In this document: positions 1 through 55,717 of the stretch, piece by piece | Numbering within the stretch: the stretch's first letter is position 1 | How the letters are laid out: each line of letters starts with the position of its first letter | Notes under the pieces: model-generated | What the model was told of the DNA's origin: nothing | The model's database searches: none | Seen by the model: only the letters and a program-made list of their open reading frames with translations | Source of the DNA: an aff. Roholtiella sp. LEGE 12411 | GTDB taxonomy: Bacteria; Cyanobacteriota; Cyanobacteriia; Cyanobacteriales; Nostocaceae | Reading direction: 5' to 3' | Assembly (NCBI RefSeq): GCF_015206995.1 | Contig: NZ_JADEXR010000027.1 | Location: 1-55,717 of the forward strand | Length of the DNA: 55,717 bases | Made by a program: the position numbers and the translations under genes

Positions 1-494
1 GCAAGAATTTGATTGATGGTATAAAACTCAAGTTCATAGTCTCTTTCTGCCATTCTGATTAACCGCAGAATTTCCCGTAATCGTTTACCTCCTAGTTGCG
101 ATCGCAGGTCTTCATCTACTCCATTATTAATCTCATAAATTGCTTCAATAAACCAAGGAATTTTCTGAAATCCATGAGATTCTATAACTTTTGTATCAGC
201 ATTATTACGAACTGTGGGAATTATAAATTGATGTACACCTTTTTGATGTCCCATCTCCAGATATTCAGTAATTTTTGATGCAGTTGGTACAGGAGTTGAT
301 GTGTTGTAGAAAAATCCTTCTAAGACGAGAGTGGGGGAATTGTCAAGGTTGGGGGTCTCAACTCCAAAACGTCGAACCCAATGCATAATATGGTTTAGCT
401 GGATGATTGGCTCTTGAATACTATAGAGTTCAAGGAAAAGTTTCTGGAAGATATTTCTTGCTTCAGGGGTTTCAACAAGTGGGCCAAAGTTCAT
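1..494 (-). CDS. GNAT/FemAB-like acyltransferase (partial, runs off left edge)
   Basis: About 164 codons read without a stop from an ATG at 494 to the left edge, so the C-terminus is missing. The part seen is a soluble alpha/beta protein. It ends with a basic helix (GGKRLREILRLIRMAERDY) that recalls the 'K-R...R-R' helix of FemAB/BioF2-type N-acyltransferases of the GNAT fold. It begins 138 bp downstream of the methyltransferase stop on the same strand, so it is probably the last visible member of the biosynthetic operon and could acylate an amine in the product. The family call rests on general pattern only; no catalytic residue can be assigned. A terminator-like hairpin lies just upstream. 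Confidence 0.55.
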   Translation of the reverse strand, partial: MNFGPLVETPEARNIFQKLFLELYSIQEPIIQLNHIMHWVRRFGVETPNLDNSPTLVLEGFFYNTSTPVPTASKITEYLEMGHQKGVHQFIIPTVRNNADTKVIESHGFQKIPWFIEAIYEINNGVDEDLRSQLGGKRLREILRLIRMAERDYELEFYTINQIL

Positions 495-565
495 TGTGTA
501 ATACCGCGTTTCAATTTTAGATGGGGAATTGTAGAGACGCAACTGCTACCTTTAAAAAGGCAGAA

Positions 566-587
566 AATAATCCAAAAATGGATTATT
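566..587 (-). terminator. Hairpin between methyltransferase and acyltransferase genes
   Basis: A perfect 9-bp stem (AATAATCCA/TGGATTATT) with a 4-nt loop, followed on the minus strand by a short T-run. It lies 46 bp beyond the methyltransferase stop. It may attenuate or end transcription before the left-edge gene. The stem is AT-rich and the T-tract short, so it may be leaky. Confidence 0.45.
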
Positions 588-632
588 AATTACATCTCTA
601 TAAGGCATTTTAAACTTCCTAAAGCCAAAACT

Positions 633-1670
633 TTAAACAGGCAGTCCTTCAATGACGCTAAATCCAGAAGAAGTTGGAATAATATTTGTTAGTTGGAAGC
701 CACTTGCATTGAACAGTTGTTGATATTCTAGTGCGGTACGCTCACAGCCACCTGCTACTACTAACATTACCAGATCATTAATCTTAGCAACAGAGGGTTT
801 GTTGCCATCTGGTAAAACACGCTCGATTAGTAGCAGTTTGCCATTTTTAGCGATCGCCTGATGGCAATTTTTGAGGATTGTACGGGAGCGTTCATCATCC
901 CAGTCGTGAATTACGCTCTTGAGAAGATAGGCATCTCCTCCTTTTGGCACTTCTGACTCAAAGAAATTACCAGTGACAACTTCGCAGCGTTCTGCAACAC
1001 CTTCTGCCTCTAGAAGGCGTTGTGCTCCCTCAATTGCGAACGGCAACTCAAACAAGATCCCTGTCATGTGTGGATTGGCTTTCAAAATTGACGCAATTAG
1101 TAAGCCGTGCCCTCCACCCACATCCACGATGCGATTGATACCAGAGAAGTCGTAGGCATGGACAACGGCAGTATGGACTTGGGTTGTCAATTGAGTCATA
1201 GCTTGGTTGAAAGTCTCGCCGGCTTCAGGGTTTTGAGAAAGGTACTCAAAATGTCCCATTTTATACATATTGTCAAAGGCTGTTTTGCCTGTCATGACGC
1301 TGTAATGAAGGTCAGCACAGGCGCGATAAGGCTCTTCACCAAACAATATTGCCGCTGTGCGTAATGAACTTGGAGCATCTGACCGGAGGAGTTCTCCCAT
1401 AGCCGTTAAGGTGAATTGGTTGTCGGCAATTTCATTGAATATTCCTACACTGACGAGGACGCGCATCAGCCGATAAAGAGAACGGGGGTGTGCTCCAGTA
1501 GACTGCGCTAGTTCATCACAGTTTTTCGCGCCGTCTTTAAGCAAGTCAGCAATGCCAAGCTTGGCTGCAACATAAATCGATTGCGAAGCAAAATATCCAG
1601 TTATTAACTGACGTAGTACGACAGGAGTTGATTCTTGTTCAGAAATTGTTTGATTTTGGATTTGTAACAT
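633..1670 (-). CDS. COMT-type SAM-dependent methyltransferase
   Basis: 345 aa, the usual length for Methyltransf_2 (plant COMT / acetylserotonin O-methyltransferase-like) enzymes. An N-terminal winged-helix dimerisation domain (about 15-95, with a HPRSLYRLMR helix) precedes a Rossmann SAM-binding domain with motif I VDVGGGHG at 182-189 and the HDWDDE segment at 255-260. The His there matches the general base of O-methyltransferases in this family. Related proteins also C-methylate 3-hydroxykynurenine in actinomycin/sibiromycin-type pathways, which is suggestive because the next gene upstream encodes a kynurenine 3-monooxygenase-like protein. Substrate is inferred: a hydroxylated, possibly chlorinated aromatic made by the neighbours. 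O- versus C-methylation cannot be decided from sequence. Confidence 0.88.
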   Translation of the reverse strand: MLQIQNQTISEQESTPVVLRQLITGYFASQSIYVAAKLGIADLLKDGAKNCDELAQSTGAHPRSLYRLMRVLVSVGIFNEIADNQFTLTAMGELLRSDAPSSLRTAAILFGEEPYRACADLHYSVMTGKTAFDNMYKMGHFEYLSQNPEAGETFNQAMTQLTTQVHTAVVHAYDFSGINRIVDVGGGHGLLIASILKANPHMTGILFELPFAIEGAQRLLEAEGVAERCEVVTGNFFESEVPKGGDAYLLKSVIHDWDDERSRTILKNCHQAIAKNGKLLLIERVLPDGNKPSVAKINDLVMLVVAGGCERTALEYQQLFNASGFQLTNIIPTSSGFSVIEGLPV

Positions 1671-1727
1671 CTATTTTTATCCGTATTTAAGGTTAGTTGA
1701 ATTTTGTTCAGCTAAGTAGTTGGAAAA

Positions 1728-1802
1728 AATTAATTACACAAAAATTTGGACTGAAATCCTTTGTTAGCAAAGGATTCGTAAATAAATAATATGTAATTAA
1801 TT
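1728..1802. repeat. Nested inverted repeats in the KMO-methyltransferase gap
   Basis: An outer perfect 11-bp inverted repeat (AATTAATTACA at 1728-1738, complement at 1792-1802) encloses a second perfect 9-bp stem (AATCCTTTG at 1755-1763, complement at 1768-1776). The pair fills most of the 188-bp gap between the monooxygenase and methyltransferase genes. It could stabilise or process the operon mRNA, or act as a weak terminator. Confidence 0.5.
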
Positions 1803-1858
1803 CTGTCCAGATACTGATATTTCCTCAAAGGAAATTTGGGGCTATGATGTGAAAGGCT

Positions 1859-3250
1859 TTATCTGGCAAATTCAAGTAAATTGGCAGATATTTTTGGTAA
1901 CTCAACATCCCTAGAACGCATCAATTTATGAATAATGCTTTCTATCTCTGGGTTGTCAATTCTTGGTTCAATTTCCTTAATTTTGAGTAATTCATCGACA
2001 ATTTGCCTTTGTTGCTTTTCGATTTCTAAAGCTTCCACATAAGGAATGGGGGTAAAGGCAATCAATGAATATAATGGGATATATCTTGTAGGATATAAGC
2101 GGTTAATTTTTCTTTCTAATTTCTTCCGCAGTTGAAATTCATGACTTCCTACTAAATCCCGAATTTCAACGAAATGTTGTTCGGATAACATTCCCATCAC
2201 ATCTGCATTTGGTCGGCGTTGCTGTTCGTATTCACGAAAAGTTGCTATCCAATTTCCCCTATATTTCCCTACACATTGGTCGAAGATAGCGCAATCTTCA
2301 AAACCTGAATTTGCACCTTGTCCGTATGAAGGCCACATAGCATGAGCAGCATCACCAATTAATGCAATTTTATCTTGAAATGTCCAATGGGAGCAGCAAA
2401 CAGTCACCATTGGAATAACAGGATTGGTAAAATAATCTTGCACAAGTTCTGGCATTTCTTGCATGGCATCAGGAAACATAGTTGCAAACAAATGTTGCAA
2501 ATCTTGTTTATTTTTAATGGAGTCAAAGGAAGATTCACCCTCGAAAGGTAGGTGCAGAGTACAGGTAATACTCCCATCAACATTAGGAAAGGATATCAGC
2601 ATATATTGACCTCTAGGCCAAATATGTAATACGTTTTTTTCGAGTGTCCATGCTCCTTGAGCAGATGCAGGAATCAGCAATTCCTTATTAGCGTGTGCTG
2701 CATAATGCTGTGAGTAGTCGAAGCGAGACCTTTGTTGCAATCTTTGGCGTACTGCTGAATATGCACCATCTGCTCCGATGATCCGATTAGCCTGGCGATG
2801 CAATATATTCCCCGTTACAGAATTTTTGAAGGTGATTGTTGTTGATGACAAATCAAGCCCTATACATTCTTCATTAAAGTGAAAATTGATTGGAAAATTC
2901 TTTTGGGCATAATCTAATAATACCCGATTAAGTTCATTACGTGAAACTGAATATAAAGCTTCTTGATTATTGCCGTAAGGCTGATATTCCAGTTGTTGAT
3001 TTTCTTGATGAATCAACCTGCCATATACTGGCACAGATATATTACGAACAATATGACCGACACCAGCGCCATCAAGAGCTTTTAACCCTCTATCACACAA
3101 TGTTATATTAATAGATCTGCCACGTTTTGGAGTGACCTTTCGTAGGTCACAGTTTCGCTCAAAAACTTCAACTGTATAACCCCTTTTGGCTAGATAAATT
3201 GCTAATAAAGAACCAATTAATCCAGCACCAACAATGGTAATATCCTTCAT
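1859..3250 (-). CDS. Kynurenine 3-monooxygenase-like FAD hydroxylase
   Basis: 463 aa. It has the group A flavin monooxygenase plan: GAGLIGS dinucleotide-binding loop at 8-14, IIGADGAYSAVR at 157-168, and the ribityl-binding GDAAHAMWP at 299-307 followed by GQGANSGFEDC. The blocks GRSINIT (44-50), KELLIP (189-194), LHIWPRGQYMLISFP (208-222) and the following TCTL closely match kynurenine 3-monooxygenases of animals and bacteria. That family adds a 3-OH to L-kynurenine using NADPH and O2. KMO signatures are far stronger here than in generic aromatic hydroxylases. No tryptophan 2,3-dioxygenase, formamidase or kynureninase lies in the window, so kynurenine would have to come from elsewhere, or the true substrate is a chlorinated or otherwise altered kynurenine-like compound. 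Confidence 0.88.
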   Translation of the reverse strand: MKDITIVGAGLIGSLLAIYLAKRGYTVEVFERNCDLRKVTPKRGRSINITLCDRGLKALDGAGVGHIVRNISVPVYGRLIHQENQQLEYQPYGNNQEALYSVSRNELNRVLLDYAQKNFPINFHFNEECIGLDLSSTTITFKNSVTGNILHRQANRIIGADGAYSAVRQRLQQRSRFDYSQHYAAHANKELLIPASAQGAWTLEKNVLHIWPRGQYMLISFPNVDGSITCTLHLPFEGESSFDSIKNKQDLQHLFATMFPDAMQEMPELVQDYFTNPVIPMVTVCCSHWTFQDKIALIGDAAHAMWPSYGQGANSGFEDCAIFDQCVGKYRGNWIATFREYEQQRRPNADVMGMLSEQHFVEIRDLVGSHEFQLRKKLERKINRLYPTRYIPLYSLIAFTPIPYVEALEIEKQQRQIVDELLKIKEIEPRIDNPEIESIIHKLMRSRDVELPKISANLLEFAR

Positions 3251-3381
3251 GTTGCTAGTCCTGATTTTTTAATTTTTCCGGAACTCAGAGGTGGTAAGAT
3301 AATCCATAAATTTTAATAATTTGAACTTACCTCTTCTAGTGCCAAAACTCAGTAAGGAAAATAAGATAAGTTATTTTTCAT

Positions 3382-5019
3382 TTACGCGCTTTTAGCTTGC
3401 GCGTAAGTGTTAAATTTCTGTTCAGCAAGATATTCCGACTGCTCTTGAGACTTGATAACATACGTTAAGTAATCATACTGGGATGGCAACGTAACACTCA
3501 AGTATTCGGCTCTCTCTTTAATTGCATTGAATACAGACAAGGCATTTTGGTCATTGATTAAATCCAGAATTGGTAGATTGCTGTTAGGCATATAATTTAA
3601 ACCTAGCAACATCACAGAATAAGAGTAAGACTCGAAACCATGATAATTCTGATTGATGTTTTTGTTGTTTGGCAGTCTACTCTTCCATAGTCTCAACTTT
3701 TCATGCAGTTCTTCTGGGACTACAATATCTTGCTTGCTAGCTTTCCAAAATGGTGTATCACATCGATCACTAGCACAGTAATGAAGTGTCAAAAATTCCC
3801 GCACACCATCTATGCAATTAGCAACAGCTTTGTTATAGCTGCGGATCAAATCTTCGTTGAAAGATTTGTCTGGGAAGTGGCTGACTAATTCCTCAATTCC
3901 ATGTTGAATAAAGAAGATACCGGTAGATTCTAGAGGTTCAACAAAACCACTAGAAAGTCCAATTGCTACGCAGTTTTTCACCCATGAATTTCGGTTACGT
4001 CCAATCCTCATTTTGATGTGAGTGGCTTTGCGATCGTCAGAAGCTGCTCCTAGGTGCTGGCGAAATTCCTGCTCTGCTTCCTCTGGAGAAATAAAGGCGC
4101 TGGAGTAAACATACCCCGTGCCGACTCTGCCGTAAAGAGGTATATTCCAAACCCAGCCAGAGCTCAGTGCAGTTGCCGTTGTGTAAGGGTTGATGCCATC
4201 TTTCTTGATATCGGTGGGTATTTGCATAGCGATCGCACTATCACAGAGCAACGACTCTGAAAAAGAAATGAATGGCTCACCCAGAGCTTTGTTAATCAAT
4301 AGTCCACGAAAACCAGTACAGTCTACAAACAAGTCTCCACTGATAGTGGAATGTTTTTCGGTATGGATGCAATCTATGCTTCCTTTTTCTGTTATATCTA
4401 CTTTTACTACATCATCAACAATCTGCTTTACACCTCTCTGCATTGCATAATCTTTCAAGAATCTGGCAAGCAGGTTAGCATCAAAGTGATAGGCGTATGG
4501 ATACTGAACCTTTAAGTTAGCCAGGATATTTTTTTCACCGTTATTATCTTCGGAAAAAATATCTTTGACTTTATCATCAAAGACTTTCCCGTTCACATAT
4601 TTTGGTGATTTTTTGTTGTCACATAGCATTGGGATTAAAAAGCAAGAATAATCGAATGCCTCCCGGTCTTTTTTCATTTTTAACCACCATTCGGAGACAT
4701 CAAACCCATCTACACTGTCATATCTCTGGAAAGGATGATAAAAATGTCGTCCCGCTGCATTCCAATTCACAAACTTGATTGCCATTTTATATGTGGCATT
4801 ACATTTTTGCATCCATTCCCGCTCTTGCAAACCAAGGAAATCGAAGAATACTTTGATAGTGCTAAATGTCGCTTCGCCGACTCCAATTGTTGTGACGTTA
4901 GATGACTCAATTAGCGTAATCTGAACATTTTTACTGAGAGCTTTGCCGAGATACGCTGCTGTCATCCAGCCTGCTGTACCACCACCAACGATAACGATAT
5001 TCTGTACATTATGTGACAT
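3382..5019 (-). CDS. Flavin-dependent tryptophan halogenase
   Basis: 545 aa, typical for PrnA/RebH-type enzymes. Visible hallmarks: FADH2-binding GGGTAGW at 12-18; the catalytic lysine in CNATYK (K78, equivalent to Lys79 of PrnA/RebH), which forms the Lys-chloramine; the WVWNIP form of the WxWxIP halogenase motif at 289-294; and SGFVEPLEST with E361 corresponding to PrnA Glu346. All known catalytic residues are present, so it should chlorinate (or brominate) an indole, most likely free L-Trp. Position on the ring cannot be read from the sequence. A partner flavin reductase is not encoded nearby and would be supplied in trans. It lies third in the operon, 199 bp after the aminotransferase. Confidence 0.95.
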   Translation of the reverse strand: MSHNVQNIVIVGGGTAGWMTAAYLGKALSKNVQITLIESSNVTTIGVGEATFSTIKVFFDFLGLQEREWMQKCNATYKMAIKFVNWNAAGRHFYHPFQRYDSVDGFDVSEWWLKMKKDREAFDYSCFLIPMLCDNKKSPKYVNGKVFDDKVKDIFSEDNNGEKNILANLKVQYPYAYHFDANLLARFLKDYAMQRGVKQIVDDVVKVDITEKGSIDCIHTEKHSTISGDLFVDCTGFRGLLINKALGEPFISFSESLLCDSAIAMQIPTDIKKDGINPYTTATALSSGWVWNIPLYGRVGTGYVYSSAFISPEEAEQEFRQHLGAASDDRKATHIKMRIGRNRNSWVKNCVAIGLSSGFVEPLESTGIFFIQHGIEELVSHFPDKSFNEDLIRSYNKAVANCIDGVREFLTLHYCASDRCDTPFWKASKQDIVVPEELHEKLRLWKSRLPNNKNINQNYHGFESYSYSVMLLGLNYMPNSNLPILDLINDQNALSVFNAIKERAEYLSVTLPSQYDYLTYVIKSQEQSEYLAEQKFNTYAQAKSA

Positions 5020-5218
5020 GGTAAAAATTCCTCCAAAAGGTTTTTATGGTTGATTTTAAAGTTCGATAAATATTGCAGACATACAATAAAAGTTGCTTGC
5101 ATCTACACTTATTTCTTGATTTTTTTGTTTGATTACTTCTCTTACTACCTACAAGTCTCGTGGTGCTTTTTACGGAATCGCTCTTGACTTTTGTAGATAA
5201 TATGTAAATTTTAATTAT

Positions 5219-6286
5219 TTAATAAACGATTTTTTTTAATATGCCAAGAATTCTTTCATTCTCTTCGCGCACAGAAATTGAAATTCTGAGAGAGTTTTTG
5301 ATCTGAAAAGAGGTATCAGAGACGAGTGCATTTGCTTTGACAAGACTTTCATATACTATGCTTGAGTTAAAAAACTCAACCAGAATGAAATTTGTTTGGC
5401 TGGGATAAACTCGCTTGACAATAGATATCTGCTCAAGTTCTAAATATAGGCGTTCACGTTCTGACTTAATTCTCTTGACATTGCTTTGAACCAGATCAAG
5501 ATTATCAAGTACATCAGCGACAGCCTTTTGTGCAGGTAAAGTAAAAGAAAAAGGATCGAGCAGCAATCTCAAAGTATATAAAATTGAGGGTTCTCCGATT
5601 ACAACACCAATTCTTAAACCTGCAAGTCCCCAAGCTTTAGAGAATGTACGCAACACTACAAGATTGGGATATTCTGTGATGAGTTTAATACTTGAGTCTT
5701 GTTCAGAAAAGTCTATGTATGCTTCATCAACAATCACCAGTCCAGAGGATTGTTTTAGTACATCAATCAGCTGCTCTTGACTGAGAATGGAACTAACAGG
5801 ATTATTAGGATTACAAATAAACGTTAATTTTGCTTTTGCAGCAGCTATAGCATCCGTATTCAGAGCATTCAAGTAATCACCAATCAAGGGAACATCAACA
5901 ACTTCAATATCATATCCTAGTGCATAATTTCTATATGCTGGAAACGTTGGATTCTGAATGCATATCTGGTCTATTAGAGGTTCACAAAAAGCTCTAGTTA
6001 GCAAATCAATGGCAACGATAGAGCCAGGAGTAAACAAGATATTCTCGGCAGAAAAAGATACTTTTCCATGCTGTATTTTGAGTTCCTCTATCAAATATTT
6101 TGCATATTTTGCCTGAACTTCAATCGGATTGGGACATGGATAAATTCCATATTCACTAGCATAAGGATTGGTATTGATGCGTTCTGTTGTCGCCTTTCGA
6201 TACCGTGCTATTGGTTCAGGTAGGGTGAGTTTTTTCAGGCTGCGCCTCGCCAGAGGATGCAGCGTTGTACTTGCAGAAATTTTCAT
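5219..6286 (-). CDS. HisC-like PLP aminotransferase (fold type I)
   Basis: 355 aa, complete class I/II aminotransferase close in plan to histidinol-phosphate aminotransferase. NPNNP at 159-163, DEAYIDF at 187-193 and the PLP-lysine motif TFSKAWGLAGLR (K217) are all present; NTNPYASEYG near 38-47 replaces the usual LNENPYG-like entry loop. It begins 1 nt after the cupin-HDO stop codon, so the two are surely co-translated. In a tryptophan-derived cluster it more likely transaminates an aromatic amino acid (chloro-Trp or a kynurenine) than histidinol phosphate. HisC paralogues are commonly recruited this way, but the substrate is inferred. Confidence 0.88.
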   Translation of the reverse strand: MKISASTTLHPLARRSLKKLTLPEPIARYRKATTERINTNPYASEYGIYPCPNPIEVQAKYAKYLIEELKIQHGKVSFSAENILFTPGSIVAIDLLTRAFCEPLIDQICIQNPTFPAYRNYALGYDIEVVDVPLIGDYLNALNTDAIAAAKAKLTFICNPNNPVSSILSQEQLIDVLKQSSGLVIVDEAYIDFSEQDSSIKLITEYPNLVVLRTFSKAWGLAGLRIGVVIGEPSILYTLRLLLDPFSFTLPAQKAVADVLDNLDLVQSNVKRIKSERERLYLELEQISIVKRVYPSQTNFILVEFFNSSIVYESLVKANALVSDTSFQIKNSLRISISVREENERILGILKKIVY

Positions 6287-6287
6287 T

Positions 6288-7412
6288 TTAGTAACTCTCT
6301 ACGAGTTCGGCGATTCTTGCACACATCACATTCAGCATGTCCCACCCTTCTTGTTGAATCTGTATCAGCCTGTCGTAGCTTCTCTGCTCAAGGTTCGTAA
6401 GTAATTCCAGCCCCATTACCTGATGTTCATCGTCTGCTTCATCATGAACAGCAAAGTATTTTGTCTGTTCAAAGGATGACATGTTAAGATTAGCAACCTT
6501 ACTGAAAACACTCGATCCTACTTCCAGTACAAGGTGTACCAGTACAGTTTTTTCTGTGCTGTCTAGGGTTAGCATTTTCCAGGCAAACCAGTTAGAAGTT
6601 GCCTCTAATATAGGATCCCATATAACCTTTAGCGCATCTCCTCTCTCGGCTGCCAGATTGTTGTTATGTCCGTATTCTTCATCTAAATGTTTGTTGAACA
6701 AAAGAGCAAACTCCCGTTCTTCTGTGAAAGCAGATCTAGCAAAAAGGATTTTTTGGAAAAAATTTGACCATACCTGAACACAATCAAAAAATCTATTTCT
6801 CAGGCGTTCATCTGCAAGCCGTCCACTTGTAACCAACGCAAACATTGGATTTTGCTTATGGTCTTCACTAAACTGCTTGTTCCTTTGCAATAGTTTTGTG
6901 AAACCGGGATTGTACTCTTTTTTATGTAGTCTTCCATCAGCGAATTCTACCTGTGCTTCATTAGGATTTTCGTATAATCCTCTACCTTCAAATTGAACAG
7001 AAAGCGCCCAAAAACCCTCATTTCCAGCACCTACAAAACCGTGTAGAGATCCGTTAGGGATGATCACAACATCACCGTCAGAAAATTCAGCATCAATCTC
7101 TCCCTGTATGCGTCCATGTCCATCACACATGATAATCATTGTTTTAATTGGATGGACATGACATGCAAGTTTTTCTAAAGGTTTAAGATGCACCCAAGCA
7201 AGAGAAACTCTACCTTCATTTGGCAGGAAGTCTAATAAATCTGAGTGTTTTCTAAAATCTTTGAGTATGCCAAGATTCTGCTCTATATTATCAATCAATA
7301 CATGAGTGAGACTAGGTATTTCATCTCGACGAATGATTTTTATCTTTTCCCTTTGCTCTATTGGATAATTATTTTTTGTCATGCTTTTACTTGTTTCCAT
7401 GCTATTAGCCAT
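6288..7412 (-). CDS. Cupin + heme-oxygenase-like diiron (HDO) fusion enzyme
   Basis: 374 aa, first gene of the operon. The N-terminal half (about 55-145) is a cupin: H85-x-H87 in the first motif and GDVVIIPNGSLHG with H124 in the second, although the usual Glu of motif 1 is not evident. The C-terminal half (about 180-374) is helical and carries a plausible HDO diiron set: E246-x2-H249, E297, and H323-x3-D327-x2-H330, the last matching the spacing of the CADD/PqqC-like HDO family. HDO enzymes include N-oxygenases, desaturases and C-C cleaving oxidases. SznF, the nitrosourea-forming enzyme, also joins an HDO and a cupin but in the opposite order. Function here is unknown; an N- or C-oxidation of the halogenated amino acid is a reasonable guess. 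Confidence 0.75.
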   Translation of the reverse strand: MANSMETSKSMTKNNYPIEQREKIKIIRRDEIPSLTHVLIDNIEQNLGILKDFRKHSDLLDFLPNEGRVSLAWVHLKPLEKLACHVHPIKTMIIMCDGHGRIQGEIDAEFSDGDVVIIPNGSLHGFVGAGNEGFWALSVQFEGRGLYENPNEAQVEFADGRLHKKEYNPGFTKLLQRNKQFSEDHKQNPMFALVTSGRLADERLRNRFFDCVQVWSNFFQKILFARSAFTEEREFALLFNKHLDEEYGHNNNLAAERGDALKVIWDPILEATSNWFAWKMLTLDSTEKTVLVHLVLEVGSSVFSKVANLNMSSFEQTKYFAVHDEADDEHQVMGLELLTNLEQRSYDRLIQIQQEGWDMLNVMCARIAELVESY

Positions 7413-7587
7413 TTACTTATATTCTAGTAGAGCCAAGTACAAGGCTTTCATCTTTCCTTCGTGACATTCAATAGTCTTATCAGCTGATTTTTAGATATTT
7501 ATGCAAATTTTAGAAAAATCATTGTCTTGTTTGCACTTTCATGTTCCATGTTGACAGTTCGCTAGTAGGTATTGAGCCGAAACACGT

Positions 7588-7628
7588 GTAAAAACCTGCA
7601 AAATTGGATAGAAACCGTTGCTATATAT
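7588..7628 (+). repeat. Diverged repeat, inverted copy at 54006-54046
   Basis: The 17-mer GTAAAAACCTGCAAAAT and about 24 following bases (…GAAACC.TTGCT.TATAT) recur, with scattered mismatches, on the opposite strand at 54006-54046. Likely the end of an old insertion sequence; no matching transposase lies beside it. Confidence 0.55.
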
Positions 7629-7773
7629 GCAAACGCACGTAAAACCTGAAACCAATGCTGCGTGAGGATATTGATCAAAAAGTCGCTTTAATCATGAAAC
7701 GCTCAAACCCCTGCTGTTAAAGGATTATTGTACTTTAGATGCGTTCGCCCTGATAAAGCTACTAATTATTCAC

Positions 7774-7983
7774 TCATTGAAAATCATCTCTATACATCTT
7801 TTTAAGACTTTCAATTAAAGTCTGTCCCACAAAATCTCCGTACAAAAGATCTTTTGATGTTAGCAAAACTTCGTCTTTGGTAAAACAAATAAATCCTTCT
7901 AACTCAAGCGATTTAAGAGTTGCAGAGCAACTTTTTCCACCCGTATTTGCACTCCTGACATAGGTTTGCCAACAGTTTTGGTA
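7774..7983 (-). pseudogene. Possible gene remnant, no start codon
   Basis: A 69-codon open stretch between two stops, with no plausible start. The translation (…NTGGKSCSATLKSLELEGFI…, ending …SLKKMYRDDFQ) has the rhythm of a winged-helix or other small helical domain rather than random sequence. It may be the tail of a gene whose front was deleted. The original protein is not recognised. Confidence 0.25.
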
Positions 7984-8326
7984 CTAAAACTTGTGGAGCT
8001 TGTTACTTGCTTGAGCACCATCATATCTGCGAAGCCTTGATGATATTAGAGATGATATTAAATGCTTGGTCGCTGTTTGTTAACTAGATAGTAACTTACT
8101 ATTCACTAATAATTTTAAAAATAATTAGCAAATATCATTCGATTCTCCGATATAACAAAGATACAACTACTTATAGAGCTTTATGCATTTATCTCATCAA
8201 AGATAGTTGACAAAAAATTAATTATATGTAAATTTATTAAAAATACTTCGCAGATCTTCATTCCTTCCGCTTTAATGGGGCTACTATGCCATAAATTTCA
8301 GGCGGTAAATGGAGGTATATGTTACG

Positions 8327-10282
8327 TTAGCTACTTTTTCCCGATGTTGGTGGCATAATCCATTCACAATCAAAAGTTTTATTTAATAATTGCCTTAAAC
8401 TAATTACCTTAATAGTTGCATTGTGAATTTCACCCGTTCTACTTTGGATATTAACAACTTCATAACCAATATCTTTTAATTCATCTGTTAAAGATACATA
8501 GCCAAAATAGTCATAAACATCCTCAATTTGTTCTTCATTCTCTGGGATAAACATATCCCAACAAACTATAAAATTCGTTACAATAAAAGGATGGTTATAT
8601 TGATCAATAGGAGAAAAATTATATTTATATTCTAAGCCTCTTTGAACTATGTCTTTTAAGCTATTTTCTTCTAAAGGAACTGCTATACTGTCAAGCCCAA
8701 CACCAGAAAAAGTTAGTGGACGTACCCATAAGTTTGCATAAGGTGAATCAACAGTCACTAAATGAGAAAACATTGTATATAATGCCCCTACCCAATGTTC
8801 TTCACCAATTTCTGGTTGTATAATCCATTTATCTTTTAGTTGTTCTATATTTTTGACCTTAAATCTATTCCTATTTTGAACACCTTTTTTTAATACTCCT
8901 AATTTTTTGGTATATGCTTCCAACTTTTCTTCTTGATTTTCTTTATTTAATCTTTCAATCAGTTCACGAAAAACAGGAAGTTGTCTTTTAGCTTCATCAA
9001 AAAATTTTTTAATATTATCCAGAAATATCGAATCTTTTAAAATTTGTCTGGAAGCATCCGTAATAGCATTTCTATTTGTAACAACATCAAAACTACCATT
9101 AATAATTAGAATATAGTGTGATTGAGCTTTAGCTTCATCTAGTAAACAGTATTCTTTTAATGAACTATTTTCAAAAATTTCATTATAAGGGCAAATTCTA
9201 ACACCTTCACATGAGATAAATACCCCTCTTTGATCTGCTAATCTGATGCCTGAGCGTTTTTGACCTTTTCTACTTAATTCTTCATATTTATTTAATGCTC
9301 TGCGATGCCCATCTATTGCTAAAACTATACAAAATGTTGTTTCTTCGTGTAAAAAGGTAGAACAATAACGGGCTGAAAAATTACCATTATTAAGTGATGA
9401 TATTTGAGAAGGAGTTTTGATTTTAATTTCTTCAGTTTGATCTGGTTTATCTAAATAAGGATATCCTGCTTTTATTTTTTGTAAACTATATACACTCTTT
9501 TTTTTAGACCATAGGAATAAGTTACATTGATCGTTATATCCTAGAGTTTGAGTAAAAGAAATTGACCTCCTCTCAGGAAATCCTGTATTAGCAGGTCTAA
9601 GTATTCTCATGTCACCATGTCTTGTATTAAAGCGTATATAATGCTTTAAATATGACCATATTTGTGAGCCATAGTCGTCAGAAGAATAATATGCTGAAAA
9701 ATTATCAACCTCTAATTCTTCAACAATAATCATCGTACCTTGAGCATTAAATTTGGATTTAAAGAAATCTTTATTTAATTGGTCAATTACATTTCTGGTT
9801 TGATTTTTTGGTCTTTTAAAAAGTTCATTTATAATTTCCCAAGGTTGATCGTGATATTGAGAAGAAATATTAAATTTTTCATTAAGATTATTTTTAGGAT
9901 TATCTATGGATTTATATCTCCACCAGAGTTCACCTTGGCATCTAGTAATAACAGTTATTTTTTTAGAAGCAAAACAAAGTTTGGAGCCTTGACATTTATA
10001 ACCGATATATTCTCCTTGAACTTTTGTTGATTTTCCAATAGAAAAAAAGGCAACATAAGGAGTAATTCCGTTAATTTCTTGGCTTTCATCTAAACCAATA
10101 CCATCATCAAAATATATAAACCCTTTTTCCTGCAAAAGTGGATATATTTCAATATTATTAGCCCTGGCATCATAAGAATTAGATATTAATTCCCGAATAA
10201 CTTCACATGGATCTTTACGATTAACAGAGAGTTCAGAAAGAATATGACTATAAGAAATAACAGGATATTTTGGGTTGTCCAT
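8327..10282 (-). CDS. GHKL (Bergerat-fold) ATPase, MORC/Hsp90-like
   Basis: 651 aa. The N-terminal domain is a GHKL ATP-binding fold: N-box E31LISNSYDA with E31 and N35, DDGIGL at 59-64, and the lid SIGKSTKVQGEYIGYKCQG at 81-99. The layout (E-N-D, then a GxG lid with Lys) resembles Hsp90/MutL/MORC rather than histidine kinases, and no kinase or receiver domain follows. A probable transducer domain with GHRR (about 330) precedes a coiled, Lys/Glu-rich region (about 435-475) and an unrecognised C-terminal domain. It stands alone, about 0.9 kb from the metabolite operon, beside a broken transposase. Stand-alone GHKL ATPases of this sort are often found in defence or DNA-maintenance loci; its function here is unknown. 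Confidence 0.8.
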   Translation of the reverse strand: MDNPKYPVISYSHILSELSVNRKDPCEVIRELISNSYDARANNIEIYPLLQEKGFIYFDDGIGLDESQEINGITPYVAFFSIGKSTKVQGEYIGYKCQGSKLCFASKKITVITRCQGELWWRYKSIDNPKNNLNEKFNISSQYHDQPWEIINELFKRPKNQTRNVIDQLNKDFFKSKFNAQGTMIIVEELEVDNFSAYYSSDDYGSQIWSYLKHYIRFNTRHGDMRILRPANTGFPERRSISFTQTLGYNDQCNLFLWSKKKSVYSLQKIKAGYPYLDKPDQTEEIKIKTPSQISSLNNGNFSARYCSTFLHEETTFCIVLAIDGHRRALNKYEELSRKGQKRSGIRLADQRGVFISCEGVRICPYNEIFENSSLKEYCLLDEAKAQSHYILIINGSFDVVTNRNAITDASRQILKDSIFLDNIKKFFDEAKRQLPVFRELIERLNKENQEEKLEAYTKKLGVLKKGVQNRNRFKVKNIEQLKDKWIIQPEIGEEHWVGALYTMFSHLVTVDSPYANLWVRPLTFSGVGLDSIAVPLEENSLKDIVQRGLEYKYNFSPIDQYNHPFIVTNFIVCWDMFIPENEEQIEDVYDYFGYVSLTDELKDIGYEVVNIQSRTGEIHNATIKVISLRQLLNKTFDCEWIMPPTSGKSS

Positions 10283-10414
10283 ATTTAGTTTTTACGAATA
10301 AGCTAGCCTAAGTTCTAATTTTGATTTATAAGTAAGAGGAATTTAGTTTTTCATAATTTTTACTCAAATATTGATTATCTAATACAAAATTCTGAAAAAC
10401 AAGTCTTCACTAAA

Positions 10415-10749
10415 ATGCCATTAGCGATGAGCGGCCGAGTCACAATGTTGGGAATCTCTCGATGGACAGGCGTTGGTGGTAGTTATCGGACGATGCGGTG
10501 ACTAATGCTGCTAATCTAGCATTCTTTATGGTTAATTTATCTCATCATCTTCTCGCTGATTTCCGCATCCTTAATCCTGACTCCGGCATTATTGACCTTA
10601 AGGCTCATTATCGTGGCTTTCGATATGTCCATGAAGTCTTAAAAATGCTTCCAGAAATTCCTGAGCCTATTTTATTAAACCAGATTTTTGCCAAGCTTAC
10701 TGCTTTAGGACGTATTCATAACGTTTCTAAAGGTGTTGAACCCTCGTGA
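10415..10749 (+). pseudogene. Collapsed transposase (N- and C-terminal pieces fused)
   Basis: The first piece, from an ATG at 10415, reads MPLAMSGRVTMLGISRWTGV and stops at 10499-10501. It resembles the N-terminal region of a common cyanobacterial DDE transposase. The second piece (from 10498, another frame) reads …TNAANLAFFMVNLSHHLL…, then …YRGFRYVHEVLKMLPEIPEP…, the tail of the same kind of enzyme. The catalytic centre, probably about 250 codons, is missing and the join is out of frame, so this is an internally deleted IS remnant rather than a gene. Family name not assigned. Confidence 0.6.
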
Positions 10750-10775
10750 ATTGGCAAAGGTATTGACTAATATAG

Positions 10776-11201
10776 TCATTTTTTTGATTGAGGCAATAAA
10801 AATCGAGGAATTGCCGTAACCTGTTCTTTAACATAAAGTGCAAAGACTCTCAAATTATGGCAGATACCATTGGGTTCACGACAAGCAACCGCATCTGGCA
10901 TACCCATAAAAAAAATTGCACAGTAAAAGATTACTAAGGAAGTCCAAAGTAAATAAAAAAAAGTGTTTCTGTTGGATGCACGGTGCAAGTTACCAAAAGT
11001 CCAATTTAACCATTTCTGCCATTGCTCCCGGCGAACTTCATCAGAACGCTTTGCAAGAGCGATCGCTTTGACACGCTCTTGCAATAATCGCCTATCTTCT
11101 GTGACAATAACAGCTATACGTTGATGAATGCATTCATCAATTAGCCAGGCAAACTCTTCAGGTTGGGGCTGCTGCTCAATACTAGAGCCAGCGGCCCCCA
11201 C
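10776..11201 (-). CDS. Small membrane-associated protein, end of partition operon
   Basis: 141 aa, unrecognised. The N-terminal ~70 residues are charged and helical; a single hydrophobic segment (NTFFYLLWTSLVIFYCAIFF, about 79-98) predicts a membrane anchor. Its start lies 61 bp inside the preceding gene in another frame; no later ATG, GTG or TTG gives a shorter sensible start. As the last gene of the ParM operon it could tether the partition apparatus to the membrane, but this is inference. It could also be a poorly conserved leftover. Confidence 0.5.
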   Translation of the reverse strand: MGAAGSSIEQQPQPEEFAWLIDECIHQRIAVIVTEDRRLLQERVKAIALAKRSDEVRREQWQKWLNWTFGNLHRASNRNTFFYLLWTSLVIFYCAIFFMGMPDAVACREPNGICHNLRVFALYVKEQVTAIPRFLLPQSKK

Positions 11202-11458
11202 AAGTTTCCCGATCTAATCAAAGCGTTACTAGAAACAAGCCTAATTTCTGCTTCCAGTTCACCAGACTCAACGTACTGACGTAGCCGTTGAGATGTCATG
11301 CGCCAGAATAATGCCTTAATTTCCTGCAACTGCTCAATTGCTAATTGAGGCAGCATTGCTCTTATTTGTTCTATTTGGATCAAAGACGCTTGGTTGAGTA
11401 AACTATTAATTTCTTCAACCAAAATTTTGTTTTCATCTAGATCGTCAGTTTTAGACAT
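11141..11458 (-). CDS. Partition-operon accessory protein, short paralogue
   Basis: 105 aa. Residues about 15-75 (IEQIRAMLPQL, LQEIKALFWR, RLRQYVESGELEAEIR) match the C-terminal domain of the product of 11461-12255 (AEQIRQVLPKM, LREIKAKFWR, KLREYVDSGQMEVEIR). The two are therefore related by duplication, with this one lacking the N-terminal repeats. Starts 2 nt after its neighbour's stop, so co-translated. Function unknown; perhaps an adaptor or modulator of the partition filament. Confidence 0.65.
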   Translation of the reverse strand: MSKTDDLDENKILVEEINSLLNQASLIQIEQIRAMLPQLAIEQLQEIKALFWRMTSQRLRQYVESGELEAEIRLVSSNALIRSGNLWGPLALVLSSSPNLKSLPG

Positions 11459-11460
11459 AC

Positions 11461-12255
11461 TTAATTCCCCGGTAAAATTTTTTGCTTGGGGTCGCCAACA
11501 GGTGTTAAAGTTAGCGATCGCTCGTTCACCACTATGTCAGCAGCTGCTCTAATTTCTACTTCCATTTGCCCAGAATCGACATACTCGCGTAATTTTAATG
11601 CCGTGCTTCGCCAAAATTTCGCCTTGATTTCTCGCAGTTGAGCTAGGCTCATTTTTGGCAATACCTGCCTAATTTGTTCAGCCTGAACGCTCGAAAGCTG
11701 TGCGATCGCCAAATCCATCATTTGCTCAACTTCTGCTAGCAAAACATCTCCTTGTTCATCACTATCTGCTGTATCAACTCCAAACTCTGCTGCTATTTCC
11801 TCGTAAGACTTGCCTTGCTGCTTTAGAGTACATGCTGCGATAAAGCGATCGCACTCTTGTTGAGTGTATTCATCTTGGGTAGGAAGACCACAAGCACTAA
11901 TAATTTTGAGGGTTTCAGGGAGTGAAATTTTAGCTGTCTCACTAGCCATTGATTGCAGATCAATAATGTTCAACAACTTCGTATCAGATTTCTTTGTTTT
12001 ACCAGTCTTTCTAGATTTAGCTTGTGCTTGGGAGTCGGCAAGTGATTCGTCTAATACGGACAAATTACTTCTATAGCTGAAATGTTGGGCTAGTTCTTCG
12101 GAGGATTTTCCTTGCTCAATTAAAGATCGGCACTCATGAAAAATATGGCATTCGTCATCTGTATATTCAGACTTTTCCGATAAGTAGCAAGATGAAAGAG
12201 TTCTTTGAATTTCTTCAGCAGAAAGAGTTGCAAAAATGTCTTGGCTTGAAATCAT
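11461..12255 (-). CDS. Partition-operon accessory protein with duplicated N-terminal motif
   Basis: 264 aa. Two copies of a ~35-residue motif occur: EYTDDECHIFHECRSLIEQG-K-S-EELAQHF (about 30-60) and EYTQQECDRFIAACTLKQQG-K-S-YEEIAAEF (about 127-160). Each ends in a helix resembling the first helix of a helix-turn-helix. A C-terminal domain is shared with the next gene. It lies 9 bp downstream of the parR-like gene. The duplicated motif could bind DNA or partner subunits; no known family recognised. Confidence 0.65.
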   Translation of the reverse strand: MISSQDIFATLSAEEIQRTLSSCYLSEKSEYTDDECHIFHECRSLIEQGKSSEELAQHFSYRSNLSVLDESLADSQAQAKSRKTGKTKKSDTKLLNIIDLQSMASETAKISLPETLKIISACGLPTQDEYTQQECDRFIAACTLKQQGKSYEEIAAEFGVDTADSDEQGDVLLAEVEQMMDLAIAQLSSVQAEQIRQVLPKMSLAQLREIKAKFWRSTALKLREYVDSGQMEVEIRAAADIVVNERSLTLTPVGDPKQKILPGN

Positions 12256-12264
12256 GAGATTTTC

Positions 12265-12642
12265 TTATTTTATAGATACTATGTCGCCAAAGGGATGAAA
12301 AGCTGGTTGCTCAGGAGGCAAGGTTGATACTGGCGGTTTTGAAGGTGTTTTGTCCTCTTGAGAATCAACAGATGTCGATTCTATACCTACGATTTTACGT
12401 AAATACTGCTCTTGTAACTTCCACAGATATGTACCCTGGTTCAGGGATGCAAGTAATTGCTCTATTTTCTCGTTGTAATGAGATAGCGAAAGAGTCAGCC
12501 AAAAAGCCTTAAGAGCAAGCAATATCATTTGAGGTTTACTGAAGGGACGGGCCTGGTCATTGTTGAGGAATTCTAAAAGGCGTTCTTCTTCGCTGCCCTT
12601 TTTAACCTTCAATCTAATTACAAAAGTTTTGTACTCTGTCAT
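12265..12642 (-). CDS. ParR-like plasmid partition adaptor
   Basis: 125 aa. The N-terminal 45 residues (FVIRLKVKKGSEEERLLEFL…KPQMILLALKAFW) fit the ribbon-helix-helix pattern of ParR/StbB adaptors, which bind centromere repeats and cap ParM filaments; the C-terminal tail is Pro/Ser-rich. It overlaps the ParM-like gene by 4 nt, the classic parM-parR arrangement. RHH assignment is by pattern and gene order, not by strong identity. Confidence 0.65.
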   Translation of the reverse strand: MTEYKTFVIRLKVKKGSEEERLLEFLNNDQARPFSKPQMILLALKAFWLTLSLSHYNEKIEQLLASLNQGTYLWKLQEQYLRKIVGIESTSVDSQEDKTPSKPPVSTLPPEQPAFHPFGDIVSIK

Positions 12643-13790
12643 CGCGACACCCCAAAACTAGAAAGAGCATAGACTTGATTCCGCAAGTAATTCGACAACG
12701 CATAAACGTCTGTCAGCCGCGCACAAAGTGACTTTGATTTTGTAGGAATGTTGAAAGTAACGCGGACATCTTCTTCTAACTCTGCACCCCAAGAGATATT
12801 GGAGTTCGGGAAATTCTGAGAATAGAAAGTTTTAAGTTCATCCCGATAATAGTCAACACACCCACCACCAATAATGTTTTCGTCGCAGTCAGAGGTAATA
12901 TGTCTGCCGAAAAGTGTGACAACTTGTCTCCAATATTCAGATCTGCAAGCTCGAACAGCCTCAGCTATTAAATCAGCCTCTTCAGACTTGCGAGATGCAT
13001 TTTTAGATAAAGCTAGATGCTTGAAATTCTTACTTTTGATATCTTTACCGACTGAATGAATAGTTTCAAGCAGTAGCCTTTCTCGTTCTCTGGAATTATA
13101 CCCAGATATGCGGTTTTGCACCATATCGATCAGGTTCATAAATCCCAATCGTTCAGTATGCCCACTCATTACGCCTTTATCAAACTTCACAATTGATATA
13201 TCTCTATATCCCCACATTAAAGATACTATCTTTTTCTGATTGAAATTAGACCCAAGCTGCTCACCTCTAATCATTACATGCCCTCCACCTTCAGGAGTGC
13301 AGATGAATACTTTCAAATTAACTCTCAAAGGCTTATCACAAAAGGAGAAATTTAATAGAGCTTTTGTGACATCACGCTCAAACCTCTTTCTAGCTTCCCA
13401 CTCAGCAAAAGGCAGGGGCATCGCTAATACTAAATCAAAAGTGTCTGTTAGAGCTTCCTTTATGGCCATTACTCCAACAGCCGCTAAAACTTTAGCGATC
13501 GCCCATTCAGATTTTGGCTCTTTTGGAGCTACACGAGCATTAAAAACATGGTGCGCTAGAAAACCCACAGCATATAAAACCCCTTCGTACTCAACCCAAG
13601 ATTCATTTTCTGGATCTGGACTGGTAATTCGCCTTGACTTATAAAAATCAGCGGACTCGGAAGAAACTTCTACTACCTCTGGCGACATGATCAATAGTTC
13701 TGGTTTGAATGCTGTGACTCGCCAAATTATTTTTGTATCTGACACACCTGGGTCAACAGTCAACATTGGAGGTGAAAAATTCTCATCCAT
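12639..13790 (-). CDS. ParM/StbA-family actin-like partition ATPase
   Basis: 383 aa. The plan is that of ParM/Alp-type plasmid actins: phosphate-1 loop VDPGVSDTKII (about 12-22), a central region with VLAMPLPF, a phosphate-2-like strand VSLMWGYRDISIVKF, and an adenosine loop NIIGGGCVDYY near the C-terminus. The phosphate-2 loop has lost the canonical DIGGGT-type sequence, so it belongs to a divergent branch. ParM polymerises with ATP and pushes sister plasmids apart through ParR. It heads a five-gene operon divergent from the relaxase gene; candidate centromere repeats lie in the shared intergenic region. Confidence 0.8.
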   Translation of the reverse strand: MDENFSPPMLTVDPGVSDTKIIWRVTAFKPELLIMSPEVVEVSSESADFYKSRRITSPDPENESWVEYEGVLYAVGFLAHHVFNARVAPKEPKSEWAIAKVLAAVGVMAIKEALTDTFDLVLAMPLPFAEWEARKRFERDVTKALLNFSFCDKPLRVNLKVFICTPEGGGHVMIRGEQLGSNFNQKKIVSLMWGYRDISIVKFDKGVMSGHTERLGFMNLIDMVQNRISGYNSRERERLLLETIHSVGKDIKSKNFKHLALSKNASRKSEEADLIAEAVRACRSEYWRQVVTLFGRHITSDCDENIIGGGCVDYYRDELKTFYSQNFPNSNISWGAELEEDVRVTFNIPTKSKSLCARLTDVYALSNYLRNQVYALSSFGVSR

Positions 13791-13832
13791 GTTTCTATTA
13801 TTTTTTGGAGAGAGTAATTATCGTTTAATACG

Positions 13833-13980
13833 CAAATAGTTTGCTTATGGTATTAGGATACTACATATTTAGTTAACTAATACTATACAAATAGTTTGCT
13901 AGTAATGAGAAAATTCAACTTTTTGTATTTAGCCAGAAAATCTTACTGACAAAAGTTCCATAATGGTTCACTAATAGTTT
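13833..13980. promoter_or_regulatory. Candidate partition centromere / operator repeats
   Basis: Two exact copies of CAAATAGTTTGCT (13833-13845 and 13888-13900, 55 bp apart) and a third partial copy, AATAGTTT, at 13973-13980 lie between the divergent parM-like and relaxase genes. Direct repeats upstream of a ParM operon are the expected place for a parC-type centromere and autoregulation site. The same region must also hold both promoters and perhaps oriT; no nic site was identified. Confidence 0.55.
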
Positions 13981-14107
13981 TAAGATAAGTTGCAAGTGAT
14001 GCATGAATGGTTAAGTGTAATTTGGCGATTTTACCTCGCACAATACGCTTAAATTTTCTGAAATTTTTCTGGTATATTGGAAAAAGAATTTTAATTTTTA
14101 ATCTGAT

Positions 14108-17100
14108 GTGCTGACAGCAAAAAATGTTTCAGCGAAAACAGCAGTCGAATATTTTTTTCGAGGCGCATCGCAAAAAGGAGCAGCGAGGTGGTCAGGTGAA
14201 GCTGCCCAAAAATTAGGTTTGTCCGGCGCGATTAATAATGAAAAGATATTTACCAACATTGCACACGGATTTTCACCAGACGGCAGCAGATTTCTCAATG
14301 GGAGAAAATTAAACAACGATAAACGCAGGTCAGCACTGGACTGTACTTTTTCTGCACCAAAGACTATAAGCTTAATGGCGTTGGTTGGTGGAGATTACCG
14401 ATTAATAGAGGCACACATCAAGGCCGTAAAACAAAGCCTTAATGTAGCAGAGCCAATCTATGCACGAGCAAGAATTAGGAGCGATGGCAAGCAAAAGCCA
14501 ATCGACACGGGTAATTTGCTAGTCGCAGAGTTTGACCACATTGAAAGCCGGGAACTAGATCCCCAATTACACACCCATTGCCTATTGATGAATATGACAG
14601 AGGCTAATGGCAAATGGTACAGCCTTTCAAATAGTCAAGTTTTCAAAAACAAGGCCTTTCTAGGGATGACATACCAGAGTTTCTTAGCAGCAGAGGTAAA
14701 AAAACTGGGGTATGAGGTAGAAGCCAAGGAACACGGACAGTTTGATATCAAAGGTTTCAGCGAACAAGAGATAAAAGCGTTTTCCAAACGAAGGCAGAAA
14801 ATATTAGCACAAGTAGGAGAATCCGCAAGTAGGGCAGAGAGAGACAGGGCTTGGAACACAACGCGTAAACATAAGAAAGATGTCACCCAATCCGAATTAA
14901 AAGCTGATTGGCGACAGCAAGCGGCAGCATTAGAAATAATATTCGAGTTACCTGCATACCCAGAATATGAACCAGTTGAAGAGATTGCCAATAACAAAAG
15001 TTTGGAATCAGCTTTAGATCAGGCGATCGCTCATTGGTCTGAAAGGAACGTTTCTTTCAAGCATGAAGATTTAGGAAAATTCATCTTGCAAGAGAGACTA
15101 GCATCTAACGTTACGGAGATTGACTCGTTAATTAAGCAGCACAAAGATTTGATTGATCTGCCTGGAATGCCTGGGCATTACACGACCTGGAGGGCTGTAG
15201 AAACAGAAGTAGCGATCATTGATTTAATGCAGTCGGGACAGGATAAGTTGAATGCGATCGCGAATCCTCAAGTCATTGAAAATCGGCTAGAGCAAATAAC
15301 CTTGAATGACGGTCAACGCCAAGCAGTGCAGTTGGCAGCAACAACATCTGATCAGTTTGTAGCGTGGCAGGGGGTTGCAGGAGCAGGAAAAACATTTGCA
15401 GTCAATCAGCTTAAGGCGATCGCAACTGATGCGGGGTATACAGTCAAGGGTTTTGCACCAAATTCAATAGCGACAAAGGTTTTGGGGCAAGACACGGGAA
15501 TAAAGACTAGAAATGTCGCATCTCTACTATGCAGTAAATTGCCGCCAGAACCAGAGTTAAACCAGTTATGGATCATAGATGAAGCTGGTTTGCTGTCTGC
15601 CTCGGACGCTCATGCATTATTAGAAAGGGCAGTTCAGGAGCAAGCCAGGGTAGTTTTTATTGGCGATACTAAGCAATTTTCATCTGTAGGAGCGGGGAAT
15701 CCATTTAAGTTGCTACAACAGGAGGGTATCAAAACAGCCCATTTGACAGAATCAAGACGGCAGCAGAACCCAGATTTGAAGCTGGCAGTAGACCTGATTG
15801 CAGACAATCGTATTCAATCTGGCTTTAGACACCTGCAAGCAATGGGAAGTATTGTACATGTGTCCCCAGAGGAGAAATTAGAGATAATTGCTAACGAGTA
15901 CATGGCGGTAAGCCCCGAAGCCCGAAGTCAAACTCTTGTGCTGGCTGGGACAAATAAAGAAAGGTTGGCACTGACCCAAGCAATTCGCTCGAAACTTCAT
16001 TTAGAAGGGAGTCTAGGGCAAGACACTATCATTACCCAATTAATCAGGAAGGATTTGACGAAGGTGCAGATGGAGAATCTGCACAACTTTGAAATGGGTG
16101 AAGTGGTGATGCCGACGCGGGACTACAAACGGCGCGGCCTTGCCAAGGGACAACTGTATACTGTAGTCGGCAAGCAAGACAAAACACTTATACTGCAAGG
16201 GGATGAGGGGAACAAGTTTGAGGTTGATACGAAATTTGAGAAAGCAGTTTACAAATCCCAAAAGATTGCGATCGCGGTCGGTGATCTTCTGCGGTGGAGA
16301 AAGAATGACAATGACCTGGGGCGCAGCAATGGTGAAGATTTTGTCATTACTGGAATTGATGGTGACACCGCAACTATCAAGTATTTGGAATCAGACGGCC
16401 GCGTTGAAACCCTAAATTTAAGAGAAGAGCAAAGCTTAGACTATGCTATTGTCAGCACGATATATAGTTCTCAGGGAAAGACGGCTGGACGGGTATTAGT
16501 AGCAGATGACGGCTGGGCAATGACAAAAGAGAGTTTTTATGTTGCGGCTAGTCGCGCAAAGCAGGAACTCAAAATTTATACACATGACCCCGTAGATATG
16601 TTGAAGCGGGTCGAAGATTCCAAAACCAAGCAAAATGCTTTGGAAGTACTACGGGAGCAGGTAAAGGAAAAGCAAGCTGCTGAACGTGCAACTAGTGTTG
16701 TTGAACAACCAGTGCGAAAAACACAGGCTACTGTGTGTACAACATCAAATGCAATTGCTCCTCCAATTCTATTGAAAGATTTACCAGCAGTCACCTTGCC
16801 AGTGGTACCTGCCCCAGTGCTAAAAACTCCTTCTTCAATATCACAGCCAGTTATAAAGCCAGTATTAAAGAAGGAAACATCAATAGAAGTACCTGTAGCC
16901 AAGCCAGTTTTAAAGAAGTTAACACCACAGCAAAACCAAACCAAGGAGAAAACCCATGACATCACCCGACAACAACCCAACCGAAATACAACTATTAACC
17001 GAGAAGATAGAAGAATTGACAATAAGTCACGAGAAACTGAGCGCAAAAATCGAGCAGTTAGAAACGAGTCAAGCCGAGAACTTGAGCGAGTCCAAAGCCA

Positions 17101-18670
17101 GTCACTCGAACTTCTTGCAGCAATTAGCCGATACGTTGAACAAGAAGAAATCGAGCAACTTGGAGCCAACATTGAAAGAATTAACCGAAGCTTTACAGAT
17201 GGTTGGCTTCGAGGTCAAAGAACAGCGAACCTCTCAGCAAGTACTCTCCGACAAAATTCAGCAACTATTGACCGCACAGAAAGTTATGGACATCTTGAGC
17301 AACGAGACAGTGAACAACTCCTAAACGCAATCGCTGATTTTTTAGAAACAAGGGCGATCGAATCTACTAACATTGTCAAAGATTTGCAAACCCTAACTGA
17401 AAAATTGGGCCATTACCAAGATAAGGACTCGGTTAGGGCGATCGTCCTTGACGTTGCCGCAGGCATCACTGACTTCATTGACCAGTCAGCAGTTGAAGCT
17501 GCCTTAGTTAAAGGATTGCCACGAGTAACAGAACAACTCTCTCAATATCAACAACAGTTAGCTAGTGCAAAAACTACATTTAACCAGCTTGAGCAACTGT
17601 TGATCAATAAACCAGTACAAAACCAAGCACTAGAAGCCATTGCAGAATATGTTGAGTTACAGTCCGTTGAAACATTTGGGATTGAACTATCCAAGTTTGT
17701 AACACAACTCAAGCAGCTACCACAGCCAAAAATCACCTCGAATGATATAGGCGTAGTAGCAAGTCATTCACTACAAGACACTCAACAAAATGCTGACAAT
17801 CTTCTAAGAGCAATTTCCGAGTATCTTGAACAAGATGCCATTGCAAGCTCCCCTACTGTATCAGTATTAGATAAGTTAATGACACAGTTAAGGCAGAGTC
17901 AATCTCATGCTAATAGATTCATTAACCAGTTTGATGTAGCGGTTTCTGCCTCATTACGTCAACTAAACACTTTATTGTTAAAGCAGCAACAGCAGATAGA
18001 GAAGCAGTTTGTAGAAGCATTTTCCCAGCACATTGAACAGTCAACTATTCAATCTGAGTCAATTATCCAAGCCTTTGAAATAATCAAGGAAAGCTTGAGT
18101 ATACCCTCTGATAACACCAGGGTAATTCAGCAAATAGATACGGTCATCTCTTATTACATAGAATTGATAAACAAAGTGAATCAGCTTAGTGATCAAGAAT
18201 TTCTATTGCTGAAGCAAAATGTAGTAGATTATTTTCAAAAACAACCACTTTATCCACCATTTGCTGACAAACAACTTCTTCAAAATGAGATTGAGCAGAT
18301 CAATACTCGAATACAAAACCTATGGCAAGAACAAGTAAAGTATGTAAATACCGCCAATCAATTAGAAAAAAAATTATTTTATAAATGGGATCAAAAATAC
18401 ACAAAGACAGTGGCGAAAATAGAACAAACAGCAGGATTTATTGACTCCCTTACTGCTCATAAACAGCAAAAAGAAATTGAACTCAAACAGTGGAATAATC
18501 AAGCTCAAATTTACTGCATTTGGGAACAAGAGCCACGTACTGCCCAAATGAGGATTTTTAATCAAGTATTTCAGCTACCTCTAATACAAGAAAGGCTAAG
18601 GGATATTCAACAGAAACAAGTTATTAAAGTACAGAGTCAAAAACAACGCCCATCAGTACCGAGGCTTTGA
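14108..18670 (+). CDS. MobF-family conjugative relaxase-helicase (TrwC/TraI type)
   Basis: 1520 aa from a GTG start; the relaxase motif begins at residue 1, as usual (MLTAKNVSAKTAVEYF). Catalytic Y15, the WSGEAAQKLGLSG segment, SALDCTFSAPKTISLM (76-90) and the metal triad H144/H155/H157 identify the relaxase. The helicase follows, with Walker A GVAGAGKT near 422-429, Walker B IIDEAGLL, GDTKQFSSVG, and SSQGKTAGRV and YVAASRAK late motifs. It nicks oriT and unwinds the transferred strand. The C-terminal ~550 residues are a Gln-rich, coiled, low-identity tail containing about six copies of a ~60-residue motif (L-L-x-A-I-x-x-Y-x-E-x-x-x-I). Bases 16956-17324 also encode a different protein in the +1 frame. 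It is divergent from the partition operon. Confidence 0.93.
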   Translation: MLTAKNVSAKTAVEYFFRGASQKGAARWSGEAAQKLGLSGAINNEKIFTNIAHGFSPDGSRFLNGRKLNNDKRRSALDCTFSAPKTISLMALVGGDYRLIEAHIKAVKQSLNVAEPIYARARIRSDGKQKPIDTGNLLVAEFDHIESRELDPQLHTHCLLMNMTEANGKWYSLSNSQVFKNKAFLGMTYQSFLAAEVKKLGYEVEAKEHGQFDIKGFSEQEIKAFSKRRQKILAQVGESASRAERDRAWNTTRKHKKDVTQSELKADWRQQAAALEIIFELPAYPEYEPVEEIANNKSLESALDQAIAHWSERNVSFKHEDLGKFILQERLASNVTEIDSLIKQHKDLIDLPGMPGHYTTWRAVETEVAIIDLMQSGQDKLNAIANPQVIENRLEQITLNDGQRQAVQLAATTSDQFVAWQGVAGAGKTFAVNQLKAIATDAGYTVKGFAPNSIATKVLGQDTGIKTRNVASLLCSKLPPEPELNQLWIIDEAGLLSASDAHALLERAVQEQARVVFIGDTKQFSSVGAGNPFKLLQQEGIKTAHLTESRRQQNPDLKLAVDLIADNRIQSGFRHLQAMGSIVHVSPEEKLEIIANEYMAVSPEARSQTLVLAGTNKERLALTQAIRSKLHLEGSLGQDTIITQLIRKDLTKVQMENLHNFEMGEVVMPTRDYKRRGLAKGQLYTVVGKQDKTLILQGDEGNKFEVDTKFEKAVYKSQKIAIAVGDLLRWRKNDNDLGRSNGEDFVITGIDGDTATIKYLESDGRVETLNLREEQSLDYAIVSTIYSSQGKTAGRVLVADDGWAMTKESFYVAASRAKQELKIYTHDPVDMLKRVEDSKTKQNALEVLREQVKEKQAAERATSVVEQPVRKTQATVCTTSNAIAPPILLKDLPAVTLPVVPAPVLKTPSSISQPVIKPVLKKETSIEVPVAKPVLKKLTPQQNQTKEKTHDITRQQPNRNTTINREDRRIDNKSRETERKNRAVRNESSRELERVQSQSLELLAAISRYVEQEEIEQLGANIERINRSFTDGWLRGQRTANLSASTLRQNSATIDRTESYGHLEQRDSEQLLNAIADFLETRAIESTNIVKDLQTLTEKLGHYQDKDSVRAIVLDVAAGITDFIDQSAVEAALVKGLPRVTEQLSQYQQQLASAKTTFNQLEQLLINKPVQNQALEAIAEYVELQSVETFGIELSKFVTQLKQLPQPKITSNDIGVVASHSLQDTQQNADNLLRAISEYLEQDAIASSPTVSVLDKLMTQLRQSQSHANRFINQFDVAVSASLRQLNTLLLKQQQQIEKQFVEAFSQHIEQSTIQSESIIQAFEIIKESLSIPSDNTRVIQQIDTVISYYIELINKVNQLSDQEFLLLKQNVVDYFQKQPLYPPFADKQLLQNEIEQINTRIQNLWQEQVKYVNTANQLEKKLFYKWDQKYTKTVAKIEQTAGFIDSLTAHKQQKEIELKQWNNQAQIYCIWEQEPRTAQMRIFNQVFQLPLIQERLRDIQQKQVIKVQSQKQRPSVPRL
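16956..17324 (+). CDS. Out-of-frame ORF nested in the relaxase gene (possible overprinted gene)
   Basis: 122 aa in the +1 frame relative to the relaxase. An AAGGAG Shine-Dalgarno sequence at 16943-16948 lies 7 nt before its ATG. The translation is a convincing coiled-coil protein with regular leucines and Glu/Lys/Ser/Gln content (EKIEELTISHEKLSAKIEQL, later TLKELTEALQMVGFEVKEQR). In the same stretch the relaxase frame is unusually Arg/Asn/Gln-rich and low in complexity, as though it were the derived frame. Either an overlapping gene is translated from here, or the relaxase tail arose by frameshift into an older gene. Function unknown; a coiled-coil partner of the relaxase or T4SS would fit. 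It remains possible that this is a chance ORF. Confidence 0.5.
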   Translation: MTSPDNNPTEIQLLTEKIEELTISHEKLSAKIEQLETSQAENLSESKASHSNFLQQLADTLNKKKSSNLEPTLKELTEALQMVGFEVKEQRTSQQVLSDKIQQLLTAQKVMDILSNETVNNS

Positions 18671-18699
18671 GGGTAGGCAGATTCATGAATTCAAGCAAA

Positions 18700-18769
18700 G
18701 CGGGCGTTTCACCGGAAGAGGCAAAACTTGCCGCGCAGCGGCGAAGTGCGTCTGAGGTGAAACACCCGC
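18700..18769. terminator. Branched hairpin between relaxase and traX (bidirectional terminator)
   Basis: Arms GCGGGCGTTTCACC (18700-18713) and GGTGAAACACCCGC (18756-18769) pair with one G-T type mismatch. Inside them is a GCCGC/GCGGC hairpin (18730-18742). It sits between two convergent genes. There is no strong T-tract, so it may be a folded REP-like element that also terminates transcription. Confidence 0.5.
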
Positions 18770-18776
18770 AACTCAT

Positions 18777-19652
18777 TCAAAAATAAGCAATGCCTACAGC
18801 TTTAAGCAAAATGAGATGGAGAGGGTAGAATGCATAAAATAGTTTTACTTTTCGTCCTTGTTTACCATTCCATAACAAGATCACCAATGGGGCTAATAAA
18901 GCTAATAGTTGGTAGGGTTTAAACCCAGGAATAATTAAAACTAGCAAATTTATTGTCAACCATTTTAACCACCATTTAAAACTAGCAGAATTAAACTCAG
19001 ATAAGATAGTTACAATAATTACTCCGTAGGCTCCGTAGTTAGCATTTACTGACTGAGCTATCAGCGCAAATGTAAACCATATCAAATACTTGTTAGTGAA
19101 AAAAGCGGGAGGGTGTAATGCAGCTTGGGCTGACTTTGGAGAGAATTTAACCCCTTGCTTTCCTTTAACGAAGTCAGAAGTCAGAGGCAAGAACAACTTT
19201 GGTCTTCCCTCTGACTTCTCGTGAGCGATAGGGAGCAAGGGTCTGAGTTCCCGATCAAATTCGTCCTTCTTACTCCTTTCTTCTTCCTGCTGACTTCCTG
19301 GTTCAATTAATTTACCTAGCCTGATAGCCAATAAACTCAGTAGCAACGTAACTAAAATATTTAAACTGTAATTATTAAACAGTAGATAATATATAGGTTG
19401 ACTTAAAAATCCCCAAACTGTCAGTTTGAGAAAATAAGAGTTAAAATCTTTTGTATACTTCTCTCCCTGACCAAGTAGCCAAGCAAAAAGAGGAAAGCTA
19501 AACCTACCTACATACCTAAACATTAATTGGTTGGGAAAGAAGACTACCCCAATATGATCACAGACCATTAACAAAGCAGCTAAAAGCTTAATTTGAAAAG
19601 ATGTCACGCTCTGGAATATTTTTAAATAAGTGAAAAATGAGCAAAACTTCAA
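18777..19652 (-). CDS. traX: TraX-family membrane protein (pilin N-acetylase-like)
   Basis: 291 aa, polytopic. The start of the family signature is clear: KLLAALLMVCDHIGVVFF (about 22-39), then FRYVGRFSFPLFAWLLGQG (45-63), then several membrane segments ending YAFYPLHLILL. In F plasmids TraX acetylates the N-terminal Ala of mature pilin in the inner membrane. The pilin-like protein at 33528-33932 would expose an Ala after signal cleavage, so a similar role is plausible. Residues about 118-185 form a hydrophilic insertion, encoded by repeat-type DNA, within a loop between membrane segments. The start overlaps the divergent 19637 gene by 16 bp. Confidence 0.82.
   Translation of the reverse strand: MKFCSFFTYLKIFQSVTSFQIKLLAALLMVCDHIGVVFFPNQLMFRYVGRFSFPLFAWLLGQGEKYTKDFNSYFLKLTVWGFLSQPIYYLLFNNYSLNILVTLLLSLLAIRLGKLIEPGSQQEEERSKKDEFDRELRPLLPIAHEKSEGRPKLFLPLTSDFVKGKQGVKFSPKSAQAALHPPAFFTNKYLIWFTFALIAQSVNANYGAYGVIIVTILSEFNSASFKWWLKWLTINLLVLIIPGFKPYQLLALLAPLVILLWNGKQGRKVKLFYAFYPLHLILLKAVGIAYF
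19098..19301. repeat. Repeat-derived in-frame insertion inside traX
   Basis: About 68 codons of charged, Pro-rich sequence interrupt TraX. At the DNA level they contain tandem heptamers (AGTCAGA twice around 19173-19186) and an 11-bp inverted repeat (GAAGTCAGAGG 19177-19187, complement 19208-19218), typical of Nostocales interspersed repeats. The reading frame is kept, so the protein may still fold with an enlarged loop. Confidence 0.55.
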
Positions 19653-20005
19653 ATCAGCACGTAGTTTATTGTCCTATAGAAGATGAGCATGGATGTACTG
19701 TTTATGTTCTGGAGTGGTCAGGTAACAGAAACCGTTTTTCTAACCAAGAAATTGCACAGATAGCTGAGAAGAAACACAGACAAAGGCGCGCCCAGAGCTA
19801 TGGAAATAGTCAAGAAGAAGTGTATATTAAGATTGGTAAACATAGTGTATGGACAACAATCAGAAATGTCCTTTGGTGGATAGGAGCCTATACAATAGCT
19901 GTCATTAAATTTCTATTTAAATGGGGCTGGAAAATGTTTTTTTTCTTTTTTGTACTATTTATTTGGCAAATATTGTTCGGGGTATTTTTAACGCGACGTT
20001 GGTAA
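19637..20005 (+). CDS. Small protein with C-terminal membrane segment(s)
   Basis: 122 aa, unrecognised. A hydrophilic N-terminal domain (YCPIEDEHGCTVYVLEW, then an RFSNQEIAQIAEKKHRQRR helix) is followed by one or two hydrophobic segments (about 80-118, with a run of Phe and Trp). It is the only plus-strand gene within the transfer region, facing the convergent 20007-20735 gene (1 bp apart), and overlaps the 5' end of traX by 16 bp. It may be an entry-exclusion or regulatory factor, as such small membrane proteins often sit near tra operons; this is inference from place and topology only. Confidence 0.55.
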   Translation: MSKTSNQHVVYCPIEDEHGCTVYVLEWSGNRNRFSNQEIAQIAEKKHRQRRAQSYGNSQEEVYIKIGKHSVWTTIRNVLWWIGAYTIAVIKFLFKWGWKMFFFFFVLFIWQILFGVFLTRRW

Positions 20006-20006
20006 A

Positions 20007-20735
20007 CTAGTTAGATTGATTTTTCAAGATCAGAGATTTCTGTTTTACCTGCTGCTGATTTTGACTCAGTTCTTTTTTAACTTTTTCTGGAAGTTGCATG
20101 ATAGTCTTTTGGTCTTGCTCTGTAGCAAGAGCAGTAAAATCTCCATCTTTGAATACAGCACCACGACCATAAGCATGAATGGTAAATGATTCGTTATTTC
20201 TTTCATAAGAATAAGTCTGTCCTCGAAAAGCTGAAATATTCTCTGATACTTGATAGCCGTACTGAGTAATTAAAGAAGTTCCTGCTTGGATAATTGATGA
20301 TTTTGAGCTTATGCCTTGTTCAGTTTCTAAGTTCTTACTAGCTTGAAGACTCTGAGTTTGATCTCGAATCAGTCCCAAATCATCACGCAATACTTGACCG
20401 TCTTTAATATCCAGAATAGGTTTATCGTCAATCAAGATCCGAACTGAGCCTTTAGTCGTTGAGGGGTTGTCCAAACTTCCTTTCAGTTCATTTACTTGAT
20501 CAAGTGTCAATAAGTTAACAGTTGGCTTTAGATCGCCCTGTTTATCATAAACTTTTTGCCCTTTAATCTGGATTTCAATGTTTGCAGAAGTAGGCTTATT
20601 CAGTAAAGAATCAAGTAATTTACCAGTTAAAACTAGCATCTGTTGATGCTTTTGCAGGATTAAATTTATTAATCTATCAACAATAGCGCTAGTACTCTCA
20701 TGAATACTATGAGCTTGAGATTCAAAATTAGACAT
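20007..20735 (-). CDS. Transfer-region protein of unknown function, paralogue 3
   Basis: 242 aa, soluble, no signal peptide. Two blocks recur in the two genes upstream: QIKGQKVYDKQGDLKPTV (about 57-74) with VRILIDDKPILDIKDGQVLRD spaced behind, and FTIHAYGRGAVFKDGDF followed by LPEKVKKEL. These are the same blocks as in 20812-21972. The C-terminus is Gln/Lys-rich. It is the last gene of the tra operon. It could be a relaxosome, coupling or exported protein. No known domain recognised. Confidence 0.65.
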   Translation of the reverse strand: MSNFESQAHSIHESTSAIVDRLINLILQKHQQMLVLTGKLLDSLLNKPTSANIEIQIKGQKVYDKQGDLKPTVNLLTLDQVNELKGSLDNPSTTKGSVRILIDDKPILDIKDGQVLRDDLGLIRDQTQSLQASKNLETEQGISSKSSIIQAGTSLITQYGYQVSENISAFRGQTYSYERNNESFTIHAYGRGAVFKDGDFTALATEQDQKTIMQLPEKVKKELSQNQQQVKQKSLILKNQSN

Positions 20736-20811
20736 AATTTTAACTCTGCGATCAGATTTTATTTGGCAAGTGCTTAGGGAACGAAATTTTATTCCCTAAG
20801 CATCATTCTGG

Positions 20812-21972
20812 TTAAACTCTTAATGCTTTAGTTGCAGTTGCAACCTGTTTTTCGCTTTGTTTTAAGGATCGTGCTTCCACAGGAACTTGAGCAATCTTAT
20901 TAAGCTGGTCAGAGGTAACAGGAGAAACGATTTGTCCGTTCTGGACTAACTTCTGCCCATCTTTACTATAGATCCCAGAATGTTGAGCAGACGCGGCAAT
21001 AATTAAGCTATTACCTTTAAAAACTTTGACTCCTTCACCATTATCTCTACCGAAACGTTCAGCTAAATAGCGAGTACCAGCATTGAGAGTATTTCCTGCT
21101 ACGTCCGCTAATCTCCTTTCTAAATTATCTTGGATCTTATTTTTTGTATCCCCTAAAAACTGGACAACATTTTGAGGAACTTGCTGCGCTAGTCCTCTTA
21201 ATTCTTGTAATGCCTCTTTGCTACTTTGCTGCAATCTTCCTAGCCATCTGTCTACTTTGGAATTGAGAGGTTTCTTTTGGCTCATAGCTTCAACCTTCTG
21301 CTCTAGCTGATTAATCCTAGTAGTTTGATCGACCAATAGTTGGAAGATAGCATTTTCAAACCTATCTGGGTTTTGCTTGTGTTCAGCAATTAAAGATTTG
21401 ATATCATTCCAAGGAGTAGTAGATTCACTTTTTACTGAATTTTGGGAAATAGTTTCTTTTGAAGTATCTTGAACTTGATCCAAATTCGACTTTGCTACTG
21501 GATTTAAAGTTTCTTCAGTCTTGGCAGTGTTGTCCAACACTTGTGAGCTTTGCTCCGATATAGAAGGCGTATAATCCAAAGATGTAACAGGTTTTTGTTC
21601 TGTTTGGTCTTGAGAAACGAATTCTTTTGAAGTATTTTGAACTTGTTCCAAATTTGGCTTTACTACTGAATTTAAAGAATACTGAGTATCTAATTTGGTT
21701 CCTCGTAATGCATGGTATACCTTCATACCATCAGACACAATTCTAACTCCATTCTTTAAAGAAGAGGAGCTTTCCAAAGCTTGCTGGAACTTTCTTCCAA
21801 GACTATCTCCCAAGCGATCAACTTGAGGAGTTTTATCTCCTACTTGATCGTAAATCTTGTTGCTGCCGAAATAAATCTGGAGCGTAGAATCTTTCTTACT
21901 ATTAAAGGTTGATTTAATATTTTCAACCCACGAACGTAAAATAGGTTGTGTTTGACTTTTATCTTCAATCAT
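20812..21972 (-). CDS. Transfer-region coiled-coil protein of unknown function, paralogue 2
   Basis: 386 aa. The N-terminal block (IYFGSNKIYDQVGDKTPQVD…GVRIVSDGMKVY) and C-terminal block (SLIIAASAQHSGIYSKDGQ…PVEARSLKQ) match the product of 20007-20735; the middle is Ser/Gln-rich with an internal duplication (NPVAKSNLDQVQDTSKETIS versus NSVVKPNLEQVQNTSKEFVS) and a coiled coil near 215-235. It overlaps the upstream small gene by 8 nt, so co-translated. The shape (structured ends, long disordered linker) would suit a relaxosome scaffold or a T4SS substrate; function not known. Confidence 0.65.
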   Translation of the reverse strand: MIEDKSQTQPILRSWVENIKSTFNSKKDSTLQIYFGSNKIYDQVGDKTPQVDRLGDSLGRKFQQALESSSSLKNGVRIVSDGMKVYHALRGTKLDTQYSLNSVVKPNLEQVQNTSKEFVSQDQTEQKPVTSLDYTPSISEQSSQVLDNTAKTEETLNPVAKSNLDQVQDTSKETISQNSVKSESTTPWNDIKSLIAEHKQNPDRFENAIFQLLVDQTTRINQLEQKVEAMSQKKPLNSKVDRWLGRLQQSSKEALQELRGLAQQVPQNVVQFLGDTKNKIQDNLERRLADVAGNTLNAGTRYLAERFGRDNGEGVKVFKGNSLIIAASAQHSGIYSKDGQKLVQNGQIVSPVTSDQLNKIAQVPVEARSLKQSEKQVATATKALRV

Positions 21973-22309
21973 CTAAAGCCTCCTCCATGCTAAGGCTTTC
22001 AGCAATTAGAGTGGTCATTTCTTGTTTATTTGGAATAGGGGGTAACTCAATTTCCCCTACCCGATCTAACAAAACTTGACCTCCTGCCTGAATAAATACC
22101 CACTGATCATCGACTAGAATTTGGATTACATCTTCTGATTCCATGTTGTCATAATTAACACGAATCCACTTACCATCTTTCCAGTGATAGACCGAATCAG
22201 GAGCATTTTCTCCATAATATATTTCGATTTCTTTGGGCTGATAACCTTCGGGTAAAGGAGGATGATTTTTGAAGTCTTCTGCGTTAATAGTTGCGCTTGG
22301 ATAGTTCAT
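21965..22309 (-). CDS. Small acidic protein downstream of virD4, paralogue 1
   Basis: 114 aa, acidic. It holds a short version of the block shared by the next two genes: IEIYYGENAPDSVYHWKDGK (about 28-47) and DVIQILVDDQWVFIQAGGQV (about 60-79). Eleven bases separate it from the virD4 stop. The order virD4, short paralogue, long paralogue, medium paralogue suggests a dedicated set working with the coupling protein. Confidence 0.65.
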   Translation of the reverse strand: MNYPSATINAEDFKNHPPLPEGYQPKEIEIYYGENAPDSVYHWKDGKWIRVNYDNMESEDVIQILVDDQWVFIQAGGQVLLDRVGEIELPPIPNKQEMTTLIAESLSMEEALDD

Positions 22310-22320
22310 TATTTGTCCTT

Positions 22321-24066
22321 TTAAAACTTCGCTGCTATTTGTTCTTCAAGTGGATCTGTTGGCAGAGGCAACATTTGCTCTGCCAATTGTTCTCGTTTTT
22401 CTAGCTCGTCGTCAGTGGGTGGGACAGATGCATTGTTTTTAATTTTTTGCTGCTTAATCTGTGCCCAAACTTTTCCAGCATTCTTTACAGATTGTATATC
22501 TCGTTTGGGAATTTTAATCCGAGTCCGGTAGGGAATCCTAGCAGATTTGCTATTTTTATAGCCAGGATTTAATAATATTATTTCCCCTTGCAACATCTGC
22601 ATCAATTCTTGAATTTCTACTAAAGGGCGAGTCTGTTGATGATCTGCTCTTGATGTACTTCCTCCTCCTTTACCACTACTTCGTGATCTTTGTTGATAAA
22701 AAACCTCTTCCCTTCCAAACTGCTCGCAATAGTATTGCGCTGTGCGGTTTTCGTTTAGTTGAGCAATAAACTGGGTTTTACAAGCTCCCAGAATTGCTTC
22801 CACATCTTGCTTACCGTAGGTTTTCTCTAGCAAACCAATTGACTGCACTGCTAAACAGAAAACAGCACCTGCGGAGCGGCCTAAGTTGAGTAGGTTGGGT
22901 AGGCTAGGAAGATAGATAGTGGAAACTTCATCTAAAAAGAAACAGATAGGATTTGTTCTTTTAGTAAAGATATTGCGGTAAGCAATCAAATGAATGACTG
23001 ATGCCATCAAAGGAGCAATGGCGGCTTCCTTTTGCGGATCCATGCGGAAAATTAGTAGAGTCCGACCCTTCAAATCTAGAGGAATTGAGGTTTTATTCCC
23101 AAAAACCCCTAGGATTTCCGGCGACATGAAGCGCGAAAACATAATTGATGCAGTTGAGGCAATACTGGCTGCTGTTTCGGGAGATCCAGCGCTAGCCAAA
23201 AAATTATCAAAAGCGGTCTTTTGATACTGGGGCAACTTGGCTTGGGCAATACGCTTGGACAATTCAGGTAAAGCTAGAATTTTATGACATAGGGCAATAT
23301 CAGCGTATTCATCGCTGCCCTTAGCTAGCATCAAAATAGCTTGGATTAATTGATTGCCAGCTAGAGAAAAGAAGCCGCCGCTACTACTGCCTTCACCACT
23401 AAGCTTCAGATTTTGCTGGAGTACATTACCTAATTGATAGGCACGTTGCCCGTCACGCGAATCAGTGAGAAAATCAAGAATATTACAACTATCGCTCTCT
23501 TGCGAACCGGGAGCAAGCACATAAACTTGATAGCCTCTTTCTTTTGCATAACCAGCTAGTTTGGAAGTCGGGGCAAGGTCTGTAGCCGATTCTTCATAAC
23601 CTTTGTAGTCAAAAGCAACAATTGTATGCCCTTGGTCAGTAGTACAACGCATCATCGGGTCAGTAACCGAGAAAGATTTTCCTGAACCTGGAGCGCCGAC
23701 CACAAAAATCATTTCTTGGGCATTGGGGATATAAAGTGTGGCTGGATCTTCAGGTAGAACTAGGGTGGTCTTGCCATGTTCATGAATAATTTCAGCATTT
23801 CTAGGTGTGCCGATATAGAAAGCTACTTCATTGTGCTTACGGGCTTCCATAAGCTCACATGCTAATTTTCTTGCTGCCCGTCGTTCTGTTGCCCCAGCAA
23901 ACCTTGCTTTAGCTAGGACTCCTTTGCGAGTATTACGGTTTCGGTTTCTAAGAATTAGGAAGATAAAATAGGCTAGTCCAGTACAGATCATCAGCAGAAA
24001 TGCTGGATCGTACACAAATCCAGGTAAGTCAGAGGTAGCGGGAATCTCAATTTTATTTTCTGACAT
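22321..24066 (-). CDS. virD4: VirD4/TraD-type coupling ATPase
   Basis: 581 aa. One N-terminal membrane segment (about 16-38), then the hexameric ATPase domain: Walker A VVGAPGSGKSF near 122-132, Walker B CFFLDEVST near 375, and the TraG/TraD motif block QLNENRTAQYYCEQFG. It links relaxase-bound DNA to the secretion channel. The second membrane segment and C-terminal extension of TraD are lacking, making this a short TraG/VirD4 form. Its gene lies 29 bp after the 399-aa periplasmic protein gene. Confidence 0.93.
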   Translation of the reverse strand: MSENKIEIPATSDLPGFVYDPAFLLMICTGLAYFIFLILRNRNRNTRKGVLAKARFAGATERRAARKLACELMEARKHNEVAFYIGTPRNAEIIHEHGKTTLVLPEDPATLYIPNAQEMIFVVGAPGSGKSFSVTDPMMRCTTDQGHTIVAFDYKGYEESATDLAPTSKLAGYAKERGYQVYVLAPGSQESDSCNILDFLTDSRDGQRAYQLGNVLQQNLKLSGEGSSSGGFFSLAGNQLIQAILMLAKGSDEYADIALCHKILALPELSKRIAQAKLPQYQKTAFDNFLASAGSPETAASIASTASIMFSRFMSPEILGVFGNKTSIPLDLKGRTLLIFRMDPQKEAAIAPLMASVIHLIAYRNIFTKRTNPICFFLDEVSTIYLPSLPNLLNLGRSAGAVFCLAVQSIGLLEKTYGKQDVEAILGACKTQFIAQLNENRTAQYYCEQFGREEVFYQQRSRSSGKGGGSTSRADHQQTRPLVEIQELMQMLQGEIILLNPGYKNSKSARIPYRTRIKIPKRDIQSVKNAGKVWAQIKQQKIKNNASVPPTDDELEKREQLAEQMLPLPTDPLEEQIAAKF

Positions 24067-24095
24067 TTTTTAAAAAGTATAAAATTGATGATTCA

Positions 24096-25295
24096 CTATT
24101 TAGCAGCAACACCCACAATAACTAAGCCATTCTCATTTACTGGTATCCAAGGTACTGGGCCAATAAAATACGGTGTACAGGTCTTAGGCATGAAAGGAGG
24201 TCGAACGCAGATTCGGAAATTCAAACCAAAGTCTGCTGTACCTTTAGATTCATCGACTCCGGTCAAAATTACTTTGAAAGCATTACCATACACCAGTAGT
24301 CCTGTGGGTTCTTTGCCATTGTTGACAGCAGCAAGAAAACCATAGCCACCTTTTACCTGCTGGGATGAGCCAGAAGCCCAGCGCTTACCATATAATGCTC
24401 CCTGCGATCCAGCAAAGTCGCCCATTTCCAGGTATGAGCATTCTTTACCAGCAGGACAGGCTACTGGAACGAAGCGATCGCCTCTTACTACACTGCCAGA
24501 AACAAAATAGTTATTCCCAACATTAGGATCTCCTCTTTCTGATGTGCCAAGTACAACTGAAGCAATTCCCACAACACCAAGACCAGAATTAATAGGTTGG
24601 GGCATTTTATCGAAAGGTACTTGGTTTAAGCCAGGGACTTGGTTTACATAGCTCTGTTGCCAAGATTTGAATTTTCCTAAACGAGTTGAGTCTAGTCCAG
24701 GAACAGAGTTAATTGAATACTTGCTAAGATCGAGCTTACCCAAAGGAGTATTAGCTCCTTGAGGATTTGAACGCAAAAGCTGTGAAATCTTACCATCACT
24801 TAGGGAACTGCCTCTAGATAATAAAGGTGCTAACACTGGGACTTTAGTAACACTGAGATTCCCCAAACTGGGGATTGCTTTGACTAATGATGCTGGTGTT
24901 TGCCATTGCATTAATCCAATATCTTTTAGCGTCAAATTCTTTGGCAACGACGCGATTTTATCAATAGATTTGAGAGTGAAATTGGACATCTTAAATGCAT
25001 CATCTGCATCACCTAACATCACAACAGAGTCTACCTTTTGCCCTGCTGACCATTGCCGCGATGGGTCATAACCGAAGATTGAAATATATTTTTGGGGGAT
25101 TTTCAAATATCCTGGCTGCTGGACTGGTGGTAAGGTGTTCCAGGTGATTTTTGACCAGTCTGGTGCTTGTGTTTCATATTTACCTTGGGTGTAAGTGATT
25201 GTTGGAATTTGCGCGAGTGCAGGAGGAATATTGATAAACATTATTTTTAAGCAAAATATTTGAATGTATCGCTTAAGACTTATTGACGACCCCAT
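24096..25295 (-). CDS. Exported transfer protein of unknown function
   Basis: 399 aa. An N-terminal signal segment ends PPALAQ (about 24-29). The long middle is rich in short 'LP-x-L/V-x-x-V' repeats (SLGNLSVTKVPVLAPLL, SINSVPGLDSTRLGKF, NQVPGLNQVPFDKMP). The C-terminal domain (about 265-399) has four or more Cys (CPAGKECSYLEMGD, ICVRPPFMPKTC) and looks like a compact beta domain. It overlaps the VirB9-like gene by 16 bp and precedes virD4. Possibly an outer-membrane or periplasmic core-complex component specific to cyanobacterial T4SS; not assigned to a VirB number. Confidence 0.7.
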   Translation of the reverse strand: MGSSISLKRYIQIFCLKIMFINIPPALAQIPTITYTQGKYETQAPDWSKITWNTLPPVQQPGYLKIPQKYISIFGYDPSRQWSAGQKVDSVVMLGDADDAFKMSNFTLKSIDKIASLPKNLTLKDIGLMQWQTPASLVKAIPSLGNLSVTKVPVLAPLLSRGSSLSDGKISQLLRSNPQGANTPLGKLDLSKYSINSVPGLDSTRLGKFKSWQQSYVNQVPGLNQVPFDKMPQPINSGLGVVGIASVVLGTSERGDPNVGNNYFVSGSVVRGDRFVPVACPAGKECSYLEMGDFAGSQGALYGKRWASGSSQQVKGGYGFLAAVNNGKEPTGLLVYGNAFKVILTGVDESKGTADFGLNFRICVRPPFMPKTCTPYFIGPVPWIPVNENGLVIVGVAAK

Positions 25296-26077
25296 TGAAT
25301 CAGTTGATCAAAAACTTTAACATCAATCCTAGAGCGAGATATAGCTTCTGTTCTACTCTTACCCTGACGCAGCAATTTGATAGCATCCTGGGTTTTTCTC
25401 CAAGTAGTAGAACCTCGTTTTACTTGACCATTACGTCCAGCGATCGCTAATCCGTATACAAGAGCATTAGCATCATTTCTTTGAAGTATCATCCCCGGAG
25501 TCAACTTGGAATTATTGTTATAAACAACTGCTAATGGTTTAGGCGTAGAAACTGTTGATGATTCCTGGGGTGTAGTTTGTGGTTGTGGACTTCTTGGAGG
25601 ATTAGCGATTAGCAGTGGTTCAGGTTTATCTGAATCTGGCTTAATAGCCAAACTTGTATAGGATGGTTCACCAGTAGCAGGTTTAATTTTAAATTGATAT
25701 TGCTTTAGATTAGTCAGTACTGTAATTTGAGTACTTCCATTCCTACTAGAAGTGAGAGCAGGAAATTTAATCGGATTAATTTGACGCAAAAATATGACAG
25801 TGGCTTTACCTCCCGCACAATCAGGTTCATCGCTACCTTTAGGGCATAAATTACCGTTTGATGTAAAAGCAAAACGAGTAGGATCGCCGATCCAAACTTG
25901 CTTGATAACTTCTCCGGTAGACATGAAATTAATCGTCAGTCCGTAACCTTTCCATACCTTCAATTCAATTAAATTAGCATCTACATCTTGTGAGTAAACA
26001 GTCCTAGTTATTCCTGCTAAAACTTGACCAGAGTTAATCAATAATAAAGTTGCGGACAGCGCTAATATTTTCTTCAT
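25280..26077 (-). CDS. VirB9/TraK-like periplasmic T4SS protein
   Basis: 265 aa with a signal peptide ending GQVLAG (about 17-22). The N-terminal ~130 residues form a beta-rich domain (IELKVWKGYGLTINFMSTGE, VWIGDPTRFAF, TVIFLRQINP, TQITVLTNLKQYQF), matching the pattern of the N-terminal VirB9/TraK domain that binds VirB10 in the outer-membrane core complex. The C-terminal part differs from VirB9: a Pro/Ser linker and then a helical domain (NDANALVYGLAIAGRNG, DAIKLLRQGKSRTEA). Position between virB10 and virD4 supports the call. Confidence 0.65.
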   Translation of the reverse strand: MKKILALSATLLLINSGQVLAGITRTVYSQDVDANLIELKVWKGYGLTINFMSTGEVIKQVWIGDPTRFAFTSNGNLCPKGSDEPDCAGGKATVIFLRQINPIKFPALTSSRNGSTQITVLTNLKQYQFKIKPATGEPSYTSLAIKPDSDKPEPLLIANPPRSPQPQTTPQESSTVSTPKPLAVVYNNNSKLTPGMILQRNDANALVYGLAIAGRNGQVKRGSTTWRKTQDAIKLLRQGKSRTEAISRSRIDVKVFDQLIQWGRQ

Positions 26078-26091
26078 AATGCAATCGTTTG

Positions 26092-26115
26092 AAAGAGGGA
26101 ACTCTTAACAGGGAA
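26092..26115. repeat. Interspersed repeat, inverted copy at 34078-34109
   Basis: AAAGAGGGAACTCTTAACAG plus four more bases is the reverse complement of the repeat upstream of the pilin gene, which has one additional heptamer unit. It falls in the 137-bp gap between the VirB10- and VirB9-like genes. Confidence 0.6.
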
Positions 26116-26214
26116 GATAAGTTATTGTTGTAGCTTTTTAATAAGTGCAATAATCATTCGACTCTCCTCTCGAAGTCAAAAAATAATCGGTTCTATATCT
26201 GTTTCCTTATTCCC

Positions 26215-27615
26215 TCATAACGAAAACGTTTGATTAACGAATACCTGTACTGTCTTACCAGCATCAATTACAAATACTTTTTCTTGACTATTTAATTGCC
26301 CAGAGCGCCTTTCATTAGATGCTTTAATACGTTCCAGAACATTATTAAATGCACCTTCACCAAAAGCAGCGGCTATATTTTTATCATCATTAGTGGTTGT
26401 ACTGCTATAAAATCCATTGGAGTTGATGTTGGTCTGACTTCTTGGACGATTCTGTACCTCAGCAGCTTTAGCAACTCCGGCGATTACAGCCGACATCAAA
26501 TCACCTCCTAAATTGCTACCTTTACGAGATTCTGCCTTTAAAAAACTGCCGTTCTTAGACATTATTAAAACAGCGTTTTCTGGGAGTTTCTTCTCTTGCG
26601 TGTCACCATTGGAATTGATGAGAACTGAAACCCCGCGCAATTGGGCTAATCCCGACCCATTGGAATTAATCATTTGAGCCACCAGATATGATCCTGTAGG
26701 TAGTACCTCGCTACCATCTGAAGCCTTCAATGGTTTCGATATTTTAATCAAGTAATTTTGATCGGTATCGTCATTAGTTCCCCAAAATATAGGTGTTTCT
26801 AGCTTGCCTTCTGTAGTACTACCAACTAGTACACGCTTTGCATTGTAATCAACTGCTTGTGCGGTAGTTTTACCTTCAACTTCTGTACTTTCTCCTGTCC
26901 CACCTTCTATCCCATCGGTGTTTAGTACTTCATCGTCAGAGTTAGCTGGACTGCTGAAACTACCAACGTTTGCAACAGTCAACCATTGCTCCATCGGGTC
27001 AATATCACTTTGAGCTTTTTGAGGTAGGTTTTTGGAACTAACTGGAGGTCGAGGAGTAACTGGTCGTGATACAGCAACTGGACGTGAAGTTTGAGGTGGA
27101 TAATTAGGTCGCTCTTCATAAACCCGCCGAGGAGTGGACGCTACCGGAGGAGTCTGTACTGTAGCTGGACGAGTTACAGGTTGAGGCGAAGCTGCCTTTA
27201 CCTGTGGTTCCTGTGATTGGTCTTGTTTGCTGTTTTTAAAATCTTTAATATCTTTGTTCTGCTCATTGAGCATTAATTTAGCCTTAAGAGTATCAGCCTC
27301 AGTAATAGAATTTTCGGCACTAGTTGTAGCTGTTGGCTCTGGAGTTGTTGTTGCAGAACTACCAGAACTAGAAAAGCCTCCAGTCATTGCTTTCAAAAAA
27401 ACTCCCAATAACGACATCAACATGAAAGATATTCCTAAAACAATCACTCCTTTAGAAATAGGGTGAGTGGCGAAAGAGTGACGAGTACGAACCTGATAAG
27501 CATCATCTGGCGCAACTGTGCCAATTGCGTCTACCTCAACTTGGGAATCATCTTCTTCTACTAGGGGAATATCCTCTTCCCAATCACGTTTAACCTTGGG
27601 TGACTCAGTTTGCAT
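26215..27615 (-). CDS. virB10: VirB10/TrbI/TraB-like T4SS core protein
   Basis: 466 aa. Cytoplasmic acidic N-terminus, one membrane helix at about 57-76, a Pro/Thr-rich periplasmic linker (about 85-205), then a TrbI/VirB10-type beta-barrel domain (AKRVLVGSTTEGKLETPIFW onward, with LPTGSYLVAQM and GKTVQVFVN blocks). VirB10 spans from inner to outer membrane and gates the channel using energy from VirB4/VirD4. It begins 4 bp after its upstream neighbour. Confidence 0.85.
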   Translation of the reverse strand: MQTESPKVKRDWEEDIPLVEEDDSQVEVDAIGTVAPDDAYQVRTRHSFATHPISKGVIVLGISFMLMSLLGVFLKAMTGGFSSSGSSATTTPEPTATTSAENSITEADTLKAKLMLNEQNKDIKDFKNSKQDQSQEPQVKAASPQPVTRPATVQTPPVASTPRRVYEERPNYPPQTSRPVAVSRPVTPRPPVSSKNLPQKAQSDIDPMEQWLTVANVGSFSSPANSDDEVLNTDGIEGGTGESTEVEGKTTAQAVDYNAKRVLVGSTTEGKLETPIFWGTNDDTDQNYLIKISKPLKASDGSEVLPTGSYLVAQMINSNGSGLAQLRGVSVLINSNGDTQEKKLPENAVLIMSKNGSFLKAESRKGSNLGGDLMSAVIAGVAKAAEVQNRPRSQTNINSNGFYSSTTTNDDKNIAAAFGEGAFNNVLERIKASNERRSGQLNSQEKVFVIDAGKTVQVFVNQTFSL

Positions 27616-27619
27616 ATTC

Positions 27620-28348
27620 TTATTCCTTGAGAGGTTCGATTAATGTAATTACTAACCCAGCAGTACGAATACCATTTACCAAGCGCTCGGCTGGCGTTGG
27701 TTCGATAACAAACTTGGGTGGTAGTACAGCTTGCAAATGAATTCGGTTGTTATATGATTCAATATCTAACAGTTCGTTGCCTTCTCCAAAAAGTTTTAGT
27801 GCAGCAATTACATCTACTGTCCATTCACGGGGACTTCCAACTCTTCGAGGAGGAAAAAGAGTAGATATTTGTAGGACAACCTCTTTAACCCCTCTTTGGC
27901 GGTATTCATTATTTAAGCTAGCAAGGCTTTGTAAGTAAGCTTTCCCAAAACCATCAGACAGCGCAAAACTGGCTATATAGTTAATACGTGGCACTTGAAT
28001 ATCCCGTAGCATCGGTACGCGCACCAGTTTGTTTTCTTCTGCGGTGGTAAACTCTTTGGGCAGTTTTTCAGATTGCCACCGCAACAGAGGTAAAATCTCT
28101 TGAATAAAATTGTGAATAGTGGCATCTGTGCGTTGCTCCCAATCTACAGACTCAGCCAAGATAGACTTGCCATTTACCATCTGTACTAACGCAGGTGTAG
28201 GCTTGCGGGATAAGGAGAATAAGCTTGCTCCTTGAAAAAACAAGACAAATAGTATTAAAACTGTTAGCACCAAATTGATAAATACGAATACAGGTACGAC
28301 ATTGGGAGTTCGCTTTTCTAGTTTTTTAAAGATAGATGTAGGAGCCAT
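27620..28348 (-). CDS. VirB8/TraE-like T4SS inner-membrane protein
   Basis: 242 aa from the ATG at 28348, preferred over an upstream ATG at 28369 because a GGTGAA Shine-Dalgarno sequence precedes it and the overlap with the previous gene disappears. One membrane helix at about residues 16-39, then a periplasmic alpha/beta domain, the topology of VirB8/TraE bridge proteins. Identity to named families is weak; order between VirB6- and VirB10-like genes supports it. Confidence 0.6.
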   Translation of the reverse strand: MAPTSIFKKLEKRTPNVVPVFVFINLVLTVLILFVLFFQGASLFSLSRKPTPALVQMVNGKSILAESVDWEQRTDATIHNFIQEILPLLRWQSEKLPKEFTTAEENKLVRVPMLRDIQVPRINYIASFALSDGFGKAYLQSLASLNNEYRQRGVKEVVLQISTLFPPRRVGSPREWTVDVIAALKLFGEGNELLDIESYNNRIHLQAVLPPKFVIEPTPAERLVNGIRTAGLVITLIEPLKE

Positions 28349-28352
28349 AAGT

Positions 28353-29438
28353 TCACCGCCTGCTAGCAAGTTGAGCGCCAGTCCGTGCCATAGCTGAGAC
28401 TAGAGAAATCCCACCTCCAGCCGCTAAAAGGACTGCAAATACTACGCCTAAAATTGAAATAATTAGAGGATAGATCAATGGGTCAGTTGGCCCAGCATTC
28501 AGAATTGCTATCGCTGTATAGCCAACCAAAATCTTGTAGCAGATATCAACGAAACTGAGTCCAAAGAAAGAGACTAACCAAGTAACCCAAGGAGTTGCAG
28601 GGACTGGCATCAAAGAGATACCTAAAAACAATGGCCCGACCAAACCTGTGATTAATTGAGCAATTTCTAAAAGCACGACAAAAGCTGCACCTAGAGACAT
28701 TGTAAAACTTAAAATTAATTGAGAAGAAACTGGCTGCAAAGACGAACCAAGACCACCAAACAATCGTCCAAACCACTCGGAATTACCGTAATCATTAGGG
28801 TTGTCCATTGCAAAAACAATTTGTTCTTGCAATTTTTGATATAGAGGAGGGGCCCAATTTGTATTATTGTAAGGCTCTAGTATTTTTTGAATTTTCTCAT
28901 CAGCACTAAATAAGCAATTATTACGTGCATCTTTTTCTGGAAGTTTAGCGCATTCTGAGATTGTGTTTGCTGCTGTAGATTGAGCGAAAACTTTTACGCC
29001 TACTTCCGTTACTGGATTGCTATTAGCAGTACTTGCTGAAAGCTTAGAGAGAATATAATCTGAAACTTCAATCATCAAATTGTGAGCGCCTAATGTCAGC
29101 GTTCCCAACATTGGCCCTTGGCTTGGCCCGTACACTTGAGGATTTACTAGCAATAACACCAAAAAAAATGGGAAAATTAGTTCGTTAAATCCTCGCGCCA
29201 CTCCATCGCTATCACCGTCACCAAGAAACCGCCGCAGGAATTGAGCAGTCCATACTCCAATAAATAAAACAGCAAAAACTGCTCCAACAAAAGCAATATT
29301 GGCGTATAAAGGACTTTGGAACGCATCGAGCCACGTCTGCTTTAAGCTAGCACGGACAGAATCACTAACGGCTCGGTTATTATTAATAACTGTGCTGGGA
29401 TCAACTGCTAGGATTTGGGTAACGGTCAATAGCAACAT
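28353..29438 (-). CDS. VirB6/TrbL-like polytopic T4SS protein
   Basis: 361 aa with six or so membrane segments (about 47-68, 86-103, 240-262, 268-290, 296-330, 335-355) and a long soluble loop (about 115-235) containing two Cys (ISECAKLPEKDARNNC). The C-terminal part has Gly/Ala-rich hydrophobic helices like VirB6/TrbL, which form the inner-membrane platform. The gene's TGA supplies part of the ribosome-binding site of the VirB8-like gene, showing tight coupling. Confidence 0.72.
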   Translation of the reverse strand: MLLLTVTQILAVDPSTVINNNRAVSDSVRASLKQTWLDAFQSPLYANIAFVGAVFAVLFIGVWTAQFLRRFLGDGDSDGVARGFNELIFPFFLVLLLVNPQVYGPSQGPMLGTLTLGAHNLMIEVSDYILSKLSASTANSNPVTEVGVKVFAQSTAANTISECAKLPEKDARNNCLFSADEKIQKILEPYNNTNWAPPLYQKLQEQIVFAMDNPNDYGNSEWFGRLFGGLGSSLQPVSSQLILSFTMSLGAAFVVLLEIAQLITGLVGPLFLGISLMPVPATPWVTWLVSFFGLSFVDICYKILVGYTAIAILNAGPTDPLIYPLIISILGVVFAVLLAAGGGISLVSAMARTGAQLASRR

Positions 29439-29446
29439 GTCTTAAC

Positions 29447-30202
29447 TTAATTATTTTGAGGGGAGACTAGCGCCGAAAATTGAGCAGTTGTGTCCATTAT
29501 TCCTATTTGTCCGACTTGAGCGTTTACTTGCTTACTCCAAGCTTCCTCGGCTAATGTTTTTGATATATTCCCAGTTGCTTGAGCAACTTGGGTATTAGTA
29601 ATTTGTCCATCAACCGTAGAATCATAAATCGATTGGAGAATTTTTGTATTAGCCGCGCTCTGAACAGCAGCGTCTTTGAGAATATCTTGAGTGATATTCT
29701 TTTTTTGAGCGGCTTGCGATGCTTCAGCTGAAGCTACCGCAGCCTGAGTAGTCATCTCTTTTGTGTTAACAATTTGTTGTTGACCCTCTTGACTTAGTAT
29801 TATTTCTGCTCTGGATTTGGCAGTTTCATAATCTGATTGGACTTGTAATACCTTGTTCAATAGAACAGATTGCATACCAAACCCACCTTTTTGATTTTCG
29901 GTTTGAGTTGTCGCTTTATTAATTGCTGCTTGTATCTCTTTAGGGATAGGAATCCCTAGTTTCCCCGCAGCAACAATATTTCCCTTTAAGAGGTCTGAGA
30001 GATTATTTTTGGCTTCTGCTATTTGTTGATAAAATTGCTGTCCGGAACGGATGTATTCTAAATAGGGTTCAATATCAATAGAAAGCCCCGCATCGGGTGA
30101 CAATACATTACTCAAAGCAACAGCAGGGATAGATATGATCACTAATGTTACTAATCCTCCAGCGATTAGAATTCTTTGAGGTTTGCGTTTGAATAAATTC
30201 AT
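29447..30202 (-). CDS. VirB5/TrbJ-like helical periplasmic protein
   Basis: 251 aa. A basic start and membrane/signal segment (about 11-30), then an almost wholly helical, Ala/Gln/Lys-rich body with long amphipathic helices (ASAEASQAAQKKN, NTQVAQATGN). VirB5/TrbJ proteins have this plan and act in pilus assembly and tip adhesion. Identity cannot be judged by eye; gene order (between VirB4 and VirB6) is as expected. Confidence 0.65.
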   Translation of the reverse strand: MNLFKRKPQRILIAGGLVTLVIISIPAVALSNVLSPDAGLSIDIEPYLEYIRSGQQFYQQIAEAKNNLSDLLKGNIVAAGKLGIPIPKEIQAAINKATTQTENQKGGFGMQSVLLNKVLQVQSDYETAKSRAEIILSQEGQQQIVNTKEMTTQAAVASAEASQAAQKKNITQDILKDAAVQSAANTKILQSIYDSTVDGQITNTQVAQATGNISKTLAEEAWSKQVNAQVGQIGIMDTTAQFSALVSPQNN

Positions 30203-30208
30203 AAAAAT

Positions 30209-30418
30209 TTACTTCTTTTGAGGTGGTTCAACTAAATCAGAGAATTGCTTCATCTGTCTTTCCATCCGTTCGGCCTCTATCTCCCATTGATAAACTGGCC
30301 TTTTCGCAGTTTCTTTTTTCTGGCTTATTAATGTAACAATTAGAACAGTTAGGCAGACTCCCACAAATGTTGCTAGCATAGGTCGATTGCGAATTATTTG
30401 CAGAATTTTGGTAATCAT
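30209..30418 (-). CDS. Small single-span membrane protein of the T4SS operon
   Basis: 69 aa: a short basic N-terminus, one membrane helix (LATFVGVCLTVLIVTLI, about 15-31) and a charged tail with an amphipathic ERMERQMKQF helix. It overlaps the virB4 stop by 4 nt, so it is translationally coupled. Function unknown; perhaps a small structural subunit. Confidence 0.65.
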   Translation of the reverse strand: MITKILQIIRNRPMLATFVGVCLTVLIVTLISQKKETAKRPVYQWEIEAERMERQMKQFSDLVEPPQKK

Positions 30419-33400
30419 CTAGAACTCTTCTTCCTAGCGCTTAAGTTGTTTGCCCTGCCATCTATGCTATTAACGCGAAATTGATTCGCCAAAGCATTAA
30501 TTGCTTTGAATTTATCACCTTTGGCCTGAGCATAGGCAGTTTGTCGTTGCGCGACTTCATCAGTATTATTCATCAACAAAGCGTGATGAGCAAAGCTAGG
30601 GTAATGATTGCCAAATAAACAAGAGTCGGCGGTACGGATTAGCCACTGACGAGCAAATTCCGAGTTGGCAGGCTGGAAAGACCTGCTAGTATTGTTCTTA
30701 AGGATTTCTTCCGGAATACCTTCCTCTACTAAGGCAGCGATCGCACCAAATTCTATTTGTCCAACTAAATAAGTTGTAATATTGTCTAGAATTTGACTTG
30801 ACACACTAGAACGTTTAATACTTTTTAAATCCTGTCCTAGTAATGCAAACCAAATTCCAGCTTTGCGCCCTTTGGCGCAAACTGCACCAGCGATTTCTGC
30901 GAAGGATTCATAGTTGAATAAATATGAGCCTTCGTCTATAGGCAAGAAGACTTTTTTTACTGTTAAGGCTCGTGTAATTGCACTAGAATAAGCGGAAAGT
31001 GCCAATGGTGCAGCATCTTGATCATCATCTATGTTGCCCAATGCATAAACAACTAGCCGGGAGTCCGTTCTGAAAGTAGAGGGAGAAGCGATCGCTCTGC
31101 CTATCTTCCCGACTAAGCAAGATTCTAATTGCAATCGAATAGCACCAATAGCTTGCTCAATGTCGGAAGTCACAGCAGGCATATAATCAACATGGATAAA
31201 CTTAATCAAATCATGCAACGTTGGCATTTTCTGCCAGTCGCTAGAACCAAAACCGCTATCATGGGCAGCATTATAGCGTTGGGTAATGCTTGCATCTTTA
31301 AAGTACTCGTGCAAACCTAAGTTAAAGATTTGTTTATATAGCCTACGCGTCTTACCTTCAGCCTCCTTATCCAGACTCAAAACCATCAACCCAGACAGCA
31401 CCGTATCACGGTACAGGTTGAATTTAGCTTCATATTCTTCTGGATCTTGAAATACTCTAAAGTCTGGAGTTTGCAGCAGATTGCTGCATTCTCTTGCTGT
31501 GTTGAAATATGCACCACCTAGAAACTCGGTAATTGCATCAAAGGAGCCTGAACCATCCCCCCGCGTAGAATCAATAATGAAGGTATGAAAATCTCTGAGA
31601 TGGAAATGAAATATCACATCTGAGAACATTTCTGTCTTTCCTGCTCCCGTCTTACCCAGGACAATTGTGTGCTGGGGGCGATCAAAGGGTGCGAAATACA
31701 AAGGCGTATTACCATGTCTGGAGATGAATTCAACCCCATGAGTATCTGGAGTCTGGTCATGCACCAATGGCATTAAAGCCGGGGCAACTTCAGTAGTGTC
31801 AAGTATTTGACGCCTATATGGGGAAGTTAGCAATGTTCTCCAGGTAAAAGGCAGTGCCTCTAGCCAAATTTGGTCTGTATATCCTGTTTCACGAGTCACA
31901 ACTGCACCTTCAAACAAGGAAGTGAAGTTTTGCATGGCTCTGTTTAAAGCTTCTGGTGTTGGGCGATAGACCAAGGCCACCCACCCAAAACGAATTGCAT
32001 GTTTCCCCTCCAACAATTGCTCGTGATCTTCTAAAGATTTGCGTGTATTAAACATCGCTCCGGGATCTAGACGCTGGCGGTTTTGAGCAATCGTTGCGTT
32101 CATATTAGCTTGCTTCACCAAGTCTTGAGTGTCTTTTTGGACAATTGCTTGATTTGCTTGCGTAAACTGCACCACGATTTCTGTATTGGTTACGCTTTGC
32201 TCATTCAACACTGCCGACCCATCTAATAGTTGCGCTAGATATGCCCCTACACCAATGTATTCTTTTAAGGGTTTCTTTTCCCAGACAGCAGCTCCTACAT
32301 AAGAATTAATACCGGGGATTTGCACCCATTGTTTATCAAGTATGGGGCAGCCAGAAGCAAATAATTCTGTAGTAATGTGTACGCTAGAGTTTATTTGCCA
32401 GTCCAGTCCGTCTTGGTTGAGAATCAATAGTTGGGGAATTGGGGGAGCATTGCCTTTGTTAAATTTTTTCCAGTCACATAACCATATTTCCTCTTCAGTC
32501 ATTGGCTCTACTTGCCACTTCAAACTATTTTCCAATAGCTGAAGAGATTGCATATAGCCATAGTTAAAAGCATTATTCAACGATGCCTCTAGCTGCTGTC
32601 TATACTGTTGTTCTCCTTTGTTAACGTAAGCCTTCCAAAACTGCTCTGCTTGTCCCAATATTCTTTCTATCCAGTCTTGGCTTTTGCTTGTTCCGCCATC
32701 GAGGGTATAAGTTAAGTAAATTCGCAAGAATTTCGGGTTATGTTTGCCAAGCTGAGTTAAGCGCTGAACACGAGAAATTGCCCACTTGAGCAGAAATTCG
32801 TTTTCTGGAACACCAGCACTACGCTTTATTAACTCTTTTAGTTCGGCTACACGTTCCTGGTCTTCTGAAAAAGTACCAACATTGATTGTTAGTTCTTCTC
32901 CTTGGGGAATTTGTTTGAGGCCAGACTCGATTAATTCAGCAATTTTTTGAGCTTCGTCTTTAGACAGGGTACTATTAATTCCTTTCCATTTAAATGCCCA
33001 AACAACACGCAAGGTTCTGTTTTTTTGGAGTAAATAAGCGCCGACATGCTTGCCTTTAAGTTCAAAACGAACCGGGCATACCAAGTCAAGTTCGTCTTCT
33101 ATAGCATCTACAACCCGCTTTTTTTTCGTTCCTACGCGGCGATGTCCAACTTTTTGTTTCAAAGGTTTTTGATTAGTATTTTCTAAGTCTATGTCGAACT
33201 TAGGATGTCCTCTGACCATAGTACGCGCCTTGTGGAATTTACCCCCATATTTCCAAGGTGAATCTCCTATCAAAATCCAGTGGGTCATGATCAGTGTTAA
33301 GCAAAATGCTCCCATCTGCCACGGATCTATGGGGATGAAAGGATTAAGCAATGAATAAAACACTGCACAACCTGTCAATATACCCAACCAATCACGAGCA

Positions 33401-33480
33401 AACCGTCCAGGTATTAAGAATATATCTGGCCTTTTGCCCAGTGTTTTTTTGAATTTGATTCGAGTTGGAGTTTCCTGCAT
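30415..33480 (-). CDS. virB4: VirB4/TraC ATPase with VirB3/TraL-like membrane N-terminus
   Basis: 1021 aa. Residues about 30-75 form a membrane hairpin with a basic arm before it, matching the size and plan of VirB3/TraL and suggesting a VirB3-VirB4 fusion. The CagE/TrbE-type N-terminal domain follows, then the motor: Walker A VLGKTGAGKTEM near 605-615 and Walker B FLPIDEGSYLF near 845. It powers pilus assembly and substrate transport at the inner membrane. No VirB11-like ATPase is encoded in the window, consistent with F-like or cyanobacterial systems where VirB4 acts alone. Confidence 0.9.
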   Translation of the reverse strand: MQETPTRIKFKKTLGKRPDIFLIPGRFARDWLGILTGCAVFYSLLNPFIPIDPWQMGAFCLTLIMTHWILIGDSPWKYGGKFHKARTMVRGHPKFDIDLENTNQKPLKQKVGHRRVGTKKKRVVDAIEDELDLVCPVRFELKGKHVGAYLLQKNRTLRVVWAFKWKGINSTLSKDEAQKIAELIESGLKQIPQGEELTINVGTFSEDQERVAELKELIKRSAGVPENEFLLKWAISRVQRLTQLGKHNPKFLRIYLTYTLDGGTSKSQDWIERILGQAEQFWKAYVNKGEQQYRQQLEASLNNAFNYGYMQSLQLLENSLKWQVEPMTEEEIWLCDWKKFNKGNAPPIPQLLILNQDGLDWQINSSVHITTELFASGCPILDKQWVQIPGINSYVGAAVWEKKPLKEYIGVGAYLAQLLDGSAVLNEQSVTNTEIVVQFTQANQAIVQKDTQDLVKQANMNATIAQNRQRLDPGAMFNTRKSLEDHEQLLEGKHAIRFGWVALVYRPTPEALNRAMQNFTSLFEGAVVTRETGYTDQIWLEALPFTWRTLLTSPYRRQILDTTEVAPALMPLVHDQTPDTHGVEFISRHGNTPLYFAPFDRPQHTIVLGKTGAGKTEMFSDVIFHFHLRDFHTFIIDSTRGDGSGSFDAITEFLGGAYFNTARECSNLLQTPDFRVFQDPEEYEAKFNLYRDTVLSGLMVLSLDKEAEGKTRRLYKQIFNLGLHEYFKDASITQRYNAAHDSGFGSSDWQKMPTLHDLIKFIHVDYMPAVTSDIEQAIGAIRLQLESCLVGKIGRAIASPSTFRTDSRLVVYALGNIDDDQDAAPLALSAYSSAITRALTVKKVFLPIDEGSYLFNYESFAEIAGAVCAKGRKAGIWFALLGQDLKSIKRSSVSSQILDNITTYLVGQIEFGAIAALVEEGIPEEILKNNTSRSFQPANSEFARQWLIRTADSCLFGNHYPSFAHHALLMNNTDEVAQRQTAYAQAKGDKFKAINALANQFRVNSIDGRANNLSARKKSSR

Positions 33481-33527
33481 ACTTCAAACTTCCGAGCTAT
33501 CTTGCCTTTTCTTCTTCACCTCTGAAT

Positions 33528-33932
33528 CTAATTACCAACTACATATCCGGCCAGAAAATTAATTACCAGCAAAACCAAGACTGTGCCGAAGAAAGTTGCC
33601 ATTGGTGCGCCGTAATCTTCCCGGGCGGCAATTTTGTTGATTGTTATTGCTGCAATTCCTACTAGAATTGCCACGATTAATGCTTGCATCATGATAAAGC
33701 CAGTATTGATTATTTGGGCTCCACCTGGAAATGCCGCTACTATAGTGTTTTTTGGGCCGCATAGCCAGCCGGTACAGCCGCCACCAGGAGCAGTAGGGGC
33801 GGCTGCTTGGACTTGGCTACCGTTGAGGATTAAGAAAAAACTCAGGGTAAACAATAGACCAAGCCGTAGCTCTTTCCCCCAAGTAAACCAAGTTAACTTC
33901 TTTTTCTTAAAGCCAAAAACATTTGAAAGCAT
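33528..33932 (-). CDS. VirB2/TrbC-like conjugative pilin precursor
   Basis: 134 aa, first gene of the T4SS operon. A long signal region (basic to residue 22, hydrophobic 24-37) ends NGSQVQA-A-AP, a good signal peptidase I site near 43. The mature ~90-residue protein has a Gly/Cys loop (GGGCTGWLCGP) and two membrane helices (about 76-98 and 111-131) joined by a short charged turn (NKIAAREDYG), the layout of VirB2/TrbC/TraA pilins. The two Cys may form a disulfide. Confidence 0.82.
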   Translation of the reverse strand: MLSNVFGFKKKKLTWFTWGKELRLGLLFTLSFFLILNGSQVQAAAPTAPGGGCTGWLCGPKNTIVAAFPGGAQIINTGFIMMQALIVAILVGIAAITINKIAAREDYGAPMATFFGTVLVLLVINFLAGYVVGN

Positions 33933-34606
33933 GTCAATTCCCTCAACTAACGATAACCAATCAAGATTTTGTCTGTTTTAGGCTTAGAAAAATTCAAACA
34001 TAAATTGGGTTCAATGCTTTATATAGCAGTGGATATATTAAACACTAAAACAGAAACTATTACTCTTCTGTTCCCTATTCCCTGTTAAGAGTTAAGAGTT
34101 CCCTCTTTTAATAGATAAACATTCAATATTTATCTACTATATTTCAAGTATTAGTGACAGCATAATACTATCACACTCGCTAAATATTAACAGGTAATTC
34201 AACAAACTTTATGTGAGTTATTCTTGGCGTTTACTGATTAAATAAATCAAGTAATCTGGCAGTATTGCAATCATGTATTCACTGATTGCGCTTGAGATAT
34301 ATTGGCTGTTCTCTAATCAGTATTTTAATCGTAGTCGATAAGCTAGTCCCCCAGTATTCGGCTATTTTTTCTAATCTTTCTCGCTCAAAGCTGTCTAGGT
34401 AAACAGGCAATGAACTCCTTTTTTTCTTCGGAATATTCATCTCTCAAAACTCAACTGTTTTTGTCATTTTATTACTGATTAGTTGCAAAATTTATTTTGT
34501 ATTCAAAGCACAAATAACTACTTTATGATATTATTATAATATTCAAGTAATCATTTAATCGGTGAATGCAATTATCAAAATGCAAGGACAGAAAAAGGAG
34601 ATTAAC
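33933..34606. promoter_or_regulatory. Intergenic region upstream of the T4SS operon and RHH gene
   Basis: A ~670-bp AT-rich gap between divergent genes. It contains the heptamer-type repeat at 34078-34109 (with GTTAAGA twice) and an 8-bp hairpin TAGATAAA/TTTATCTA at 34112-34136. The T4SS operon promoter should lie here on the minus strand. No clear operator for the adjacent RHH protein was picked out. Confidence 0.5.
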
Positions 34607-34819
34607 GTGGTACGTTCCAATTTAAACAAACCTAATTTAGTCAATGTTACAGTTCGCGTAGAAGAAGGATGTTTGAGCGATCTCAAGCTTTATTCAAGGG
34701 TGGTCGGTAAAAACCAGTCAGAAATTCTGCGAGAATTAGTTACCTCTGCCCTTAATGCCATTCCTGAACATCAAAGACAAGCTATGGAAATTATTGCTAA
34801 TTGCAAAGCTTCTAGCTAA
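34607..34819 (+). CDS. Ribbon-helix-helix (CopG/Arc-type) regulator
   Basis: About 70 aa from a GTG at 34607. This start is preferred over the GTG at 34562 because an AAGGAG Shine-Dalgarno lies 6 nt upstream of it. A strand (NLVNVTVRVEEG) followed by helices LSDLKLYSRVVGKNQSEILRELV fits RHH DNA-binding proteins. It faces away from the T4SS operon across the shared promoter region, so it is a candidate repressor of transfer genes. It could also be the antitoxin-like half of a broken pair; no toxin follows. Confidence 0.65.
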   Translation: MVRSNLNKPNLVNVTVRVEEGCLSDLKLYSRVVGKNQSEILRELVTSALNAIPEHQRQAMEIIANCKASS

Positions 34820-34822
34820 ACC

Positions 34823-34840
34823 ACAGCTATATATAGCTGT
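34823..34840. promoter_or_regulatory. Perfect 18-bp palindrome
   Basis: ACAGCTATATATAGCTGT is its own reverse complement and begins 4 bp after the RHH gene's last codon. It could be part of the 3' end of its mRNA or a binding site for a dimeric regulator. Confidence 0.45.
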
Positions 34841-34841
34841 A

Positions 34842-34875
34842 CAATAACCCTCCAAATAACGCGAGGGTTTTATTG
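34842..34875. terminator. Rho-independent terminator after the RHH gene
   Basis: Stem CCCTC (34848-34852) / GAGGG (34863-34867) with a 10-nt loop, followed by TTTTATTG and preceded by CAATAA, so it could work in both directions. Confidence 0.7.
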
Positions 34876-34938
34876 TTTAGCGATCACTTTTTATCACCAT
34901 TGATCACAAGAAAGGCTGCCAAACACCCAACAAGTAAT

Positions 34939-35247
34939 TCACCAACTCAAAATTACTGCTCGTGTTAGTAGGCTCGATAATGGCGCGAAAAAAGGTACAA
35001 CCTCACGTTCAGTTCTTTGTTGGGTGTGTTCACGAAGTGCGATGGCGCAAAGCGCCCAACCTAGGCGATCCGCCCCGAAATACCCCCGGCTTACGAGTGA
35101 TCCATAAAAATAAATGCCCAGCCGTGTGTTGAAATTATTCGTGGGTGTTGAGGATCGCTTGTTTGACGGCTGGGCATTTATTTCTTGGCAGTATGCTAAG
35201 GCTGGCTTCACCGCATCGCGATTACTCTGTCTAATCTTCTTTGCCAC
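34939..35247 (-). CDS. Doubtful ORF crossing a large inverted repeat
   Basis: 102 codons. Its start lies just below a GATATC operator-like site identical in plan to that before the 53258-53845 gene, hinting that the first ~30 residues (AKKIRQSNRDAVKPALAYC) are the head of a once-real gene. The rest is read through the 18-bp inverted repeat and looks like noncoding translation. It is probably a truncated relic; no function assigned. Confidence 0.25.
   Translation of the reverse strand: MAKKIRQSNRDAVKPALAYCQEINAQPSNKRSSTPTNNFNTRLGIYFYGSLVSRGYFGADRLGWALCAIALREHTQQRTEREVVPFFAPLSSLLTRAVILSW
35108..35183. repeat. Perfect 18-bp inverted repeat with 40-bp loop
   Basis: AAATAAATGCCCAGCCGT at 35108-35125 and its exact reverse complement at 35166-35183. 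It lies 230 bp upstream of the tyrosine recombinase gene. It could be the recombinase's site, a remnant of a mobile element, or a terminator; length and perfect match argue against chance. Confidence 0.75.
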
Positions 35248-35252
35248 TGTTT

Positions 35253-35270
35253 GATATCAAAGCTGATATC
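35253..35270. promoter_or_regulatory. GATATC-type double operator, copy 1
   Basis: GATATCAAAGCTGATATC, followed by AA. The same site with one change occurs at 53849-53866, immediately upstream of another gene's start codon. Two GATATC palindromes flank an AGCT core, one helical turn apart. Confidence 0.55.
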
Positions 35271-35415
35271 AAATATAAGATTGCTAGCAGCCAATTTTAC
35301 TAAGTGATCGCTATAGTGCGATGCCCCCACACAAAGAGAGACTTTTGGGGTTCGTCCTCAGTGAGGGAGCTGATTGCTGCTAGGATAATTAACTATCACG
35401 GGCAGTGCAGCTAGG

Positions 35416-36063
35416 GTGAAAATCGACCGTCACGGAAAGGCAAAGGTTTTGTCGCCGGAAGAAATCCAGCGTCTATTCACTTCGGGGTTGACCACAGTCC
35501 GGGACAGAACCCTAATAGCCGTGATGCTGTACACGAGTTGCCGCGTCAATGAAGCAGTTACCCTTAAAATTAGAGATGTTTATAACAGCAGGGGGCGGAT
35601 CAGAGCAGAACTGATCATCCGCAAAGGGAACAGTAAAGGGAAACTAGCTACCCGCAGCATTCCGATTTTGGAAGAACTAAGGCGCTTTCTAGCTACTTAC
35701 AGACCTACACCGTCAAATGAAGGATTTTTGTTTCCCGGTCGATGGGGGCGTAGTCACTTGCACTCAGAATATGCAAGCCTGATCTTTCGAGAAGCCTGCG
35801 AACGTGTGGACATCGAAGGAGCAAGCACGCACAGTTGCCGGAGAACAGCCCTGACATTAATGAGCAATGCGGGGATTCCGTTAAGAATCATTCAAGAAAT
35901 CAGCGGACATCGCAATTTGGAGCAACTGCAAAATTATCTGGAGGTGGAACCCGACCAAGTACGGGGCGCGATCGCGGCGTTGTCGATGCTGTCACTGCCA
36001 TCAATACAAAGCAGCAATTTTGACTTGGATAGTGCGAATAACACAGAGTTATTCACAGAGTGA
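35416..36063 (+). CDS. Short tyrosine recombinase (phage-integrase family)
   Basis: 215 aa from a GTG; essentially a catalytic domain alone. The residues R43 (TSCRVNEA), a Lys in the IIRKGNSKGK hairpin, HSCRR (His-x-x-Arg), SGHRN and the nucleophile Tyr in LQNYLEV are all present, so it should be active. The N-terminal core-binding domain of XerC/D is missing, a pattern common in cyanobacterial plasmid recombinases. Likely roles are resolving plasmid dimers or inverting/excising DNA at nearby repeats; the 35108-35183 inverted repeat and the replication gene next door fit that. Confidence 0.88.
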   Translation: MKIDRHGKAKVLSPEEIQRLFTSGLTTVRDRTLIAVMLYTSCRVNEAVTLKIRDVYNSRGRIRAELIIRKGNSKGKLATRSIPILEELRRFLATYRPTPSNEGFLFPGRWGRSHLHSEYASLIFREACERVDIEGASTHSCRRTALTLMSNAGIPLRIIQEISGHRNLEQLQNYLEVEPDQVRGAIAALSMLSLPSIQSSNFDLDSANNTELFTE

Positions 36064-36143
36064 TAGATCAGTAAATATGAATTAGTTGATCTAGATAGAA
36101 TAACGGGCAAATAAAGACTATAAGGATTTTCTCAAAAAGCCAT

Positions 36144-39100
36144 TTACAATTCCATCGGCAACACTTCTTCATTCAGTAAGGCGTAAAATTCCGGTACTGC
36201 CGCCTCCACTCGTCGTAACTCAAGCGGGGCTAGAGCCTCCAACTCCAGCACAGTCTCCCAACGCAAATCCTCAACCCATCGCTTAAGGATGCCCTTAATC
36301 GCGTCCACCCCCTGCTTGATACCAGAGCGAAGTATTTCCACGCAATGGAGTAAGGTAGTGCGATCTGTTGGAGGCGGTTCAAATTCGGTAGTATCCTCCC
36401 CCTCTCTATGGGGTTTACCTATACAATCATGGGGGGGTGTGGATACGGGCGATAAATCAGGTTCAACACCAGATGGGGACTGCATTGTAGCCTGATATTT
36501 TCGCTCAGACGATGCAGTTTGATCCCGTTTGCTTTGGCGGTGAGCAATTACCTGTGACGCAAATTCTAATTCCTCCACAGCAAGCGAATAAATTTTCACC
36601 TGTTCACCGCGCTTACCCTGCTTGCGGGAGGTCAACTTTAGCCCCAACTGCTCAAGCATTGTGGCCAGCAACCATATCGGTTCACACTCACTTGGGACAG
36701 TAAAACCAAGAATTGCTTTAATGTGAGCAGCACAATCCTTGGCAATCGCCCTCATATTTAGTAAGTTACTATCACTGGCAGTAATTTCATCGCCAGTAAT
36801 TAAGCCCTTAAGAATGTGATGCAAACCCAAGTTGAACCGTGCTAACCACTTTGCAGAATAATTACCCCAGTCAATGCATAAGGGTAAATTGTCTCGCTCG
36901 GTGCGGTCTTTATGGGTAACAATTGTTGGTGGTGCGGGGTATTGCTGCCCAGTTTTGGTGTCAACAATGGATTCATCGGGTTCTAATAAAATTGCTTCGA
37001 GTGATGCGATCGCTCGAATTAATCGACCGCCGTTATCTTTCTCAACCAGTTCTGATGTAACTTTTATGCCGTAGGAATCACAGATGCGGAATTTTTCACA
37101 TTCAAAAATTTCCTGGGGTGTCAGATAATCTTTGCTTTGACGGGCGCGGTATTCACTTGCTGTAATATTATTGGCCTTGGCAATAGATGAATAGTGGGCA
37201 GTGTCCAAAGCTGCGGCAGCTTCTTGAAGTTGCTTAGTAGCTGTGGCATCATCATCACTGCCGACAGATATAAATGTATTGCCCATTTCCGTAAGCAGCG
37301 ATCGCAGGTCATCACGCAGATTATTGAGAGATTGATTGCGATTAGCCTGTATTTGACAGTAAGCTTCTAATGCCCAGTCTTTTTCAGTGCCACGTTTACC
37401 AGTCTCTCTATCAATTCGTAGTAGAAAAGCAGTCATCTGGTTGGTTTGGAGGAGGCGTTCTTTGATTTTACGGGCGTTGGTTTCGGCATAACCGAAGGGA
37501 GGCTTGGGGGCCACCCAAATATGAAACGGAACTTTGGGACGATAGCGGTACAGCTGTTGGGCGCATTCAGTTGCGGTTTGGGAAACCCCATGAAATACCC
37601 CAAATACTAAATCAAAGTGGTATTCACTAATATCTACCCCAGTCCCTAAACTTGGGGAGACAAATAGAGCATCAAGGTTTTTGACGGCGTTGGTGATATC
37701 TTTGATGAAAGCCACGTTCTCCTCACTGCCAGAATTGTCGGAGTGAATTGACCAGATTCGCCATTTTTGGGATGTATGTGATTGTTCAGAGTTAGATTCT
37801 TCGCACTTGATAGCAAAAGACTTGTCGAGTTTCTTGATAAAACGCTTGGAATCACTGGCAACCAGAATTTTCTGACCGGCCATTAGTGCTGCCGAGATTT
37901 GGGCTACCAGTGCCGAAGAATTGTTGCCTTCGTACCAGTAAATAGTGCGTGAGCCATTTCGCCACTCGTTTTTGACAATGTACGGAACTTCCTCTTTTGG
38001 TCGCATTGCCCGAAAGAAATCCACCGTCACGTCGTCCATGTGTGCGTCAGCGATTACTACCAGTGGCGCATTGTATACTATATATTCCAGTACTTCCAAG
38101 ATGGCGGCGCGATGTTTTTTGCAAGTTTTGCTATGGAGTAAATGCACTAAATATTGGCAGGCCTCGTCTATAAATATGCAGCCGTAAGTTAAAGCTTGGG
38201 TATTGAGCTTGTGTAAGCTGTCAATGGTGATGCTGAGAGCTGTGGCTTTGGCTAAACCCACGTAACCCAGTTCTGAATACATCGCAGTCCGCAAGCGATC
38301 GCTCAAATTCTTTAGCAGGTTGACGCGATGCCCGTTGTTAAGAAATCTGGCATTTGGGTTTTGGTCACGCCACCAGCGCATTAACTCTGTTTTGCCAGTG
38401 CCCATGTCACTCCATAAAATCACAAGTCCTGATTTAGGAAAGCGGAAAGACTTGTTGGGGGAAGGGGGAAAGGGTAAGGGGGAAGGGCAGTCAGAATCTC
38501 TTAATTCTTCCTTGACCCTTTTCCCTTGACCCTTTTCCCAACCCGTAGGGCTAACACTTGGTGTAAACGATTCTTCAGTTTTGATTTCATAAAGCTCTGG
38601 TACGGATGAACATTCTTCAAGCTCTTTAATGCACAAGGCTTGAGACAGATATTTAATATTGACTGTCACATCTGGCTTGTACTTGCTCAGTCCCCATTTT
38701 CTAGCCCGATACGAGCGCTGGTAATCTTTAAGGCTTTTGGCATCATCAACGATCGCGCTCAGTAGCGCGTTAGCATCTTTGCCCCTGGCTACCACAAAAT
38801 CATCAATCCCTTTCTCCGGCCCCGGCAGTAATGCCACTTCACAAGTACACCCAGATGCCTCAATTGCTCTACCAGTGCGTAACGTTGCTTGAAAAATTGA
38901 CCACCGGGTATTGCTTCTGGTTTCGTAATCAAATAATATAATGAACTTGCGCCCCGCCTGGGCCATTGGTAATAAATCTGGGTGCAGCCTCTCGTCAAAA
39001 TCTTGTTTGCCGATGCGACCATTCCAAATTCCAGGCAATGCTAGAGCTACAAACCCCCGACTAAGCAAACAGGCCGCTTTCTTCTCACCTTCGCAAAGTA

Positions 39101-39623
39101 TTATCGGGATTTCCGGGTGAGCGATGACCCACTCCCAAAATATTAGCGGATTGAGTCGATCCAGCAGGCGCAGCGCTAAAAGTGAATGATATCGCTTGAT
39201 GTTGTATCTCCGTGCAACCAAATCCCAGACAGGGTTATCGACATCGAAGTAGGTGACACGGTTGGCGGTTTTGGGGGGCGACTCGTACTTAACAGGCTTA
39301 CCTTTTTGCCAATCAATGCGTGGGAAGTTTGGCTTAATGCGCCCCCACTCCATTGGTTGCCAATTTTTGAACGGGTCGAGGGATTGAATCCACGTTCCCC
39401 CCAACAGCAAATGCTGATAGAGCTTCAAGTATGCATCTGTGACTCGACCTGCATTTTTTCGAGGGATTTTGTCGGAAATAAACAGCAAATCATAAACTGA
39501 TTCTCCTTCTATGTGGAAGAAGTTGCGTTCTATAAGCGCCGGATGAATGGCGCTACCAACCGCCAACTCGTGATACTCAGTCGCGCTGAGGTTGTTTGGG
39601 TATTCAATTGTTGCCGCACTCAT
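36144..39623 (-). CDS. CyRepA1-family plasmid replication protein (DUF3854/Toprim + helicase)
   Basis: 1159 aa. The N-terminal part (about 140-300) is a DUF3854 Toprim-like domain: IILCEGEKKAAC, then IILFDYETR and GIDDFVVARG supply the acidic residues. A superfamily helicase-like ATPase follows with SDMGTGKTELM near 402-412, CIFIDEACQYL, DAHMDD and a SLGTGVDISEYHFD motif. This arrangement defines the CyRepA1 replication initiators of large cyanobacterial plasmids, and identifies the replicon. Residues about 350-393 contain a Pro/Gly/Lys-rich repeat-derived insertion just before the Walker A. The C-terminal tail is Pro/Thr-rich. Confidence 0.85.
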   Translation of the reverse strand: MSAATIEYPNNLSATEYHELAVGSAIHPALIERNFFHIEGESVYDLLFISDKIPRKNAGRVTDAYLKLYQHLLLGGTWIQSLDPFKNWQPMEWGRIKPNFPRIDWQKGKPVKYESPPKTANRVTYFDVDNPVWDLVARRYNIKRYHSLLALRLLDRLNPLIFWEWVIAHPEIPIILCEGEKKAACLLSRGFVALALPGIWNGRIGKQDFDERLHPDLLPMAQAGRKFIILFDYETRSNTRWSIFQATLRTGRAIEASGCTCEVALLPGPEKGIDDFVVARGKDANALLSAIVDDAKSLKDYQRSYRARKWGLSKYKPDVTVNIKYLSQALCIKELEECSSVPELYEIKTEESFTPSVSPTGWEKGQGKRVKEELRDSDCPSPLPFPPSPNKSFRFPKSGLVILWSDMGTGKTELMRWWRDQNPNARFLNNGHRVNLLKNLSDRLRTAMYSELGYVGLAKATALSITIDSLHKLNTQALTYGCIFIDEACQYLVHLLHSKTCKKHRAAILEVLEYIVYNAPLVVIADAHMDDVTVDFFRAMRPKEEVPYIVKNEWRNGSRTIYWYEGNNSSALVAQISAALMAGQKILVASDSKRFIKKLDKSFAIKCEESNSEQSHTSQKWRIWSIHSDNSGSEENVAFIKDITNAVKNLDALFVSPSLGTGVDISEYHFDLVFGVFHGVSQTATECAQQLYRYRPKVPFHIWVAPKPPFGYAETNARKIKERLLQTNQMTAFLLRIDRETGKRGTEKDWALEAYCQIQANRNQSLNNLRDDLRSLLTEMGNTFISVGSDDDATATKQLQEAAAALDTAHYSSIAKANNITASEYRARQSKDYLTPQEIFECEKFRICDSYGIKVTSELVEKDNGGRLIRAIASLEAILLEPDESIVDTKTGQQYPAPPTIVTHKDRTERDNLPLCIDWGNYSAKWLARFNLGLHHILKGLITGDEITASDSNLLNMRAIAKDCAAHIKAILGFTVPSECEPIWLLATMLEQLGLKLTSRKQGKRGEQVKIYSLAVEELEFASQVIAHRQSKRDQTASSERKYQATMQSPSGVEPDLSPVSTPPHDCIGKPHREGEDTTEFEPPPTDRTTLLHCVEILRSGIKQGVDAIKGILKRWVEDLRWETVLELEALAPLELRRVEAAVPEFYALLNEEVLPMEL
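38443..38572. repeat. Repeat-derived in-frame insertion inside the replication gene
   Basis: A G/A-run tract (GGGGGAAGGGGGAAAGGG type) joined to duplicated CCTTGACCCTTTTCC units encodes a Pro/Lys/Gly-rich peptide 40 or so residues long, directly before the ATPase Walker A. The same CCTTGACCC words recur at 39847-39861. Frame is preserved. Confidence 0.6.
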
Positions 39624-39772
39624 TAGCTTTTGCTCCCGCCCGTCAGGGAGCGCTCTTGAAAGTTGGTAATTGCCAATTTTTCAAAAGTTGCTCCCAATGG
39701 AAATCTTCTACTCTTTTCCTTCTTCTCTCCCAAAAGGATGTGGGTGCTGAAGCTTTCGCCATTTTTCGCCAT
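39623..39772 (-). CDS. Small leader ORF coupled to the replication gene
   Basis: 49 aa from an ATG at 39772 with a GAGG Shine-Dalgarno, ending TAATG so that its stop overlaps the replication start. The product is basic (LLGEKKEKSRRFPLGATFEK). An in-frame upstream ATG at 39868 would add 32 residues of repeat-type sequence and is less likely. It may regulate rep by translational coupling, as leader peptides do on many plasmids. Confidence 0.45.
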   Translation of the reverse strand: MAKNGESFSTHILLGEKKEKSRRFPLGATFEKLAITNFQERSLTGGSKS

Positions 39773-39959
39773 ATATACCTCTAAAACTCTGTTTTCAAGC
39801 TTCAGAGGGGGTTTACCAAGAAGGGAAAGGGGATTTTCTTCACTCCTTTTCCCTTGACCCTTCTTCATTGCGCTGCTAATTTTTAACTACGAAATTCAGG
39901 TTTTTTATTAATCAAACTTAATATCTCAAAAATACATGAATTTTTACAGCCAAAACACA

Positions 39960-40022
39960 CCGCAAGGAATGGACTTTCCATGCGGCAGATCCTATAATGG
40001 ATCTGGCAGCGCGGCAGCGCGG
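39960..40022. repeat. Cluster of three small secondary-structure elements near rep
   Basis: In order: a 9-bp stem with one mismatch (39960-39985), a perfect 7-bp stem CAGATCC/GGATCTG whose loop is TATAAT (39986-40005), and GCAGCGCG twice in tandem (40006-40021). TGGACT (39970-39975) lies 17 bp before TATAAT, so a plus-strand promoter is possible. Candidate rep-control or origin element. Confidence 0.5.
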
Positions 40023-40705
40023 TAAAAACTCTCGGACAAATTTAGTAATCGTATCGGTCGCCAAAACTTCAACGGTCACTTACTTTTGTTCCTTTGAGAT
40101 CAACCCCGCTCTAAAGTAATTTATTTTTCACCTTTGGGCAAAGCGTCTACTCCTTAGTGGCTCTTTGTCCTTTAAATTTTTGGTGCTATTGTGTATTTAC
40201 CTCCTCTTTCGCTTCATTTAGCCAGTAGCCTGATCTTACAGAAGTTTTGATCTCTTGTCTCTAACTAGAATTTGATTATAGGTGGGGAATTGTTTCTGTT
40301 TTGTAGAAGTTGATATCAGGTGTAATAATTCAATCGGGGTAAAGCGATGGCTAGTACTGCTCAAGGGTAATTATTGATGATTTTGGTTAATTTATTTCAA
40401 TCCTGATTGAAACCATAATCATCACACGACATCTAGAAGATGCAGTATTGCTACCTATTGAAAATAACATTTAAAGCATATAGCCTGTAAAAGCTTTTTG
40501 AAAGAGCAATATTGTAAATAATTGTTGATAAAGTATAGGTTTGACTAAAAGTTTTTAAAAAATCTAATCGTAAACAATTATTAAGCAAGTAGAGGTTGAG
40601 GATTGCAAAAATCAAATAATTATGTAAAGTTGCGTTGTATCTGTAATGAGTACTTGATAAGAGGCAGTCTTGCTGGGGGAGGGGGGCAGGGGGAACTAAA
40701 GGTAC

Positions 40706-40784
40706 AAACCTCACCCGCAAGTGGCGTGAAAGCTCCCTTGCTCCTTTTAAGAGTTGGTTGAAACCTCACCCGCAAGTGGCGTGA
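40706..40784. repeat. 24-bp direct repeat pair
   Basis: AAACCTCACCCGCAAGTGGC followed by GTGA occurs at 40706-40729 and 40761-40784 (55 bp apart), surrounded by C-rich interspersed-repeat DNA (CCCCTGCTCCCCTGC type). It may be a two-copy iteron or a duplicated repetitive element. Confidence 0.55.
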
Positions 40785-41036
40785 TTTTTCCCCCTGCTAA
40801 GAGCTCCCCTGCTCCCCTGCTTTTTCATATTACAAATCTGAGGTGTAATATGTCGTGCCAAGCATAATGCAGCACAACTTAGACGGGGTATGCTTTGAAG
40901 TAGATGCTCGCTCTGCGTTTTTGTGGATGCCTGGAGGGATTTTCTTGTAGAGTAAGTTAGGATAATAACTTTTTGTACTTCATAGAATAATTATAAGGGT
41001 AGGGTCATTAGAAAATAGTGTAAAAACTTACCAAGC

Positions 41037-42470
41037 ATGAACTTATATAAAAACTTAGACATAGATAAAGTATTGGAGATTTTGGATGAACAAGTGCTTC
41101 AAAATACCGGAAGGCATTTACTGGAATCTGAAAGGCTTTTAATTAAAGGGTCTTGGTACGGACGAGACTATAAGGAGATGGCAAGCGATTCTGGATACAA
41201 CTCGGACTATCTGCATAGAGAATTGGCTCCACAGTTATGGGCAATGCTTTCAGAAGTTATTGGTGATGGAGTACCAGTTAAAAAAATATCTTTGAAAGCT
41301 GCTTTGCTTAAGCTAGTGAGAAAGGATTATCTTGGGCTTGAAGTATCCAAGCTGAACAATGATTGTTTGGTGGGCAATACGAGAATTTATGGAGAATTAC
41401 CTAAAATAGAATCTTTTTATGGTAGAGAAAAGGATATTAGCGAATTAAAAAATCAAATCAATCATTTGAAGCGGCGCTGTATATCTATAACTGGAGTTGG
41501 AGGAATTGGAAAAACTTTATTAGCAGCCAAATTAGTAGAGGAAACGCTTTTAGACAATTTAAATATGTATGAGACTATAGCTTGGATAAAAATTAATTCA
41601 TCTATGGACAATCTATTTAGTAAGTTAGCTAACGCTTTTAATTTGGAAGTAAATAATGAATCTATCGAAGACAAAACTTTAATATTATCAAAATATTTTC
41701 AATTGCATCGGTCTTTATTGGTAATAGATGGATTTGAACAACTAGGGCAAATAGATAATTTCAAGAAGAGATTAGAATATGAAAAATTGTTTATTCAACT
41801 AGCAGGAGAACAGCATCAAAGCTGTACGATTATAACAAGCCAATTACCTTTAGAAGAAGTTATTTATGCAACCAAAAATCTTTCCATTGGTTCTTTCCGC
41901 CTAGAAGGCTTAGAGGAGCGTGCAGCCATGCGAATGTTAAATGAAAAAGGTTTATGGGGAAACCAATGTAAAGAGTTAATTAAAATGCATCGTGGAAATC
42001 CGTCAGAGCTAGAAGAAGTTGCTGACAGAATTCATCGACTTTTTGAAGGGAGTGTCAAAAAATTTTTTGACTATAGGACTACTGTTATTGGACAATTACT
42101 TCAATCTATGCTAAATCAGCAATTTGGACAGCCTGGACTTTTAAGTGATGTTCAAAGACAAATAATGATTTATTTAGCGGAGTCAACTTTAGAAAGTTCA
42201 CCTCCAATTCAATTTTCTAAGATTATTGATGCTTTAAAAAAACGATTAGGTTTAGAAGTATCAATTGCTGAAGCGATTAGAGCAATAGAAATTTTAGAGC
42301 AACGTTCTTTAGTTGAAACTTATAGAAAATCAACCAATCAAGAAGTTAGTTATAATTTACAGCCAGTTATCAGGAAGTACATTTTAGTAGATCCATTTAA
42401 GCTGGTTCATAGAAAAACAAGTGAGTTACAAACAGGTGAGTCACAGACAAGTAATTTTATCCAGGAGTAA
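41037..42470 (+). CDS. NB-ARC/STAND ATPase with N-terminal HTH-like domain
   Basis: 477 aa. The first ~100 residues (a helix set with a YKEMASDSGYNSDYLHREL recognition-helix pattern) resemble the HTH-like domain found at the N-terminus of cyanobacterial vWA-MoxR-associated/STAND proteins. The ATPase has Walker A GVGGIGKT (153-160), Walker B LLVIDG (D231), and TIITSQ sensor-like strand, followed by winged-helix segments. No WD40/TPR sensor or effector follows in this chain, so it may signal through partners. The kinase gene starts 2 nt after its stop, and both use the same transcript. Confidence 0.75.
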   Translation: MNLYKNLDIDKVLEILDEQVLQNTGRHLLESERLLIKGSWYGRDYKEMASDSGYNSDYLHRELAPQLWAMLSEVIGDGVPVKKISLKAALLKLVRKDYLGLEVSKLNNDCLVGNTRIYGELPKIESFYGREKDISELKNQINHLKRRCISITGVGGIGKTLLAAKLVEETLLDNLNMYETIAWIKINSSMDNLFSKLANAFNLEVNNESIEDKTLILSKYFQLHRSLLVIDGFEQLGQIDNFKKRLEYEKLFIQLAGEQHQSCTIITSQLPLEEVIYATKNLSIGSFRLEGLEERAAMRMLNEKGLWGNQCKELIKMHRGNPSELEEVADRIHRLFEGSVKKFFDYRTTVIGQLLQSMLNQQFGQPGLLSDVQRQIMIYLAESTLESSPPIQFSKIIDALKKRLGLEVSIAEAIRAIEILEQRSLVETYRKSTNQEVSYNLQPVIRKYILVDPFKLVHRKTSELQTGESQTSNFIQE

Positions 42471-42472
42471 AT

Positions 42473-44206
42473 GTGGTTTATTGCATAAATCACCTTTGCA
42501 CCCAGCGCCATAATCCTAATGACGCCGAAAAATGTTTAGCTTGCGGGAATTCTTTGTTGATAAACGGGCGCATTCGTTTGCTGCGCCCGTTGCGCTCTTT
42601 GGAAGAAAGCTTGTATGCTTACACAAATGTTTTTGAGGTTGAAGATGCTGGTACAGAGTTGCATCTAAAGCCTCAAATAAGAGTGATGAAAGTATTAAAG
42701 TGGAGCGAACCTAAATTAGTTGAGCTAGTTCAGCGAGAAGCTCGAATTTTACAACTGATTCAACACCCTGGAATTCCTCAGTCTACTAGGAATGATTACT
42801 TTACTTTTAAACTGAAAGACACCCTTATCGAGTTGCATTGCTTAGTGATGGAAAAGGTTGAAGGGGAGAATTTACGAGAATGGTTAAAAACTTATGGACG
42901 AATTCCTCAAAATGTTGCACTTGATTGGTTTTCACAGTTAATCAATATTCTTGATATCGTACATCGATCTGGCTTTTTTCACAGAGATATTAAGCCAGAA
43001 AATATCATTCATCAGCCTGATGGGAAATTGGTACTTGTTGATTTTGGTGCAGCGAGAGAGATCACTAGCACTTACTTAGCAAAAATTAGTACCAGCGGAG
43101 GCAGCAGTACAGGACTAGGTAGTGGGCATGAAATAACATCTGTTATTACACCTTTTTTTACTCCAATAGAGCAAATTAATGGTATGGCAGTACCACAATC
43201 CGATTTTTATGCACTGGGATGTACTTTTGTGAATTTACTCACGGGTATTTCACTGATGGAGTTACCAACGGATGAACAAACAGGAAGACTAAAGTGGAGA
43301 AAACATGCACCACAAATTAATCAACCTTTTGCTAATCTTCTTGATGATTTGATGACTGTCTCTCCTGGTAAACGTCCGCAATCTACACAAGTAATTTTGG
43401 AGCGTTTGGAGCGTCTACCATTTCAGTCAAAAATTAACCGAATAATTAAATCTAAACTCTTTGGATTAACTGTATTTGGCTTATTTTTATTAGTATTTGC
43501 TGGAGTTTGTAAAGGATATAATTTAGCTTTATCTAATTACTATTTTAATGAGGCTTCTCGTTACTTGAATGAACCTAAAAAATCTAGAAAATATTATGAG
43601 TTAGCTATAAAGCATAATCGAAAAGATGTAGCTGCATATAGCAATTTGGCACTAGCTTGTCAGCAACTTTCTGATATCACATGCGTAACTGAGAACTATG
43701 AGAAAACTTTTAAACTCAAACCCAATACTTGGGAAGCGCGATATGGTCTAGCAAATTTTTATGATGACCAAGGGAAATATGATTTAGCAGAGCAGCAGTA
43801 CAAGCTAGCGATTCAGTACAGTAATAACCAAGCGATGAATGCTGTTAGCAATTTAGCGCGAATAAAGAATAGACAAAAAAAATACTCTGAGGCAGCAGCA
43901 CTGGCACTTCAAGGTTTAAGTAGTACCAAAAATCCTGAATGGCAAGCTGGGCTGTACAAAAATTTAGGCTGGGCAAGATTCAAGCAGCAGCGTTACGCGG
44001 AAGCCGAAGATTACTTGCAAAAATCAGTAAAGCTGAACTTGAAAAGAATAGATGCCTACTGTTTACTAGCACAGACGTACGAAGCATTAGGTAACTTGAG
44101 CAAAGCCAAAATATATTGGGAAGTATGTCTGCTATCAAGATCCGGACTCCCAGAGGTACAAGAATGGAGAGAGCAAGTATTACGGCGGTTGCTTCAGAAA
44201 AATTGA
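42473..44206 (+). CDS. Zinc-ribbon Ser/Thr protein kinase with TM segment and TPRs
   Basis: 577 aa from a GTG, with AGGAG 7 nt upstream formed by the end of the previous gene. Order: a four-Cys ribbon (C4, C9, C21, C24), typical of cyanobacterial kinases; the kinase domain (K73, HRDIKPEN at 170-177, DFGAARE at 190-196, SDFYALG); a membrane helix near 325-343; and about five TPRs to the end. All catalytic residues are present. It probably anchors in the inner membrane with TPRs outside, sensing partners and acting with the ATPase upstream and the exported TPR protein downstream. Confidence 0.9.
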   Translation: MVYCINHLCTQRHNPNDAEKCLACGNSLLINGRIRLLRPLRSLEESLYAYTNVFEVEDAGTELHLKPQIRVMKVLKWSEPKLVELVQREARILQLIQHPGIPQSTRNDYFTFKLKDTLIELHCLVMEKVEGENLREWLKTYGRIPQNVALDWFSQLINILDIVHRSGFFHRDIKPENIIHQPDGKLVLVDFGAAREITSTYLAKISTSGGSSTGLGSGHEITSVITPFFTPIEQINGMAVPQSDFYALGCTFVNLLTGISLMELPTDEQTGRLKWRKHAPQINQPFANLLDDLMTVSPGKRPQSTQVILERLERLPFQSKINRIIKSKLFGLTVFGLFLLVFAGVCKGYNLALSNYYFNEASRYLNEPKKSRKYYELAIKHNRKDVAAYSNLALACQQLSDITCVTENYEKTFKLKPNTWEARYGLANFYDDQGKYDLAEQQYKLAIQYSNNQAMNAVSNLARIKNRQKKYSEAAALALQGLSSTKNPEWQAGLYKNLGWARFKQQRYAEAEDYLQKSVKLNLKRIDAYCLLAQTYEALGNLSKAKIYWEVCLLSRSGLPEVQEWREQVLRRLLQKN

Positions 44207-44265
44207 TCTAAACACGCCATTTCCGGTATGCTATCAACTAAATTGCAAGTAGCTTGATAAATATA

Positions 44266-45279
44266 ATGCTGATTGTACCAAAGTCAACAGCCCAAGGAGA
44301 AAGAAAAGTCTTTCAACTCCAAATTGCAGCAATTGTATCAATACTAATTTTTTCAAACTTTAGTAGTGCATGGGGTCAGAGGCCGCCAGTAGCAAGAGGC
44401 AATTTGCTAGTCCCTAAATGTGAGGTTGTAGCTCGTATTATTAGCGGTGATATTCGCTTGGCAGCAGGGAGCGAAGTTTGCAGCAAAGAAGATCAACTGC
44501 AACCAGCTAATGGAGCTACAGTAGAGGTTTTTTGTTATGCAAACGGAAATATTTTACAACTTTCCGGTGGTGCTATTAATGAACAATGCTCACAGACCTC
44601 TAATAACCAAGCTCAGTTTTGTATTCGTGAAAATAGATTCAATTGCTTCGATACCAAGGGGCCAGAGGAGTATGAAAATACACCAATACTAATTACTCCT
44701 TATAGTCCTTTAATCTTAAATACCCGTCCTACACTATCTTGGACTCCTGTTCGGAATGCTATCGGCTATATAGTACAAATTAAAGGTACAGGAGTCGAGT
44801 GGTCAAAGGAAGTTAATTCAACTTCACTGCCTTACCCCAAAGATGAACCAGCTATGCAATCTGGAATTATCTACGAAGTAAATGTACTTGCTAAAATGAC
44901 GGAACAAGAATTTATTGGCAAATCCTCTATCCTGATGATAATGCACGCGGACAAAGCGCAGCAGGCAAAAGCTATCATTGAGCGCATTCAAAGTCTGAAT
45001 TTATCTCCAGATAATTTAGCTGTAGACCTGGAGAATCTATATAAAGCAAACGACTTGTTAACTGAAGCAATTGAGGTTTTGAAAGAGCGAATTCAAGCAA
45101 GAACTCAAAATCCTACTATTTATCGAGCACTAGGAGATCGCTATCTAGATGTAGGCTTGCCTCAATTGGCAAGCCCTAAATATAGGATAGCAATGCAATA
45201 TGCGAAGCTTAGAGGGGATTTAAATGAATTAGCTAAAGCGCAAGCAGGACTAGAATTGTCGCTGTCAGTGGGACGATAA
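44266..45279 (+). CDS. Secreted TPR/Fn3-like protein
   Basis: 337 aa from the ATG at 44266; a TTG four codons earlier is a weaker choice. A signal peptide runs to about SSAWGQ (about 37-42). The exported part has a Cys-containing N-terminal domain (CEVVARIISGDIRLAAGSEVC), a Fn3-like segment (RPTLSWTPVRNAIGYIVQIKG) and TPR-like helices at the C-terminus (AIEVLKERIQ, YRALGDRYLDVG). This domain order recurs in cyanobacterial proteins beside kinases with TPRs, so it may be the periplasmic partner of the kinase. Exact role unknown. Confidence 0.7.
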   Translation: MLIVPKSTAQGERKVFQLQIAAIVSILIFSNFSSAWGQRPPVARGNLLVPKCEVVARIISGDIRLAAGSEVCSKEDQLQPANGATVEVFCYANGNILQLSGGAINEQCSQTSNNQAQFCIRENRFNCFDTKGPEEYENTPILITPYSPLILNTRPTLSWTPVRNAIGYIVQIKGTGVEWSKEVNSTSLPYPKDEPAMQSGIIYEVNVLAKMTEQEFIGKSSILMIMHADKAQQAKAIIERIQSLNLSPDNLAVDLENLYKANDLLTEAIEVLKERIQARTQNPTIYRALGDRYLDVGLPQLASPKYRIAMQYAKLRGDLNELAKAQAGLELSLSVGR

Positions 45280-45285
45280 CCATAA

Positions 45286-45514
45286 GTGAGAGGTTAAGGT
45301 GATGAACATTTTGTCAATAAGCAGTAGTACTTAAAATTATGCTGAAAATGGGGCTAATCAACAGAGTTTTTGGGCGTGCGATCGCCTCATATTTAAAAGC
45401 ATCATTCGTTTTTGCATTCAAAACAAACATTGAGTTTTATTTAATACTCAATATTCCAGCAAATTTTCAGCAAAGTTACTAATTGACAAAAAGTATTTTG
45501 TCTTAACCTCTCAC
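45286..45514. mobile_element. MITE-like element with long inverted ends
   Basis: Perfect 13-bp terminal inverted repeats (GTGAGAGGTTAAG at 45286-45298 and its complement at 45502-45514). Similarity continues inward with gaps (TTTGTCAAT.AG … GCTGAAAAT) to about 60 bp per side. The 229-bp element has no ORF. GGACGATAAC occurs just outside both ends (45271-45280 and 45519-45528). It lies between two convergent operons. No transposase was recognised. Confidence 0.6.
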
Positions 45515-45540
45515 AAATGGACGATAACTGATCCATAAAT

Positions 45541-45559
45541 GGAAGCAACTTATGCTTCC
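45541..45559. terminator. Hairpin after the CHAT gene
   Basis: GGAAGCA/TGCTTCC, a perfect 7-bp stem with a 5-nt loop, 14 bp beyond the CHAT gene stop on the minus strand. The T-tract is weak. It likely ends the two-partner secretion operon. Confidence 0.55.
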
Positions 45560-45572
45560 ACCGATAGTCGCT

Positions 45573-48104
45573 TCAAAGCCAGTCACCAACCAGAACAAAT
45601 CCGGCCCAAAAGTAAGGATGCTCATATTTAGGATTAGACATCAGCTTTAATTGTGCAAAGCGCAGTGCTTCGGCTTTAGGTAGACCATTTCTCAAGCCTC
45701 TGTATAATTCTTCCATCAGTAAAGTGGTAGATTCTGCTTCTACTAACCATAGGCTAGCAACTGTACTACGCGCACCTGCCTGTGCTGCTATCCCAGCAAT
45801 TCCTAATGCCGAGCGCCGATCTCCTTTCGCTGTTTGGCAAGCACTTAGGACAAGTAGATCAATTCCAGAACGTTCAGTTTTTAATAAAAATTTTAGTTCT
45901 TTAACAGTAACAGGAACGTCCCAAGCCAAGACAAAAGTTTTTTCTGGGTCAGAGCTAAATTGACCGTGAGTACTAAGATGAACAACTACAAGTTGATTCT
46001 CTTGCATCTTTCGTTGAAAATCGTCAGTGGTAAATTGGGCATTGAGTAGTAGTTCTGACCCGGCAGCAGTTTTTGTTTTAATGCTTGTGACTTCCTTTTT
46101 AACTTCAGGGAGAGCTTTGAAACTTTGAGGAACTAACGAATTATTGAAACTAGGCCCTATCTCAGAAACACCTGCAATTAATGCTCTAATATTTTTTGGA
46201 TTTAAAGCTCGGCTTGGCCAAAAATTGGAACTTGAAGCTATTGAAATGTTGTAATGCTTTACTAGATAATTTTCCCCATCGTACAGCATAGAAACAGGTA
46301 GATTTTGAAAGTAAGTATCTAGCACCAATACTAAATTCCCCGAATCAGGTAAATGCTTTTTGATAGGCGCAAATACTAGATTATAAATAGTTTGAGGGTA
46401 AATAATTAGATTAGATTGTTTAATTCCAGTAAGCTCCTTATTTTGAGCGCCAGAAATTAAACTATCAATACTATTGTTAAGTAGTTGGAAATCTATAGTA
46501 TGTCGATAAAGAGAACCTTGCGAAGTCCGAACAATTGCTTCGGCTCGGTTTTTTAATTTAATTAAATATATTATCGGTGGTAAGTTAGCTACTTTGGGAC
46601 TATCAATTAAAGAAACTGATGTTAGTCTGCCGCATTGTAAAAAAGTTTCTAATTCAGCGATTTTGAGCTTTTCTTGAGTTTTGATTACCTCTTCTAAGTT
46701 GGGGTTATTTTGAGATAGATTTAACTCCATATACTCTTGATAAACAGGTTCAACTTTCTCTTTAAACTCCCATTGAATTTCTGGATTAATTGTTAAAATA
46801 CTACCTCGAACTTTGTCAAGAGTACTGATAGTTGCTTTATATGCTTGCGTTGCCTTATCAAAATCATTAGTGCGCTGATATAAGCGCCCTAATTGCCATT
46901 GCCACTTGTAAGCAATGTCCCAAGCTTGTACTGATTGGGCTAGCCCCATCGCTTGTTTTAAATATTTTCTAGACTCGAGTTCTTGTCCTAAAGAGCTATA
47001 AATGTTGCCAACAGTTCCTGAAGCATAAGATTCTGCTCGTTCATTATCTAGCTGCTGAGCCAATGAGCGGGACTGTTGAGCAAAGAACAATGCTGCTTTC
47101 AATGGATTTTCGCCATTAGAGAAAACAGATTGCTTTAACTCACTGTTTTTGCTAATTTGTGTTAAATTTTCTGCAAAATTAAGCTGAGCGTAAATAGATT
47201 CAATTAGTGGAAGTTTCTCAAACTGATTCGGTGTTGTCAATAATTGTTTTACCAATATTTTAAGAAGTTGCCTTCTAGTTTCAATATCTATATTTGTTAG
47301 CTCGGGCCATTTCTCAATTTCTAGTAACAGACTTAATTGATATAATTGTGGCAATACCGGGATATCTCTCAGGTTTTGATATTGCTCGAAAGCTGAATTA
47401 ATGTTAGATCTAGCTATTATGAAAACTTTTTGTTTGCCTTCAGGGTCGTCCATTATCTGATATCGACTCTTAGCTTGATTATAAAGAGTGCGTTGCGTAT
47501 TCGCCTGACTTAATAATAATTGATTATTAAAACTTGATTCTAAACTCAGTTTTCTAGCCATTATAGAAGACTTTGACAAGACAACTGAAGAGGCTTCTAA
47601 ATCCCCAAGCATTCGTAACACATCACCTAAATTGCGAAGTCCGATTACTCGCACTTTTAGCATCGGTTGCTTTTGTAAAGCAAGGCTCAGCCGCTCTTGG
47701 GATTCTTTTAAAGAGTATTGTCTTTCTTGAAATGAATTAGTACAAAGCCAATTTTTCATTTCCAAAGCTTCAATGAGAACCTGGCAAGCTTGAGGGTACA
47801 TACCACTAGCCTGAAATGCCAAGCTTTGATTAATCAAGCTACCGCTCATTCCATTAGAGTCGTTTAATCGTTTGTAAGCTTTGTAAGCTGCTTGCCAAGT
47901 TTGTTGGGCTGCTTCAGTTTGTCCTTGATGGAGTTGCTTGTATCCTTGTTGAGTAAGGCTTTGTGCATAAGAATGTTCCGAGGGAGTAGACTGAGATTTT
48001 GCTTCCCCCTGACACAAAATTATCAGCAAGCTCAAAGATAGTCCTAAGCCTAAGTATTTCAAATTCGATAAGTAATAGATAAATAAACGCCGTTTTCTTG
48101 CCAT
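45573..48104 (-). CDS. CHAT-domain (caspase-like) protein with TPRs, exported or membrane-bound
   Basis: 843 aa. An N-terminal hydrophobic segment (about 12-33, ending in GEAKSQ) predicts a signal peptide or anchor. TPR-type helices fill about 40-440. The CHAT peptidase domain follows with the His of HLSTHGQF (near 712) and Cys of LSACQTAKG (near 753), then GIAGIAAQAGARSTVASLW and the final PYFWAGFVLVG motif. Catalytic dyad intact. The gene overlaps the TpsB gene by 46 bp, so it belongs to the two-partner secretion operon; it may cleave TpsA or a partner protein during export. Confidence 0.9.
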   Translation of the reverse strand: MARKRRLFIYYLSNLKYLGLGLSLSLLIILCQGEAKSQSTPSEHSYAQSLTQQGYKQLHQGQTEAAQQTWQAAYKAYKRLNDSNGMSGSLINQSLAFQASGMYPQACQVLIEALEMKNWLCTNSFQERQYSLKESQERLSLALQKQPMLKVRVIGLRNLGDVLRMLGDLEASSVVLSKSSIMARKLSLESSFNNQLLLSQANTQRTLYNQAKSRYQIMDDPEGKQKVFIIARSNINSAFEQYQNLRDIPVLPQLYQLSLLLEIEKWPELTNIDIETRRQLLKILVKQLLTTPNQFEKLPLIESIYAQLNFAENLTQISKNSELKQSVFSNGENPLKAALFFAQQSRSLAQQLDNERAESYASGTVGNIYSSLGQELESRKYLKQAMGLAQSVQAWDIAYKWQWQLGRLYQRTNDFDKATQAYKATISTLDKVRGSILTINPEIQWEFKEKVEPVYQEYMELNLSQNNPNLEEVIKTQEKLKIAELETFLQCGRLTSVSLIDSPKVANLPPIIYLIKLKNRAEAIVRTSQGSLYRHTIDFQLLNNSIDSLISGAQNKELTGIKQSNLIIYPQTIYNLVFAPIKKHLPDSGNLVLVLDTYFQNLPVSMLYDGENYLVKHYNISIASSSNFWPSRALNPKNIRALIAGVSEIGPSFNNSLVPQSFKALPEVKKEVTSIKTKTAAGSELLLNAQFTTDDFQRKMQENQLVVVHLSTHGQFSSDPEKTFVLAWDVPVTVKELKFLLKTERSGIDLLVLSACQTAKGDRRSALGIAGIAAQAGARSTVASLWLVEAESTTLLMEELYRGLRNGLPKAEALRFAQLKLMSNPKYEHPYFWAGFVLVGDWL

Positions 48105-49801
48105 GTTCGAGAGTTCGTATTTGTATCAACTGAAATTAAAGGAAGTCCCCAGTCGAGCCGAGCATTAAAGCGATCGCTTGACTGGTACTGCAAGCCTAAT
48201 CCCACAGAAGCTAAAGTGCCTGTAAAATCTGGGTTTAATTCATCAGATTTACCATTGTTCCAAGCAGTCCCTAATCCAATAAATGGTATTACGTGTATTT
48301 CTCCCTCTTCTCCTGTCCAAGCTCTTATACGTAATTCCGCAGAAATAAGAGCTGCATTGTCAGCTACAAAGGTATCTTCACGGTAGCCACGTATAGTAGT
48401 TGCACCGCCTAAGCTAAATTGCTCTAATGCGGCAAGGCGTCTGTCAGCCAATTGTATTTCTGCCCTTGCCAGTAAAACTACATTGCTAGATAGCTGCCGC
48501 AACCACGCAGCTTGACCTTGCCAGGATAAAAATTGACCATCAGGAGCAGAATTATTGATAGTTGCATCAAACGCATCAATGCCCCAACTAAACTCAGAGC
48601 GTAATAAGAAAGCTCCTTTAAGGTAACGTTGCGTCCAATCCTGGAAAAATCTCATAGCAGAAATTCGTGTACGCCCTGTTGAATCTGCTCCTTTAGTCAA
48701 CGGGTATGGAGTGCCATCAATTGATGAATCACTTTCGAGCCGGGAAAACGTCAATCCCAAAGCAAATTCTTGGTAGGATTTGTTGTCAGCTTTTCTGATT
48801 AATGGTTGACGATAAGTAAACTGGTAAGCACGAGCATTAGAAATAAGATCTAAACTACTAAATGGGCGTTCAATAATATTGGTCGAAGCATTTACGTAGT
48901 CAAACTGTAAAGTCCCATTTTGTGGATTGATGGGGATAGAATAGCTGGTTGCAATAGTGCTACTTCCATCAGTATTTCGATATCCGACACTCAAGCTATC
49001 ACCCAGTCCTAATAGGTTGGCATGATTTAATTGAATTCCACGTTGAAAGCTACCAACAGCAGGTGAACGATGGTTATCTAAAAAAGCTTCCGCCTTGAAT
49101 GGCTCTCGCTGCTTTACTAAAATGTTTAGGACAGTTTTACTGATTTGAGAGCTTTTATTTAATTCTGCCGAAATCGTCTCAATTAAAGGATCTTGCTGCA
49201 ACAGTAACAAAGCTTCAGTTACACGATTGCTATTAACAACTTCATTTTGGCTTGGTAAGCGTGAAAGAACGTAGTTTTGCAGGTGTGAGCCACCTGTAAT
49301 GTTAATTTTCTCCAGTTTTCCTTCGACTACCTGAATAGTGATTACTGCTCCATTCGCATTAATTGCTTGATTTTCATTAATTGGGATGAAAGCACCAGAA
49401 GTAACGTACCCTTGTTCTAAATATAAGTCTGTGACTGCACTCCGAGCAGCGTACAACTCAGTTAGAGTGATTTCTTTTCCTGTAAAAGGTGCAACTACTG
49501 CCTCTAGTTGTTGTGTGGTTAAAACTGTATTACCTTTGAAAACAAATCGGTCAACTTTAAAAGTTACTTGATTTGAATCAGGGATTTCATTAGGAGATTT
49601 AATAGAAGCAGGCTCTAGTGTTTGTTTTCCACTCGAAGGTAAAGGTGGTAGAACTTCTTGAGGTTCTCGTATTATTGGAATTGGTGTAGGAATTTGATCT
49701 GGATTGACTGTTTGCGCTAACACAGGCTTAACTGTTAAGCTCAAAATAATTAGAAAAACAATTGCTCCATAAGCATTATTTAAATATTTGAATTTTGGCA
49801 T
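48059..49801 (-). CDS. TpsB/FhaC/ShlB outer-membrane transporter
   Basis: 580 aa. A signal peptide ends VLAQ (about 27-30), followed by a Pro-rich linker, two POTRA-like domains (about 75-230, with FKVDRFVFKGNTVL) and a 16-strand barrel. The barrel includes the conserved RGY element (GGATTIRGYRED) and ends in a C-terminal strand with aromatic residues. It exports the TpsA protein across the outer membrane. It lies 102 bp after the tpsA gene. Confidence 0.9.
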   Translation of the reverse strand: MPKFKYLNNAYGAIVFLIILSLTVKPVLAQTVNPDQIPTPIPIIREPQEVLPPLPSSGKQTLEPASIKSPNEIPDSNQVTFKVDRFVFKGNTVLTTQQLEAVVAPFTGKEITLTELYAARSAVTDLYLEQGYVTSGAFIPINENQAINANGAVITIQVVEGKLEKINITGGSHLQNYVLSRLPSQNEVVNSNRVTEALLLLQQDPLIETISAELNKSSQISKTVLNILVKQREPFKAEAFLDNHRSPAVGSFQRGIQLNHANLLGLGDSLSVGYRNTDGSSTIATSYSIPINPQNGTLQFDYVNASTNIIERPFSSLDLISNARAYQFTYRQPLIRKADNKSYQEFALGLTFSRLESDSSIDGTPYPLTKGADSTGRTRISAMRFFQDWTQRYLKGAFLLRSEFSWGIDAFDATINNSAPDGQFLSWQGQAAWLRQLSSNVVLLARAEIQLADRRLAALEQFSLGGATTIRGYREDTFVADNAALISAELRIRAWTGEEGEIHVIPFIGLGTAWNNGKSDELNPDFTGTLASVGLGLQYQSSDRFNARLDWGLPLISVDTNTNSRTWQENGVYLSITYRI

Positions 49802-49903
49802 AACCCCAAAGGTTTATGATGGTACAAGCTGAAGCAATTTTCTCAAAATCTAAAGATTTTTTCAGTGAAAACAGTCTAAACTGATGTTTTTGTTTGATAT
49901 CTT

Positions 49904-52378
49904 TTATTGCTGCTCATCTGGTTTTTGAGATTCTTCAGGGCGGTGGCAAAGAGCTTCTGTTCCAGATGTATATCCAACTTCATCAGTGGGTCTTTTTGTA
50001 AAACTTATCGTCCCGTCACCATTATTTATTACTTCTTGCACCTCAACAAGTTGGGATGATAAATCATTCTCAGTTGATTCTATAACCTCCTGAGATTGGG
50101 AAGTTGAAGCAGGGGTGGACTCATCAATCCAACCAGAAAAACTGCTGAGGTCTTCAATTGGGCTAGTTGGAATAACTCCTGTTCTTGCATCCACAAACTC
50201 TGTTGCTTCTCCTAACCGTGCAGTGCAATTTTGAGCAAGTTCGGGTGATTGAATTGCCGATAGAGCTATTATTTCTTTGGTGTAACCAATTTTTGGTGCA
50301 TTAATCAAAACTCTACCATTAACTCCTCTGTCAGAGGTTGCTGTCACTTCACTTCCAGGAGCAATAAAGACTCCTCTAGCATTGATTTCCACATTGCCGC
50401 CCTGTCCTTCCTCTGCATTGGCTGCAATCTTGCTGTTTTCTAATATGGCTAATACACCACCGTCAAATTTTATGTTACCGCCGTTACCATTGCCACTTGC
50501 AGTAGCAGTAATAATACTGGAATCTTTTAGTTGCAAATTATTCTGTGCATATAGCGAAAGGTTGCCGCCTTCGCCGGAAGCAGTGGATGCTGCAATAGAA
50601 CTTTTTTCGTCTAACAGGATGGAGTTTCCTGCATTAATTGTAAGCGTCCCAGCATTGCTTTTACCCTCATTTTCGACGCTAACTTTTCCACCATCTGTCA
50701 CATTCAAATCTTGAGTATTGATTATTACTTTTCCTGGAGAGCCACTCGGTATGGGGGGAGCACCAAATATTCTTTGAGCGTCTGTATTAGCTCTAGTAGC
50801 AGATGAGCCGATTGAGCCGCTTACTTTTACATTGTTAGCATTGATAGTGAGGACTCCAGCAGAACCAATACCTAATGTGGAAGTATTAGCAAATGCCCGC
50901 TTCCCTACTAACATTCTTGATGTATTGATTGTTAAATTTCCAGCGTTCCCCTCACTAAAAGTTTGAGAGGCTAAGTAGCTAGGAATAAAAGGTCTCCCTG
51001 AATTAATTAATTCAATAGAATTAGTTAACTCTATTGAATTAGAAGCAGTTAAAAACACATTTCCTCCAGCCCCATTCCCTAATGTTTGAGAGGATATTAA
51101 TCCTCCATTTTTAGCCTCTAAATTGATTGTCGAGACTCTGATGTCTCCGGCTTTTGCAAAAGTATTTGAGGTAGTAGTACTAACAATGCTACTAGTGAAA
51201 AGAGGATTTAAAGATGAAAAGCCAATCAATTTTATAGAATTAAAAGCATTTACAGTTATATCCCCTCCATTACCACTACTGTAATTTCTAGAGCTTATAG
51301 CTGCTCCTCCTTCACTCACTAAGTCTTTACCATAAACGTCTATATTTCCTCCATTTGCAGAACCTAATGACTCGGTTCTCAAGAAACTAGTAAATCTTCC
51401 ATCTGGAGATATGCCGCTTAAATTAAATGACTCATCAGATTTAACTGTAATCCTACCCGAAGGTGAATTTTGATTTTGAATTAGAATTGCTGCTCCCTCA
51501 TTTAAGGATACGTTCCTCCCCTGTATATTAATAGAGCCGCCAGCATTTCCACTGGTATCGATTAACGCTTGCTTAGAGAAATAAATATCATTAAAAGAAG
51601 GCACTTCTTCATAACCCAAAGTCCAGCCTTGATCAGTTTGATTAAGACTAACAGTACCAGAGCTAACACTGCCTATAGAAATTGTTCCTCCCTCTGCTAC
51701 CAACGTTCCACCTTCTATGTTGACACCACCGCCTACCAAAGCTAGATTTTTACCTGTCTGTACTAATAGACCAGTTGAGTTACTGTTCCTAATGATTGGT
51801 GTATTTCTTGAGCTTGGAGCAGTTAAACCATCACCTCTGCCCTGCACATTAATCGGATTTGGATTCCTAAACTTCAAGCCGATTGGAAAATTGATTGCCA
51901 ATAGTGGTGGTGCTTGAGGGTTTATAGCATTGAACTCCAAGTTTTCACCAAACTCAATGGCATCAGCAGTACTTGCTAAAAACGAGCCACCAATATCAAT
52001 CCCTGCATTTTGTCCAAAGTTAATTCCGCTGGGATTGAGTAAAATTAAGTTAGCCGTGCCATTAGCTTTAATTAACCCATCAATAATAGAAGCTGAGCCT
52101 CCGGTAACTCTAGTGATAATGTTTTCAACGTTTAAAGCATTGTTGAACTGAGTCGTACTTCCAGTAACAACAGAAAATGCATCTAAGCTGTGAAATAAGT
52201 TTTGACCTATTGGAGTTCCACCTTCAATAGTTGTAATGCTTCCTTCGACTTTGACGCTGGTGTTAGTTGGTAAAGTCATGTCTGGCTTAATTTGAGCTTG
52301 AGATGGTAAAATAGCTGAAAGAGAAATAAGCCCTGATGCTACAGCTTTACTGAGAATAGTCTGGTATTTGCTTTTCAT
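49904..52378 (-). CDS. TpsA filamentous haemagglutinin-like exoprotein
   Basis: 824 aa from the ATG at 52378, which is preceded by GAGG and directly followed by a signal peptide (KSKYQTILSKAVASGL… to AQA-like PSQAQ); the upstream ATG at 52444 would put 22 residues ahead of it. The TPS secretion domain has the expected motifs (NGTANLILLNPSGINFGQNA, SFLAST). The rest is a long beta-helix of Gly/Asn/Ser repeats (GGNIDVYGKDL, GGDITVNAFNS type). It is shorter than adhesins such as FhaB and ends with an acidic, Cys-containing tail. Probably a surface adhesin or surface-interaction protein. Confidence 0.9.
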   Translation of the reverse strand: MKSKYQTILSKAVASGLISLSAILPSQAQIKPDMTLPTNTSVKVEGSITTIEGGTPIGQNLFHSLDAFSVVTGSTTQFNNALNVENIITRVTGGSASIIDGLIKANGTANLILLNPSGINFGQNAGIDIGGSFLASTADAIEFGENLEFNAINPQAPPLLAINFPIGLKFRNPNPINVQGRGDGLTAPSSRNTPIIRNSNSTGLLVQTGKNLALVGGGVNIEGGTLVAEGGTISIGSVSSGTVSLNQTDQGWTLGYEEVPSFNDIYFSKQALIDTSGNAGGSINIQGRNVSLNEGAAILIQNQNSPSGRITVKSDESFNLSGISPDGRFTSFLRTESLGSANGGNIDVYGKDLVSEGGAAISSRNYSSGNGGDITVNAFNSIKLIGFSSLNPLFTSSIVSTTTSNTFAKAGDIRVSTINLEAKNGGLISSQTLGNGAGGNVFLTASNSIELTNSIELINSGRPFIPSYLASQTFSEGNAGNLTINTSRMLVGKRAFANTSTLGIGSAGVLTINANNVKVSGSIGSSATRANTDAQRIFGAPPIPSGSPGKVIINTQDLNVTDGGKVSVENEGKSNAGTLTINAGNSILLDEKSSIAASTASGEGGNLSLYAQNNLQLKDSSIITATASGNGNGGNIKFDGGVLAILENSKIAANAEEGQGGNVEINARGVFIAPGSEVTATSDRGVNGRVLINAPKIGYTKEIIALSAIQSPELAQNCTARLGEATEFVDARTGVIPTSPIEDLSSFSGWIDESTPASTSQSQEVIESTENDLSSQLVEVQEVINNGDGTISFTKRPTDEVGYTSGTEALCHRPEESQKPDEQQ

Positions 52379-53094
52379 CAAGACCTCGTGCGAAGTTTTT
52401 AAATCTTTGAGATTTAGGCTAATTTGGTTAGCTTCAATTATCACTGTGAGCTATACATACTCAAAGTTTCGTGCCAGTTTTATGGCAGTATGATTTCGGG
52501 AAAAGTCTCCCATCTCTGTATTTGGGTATCTGTTACGTTTATAGATTCATTTTTTGTGGATTGCTTATTGTTGCTGATAGTGAGTAGCGCTCCTTATAAT
52601 CACAAAACACTGATAGTATACAGCAATAAGCAGCATATTCAATACTTTTGTAAGTAAAAAAAATACCATTTTTTTTAATGAATATTAGCTTGACAATAAG
52701 CATTTTAGTTTCTAAGAACTAAGGCGATTTGGAAAACCCATCAGATGTATTGAAAGTTGAGCTTAGTAGGCTAAACAGTCTGATATTACTAGCTTTGATG
52801 GATTTAAATTTAAGTTCAAAATAGCTCTTTCCCGCACCAAATACTACCTAGTAAACAACGGATCAAAATACTTTCAAGTCCATTTTTTTATTATCGATAT
52901 CAGAGCTATATGTAGCAGCTATACCTCATAGATTGTATTTTCTCTATAAAAATCATAATAAATTAATCTTAGTAAAAACTTTTAATATCGATTGAAAAAG
53001 TTACGCAGATTTATATAAGGTTAAATTCTGATCGTTAAAATATTTGAAGGTATCGTCACGCGCTTTTAAGCAAATTAGTAATAGAGTGCATCTT
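52379..53094. promoter_or_regulatory. Upstream region of the two-partner secretion operon
   Basis: About 0.7 kb of AT-rich DNA with no credible gene. It should hold the promoter and leader of tpsA on the minus strand. A GATATCAGAGCT half-site occurs near 52895-52910, a relative of the double GATATC operators. Nothing else recognised. Confidence 0.45.
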
Positions 53095-53283
53095 TCATAA
53101 GAGATCCAAAACTTTGCCTGTGACACCTCCAGTAATCGTGCCACTGATTATAAAGATGAGGAAAGTTTTCCAACCTTGAATAGGATTACCACTCAACTCC
53201 AAAGTACCTTCATTAAGCCAAACCAGTAGGGCGAAAATCACGATTCCAAGTACTGTCTTACTGAAGTAAATAATACAGTCCAT
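53095..53283 (-). CDS. Small two-span membrane protein
   Basis: 62 aa: two hydrophobic helices (about 8-24 and 40-57) joined by a short polar loop. It overlaps the end of the upstream gene by 26 nt. The pairing with a DNA-binding-like protein recalls small plasmid regulatory pairs, but function is unknown. Confidence 0.5.
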   Translation of the reverse strand: MDCIIYFSKTVLGIVIFALLVWLNEGTLELSGNPIQGWKTFLIFIISGTITGGVTGKVLDLL

Positions 53284-53845
53284 CTGCTTGGTTTAACTCC
53301 CAAGCCAGTCCGCTGGGGTCTGTTTTGCGACACCAGAGGGTAAATTCCACATAGTCTCTAGATTTTTGGCGCAGGGTAGCTACATCTACTTTTAACCTTT
53401 TGGCTAAACCTTGTTCATCATAGCTTCGAGCTTTTGCTCTTGTTGGCTGATGATGATACTGGCGAGATGGTTGAGATTGTCGTTTAGATGCAGATGCATT
53501 GTTTTTAAGGTATGTGTCCATCCTGTTGTATGCATCTTCCAATTTTTCTACGCGAACGCTCAAGGTTTGGTTTTGTTGCTGCAAATCTGTAGCATCACTG
53601 TGTTGAAGTTGTAATTCTAATTGTGAGATGCGCTGTATTAGCTCATTAATTTTTATATTAGTTTCAACTTCAGCTTTAGTATGAACTGTGTTATCGATGT
53701 CCGATATCAACTGCTGTAAGCCATTAAGAACATCCTTTGTGCGTCCATTGCGATGCAACCTAGCAAGTTCCCGTACTACTGTCACCAAGACAGTGGGGAC
53801 GCGGATCATAAGGCTTGGGGGTTGTTGGGACTGCTGATTAGGCAT
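53258..53845 (-). CDS. Coiled-coil plasmid protein with possible DNA-binding N-terminus
   Basis: 195 aa. The first ~45 residues (SLMIRVPTVLVTVVRELARL) have an RHH-like strand-helix pattern. A coiled coil follows (about 60-110, INELIQRISQLELQLQ), then a basic, Gln/Ser-rich linker and a C-terminal motif (LAKRLKVDVATLRQKSRDY … FTLWCRKTDPSGLAWEL … GLYYLL). A double GATATC site begins 4 bp upstream of the start codon, well placed for autoregulation. A maintenance or regulatory role on the plasmid is likely. Confidence 0.6.
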   Translation of the reverse strand: MPNQQSQQPPSLMIRVPTVLVTVVRELARLHRNGRTKDVLNGLQQLISDIDNTVHTKAEVETNIKINELIQRISQLELQLQHSDATDLQQQNQTLSVRVEKLEDAYNRMDTYLKNNASASKRQSQPSRQYHHQPTRAKARSYDEQGLAKRLKVDVATLRQKSRDYVEFTLWCRKTDPSGLAWELNQADGLYYLLQ

Positions 53846-53848
53846 GGC

Positions 53849-53866
53849 GATATCGAAGCTGATATC
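53849..53866. promoter_or_regulatory. GATATC-type double operator, copy 2
   Basis: GATATCGAAGCTGATATC, followed by AA; one base differs from the site at 35253-35270. It is 4 bp upstream of the start codon of the 53258-53845 gene, so a protein bound here would block translation start or transcription. Confidence 0.6.
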
Positions 53867-54005
53867 AATATTTTAGGCGGGGATTGTAGCGGACTGCAAT
53901 GCTAATAGACTAGTCAGGAGTGCAAAACTCCAAACCTTTATGTCACGTTAAATTTTGCACATATCTTGTCTTTACCCCACCTTCGTCTCAACAACGCTAA
54001 AGTTT

Positions 54006-54046
54006 ATATACAGCAAGGGTTTTCAGACTATTTTGCAGGTTTTTAC
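54006..54046 (-). repeat. Diverged repeat, inverted partner of 7588-7628
   Basis: On the minus strand the core GTAAAAACCTGCAAAAT is identical in all but the last position or so to 7588-7604, with further similarity (GAAAACCCTTGCTGTATAT). The pair lies 46 kb apart in opposite orientation. Confidence 0.55.
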
Positions 54047-54266
54047 GTTATTTTATTCAAAATTATTTCCGAACTTGCATAAATCTTGTACTACACCCCG
54101 ATAAGTCTACAAATATTTCATCAGGGTTTAACTTTAGCAAATTTATGTTGCCAGATGGGTAGAAAATAAAACAATACTTGGCTTGTGAAAAAATATTAAT
54201 TATTAAATCACTCAATCTTTCACCAATATTAATCAAACGAGATCGGGACAGGAATACCATTTAACC

Positions 54267-54338
54267 ATCTGAATAGATTTGAGGCTTAGTTTGCCTCTAG
54301 TGGCGGGATTAAGCGGGGGTTGTACCGCCAATTCAGAT
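54267..54338 (+). ncRNA. Predicted three-way-junction leader RNA upstream of lipoxygenase
   Basis: An outer 8-bp stem (ATCTGAAT 54267-54274 with ATTCAGAT 54331-54338) encloses two perfect hairpins: GAGGC/GCCTC (54281-54297) and TGGCGG/CCGCCA (54301-54330). The last hairpin abuts the outer stem. It ends about 88 nt before the lipoxygenase start codon, whose ribosome site is GGAGG near 54413. The fold fits a regulatory leader or small RNA. No known riboswitch class recognised. Confidence 0.5.
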
Positions 54339-54426
54339 TTGAAGGAGCCACTTTTGATGATTAGTAGTTGAGTTGAATTGAATTTACATCGCATTGGATA
54401 AGGTCAACCTATTGGAGGATTAGATC

Positions 54427-55717
54427 ATGGATTTGAATACTTACTTGAAGTTGTTAAATTTATTGGATTCAGAATCTCAAAAAATCATGCTTGAGTTGCA
54501 AGCCATGTTCTCTGCAGCAGGTCTTGCAGTAAGAGGCCGTGGAACGCATACCGACGGAATTATAGTCAAAGGGAACTTAACGGTATTGCATAGCAGTGAT
54601 GTCCCCTCTCATTCGCTATTCACACCAGGTAAAAAATATGATGTTATTTTTCGTCATGCAAATATTGTGGGTGGTGCAAAAGATGACGCTCTTATAAACG
54701 GTCGTGGCTCAGCTATTAGAATTGGAAATATAGGTGATGACCTAAGTAAGCCCCGACTACTGGATCTTGTACTCAATACTGGTGAAGTTTTCGGACTCCC
54801 AACAGCCCGATTGTATCATCAATTTTTTGGTTCAGATTTTCATCAAAAAAGTGACATGCTTGCCAGTGGCAGTTTAAGAAGGTATGCAGTGGAGGCAGCC
54901 TTACGCAATCCAGATTCGTTTACTGAATTGTACTACCACACACAGCTTTGTTATGAATGGGTGGATTCCAAAAAGAAATCCCGTTATGCCCGCTTTCGCC
55001 TTTTAAATCCTAATCAAAGCACGGAAGGCGGTTTATTAGATGACAATGTTGAAATAGGTCCTAGACTGGTATTACCCAGAAAACGGGGCGATACTCGCGA
55101 AAAAAATTATCTGAGAAATGAGTTTCGCCAACGATTAGCTGACGGAAACATTGTGGAGTACGTCTTGCAAGCCCAATTCAGATCGATTGAGGATGTGGCC
55201 GTAGATTGCAGTAATCCATGGGATCCAAACACCTACCCTTGGCTCGATATAGCAGCCATAGTGCTTAATCAAGATGAATCTGAAAATGATTATTATCAAG
55301 AAATTGCCTACAATCCAGGCAATACTCATTATGATTTAAAACTTCCCGATTCATATAGTGTAGATGATTTTGCATCACTGGGAGTGTCTGGTGCCTTAGT
55401 TCATTATTTTGGCTCCATTGTTCGTGCTGAACGCACTCAGTATTTGTATGGAAGTAAGGATGATTTGCCTGGAAAACCAGATTATTTCCCTCTCCCAGTG
55501 ACTGAAATTCCTTCTAAAAGATTCCTTTTTCTATTAGAGAAATATAATTTTCTTACAGATAATTCATACCCTTCAGACGGTGAGCACGACAAGATTGAAG
55601 CACTTGTTTCAGCCATGCCTACTACAGCTTTGGATTTGGCAGTTGGCAGTACTGATCCCACCGATATTCCTGACAGCTACTTTTTAGAACGTCGGCTCAA
55701 TGGGTACAATCCAGGTG
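54427..55717 (+). CDS. Catalase-related heme domain of a catalase/lipoxygenase fusion (partial)
   Basis: 430 codons to the right edge, from an ATG with a GGAGG site 8-10 nt upstream. Residues about 1-380 are a small catalase-related hemoprotein: GRGTHTDGIIVKGNLTVLHS carries the distal His (Thr-His as in coral allene oxide synthase) and RAERTQYLYG includes a probable heme-ligand Tyr. The last residues, DSYFLERRLNGYNPG, are the start of a lipoxygenase domain. Such fusions are known from Anabaena PCC 7120, where the lipoxygenase makes a fatty-acid hydroperoxide and the heme domain rearranges it to an allene epoxide or bicyclobutane. Most of the lipoxygenase lies beyond the window. Confidence 0.88.
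   Translation, partial: MDLNTYLKLLNLLDSESQKIMLELQAMFSAAGLAVRGRGTHTDGIIVKGNLTVLHSSDVPSHSLFTPGKKYDVIFRHANIVGGAKDDALINGRGSAIRIGNIGDDLSKPRLLDLVLNTGEVFGLPTARLYHQFFGSDFHQKSDMLASGSLRRYAVEAALRNPDSFTELYYHTQLCYEWVDSKKKSRYARFRLLNPNQSTEGGLLDDNVEIGPRLVLPRKRGDTREKNYLRNEFRQRLADGNIVEYVLQAQFRSIEDVAVDCSNPWDPNTYPWLDIAAIVLNQDESENDYYQEIAYNPGNTHYDLKLPDSYSVDDFASLGVSGALVHYFGSIVRAERTQYLYGSKDDLPGKPDYFPLPVTEIPSKRFLFLLEKYNFLTDNSYPSDGEHDKIEALVSAMPTTALDLAVGSTDPTDIPDSYFLERRLNGYNPG

Follow-up and report, generated by a model that had tools for sequence, protein, structure and literature searches.

Which metabolite would be made by a gene cluster that combines a tryptophan halogenase with a homologue of kynurenine 3-monooxygenase (KMO), next to genes for conjugation? 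We analysed the assembly contig C135, which the window covers in full (55,717 bases). The first-pass annotation had described a compact cluster of the tryptophan-halogenating type with a KMO-like enzyme beside conjugation genes, and this description was borne out by Pfam and by the KMO match. The layout of five whole genes and one partial gene on one strand, separated by 1-199 bp, agreed with our coordinates: the reading frames on the minus strand were confirmed as five complete genes and one cut at the contig end. In gene order, the intergenic gaps measure 1, 199, 131, 188, and 90 bp, and the last one becomes 138 bp if the cut sixth gene begins at ATG 494. The sixth frame is open as far as base 3 of the window. 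Since the window covers the entire contig, this left end is an assembly break. No terminator-like sites were found on the minus strand in the five gaps of the cluster, promoter-like sites occurred at chance level (27 observed vs. 25.9 expected), and an Rfam search of the window gave no match. Pfam upheld the gene labels that correspond to Trp_halogenase, FAD_binding_3, Methyltransf_2, and Aminotran_1_2; the cupin and HDO matches stayed below cut-off, and the label of the sixth gene did not hold (see below). As had been stated before, no NRPS, PKS, or tryptophan 2,3-dioxygenase (TDO) genes were seen among the genes of positions 1-7412. Judged from its sequence, the window most likely carries the first section of an operon whose product would be a tryptophan metabolite halogenated on the ring and made without an NRPS.

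The flavin-dependent tryptophan halogenase (positions 3382..5019, minus strand, 545 aa) scored 499 bits against Pfam Trp_halogenase. Its top PDB match was the tryptophan 5-halogenase 8fov (623 bits), followed by the 6-halogenase 5hy5 (612 bits). The protein contains GGGTAGW at residue 12, WVWNIP at 289, and EPLESTG at 361, as well as K78 in ATYKMAI; we take GGGxxGW, WxWxIP, and EPLESTG to be the FAD-binding and halogenase motifs and K78 to be the catalytic lysine. At the motif sites Trp1, Trp2, and Trp4, it reads ATFSTI, HPFQR, and NYHGFESYS, respectively. The corresponding motifs are ATFSTV, HPFER, and YHGFExYS in 5-halogenases (group B1) and ATFSDI, HPFEQ, and YHGLPPYS in 6-halogenases (PMC8269204). 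The 5-halogenase set is matched at three of the four motif sites, inexactly (I for V, Q for E); Trp3 reads LKVQ, where 5-halogenases carry Q first. Overall, the motifs are nearer to the 5-halogenase than to the 6-halogenase set, and C5 is the probable site of halogenation. A halogenase search at E 1e-60 matched seven of 386 genomes; apart from the host of the window these were six further genomes, half of which matched at 76-80%. In all six neighbourhoods analysed (15-20 kb), the halogenase was the only one of the eight cluster proteins to be found. Its use as a cluster marker was rejected, as its relatives in these neighbourhoods stand without the other cluster genes. The exact sequence NYHGFESYS is present at loci L009, L024, and L026 and absent at L025 and L027-L029.

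The KMO homologue (positions 1859..3250, minus strand, 463 aa; Pfam FAD_binding_3) has KMO 6lkd as its best PDB match (295 bits). In KMO of P. fluorescens, the carboxylate clamp consists of R84, Y98, Y404, and N369 and the aryl pocket of L213, I224, L226, F238, and M373 (PMC6376250). Three of the four clamp residues are kept as R78, Y92, and Y394 (R84, Y98, and Y404 in P. fluorescens numbering), and N369 is replaced by His. The aryl pocket retains two of its five residues, with the exchanges L226F, F238H, and M373I. For comparison, a search at E 1e-30 gave matches in 24 of 386 genomes, its own included; loci were available for 20 of them, so that 19 loci other than that of the window entered the comparison and four genomes did not. 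The R84/Y98/Y404 clamp is kept in all six nearer relatives, which have all four clamp residues, unlike the 13 farther ones. Given the retained clamp and the 295-bit score of KMO 6lkd, the descent from kynurenine hydroxylases is clear. Owing to the changes at N369, L226, F238, and M373, the substrate may be a compound other than kynurenine itself, and the kept clamp residues point to a substrate of the amino-acid type. The substrate and the halogenation site had both been left open in the first-pass annotation and are narrowed by these pocket and motif residues.

The changed positions of the clamp and pocket would also suit a pathway in which the indole ring is never opened. Here, the KMO homologue would hydroxylate the indole of 5-halo-tryptophan, the methyltransferase would cap the hydroxyl, the cupin-HDO would oxidise or shorten the side chain, and ligases would give an indole amide or dipeptide. 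This reading is tentative, though nearly as likely as the ring-opening route described below. The KMO homologue does reach 212 bits with the profile of VioC, an indole-hydroxylating KMO relative, though this lies far below the cut-off of 760, and its clear descent from kynurenine hydroxylases argues against such a role. So does the aminotransferase beside it, the presence of which is simply explained by a quinolone route.

This HisC-type PLP aminotransferase (positions 5219..6286, minus strand, 355 aa) scored 267 bits against TIGR01141 (hisC), slightly under the cut-off of 277, and has an SKAW motif with K217, presumably the PLP-lysine. The COMT-type methyltransferase (positions 633..1670, minus strand, 345 aa) matched Methyltransf_2 with 174 bits and Dimerisation with 58 bits; we take the His of its IHDWDD motif to be a candidate catalytic residue.

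The first gene of the operon (positions 6288..7412, minus strand, 374 aa) encodes a cupin-HDO fusion, a candidate (halo)tryptophan oxygenase. Both of its Pfam matches, Cupin_2 at residues 73-133 (22.6 bits) and Haem_oxygenas_2 at residues 255-357 (19.6 bits), are under the cut-off. Among three homologues, the cupin match is below cut-off in all of them; for the haem-oxygenase-like domain, two give a match below cut-off and one gives none. The candidate cupin ligands H85, H87, and H124 as well as the candidate HDO metal ligands E246xxH249, E297, and H323xxxD327xxH330 are invariant in 3/3 homologues. The latter residues match the six-ligand pattern ExxH, E, HxxxDxxH, which we take to be the HDO signature. 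Relatives of the fusion occur in Aphanothece (74%, locus L009) and in Embleya (36%), where the gene sits among genes of another type. An AlphaFold model built from two sequences had a mean pLDDT of 37.9, and a three-homologue profile searched against solved structures retrieved cupins and chance matches only, but no HDO.

A cupin and an HDO in one protein are also found in SznF (streptozotocin), a characterised enzyme (PMC13108848). If the fusion were a SznF-like N-oxygenase, its HDO would oxidise nitrogen and its cupin would rearrange the product, yielding a halogenated Trp-derived amide with an N-O or N-N group. The invariance of the three cupin histidines would fit this chemistry. However, the domain order is reversed, with the cupin C-terminal in SznF and N-terminal here; SznF was matched among solved structures neither by the single sequence nor by the profile; and the operon showed no gene of the arginine or guanidine type. 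We therefore regard an N-oxygenase as improbable. AetD and SktA are HDO-type oxygenases known to act on halogenated tryptophan: AetD converts bromo-tryptophan to a nitrile and SktA to skatole, and neither is described there with a cupin domain (PMC13108848). Their action on the bromo-tryptophan side chain would suit a product with a closed indole ring (PMC13108848).

TDO (PF03301) was found in neither of the two carrier genomes, the window's host and Aphanothece, and control genomes matched in 2 of 14 cases. An IDO search gave no match in the two genomes and none in the 14 controls either. That TDO was not found favours retention of the indole ring, and it is also a basis for our suggestion that the cupin-HDO may stand in for this enzyme. 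Ordinary tryptophan breakdown is disfavoured, since TDO was not found and the operon holds a halogenase.

The same six genes were found in the same order in an Aphanothece MAG (locus L009), with 74-86% identity and dN/dS values of 0.10-0.19 across all six gene pairs. Because this order recurs in a second genome at such dN/dS values, the grouping of the genes is more than chance. Between the upstream DNA of the two loci, there was no similarity better than E 0.19. The truncated sixth protein (positions 1..494, minus strand) shows 77% identity to residues 1-163 of the protein encoded by L009:17078-18091. This intact homologue comprises 337 aa and its start corresponds to ATG 494, the likely start of the cut gene. 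The label 'acyltransferase-like' was not confirmed: nothing in Pfam matched the homologue better than E 0.055, and NCBIfam and PDB gave no match. In 386 genomes, the sole match of the sixth protein outside its own genome (29%, E 8e-4) was rejected as noise, as that frame reads as a cysteinyl-tRNA synthetase by eye, and a search among plasmids gave no match.

Past the sixth gene, the Aphanothece operon encodes a pair of ATP-grasp proteins and an ABC exporter, which makes nine genes in all. The cluster delimited in the first-pass annotation is thus the correct front part, but incomplete. The ATP-grasp_4 matches scored 39 and 72 bits, and one of the two proteins carries LAL_C2 (70.8 bits), which marks the L-amino acid ligase type. 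Because of these proteins, amide bonds are probably formed independently of an NRPS. In the host genome of the window, which is 99.5% complete, searches detected neither the C-terminal half of the sixth gene nor either of the ATP-grasp proteins, and the second ATP-grasp query does match in the Aphanothece genome. These results would fit a plasmid copy that is a remnant ending at or near the sixth gene, without ligases and exporter and with no finished product in this host. But all five complete genes are open, dN/dS is low for all six pairs, and the sixth frame runs on to the contig end without a stop, as an assembly break would lead one to expect. A remnant is hardly probable on these grounds.

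Our preferred reading is a quinolone route. The halogenase would first add Cl or Br at C5 of free tryptophan, a step for which the enzyme family is established and the site predicted from motifs. The cupin-HDO would then open the indole ring to halo-kynurenine, replacing TDO, and the KMO homologue would hydroxylate this compound beside the amino group, a position that is free with a halogen at C5. Removal of the alpha-amino group by the aminotransferase, which may act elsewhere, would lead to closure to 6-halo-xanthurenic acid. Capping of the phenol by the methyltransferase would result in a 6-halo-8-methoxy-2-carboxy-4-quinolone, the caelestine C skeleton. Finally, the two ATP-grasp proteins would join the carboxylate to one or more amino acids, and the ABC exporter would release the product; these genes, with putative roles, are seen in Aphanothece only and may also exist in this host beyond the contig end. 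That the product is an exported halogenated Trp-derived amide is reasonably likely. The complete route, from 5-halo-tryptophan via halo-kynurenine to a 6-halo-8-methoxy quinolone amide, is tentative: we infer both the ring opening and the product, and the pathway with an intact indole is nearly as likely. Still more doubtful is the full claim that the cupin-HDO opens the 5-halo-tryptophan ring without TDO or IDO as a new kynurenine route, and that the operon makes caelestine-type 6-halo-8-methoxy-2-carboxy-4-quinolones as exported ATP-grasp amides in cyanobacteria.

The enzyme types are known, but we found no published cluster with this gene combination in the open-licence literature, and the gene set is rare. 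The quinolobactin pathway has KMO, aminotransferase, and methyltransferase steps, uses TDO and formamidase, and is not known to involve a halogenase. Like the proposed route, quinolobactin and thioquinolobactin synthesis in Pseudomonas fluorescens leads from tryptophan via xanthurenic acid to methoxyquinaldic acid (PMC3053476). In our case, TDO was not found and an ATP-grasp route is expected. The taromycin pathway employs a 6-halogenase, TDO, and formamidase and feeds an NRPS. By contrast, the halogenase studied here has 5-halogenase motifs, TDO was not found, and no NRPS was seen. What the two pathways share is a tryptophan halogenase from one branch of the family that feeds a halogenated kynurenine, which in taromycin is the L-4-chlorokynurenine made by Tar14 and its partners (work cited in PMC8269204); for the present cluster the kynurenine step is proposed. 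A close chemical parallel is provided by caelestines A-D, brominated 2-carboxy-4-quinolones from the ascidian Aplidium caelestis (PMC13268815). Caelestine C, 6-bromo-8-methoxy-4-oxo-1,4-dihydroquinoline-2-carboxylic acid, is presumed to derive from kynurenine metabolism and has the same substitution pattern as the product predicted here (PMC13268815). The caelestines are of ascidian origin, whereas in our case an amide is expected from the Aphanothece ligases and the halogen may be Cl or Br. If our reading is true, the operon represents a set of bacterial genes for making kynurenines or quinolones that carry a halogen. This class includes an NMDA-receptor antagonist, caelestine A, and a selective antimalarial, caelestine B (PMC13268815). 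The cupin-HDO fusion could then also be tested as a substitute for TDO. Even with an intact indole ring, a cupin-HDO whose domain order is reversed and which is encoded next to a tryptophan halogenase would merit enzyme assays.

The contig had also been described as a conjugative plasmid. A TrbI match (24.5 bits) is under the cut-off of 35, and a 1021-aa protein matches P-loop_TraG at E 0.011 only. The relaxase and coupling protein are clear, with 258 bits for TrwC and 105 bits for T4SS-DNA_transf.

Positions 1 to 7412 of the window hold the front end of a genuine, rare operon on a plasmid with conjugation genes; relaxase and coupling protein are encoded on the same contig (C135, 55,717 bp, the entire window), one of 338 in a genome of 6.58 Mb. 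All six reading frames that the first-pass annotation listed are present on the minus strand, separated by gaps of 1, 199, 131, 188, and 90 bp. The first five are intact, while the sixth is truncated at the contig end. In order, they encode a cupin fused to a haem-oxygenase-like diiron oxidase (cupin-HDO), an aminotransferase, a tryptophan halogenase, a kynurenine 3-monooxygenase (KMO) homologue, a COMT-type methyltransferase, and the cut sixth protein. Halogenase, FAD monooxygenase, methyltransferase, and aminotransferase are backed by Pfam and NCBIfam, the last being of HisC type with a score slightly below the family cut-off. The annotated gene list was correct except for the sixth gene, whose acyltransferase label could not be confirmed. 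The upstream gene (8327-10282, minus strand) carries a HATPase_c_3 domain and matches the BbrUII/HgiDII restriction family weakly, scoring 21 bits where the cut-off is 550. Farther away (45573-52444, minus strand), three adjacent large genes resemble, by eye, those for a TPR protein with a CHAT domain, a channel for two-partner secretion, and an exoprotein of haemagglutinin type.

We subsequently searched for related clusters. A genome_contigs scan (one genome per species, 84,980 species), which uses exact short peptides, reaches close relatives only, and possibly omits records near the window's own genome, gave a single cupin-HDO relative: the MAG Aphanothece sp. CMT-3BRIN-NPC111 encodes a protein with 74% identity. 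Among 386 genomes of the phylum, the window's own included, no further full-length relative was found; two match the cupin part only, over 72-75 residues. We also found no published cluster of this kind in the open-licence literature. The MAG carries the same six genes in the same order (74-86% identity), and dN/dS values of 0.10-0.19 in all six gene pairs indicate that both copies are maintained under selection. There, the complete sixth protein (337 aa) is followed by an ATP-grasp protein (413 aa), a second one with an L-amino acid ligase C-terminal domain (421 aa), and an ABC exporter (1249 aa). The earlier reading of a halogenating cluster is partly supported, but incomplete. The sixth gene's C-terminal half and the two ATP-grasp proteins did not turn up in the window's genome. 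Since the sixth frame stays open up to the last base, the simplest explanation is an assembly break, although these genes may have been lost from this genome. The MAG copy seems to be chromosomal, because neighboring genes were read by eye as rplI, dnaB, phoH, and ffh. Judged by eye, the DnaB-like gene (L009 619-2571) seems to contain an intein-like insert, and what looks like a CRISPR-Cas locus that includes a Cas10d-like protein adjoins the exporter (L014 4332-15865).

Among solved structures, the halogenase best matches 8fov, a tryptophan 5-halogenase (623 bits), followed by the 6-halogenase 5hy5 (612 bits), scores so close that they leave the halogenation site unsettled. We therefore compared sequence motifs. 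The excerpted text of PMC8269204 gives ATFSTV, HPFER, a third motif starting with Q, and YHGFExYS for 5-halogenases, and ATFSDI, HPFEQ, QG..Q, and YHGLPPYS for 6-halogenases. Against these sets, three window motifs (ATFSTI, HPFQR, NYHGFESYS) lean to 5-halogenases, two of them with single changes, and LKVQ fits neither. According to the same excerpt, a 6-halogenase in which motifs 1, 2, and 4 were exchanged shifted to a 6- to 5-product ratio of 1:34. For SttH, an LPP to FET exchange is reported to give 32% 5-chlorotryptophan, and 75% 5-chlorination with indole-3-propionate (excerpt of PMC5071727). Based on motif leanings and motif swaps, our best guess is that the enzyme targets C5 of tryptophan, where it would install either chlorine or bromine. 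At locus L026 (G172:C121, 2538-11537), another cyanobacterial halogenase, 76% identical to it, is lined up with a class I methyltransferase and a DAO-type oxidase, a Methyltransf_33 (EgtD-type) enzyme, and a FAD_binding_4 oxidase along with a MatE transporter, perhaps for a halogenated, N-methylated tryptophan.

The KMO homologue shares 146 of 398 aligned positions with P. fluorescens KMO. Of the residues close to the kynurenine carboxylate (R84, Y98, Y404, and N369; passages of PMC6376250), the first three are retained and N369 is replaced by His. The aryl pocket retains L213 and I224, but L226, F238, and M373 are changed to F, H, and I; the Aphanothece homologue has identical letters at these sites. 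All nine KMO letters occur in the six nearer relatives (L034-L039, 37-44% identity), whereas R84 and Y98 are both missing from all 13 farther ones (L040-L052), in a comparison that covered 19 of the 23 other matching genomes. Because the clamp letters are kept as in the nearer relatives and absent from the farther ones, the protein is, judged by these residues, derived from true KMOs and probably still grips an amino acid via its carboxylate, around another ring. A halogenated kynurenine would be in keeping with the altered pocket, and so, to almost the same degree, would an indole. On an Eleftheria terrae plasmid (L053 9009-21260), a 37% homologue of the KMO type has a class I methyltransferase on one side and large NRPS genes on the other, perhaps providing a hydroxykynurenine-type building block.

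Only one further candidate oxygenase was seen in the operon besides the halogenase and the KMO homologue, namely the cupin-HDO. Its Pfam matches (cupin, 22.6 bits; haem-oxygenase-like, 19.6 bits) are weak and under the cut-offs; of three homologues, 3/3 match the cupin profile and 2/3 the HDO profile. All three retain the cupin residues H85, H87, and H124 and, in the helical part, E246xxH249, E297, and H323xxxD327xxH330, a spacing that we take to agree with known HDO ligand sets. A profile search of solved structures gave only cupins and chance matches. Tryptophan 2,3-dioxygenase was absent from searches of both genomes (0/2; control matched in 2/14), and the search for indoleamine 2,3-dioxygenase was silent in control genomes too and hence uninformative. 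We infer that the cupin-HDO could open the indole ring; we are aware of no HDO, with or without a cupin, for which this reaction has been demonstrated. A rival reading, in which the indole ring stays closed, is nearly as likely as the tentative ring-opening route. The excerpt of PMC13108848 describes AetD and SktA as HDOs acting on bromotryptophan, and SznF as the characterized HDO with a C-terminal cupin. A 36% homologue on a plasmid of Embleya sp. NBC_00888 (L011 8741-20993) neighbors a ketosynthase, an SDR reductase, a FAD monooxygenase, an aldehyde dehydrogenase-MaoC fusion, and an alcohol dehydrogenase. By this neighborhood, the fusion family serves another type of pathway too and is not restricted to tryptophan.

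If the indole ring is opened, C5-halogenated tryptophan would yield 5-halo-kynurenine (the atom mapping is our own), which KMO chemistry would convert to 5-halo-3-hydroxykynurenine. Transamination and closure would give 6-halo-xanthurenic acid, O-methylation 6-halo-8-methoxy-2-carboxy-4-quinolone, and ligases as in the relative would turn this acid into an amide. We consider the full route as drawn only tentative, every enzyme role being predicted. Against it, we counted the weak HDO profile scores, the outcome of the structure search, an unsuccessful structure model, the changed KMO pocket, the one departing halogenase motif, the HisC-type aminotransferase just below its cut-off, and the downstream genes not found in the host. 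Caelestine C, a 6-bromo-8-methoxy compound whose authors presume an origin in the kynurenine metabolism of bromotryptophan (excerpt of PMC13268815), has the substitution of the predicted product, a match that is not independent, since the caelestines were already in view while the route was drawn and were then looked up by name. Quinolobactin, whose pathway leads from tryptophan via xanthurenic acid to a methoxyquinaldic acid, provides a bacterial precedent (passages of PMC3053476).
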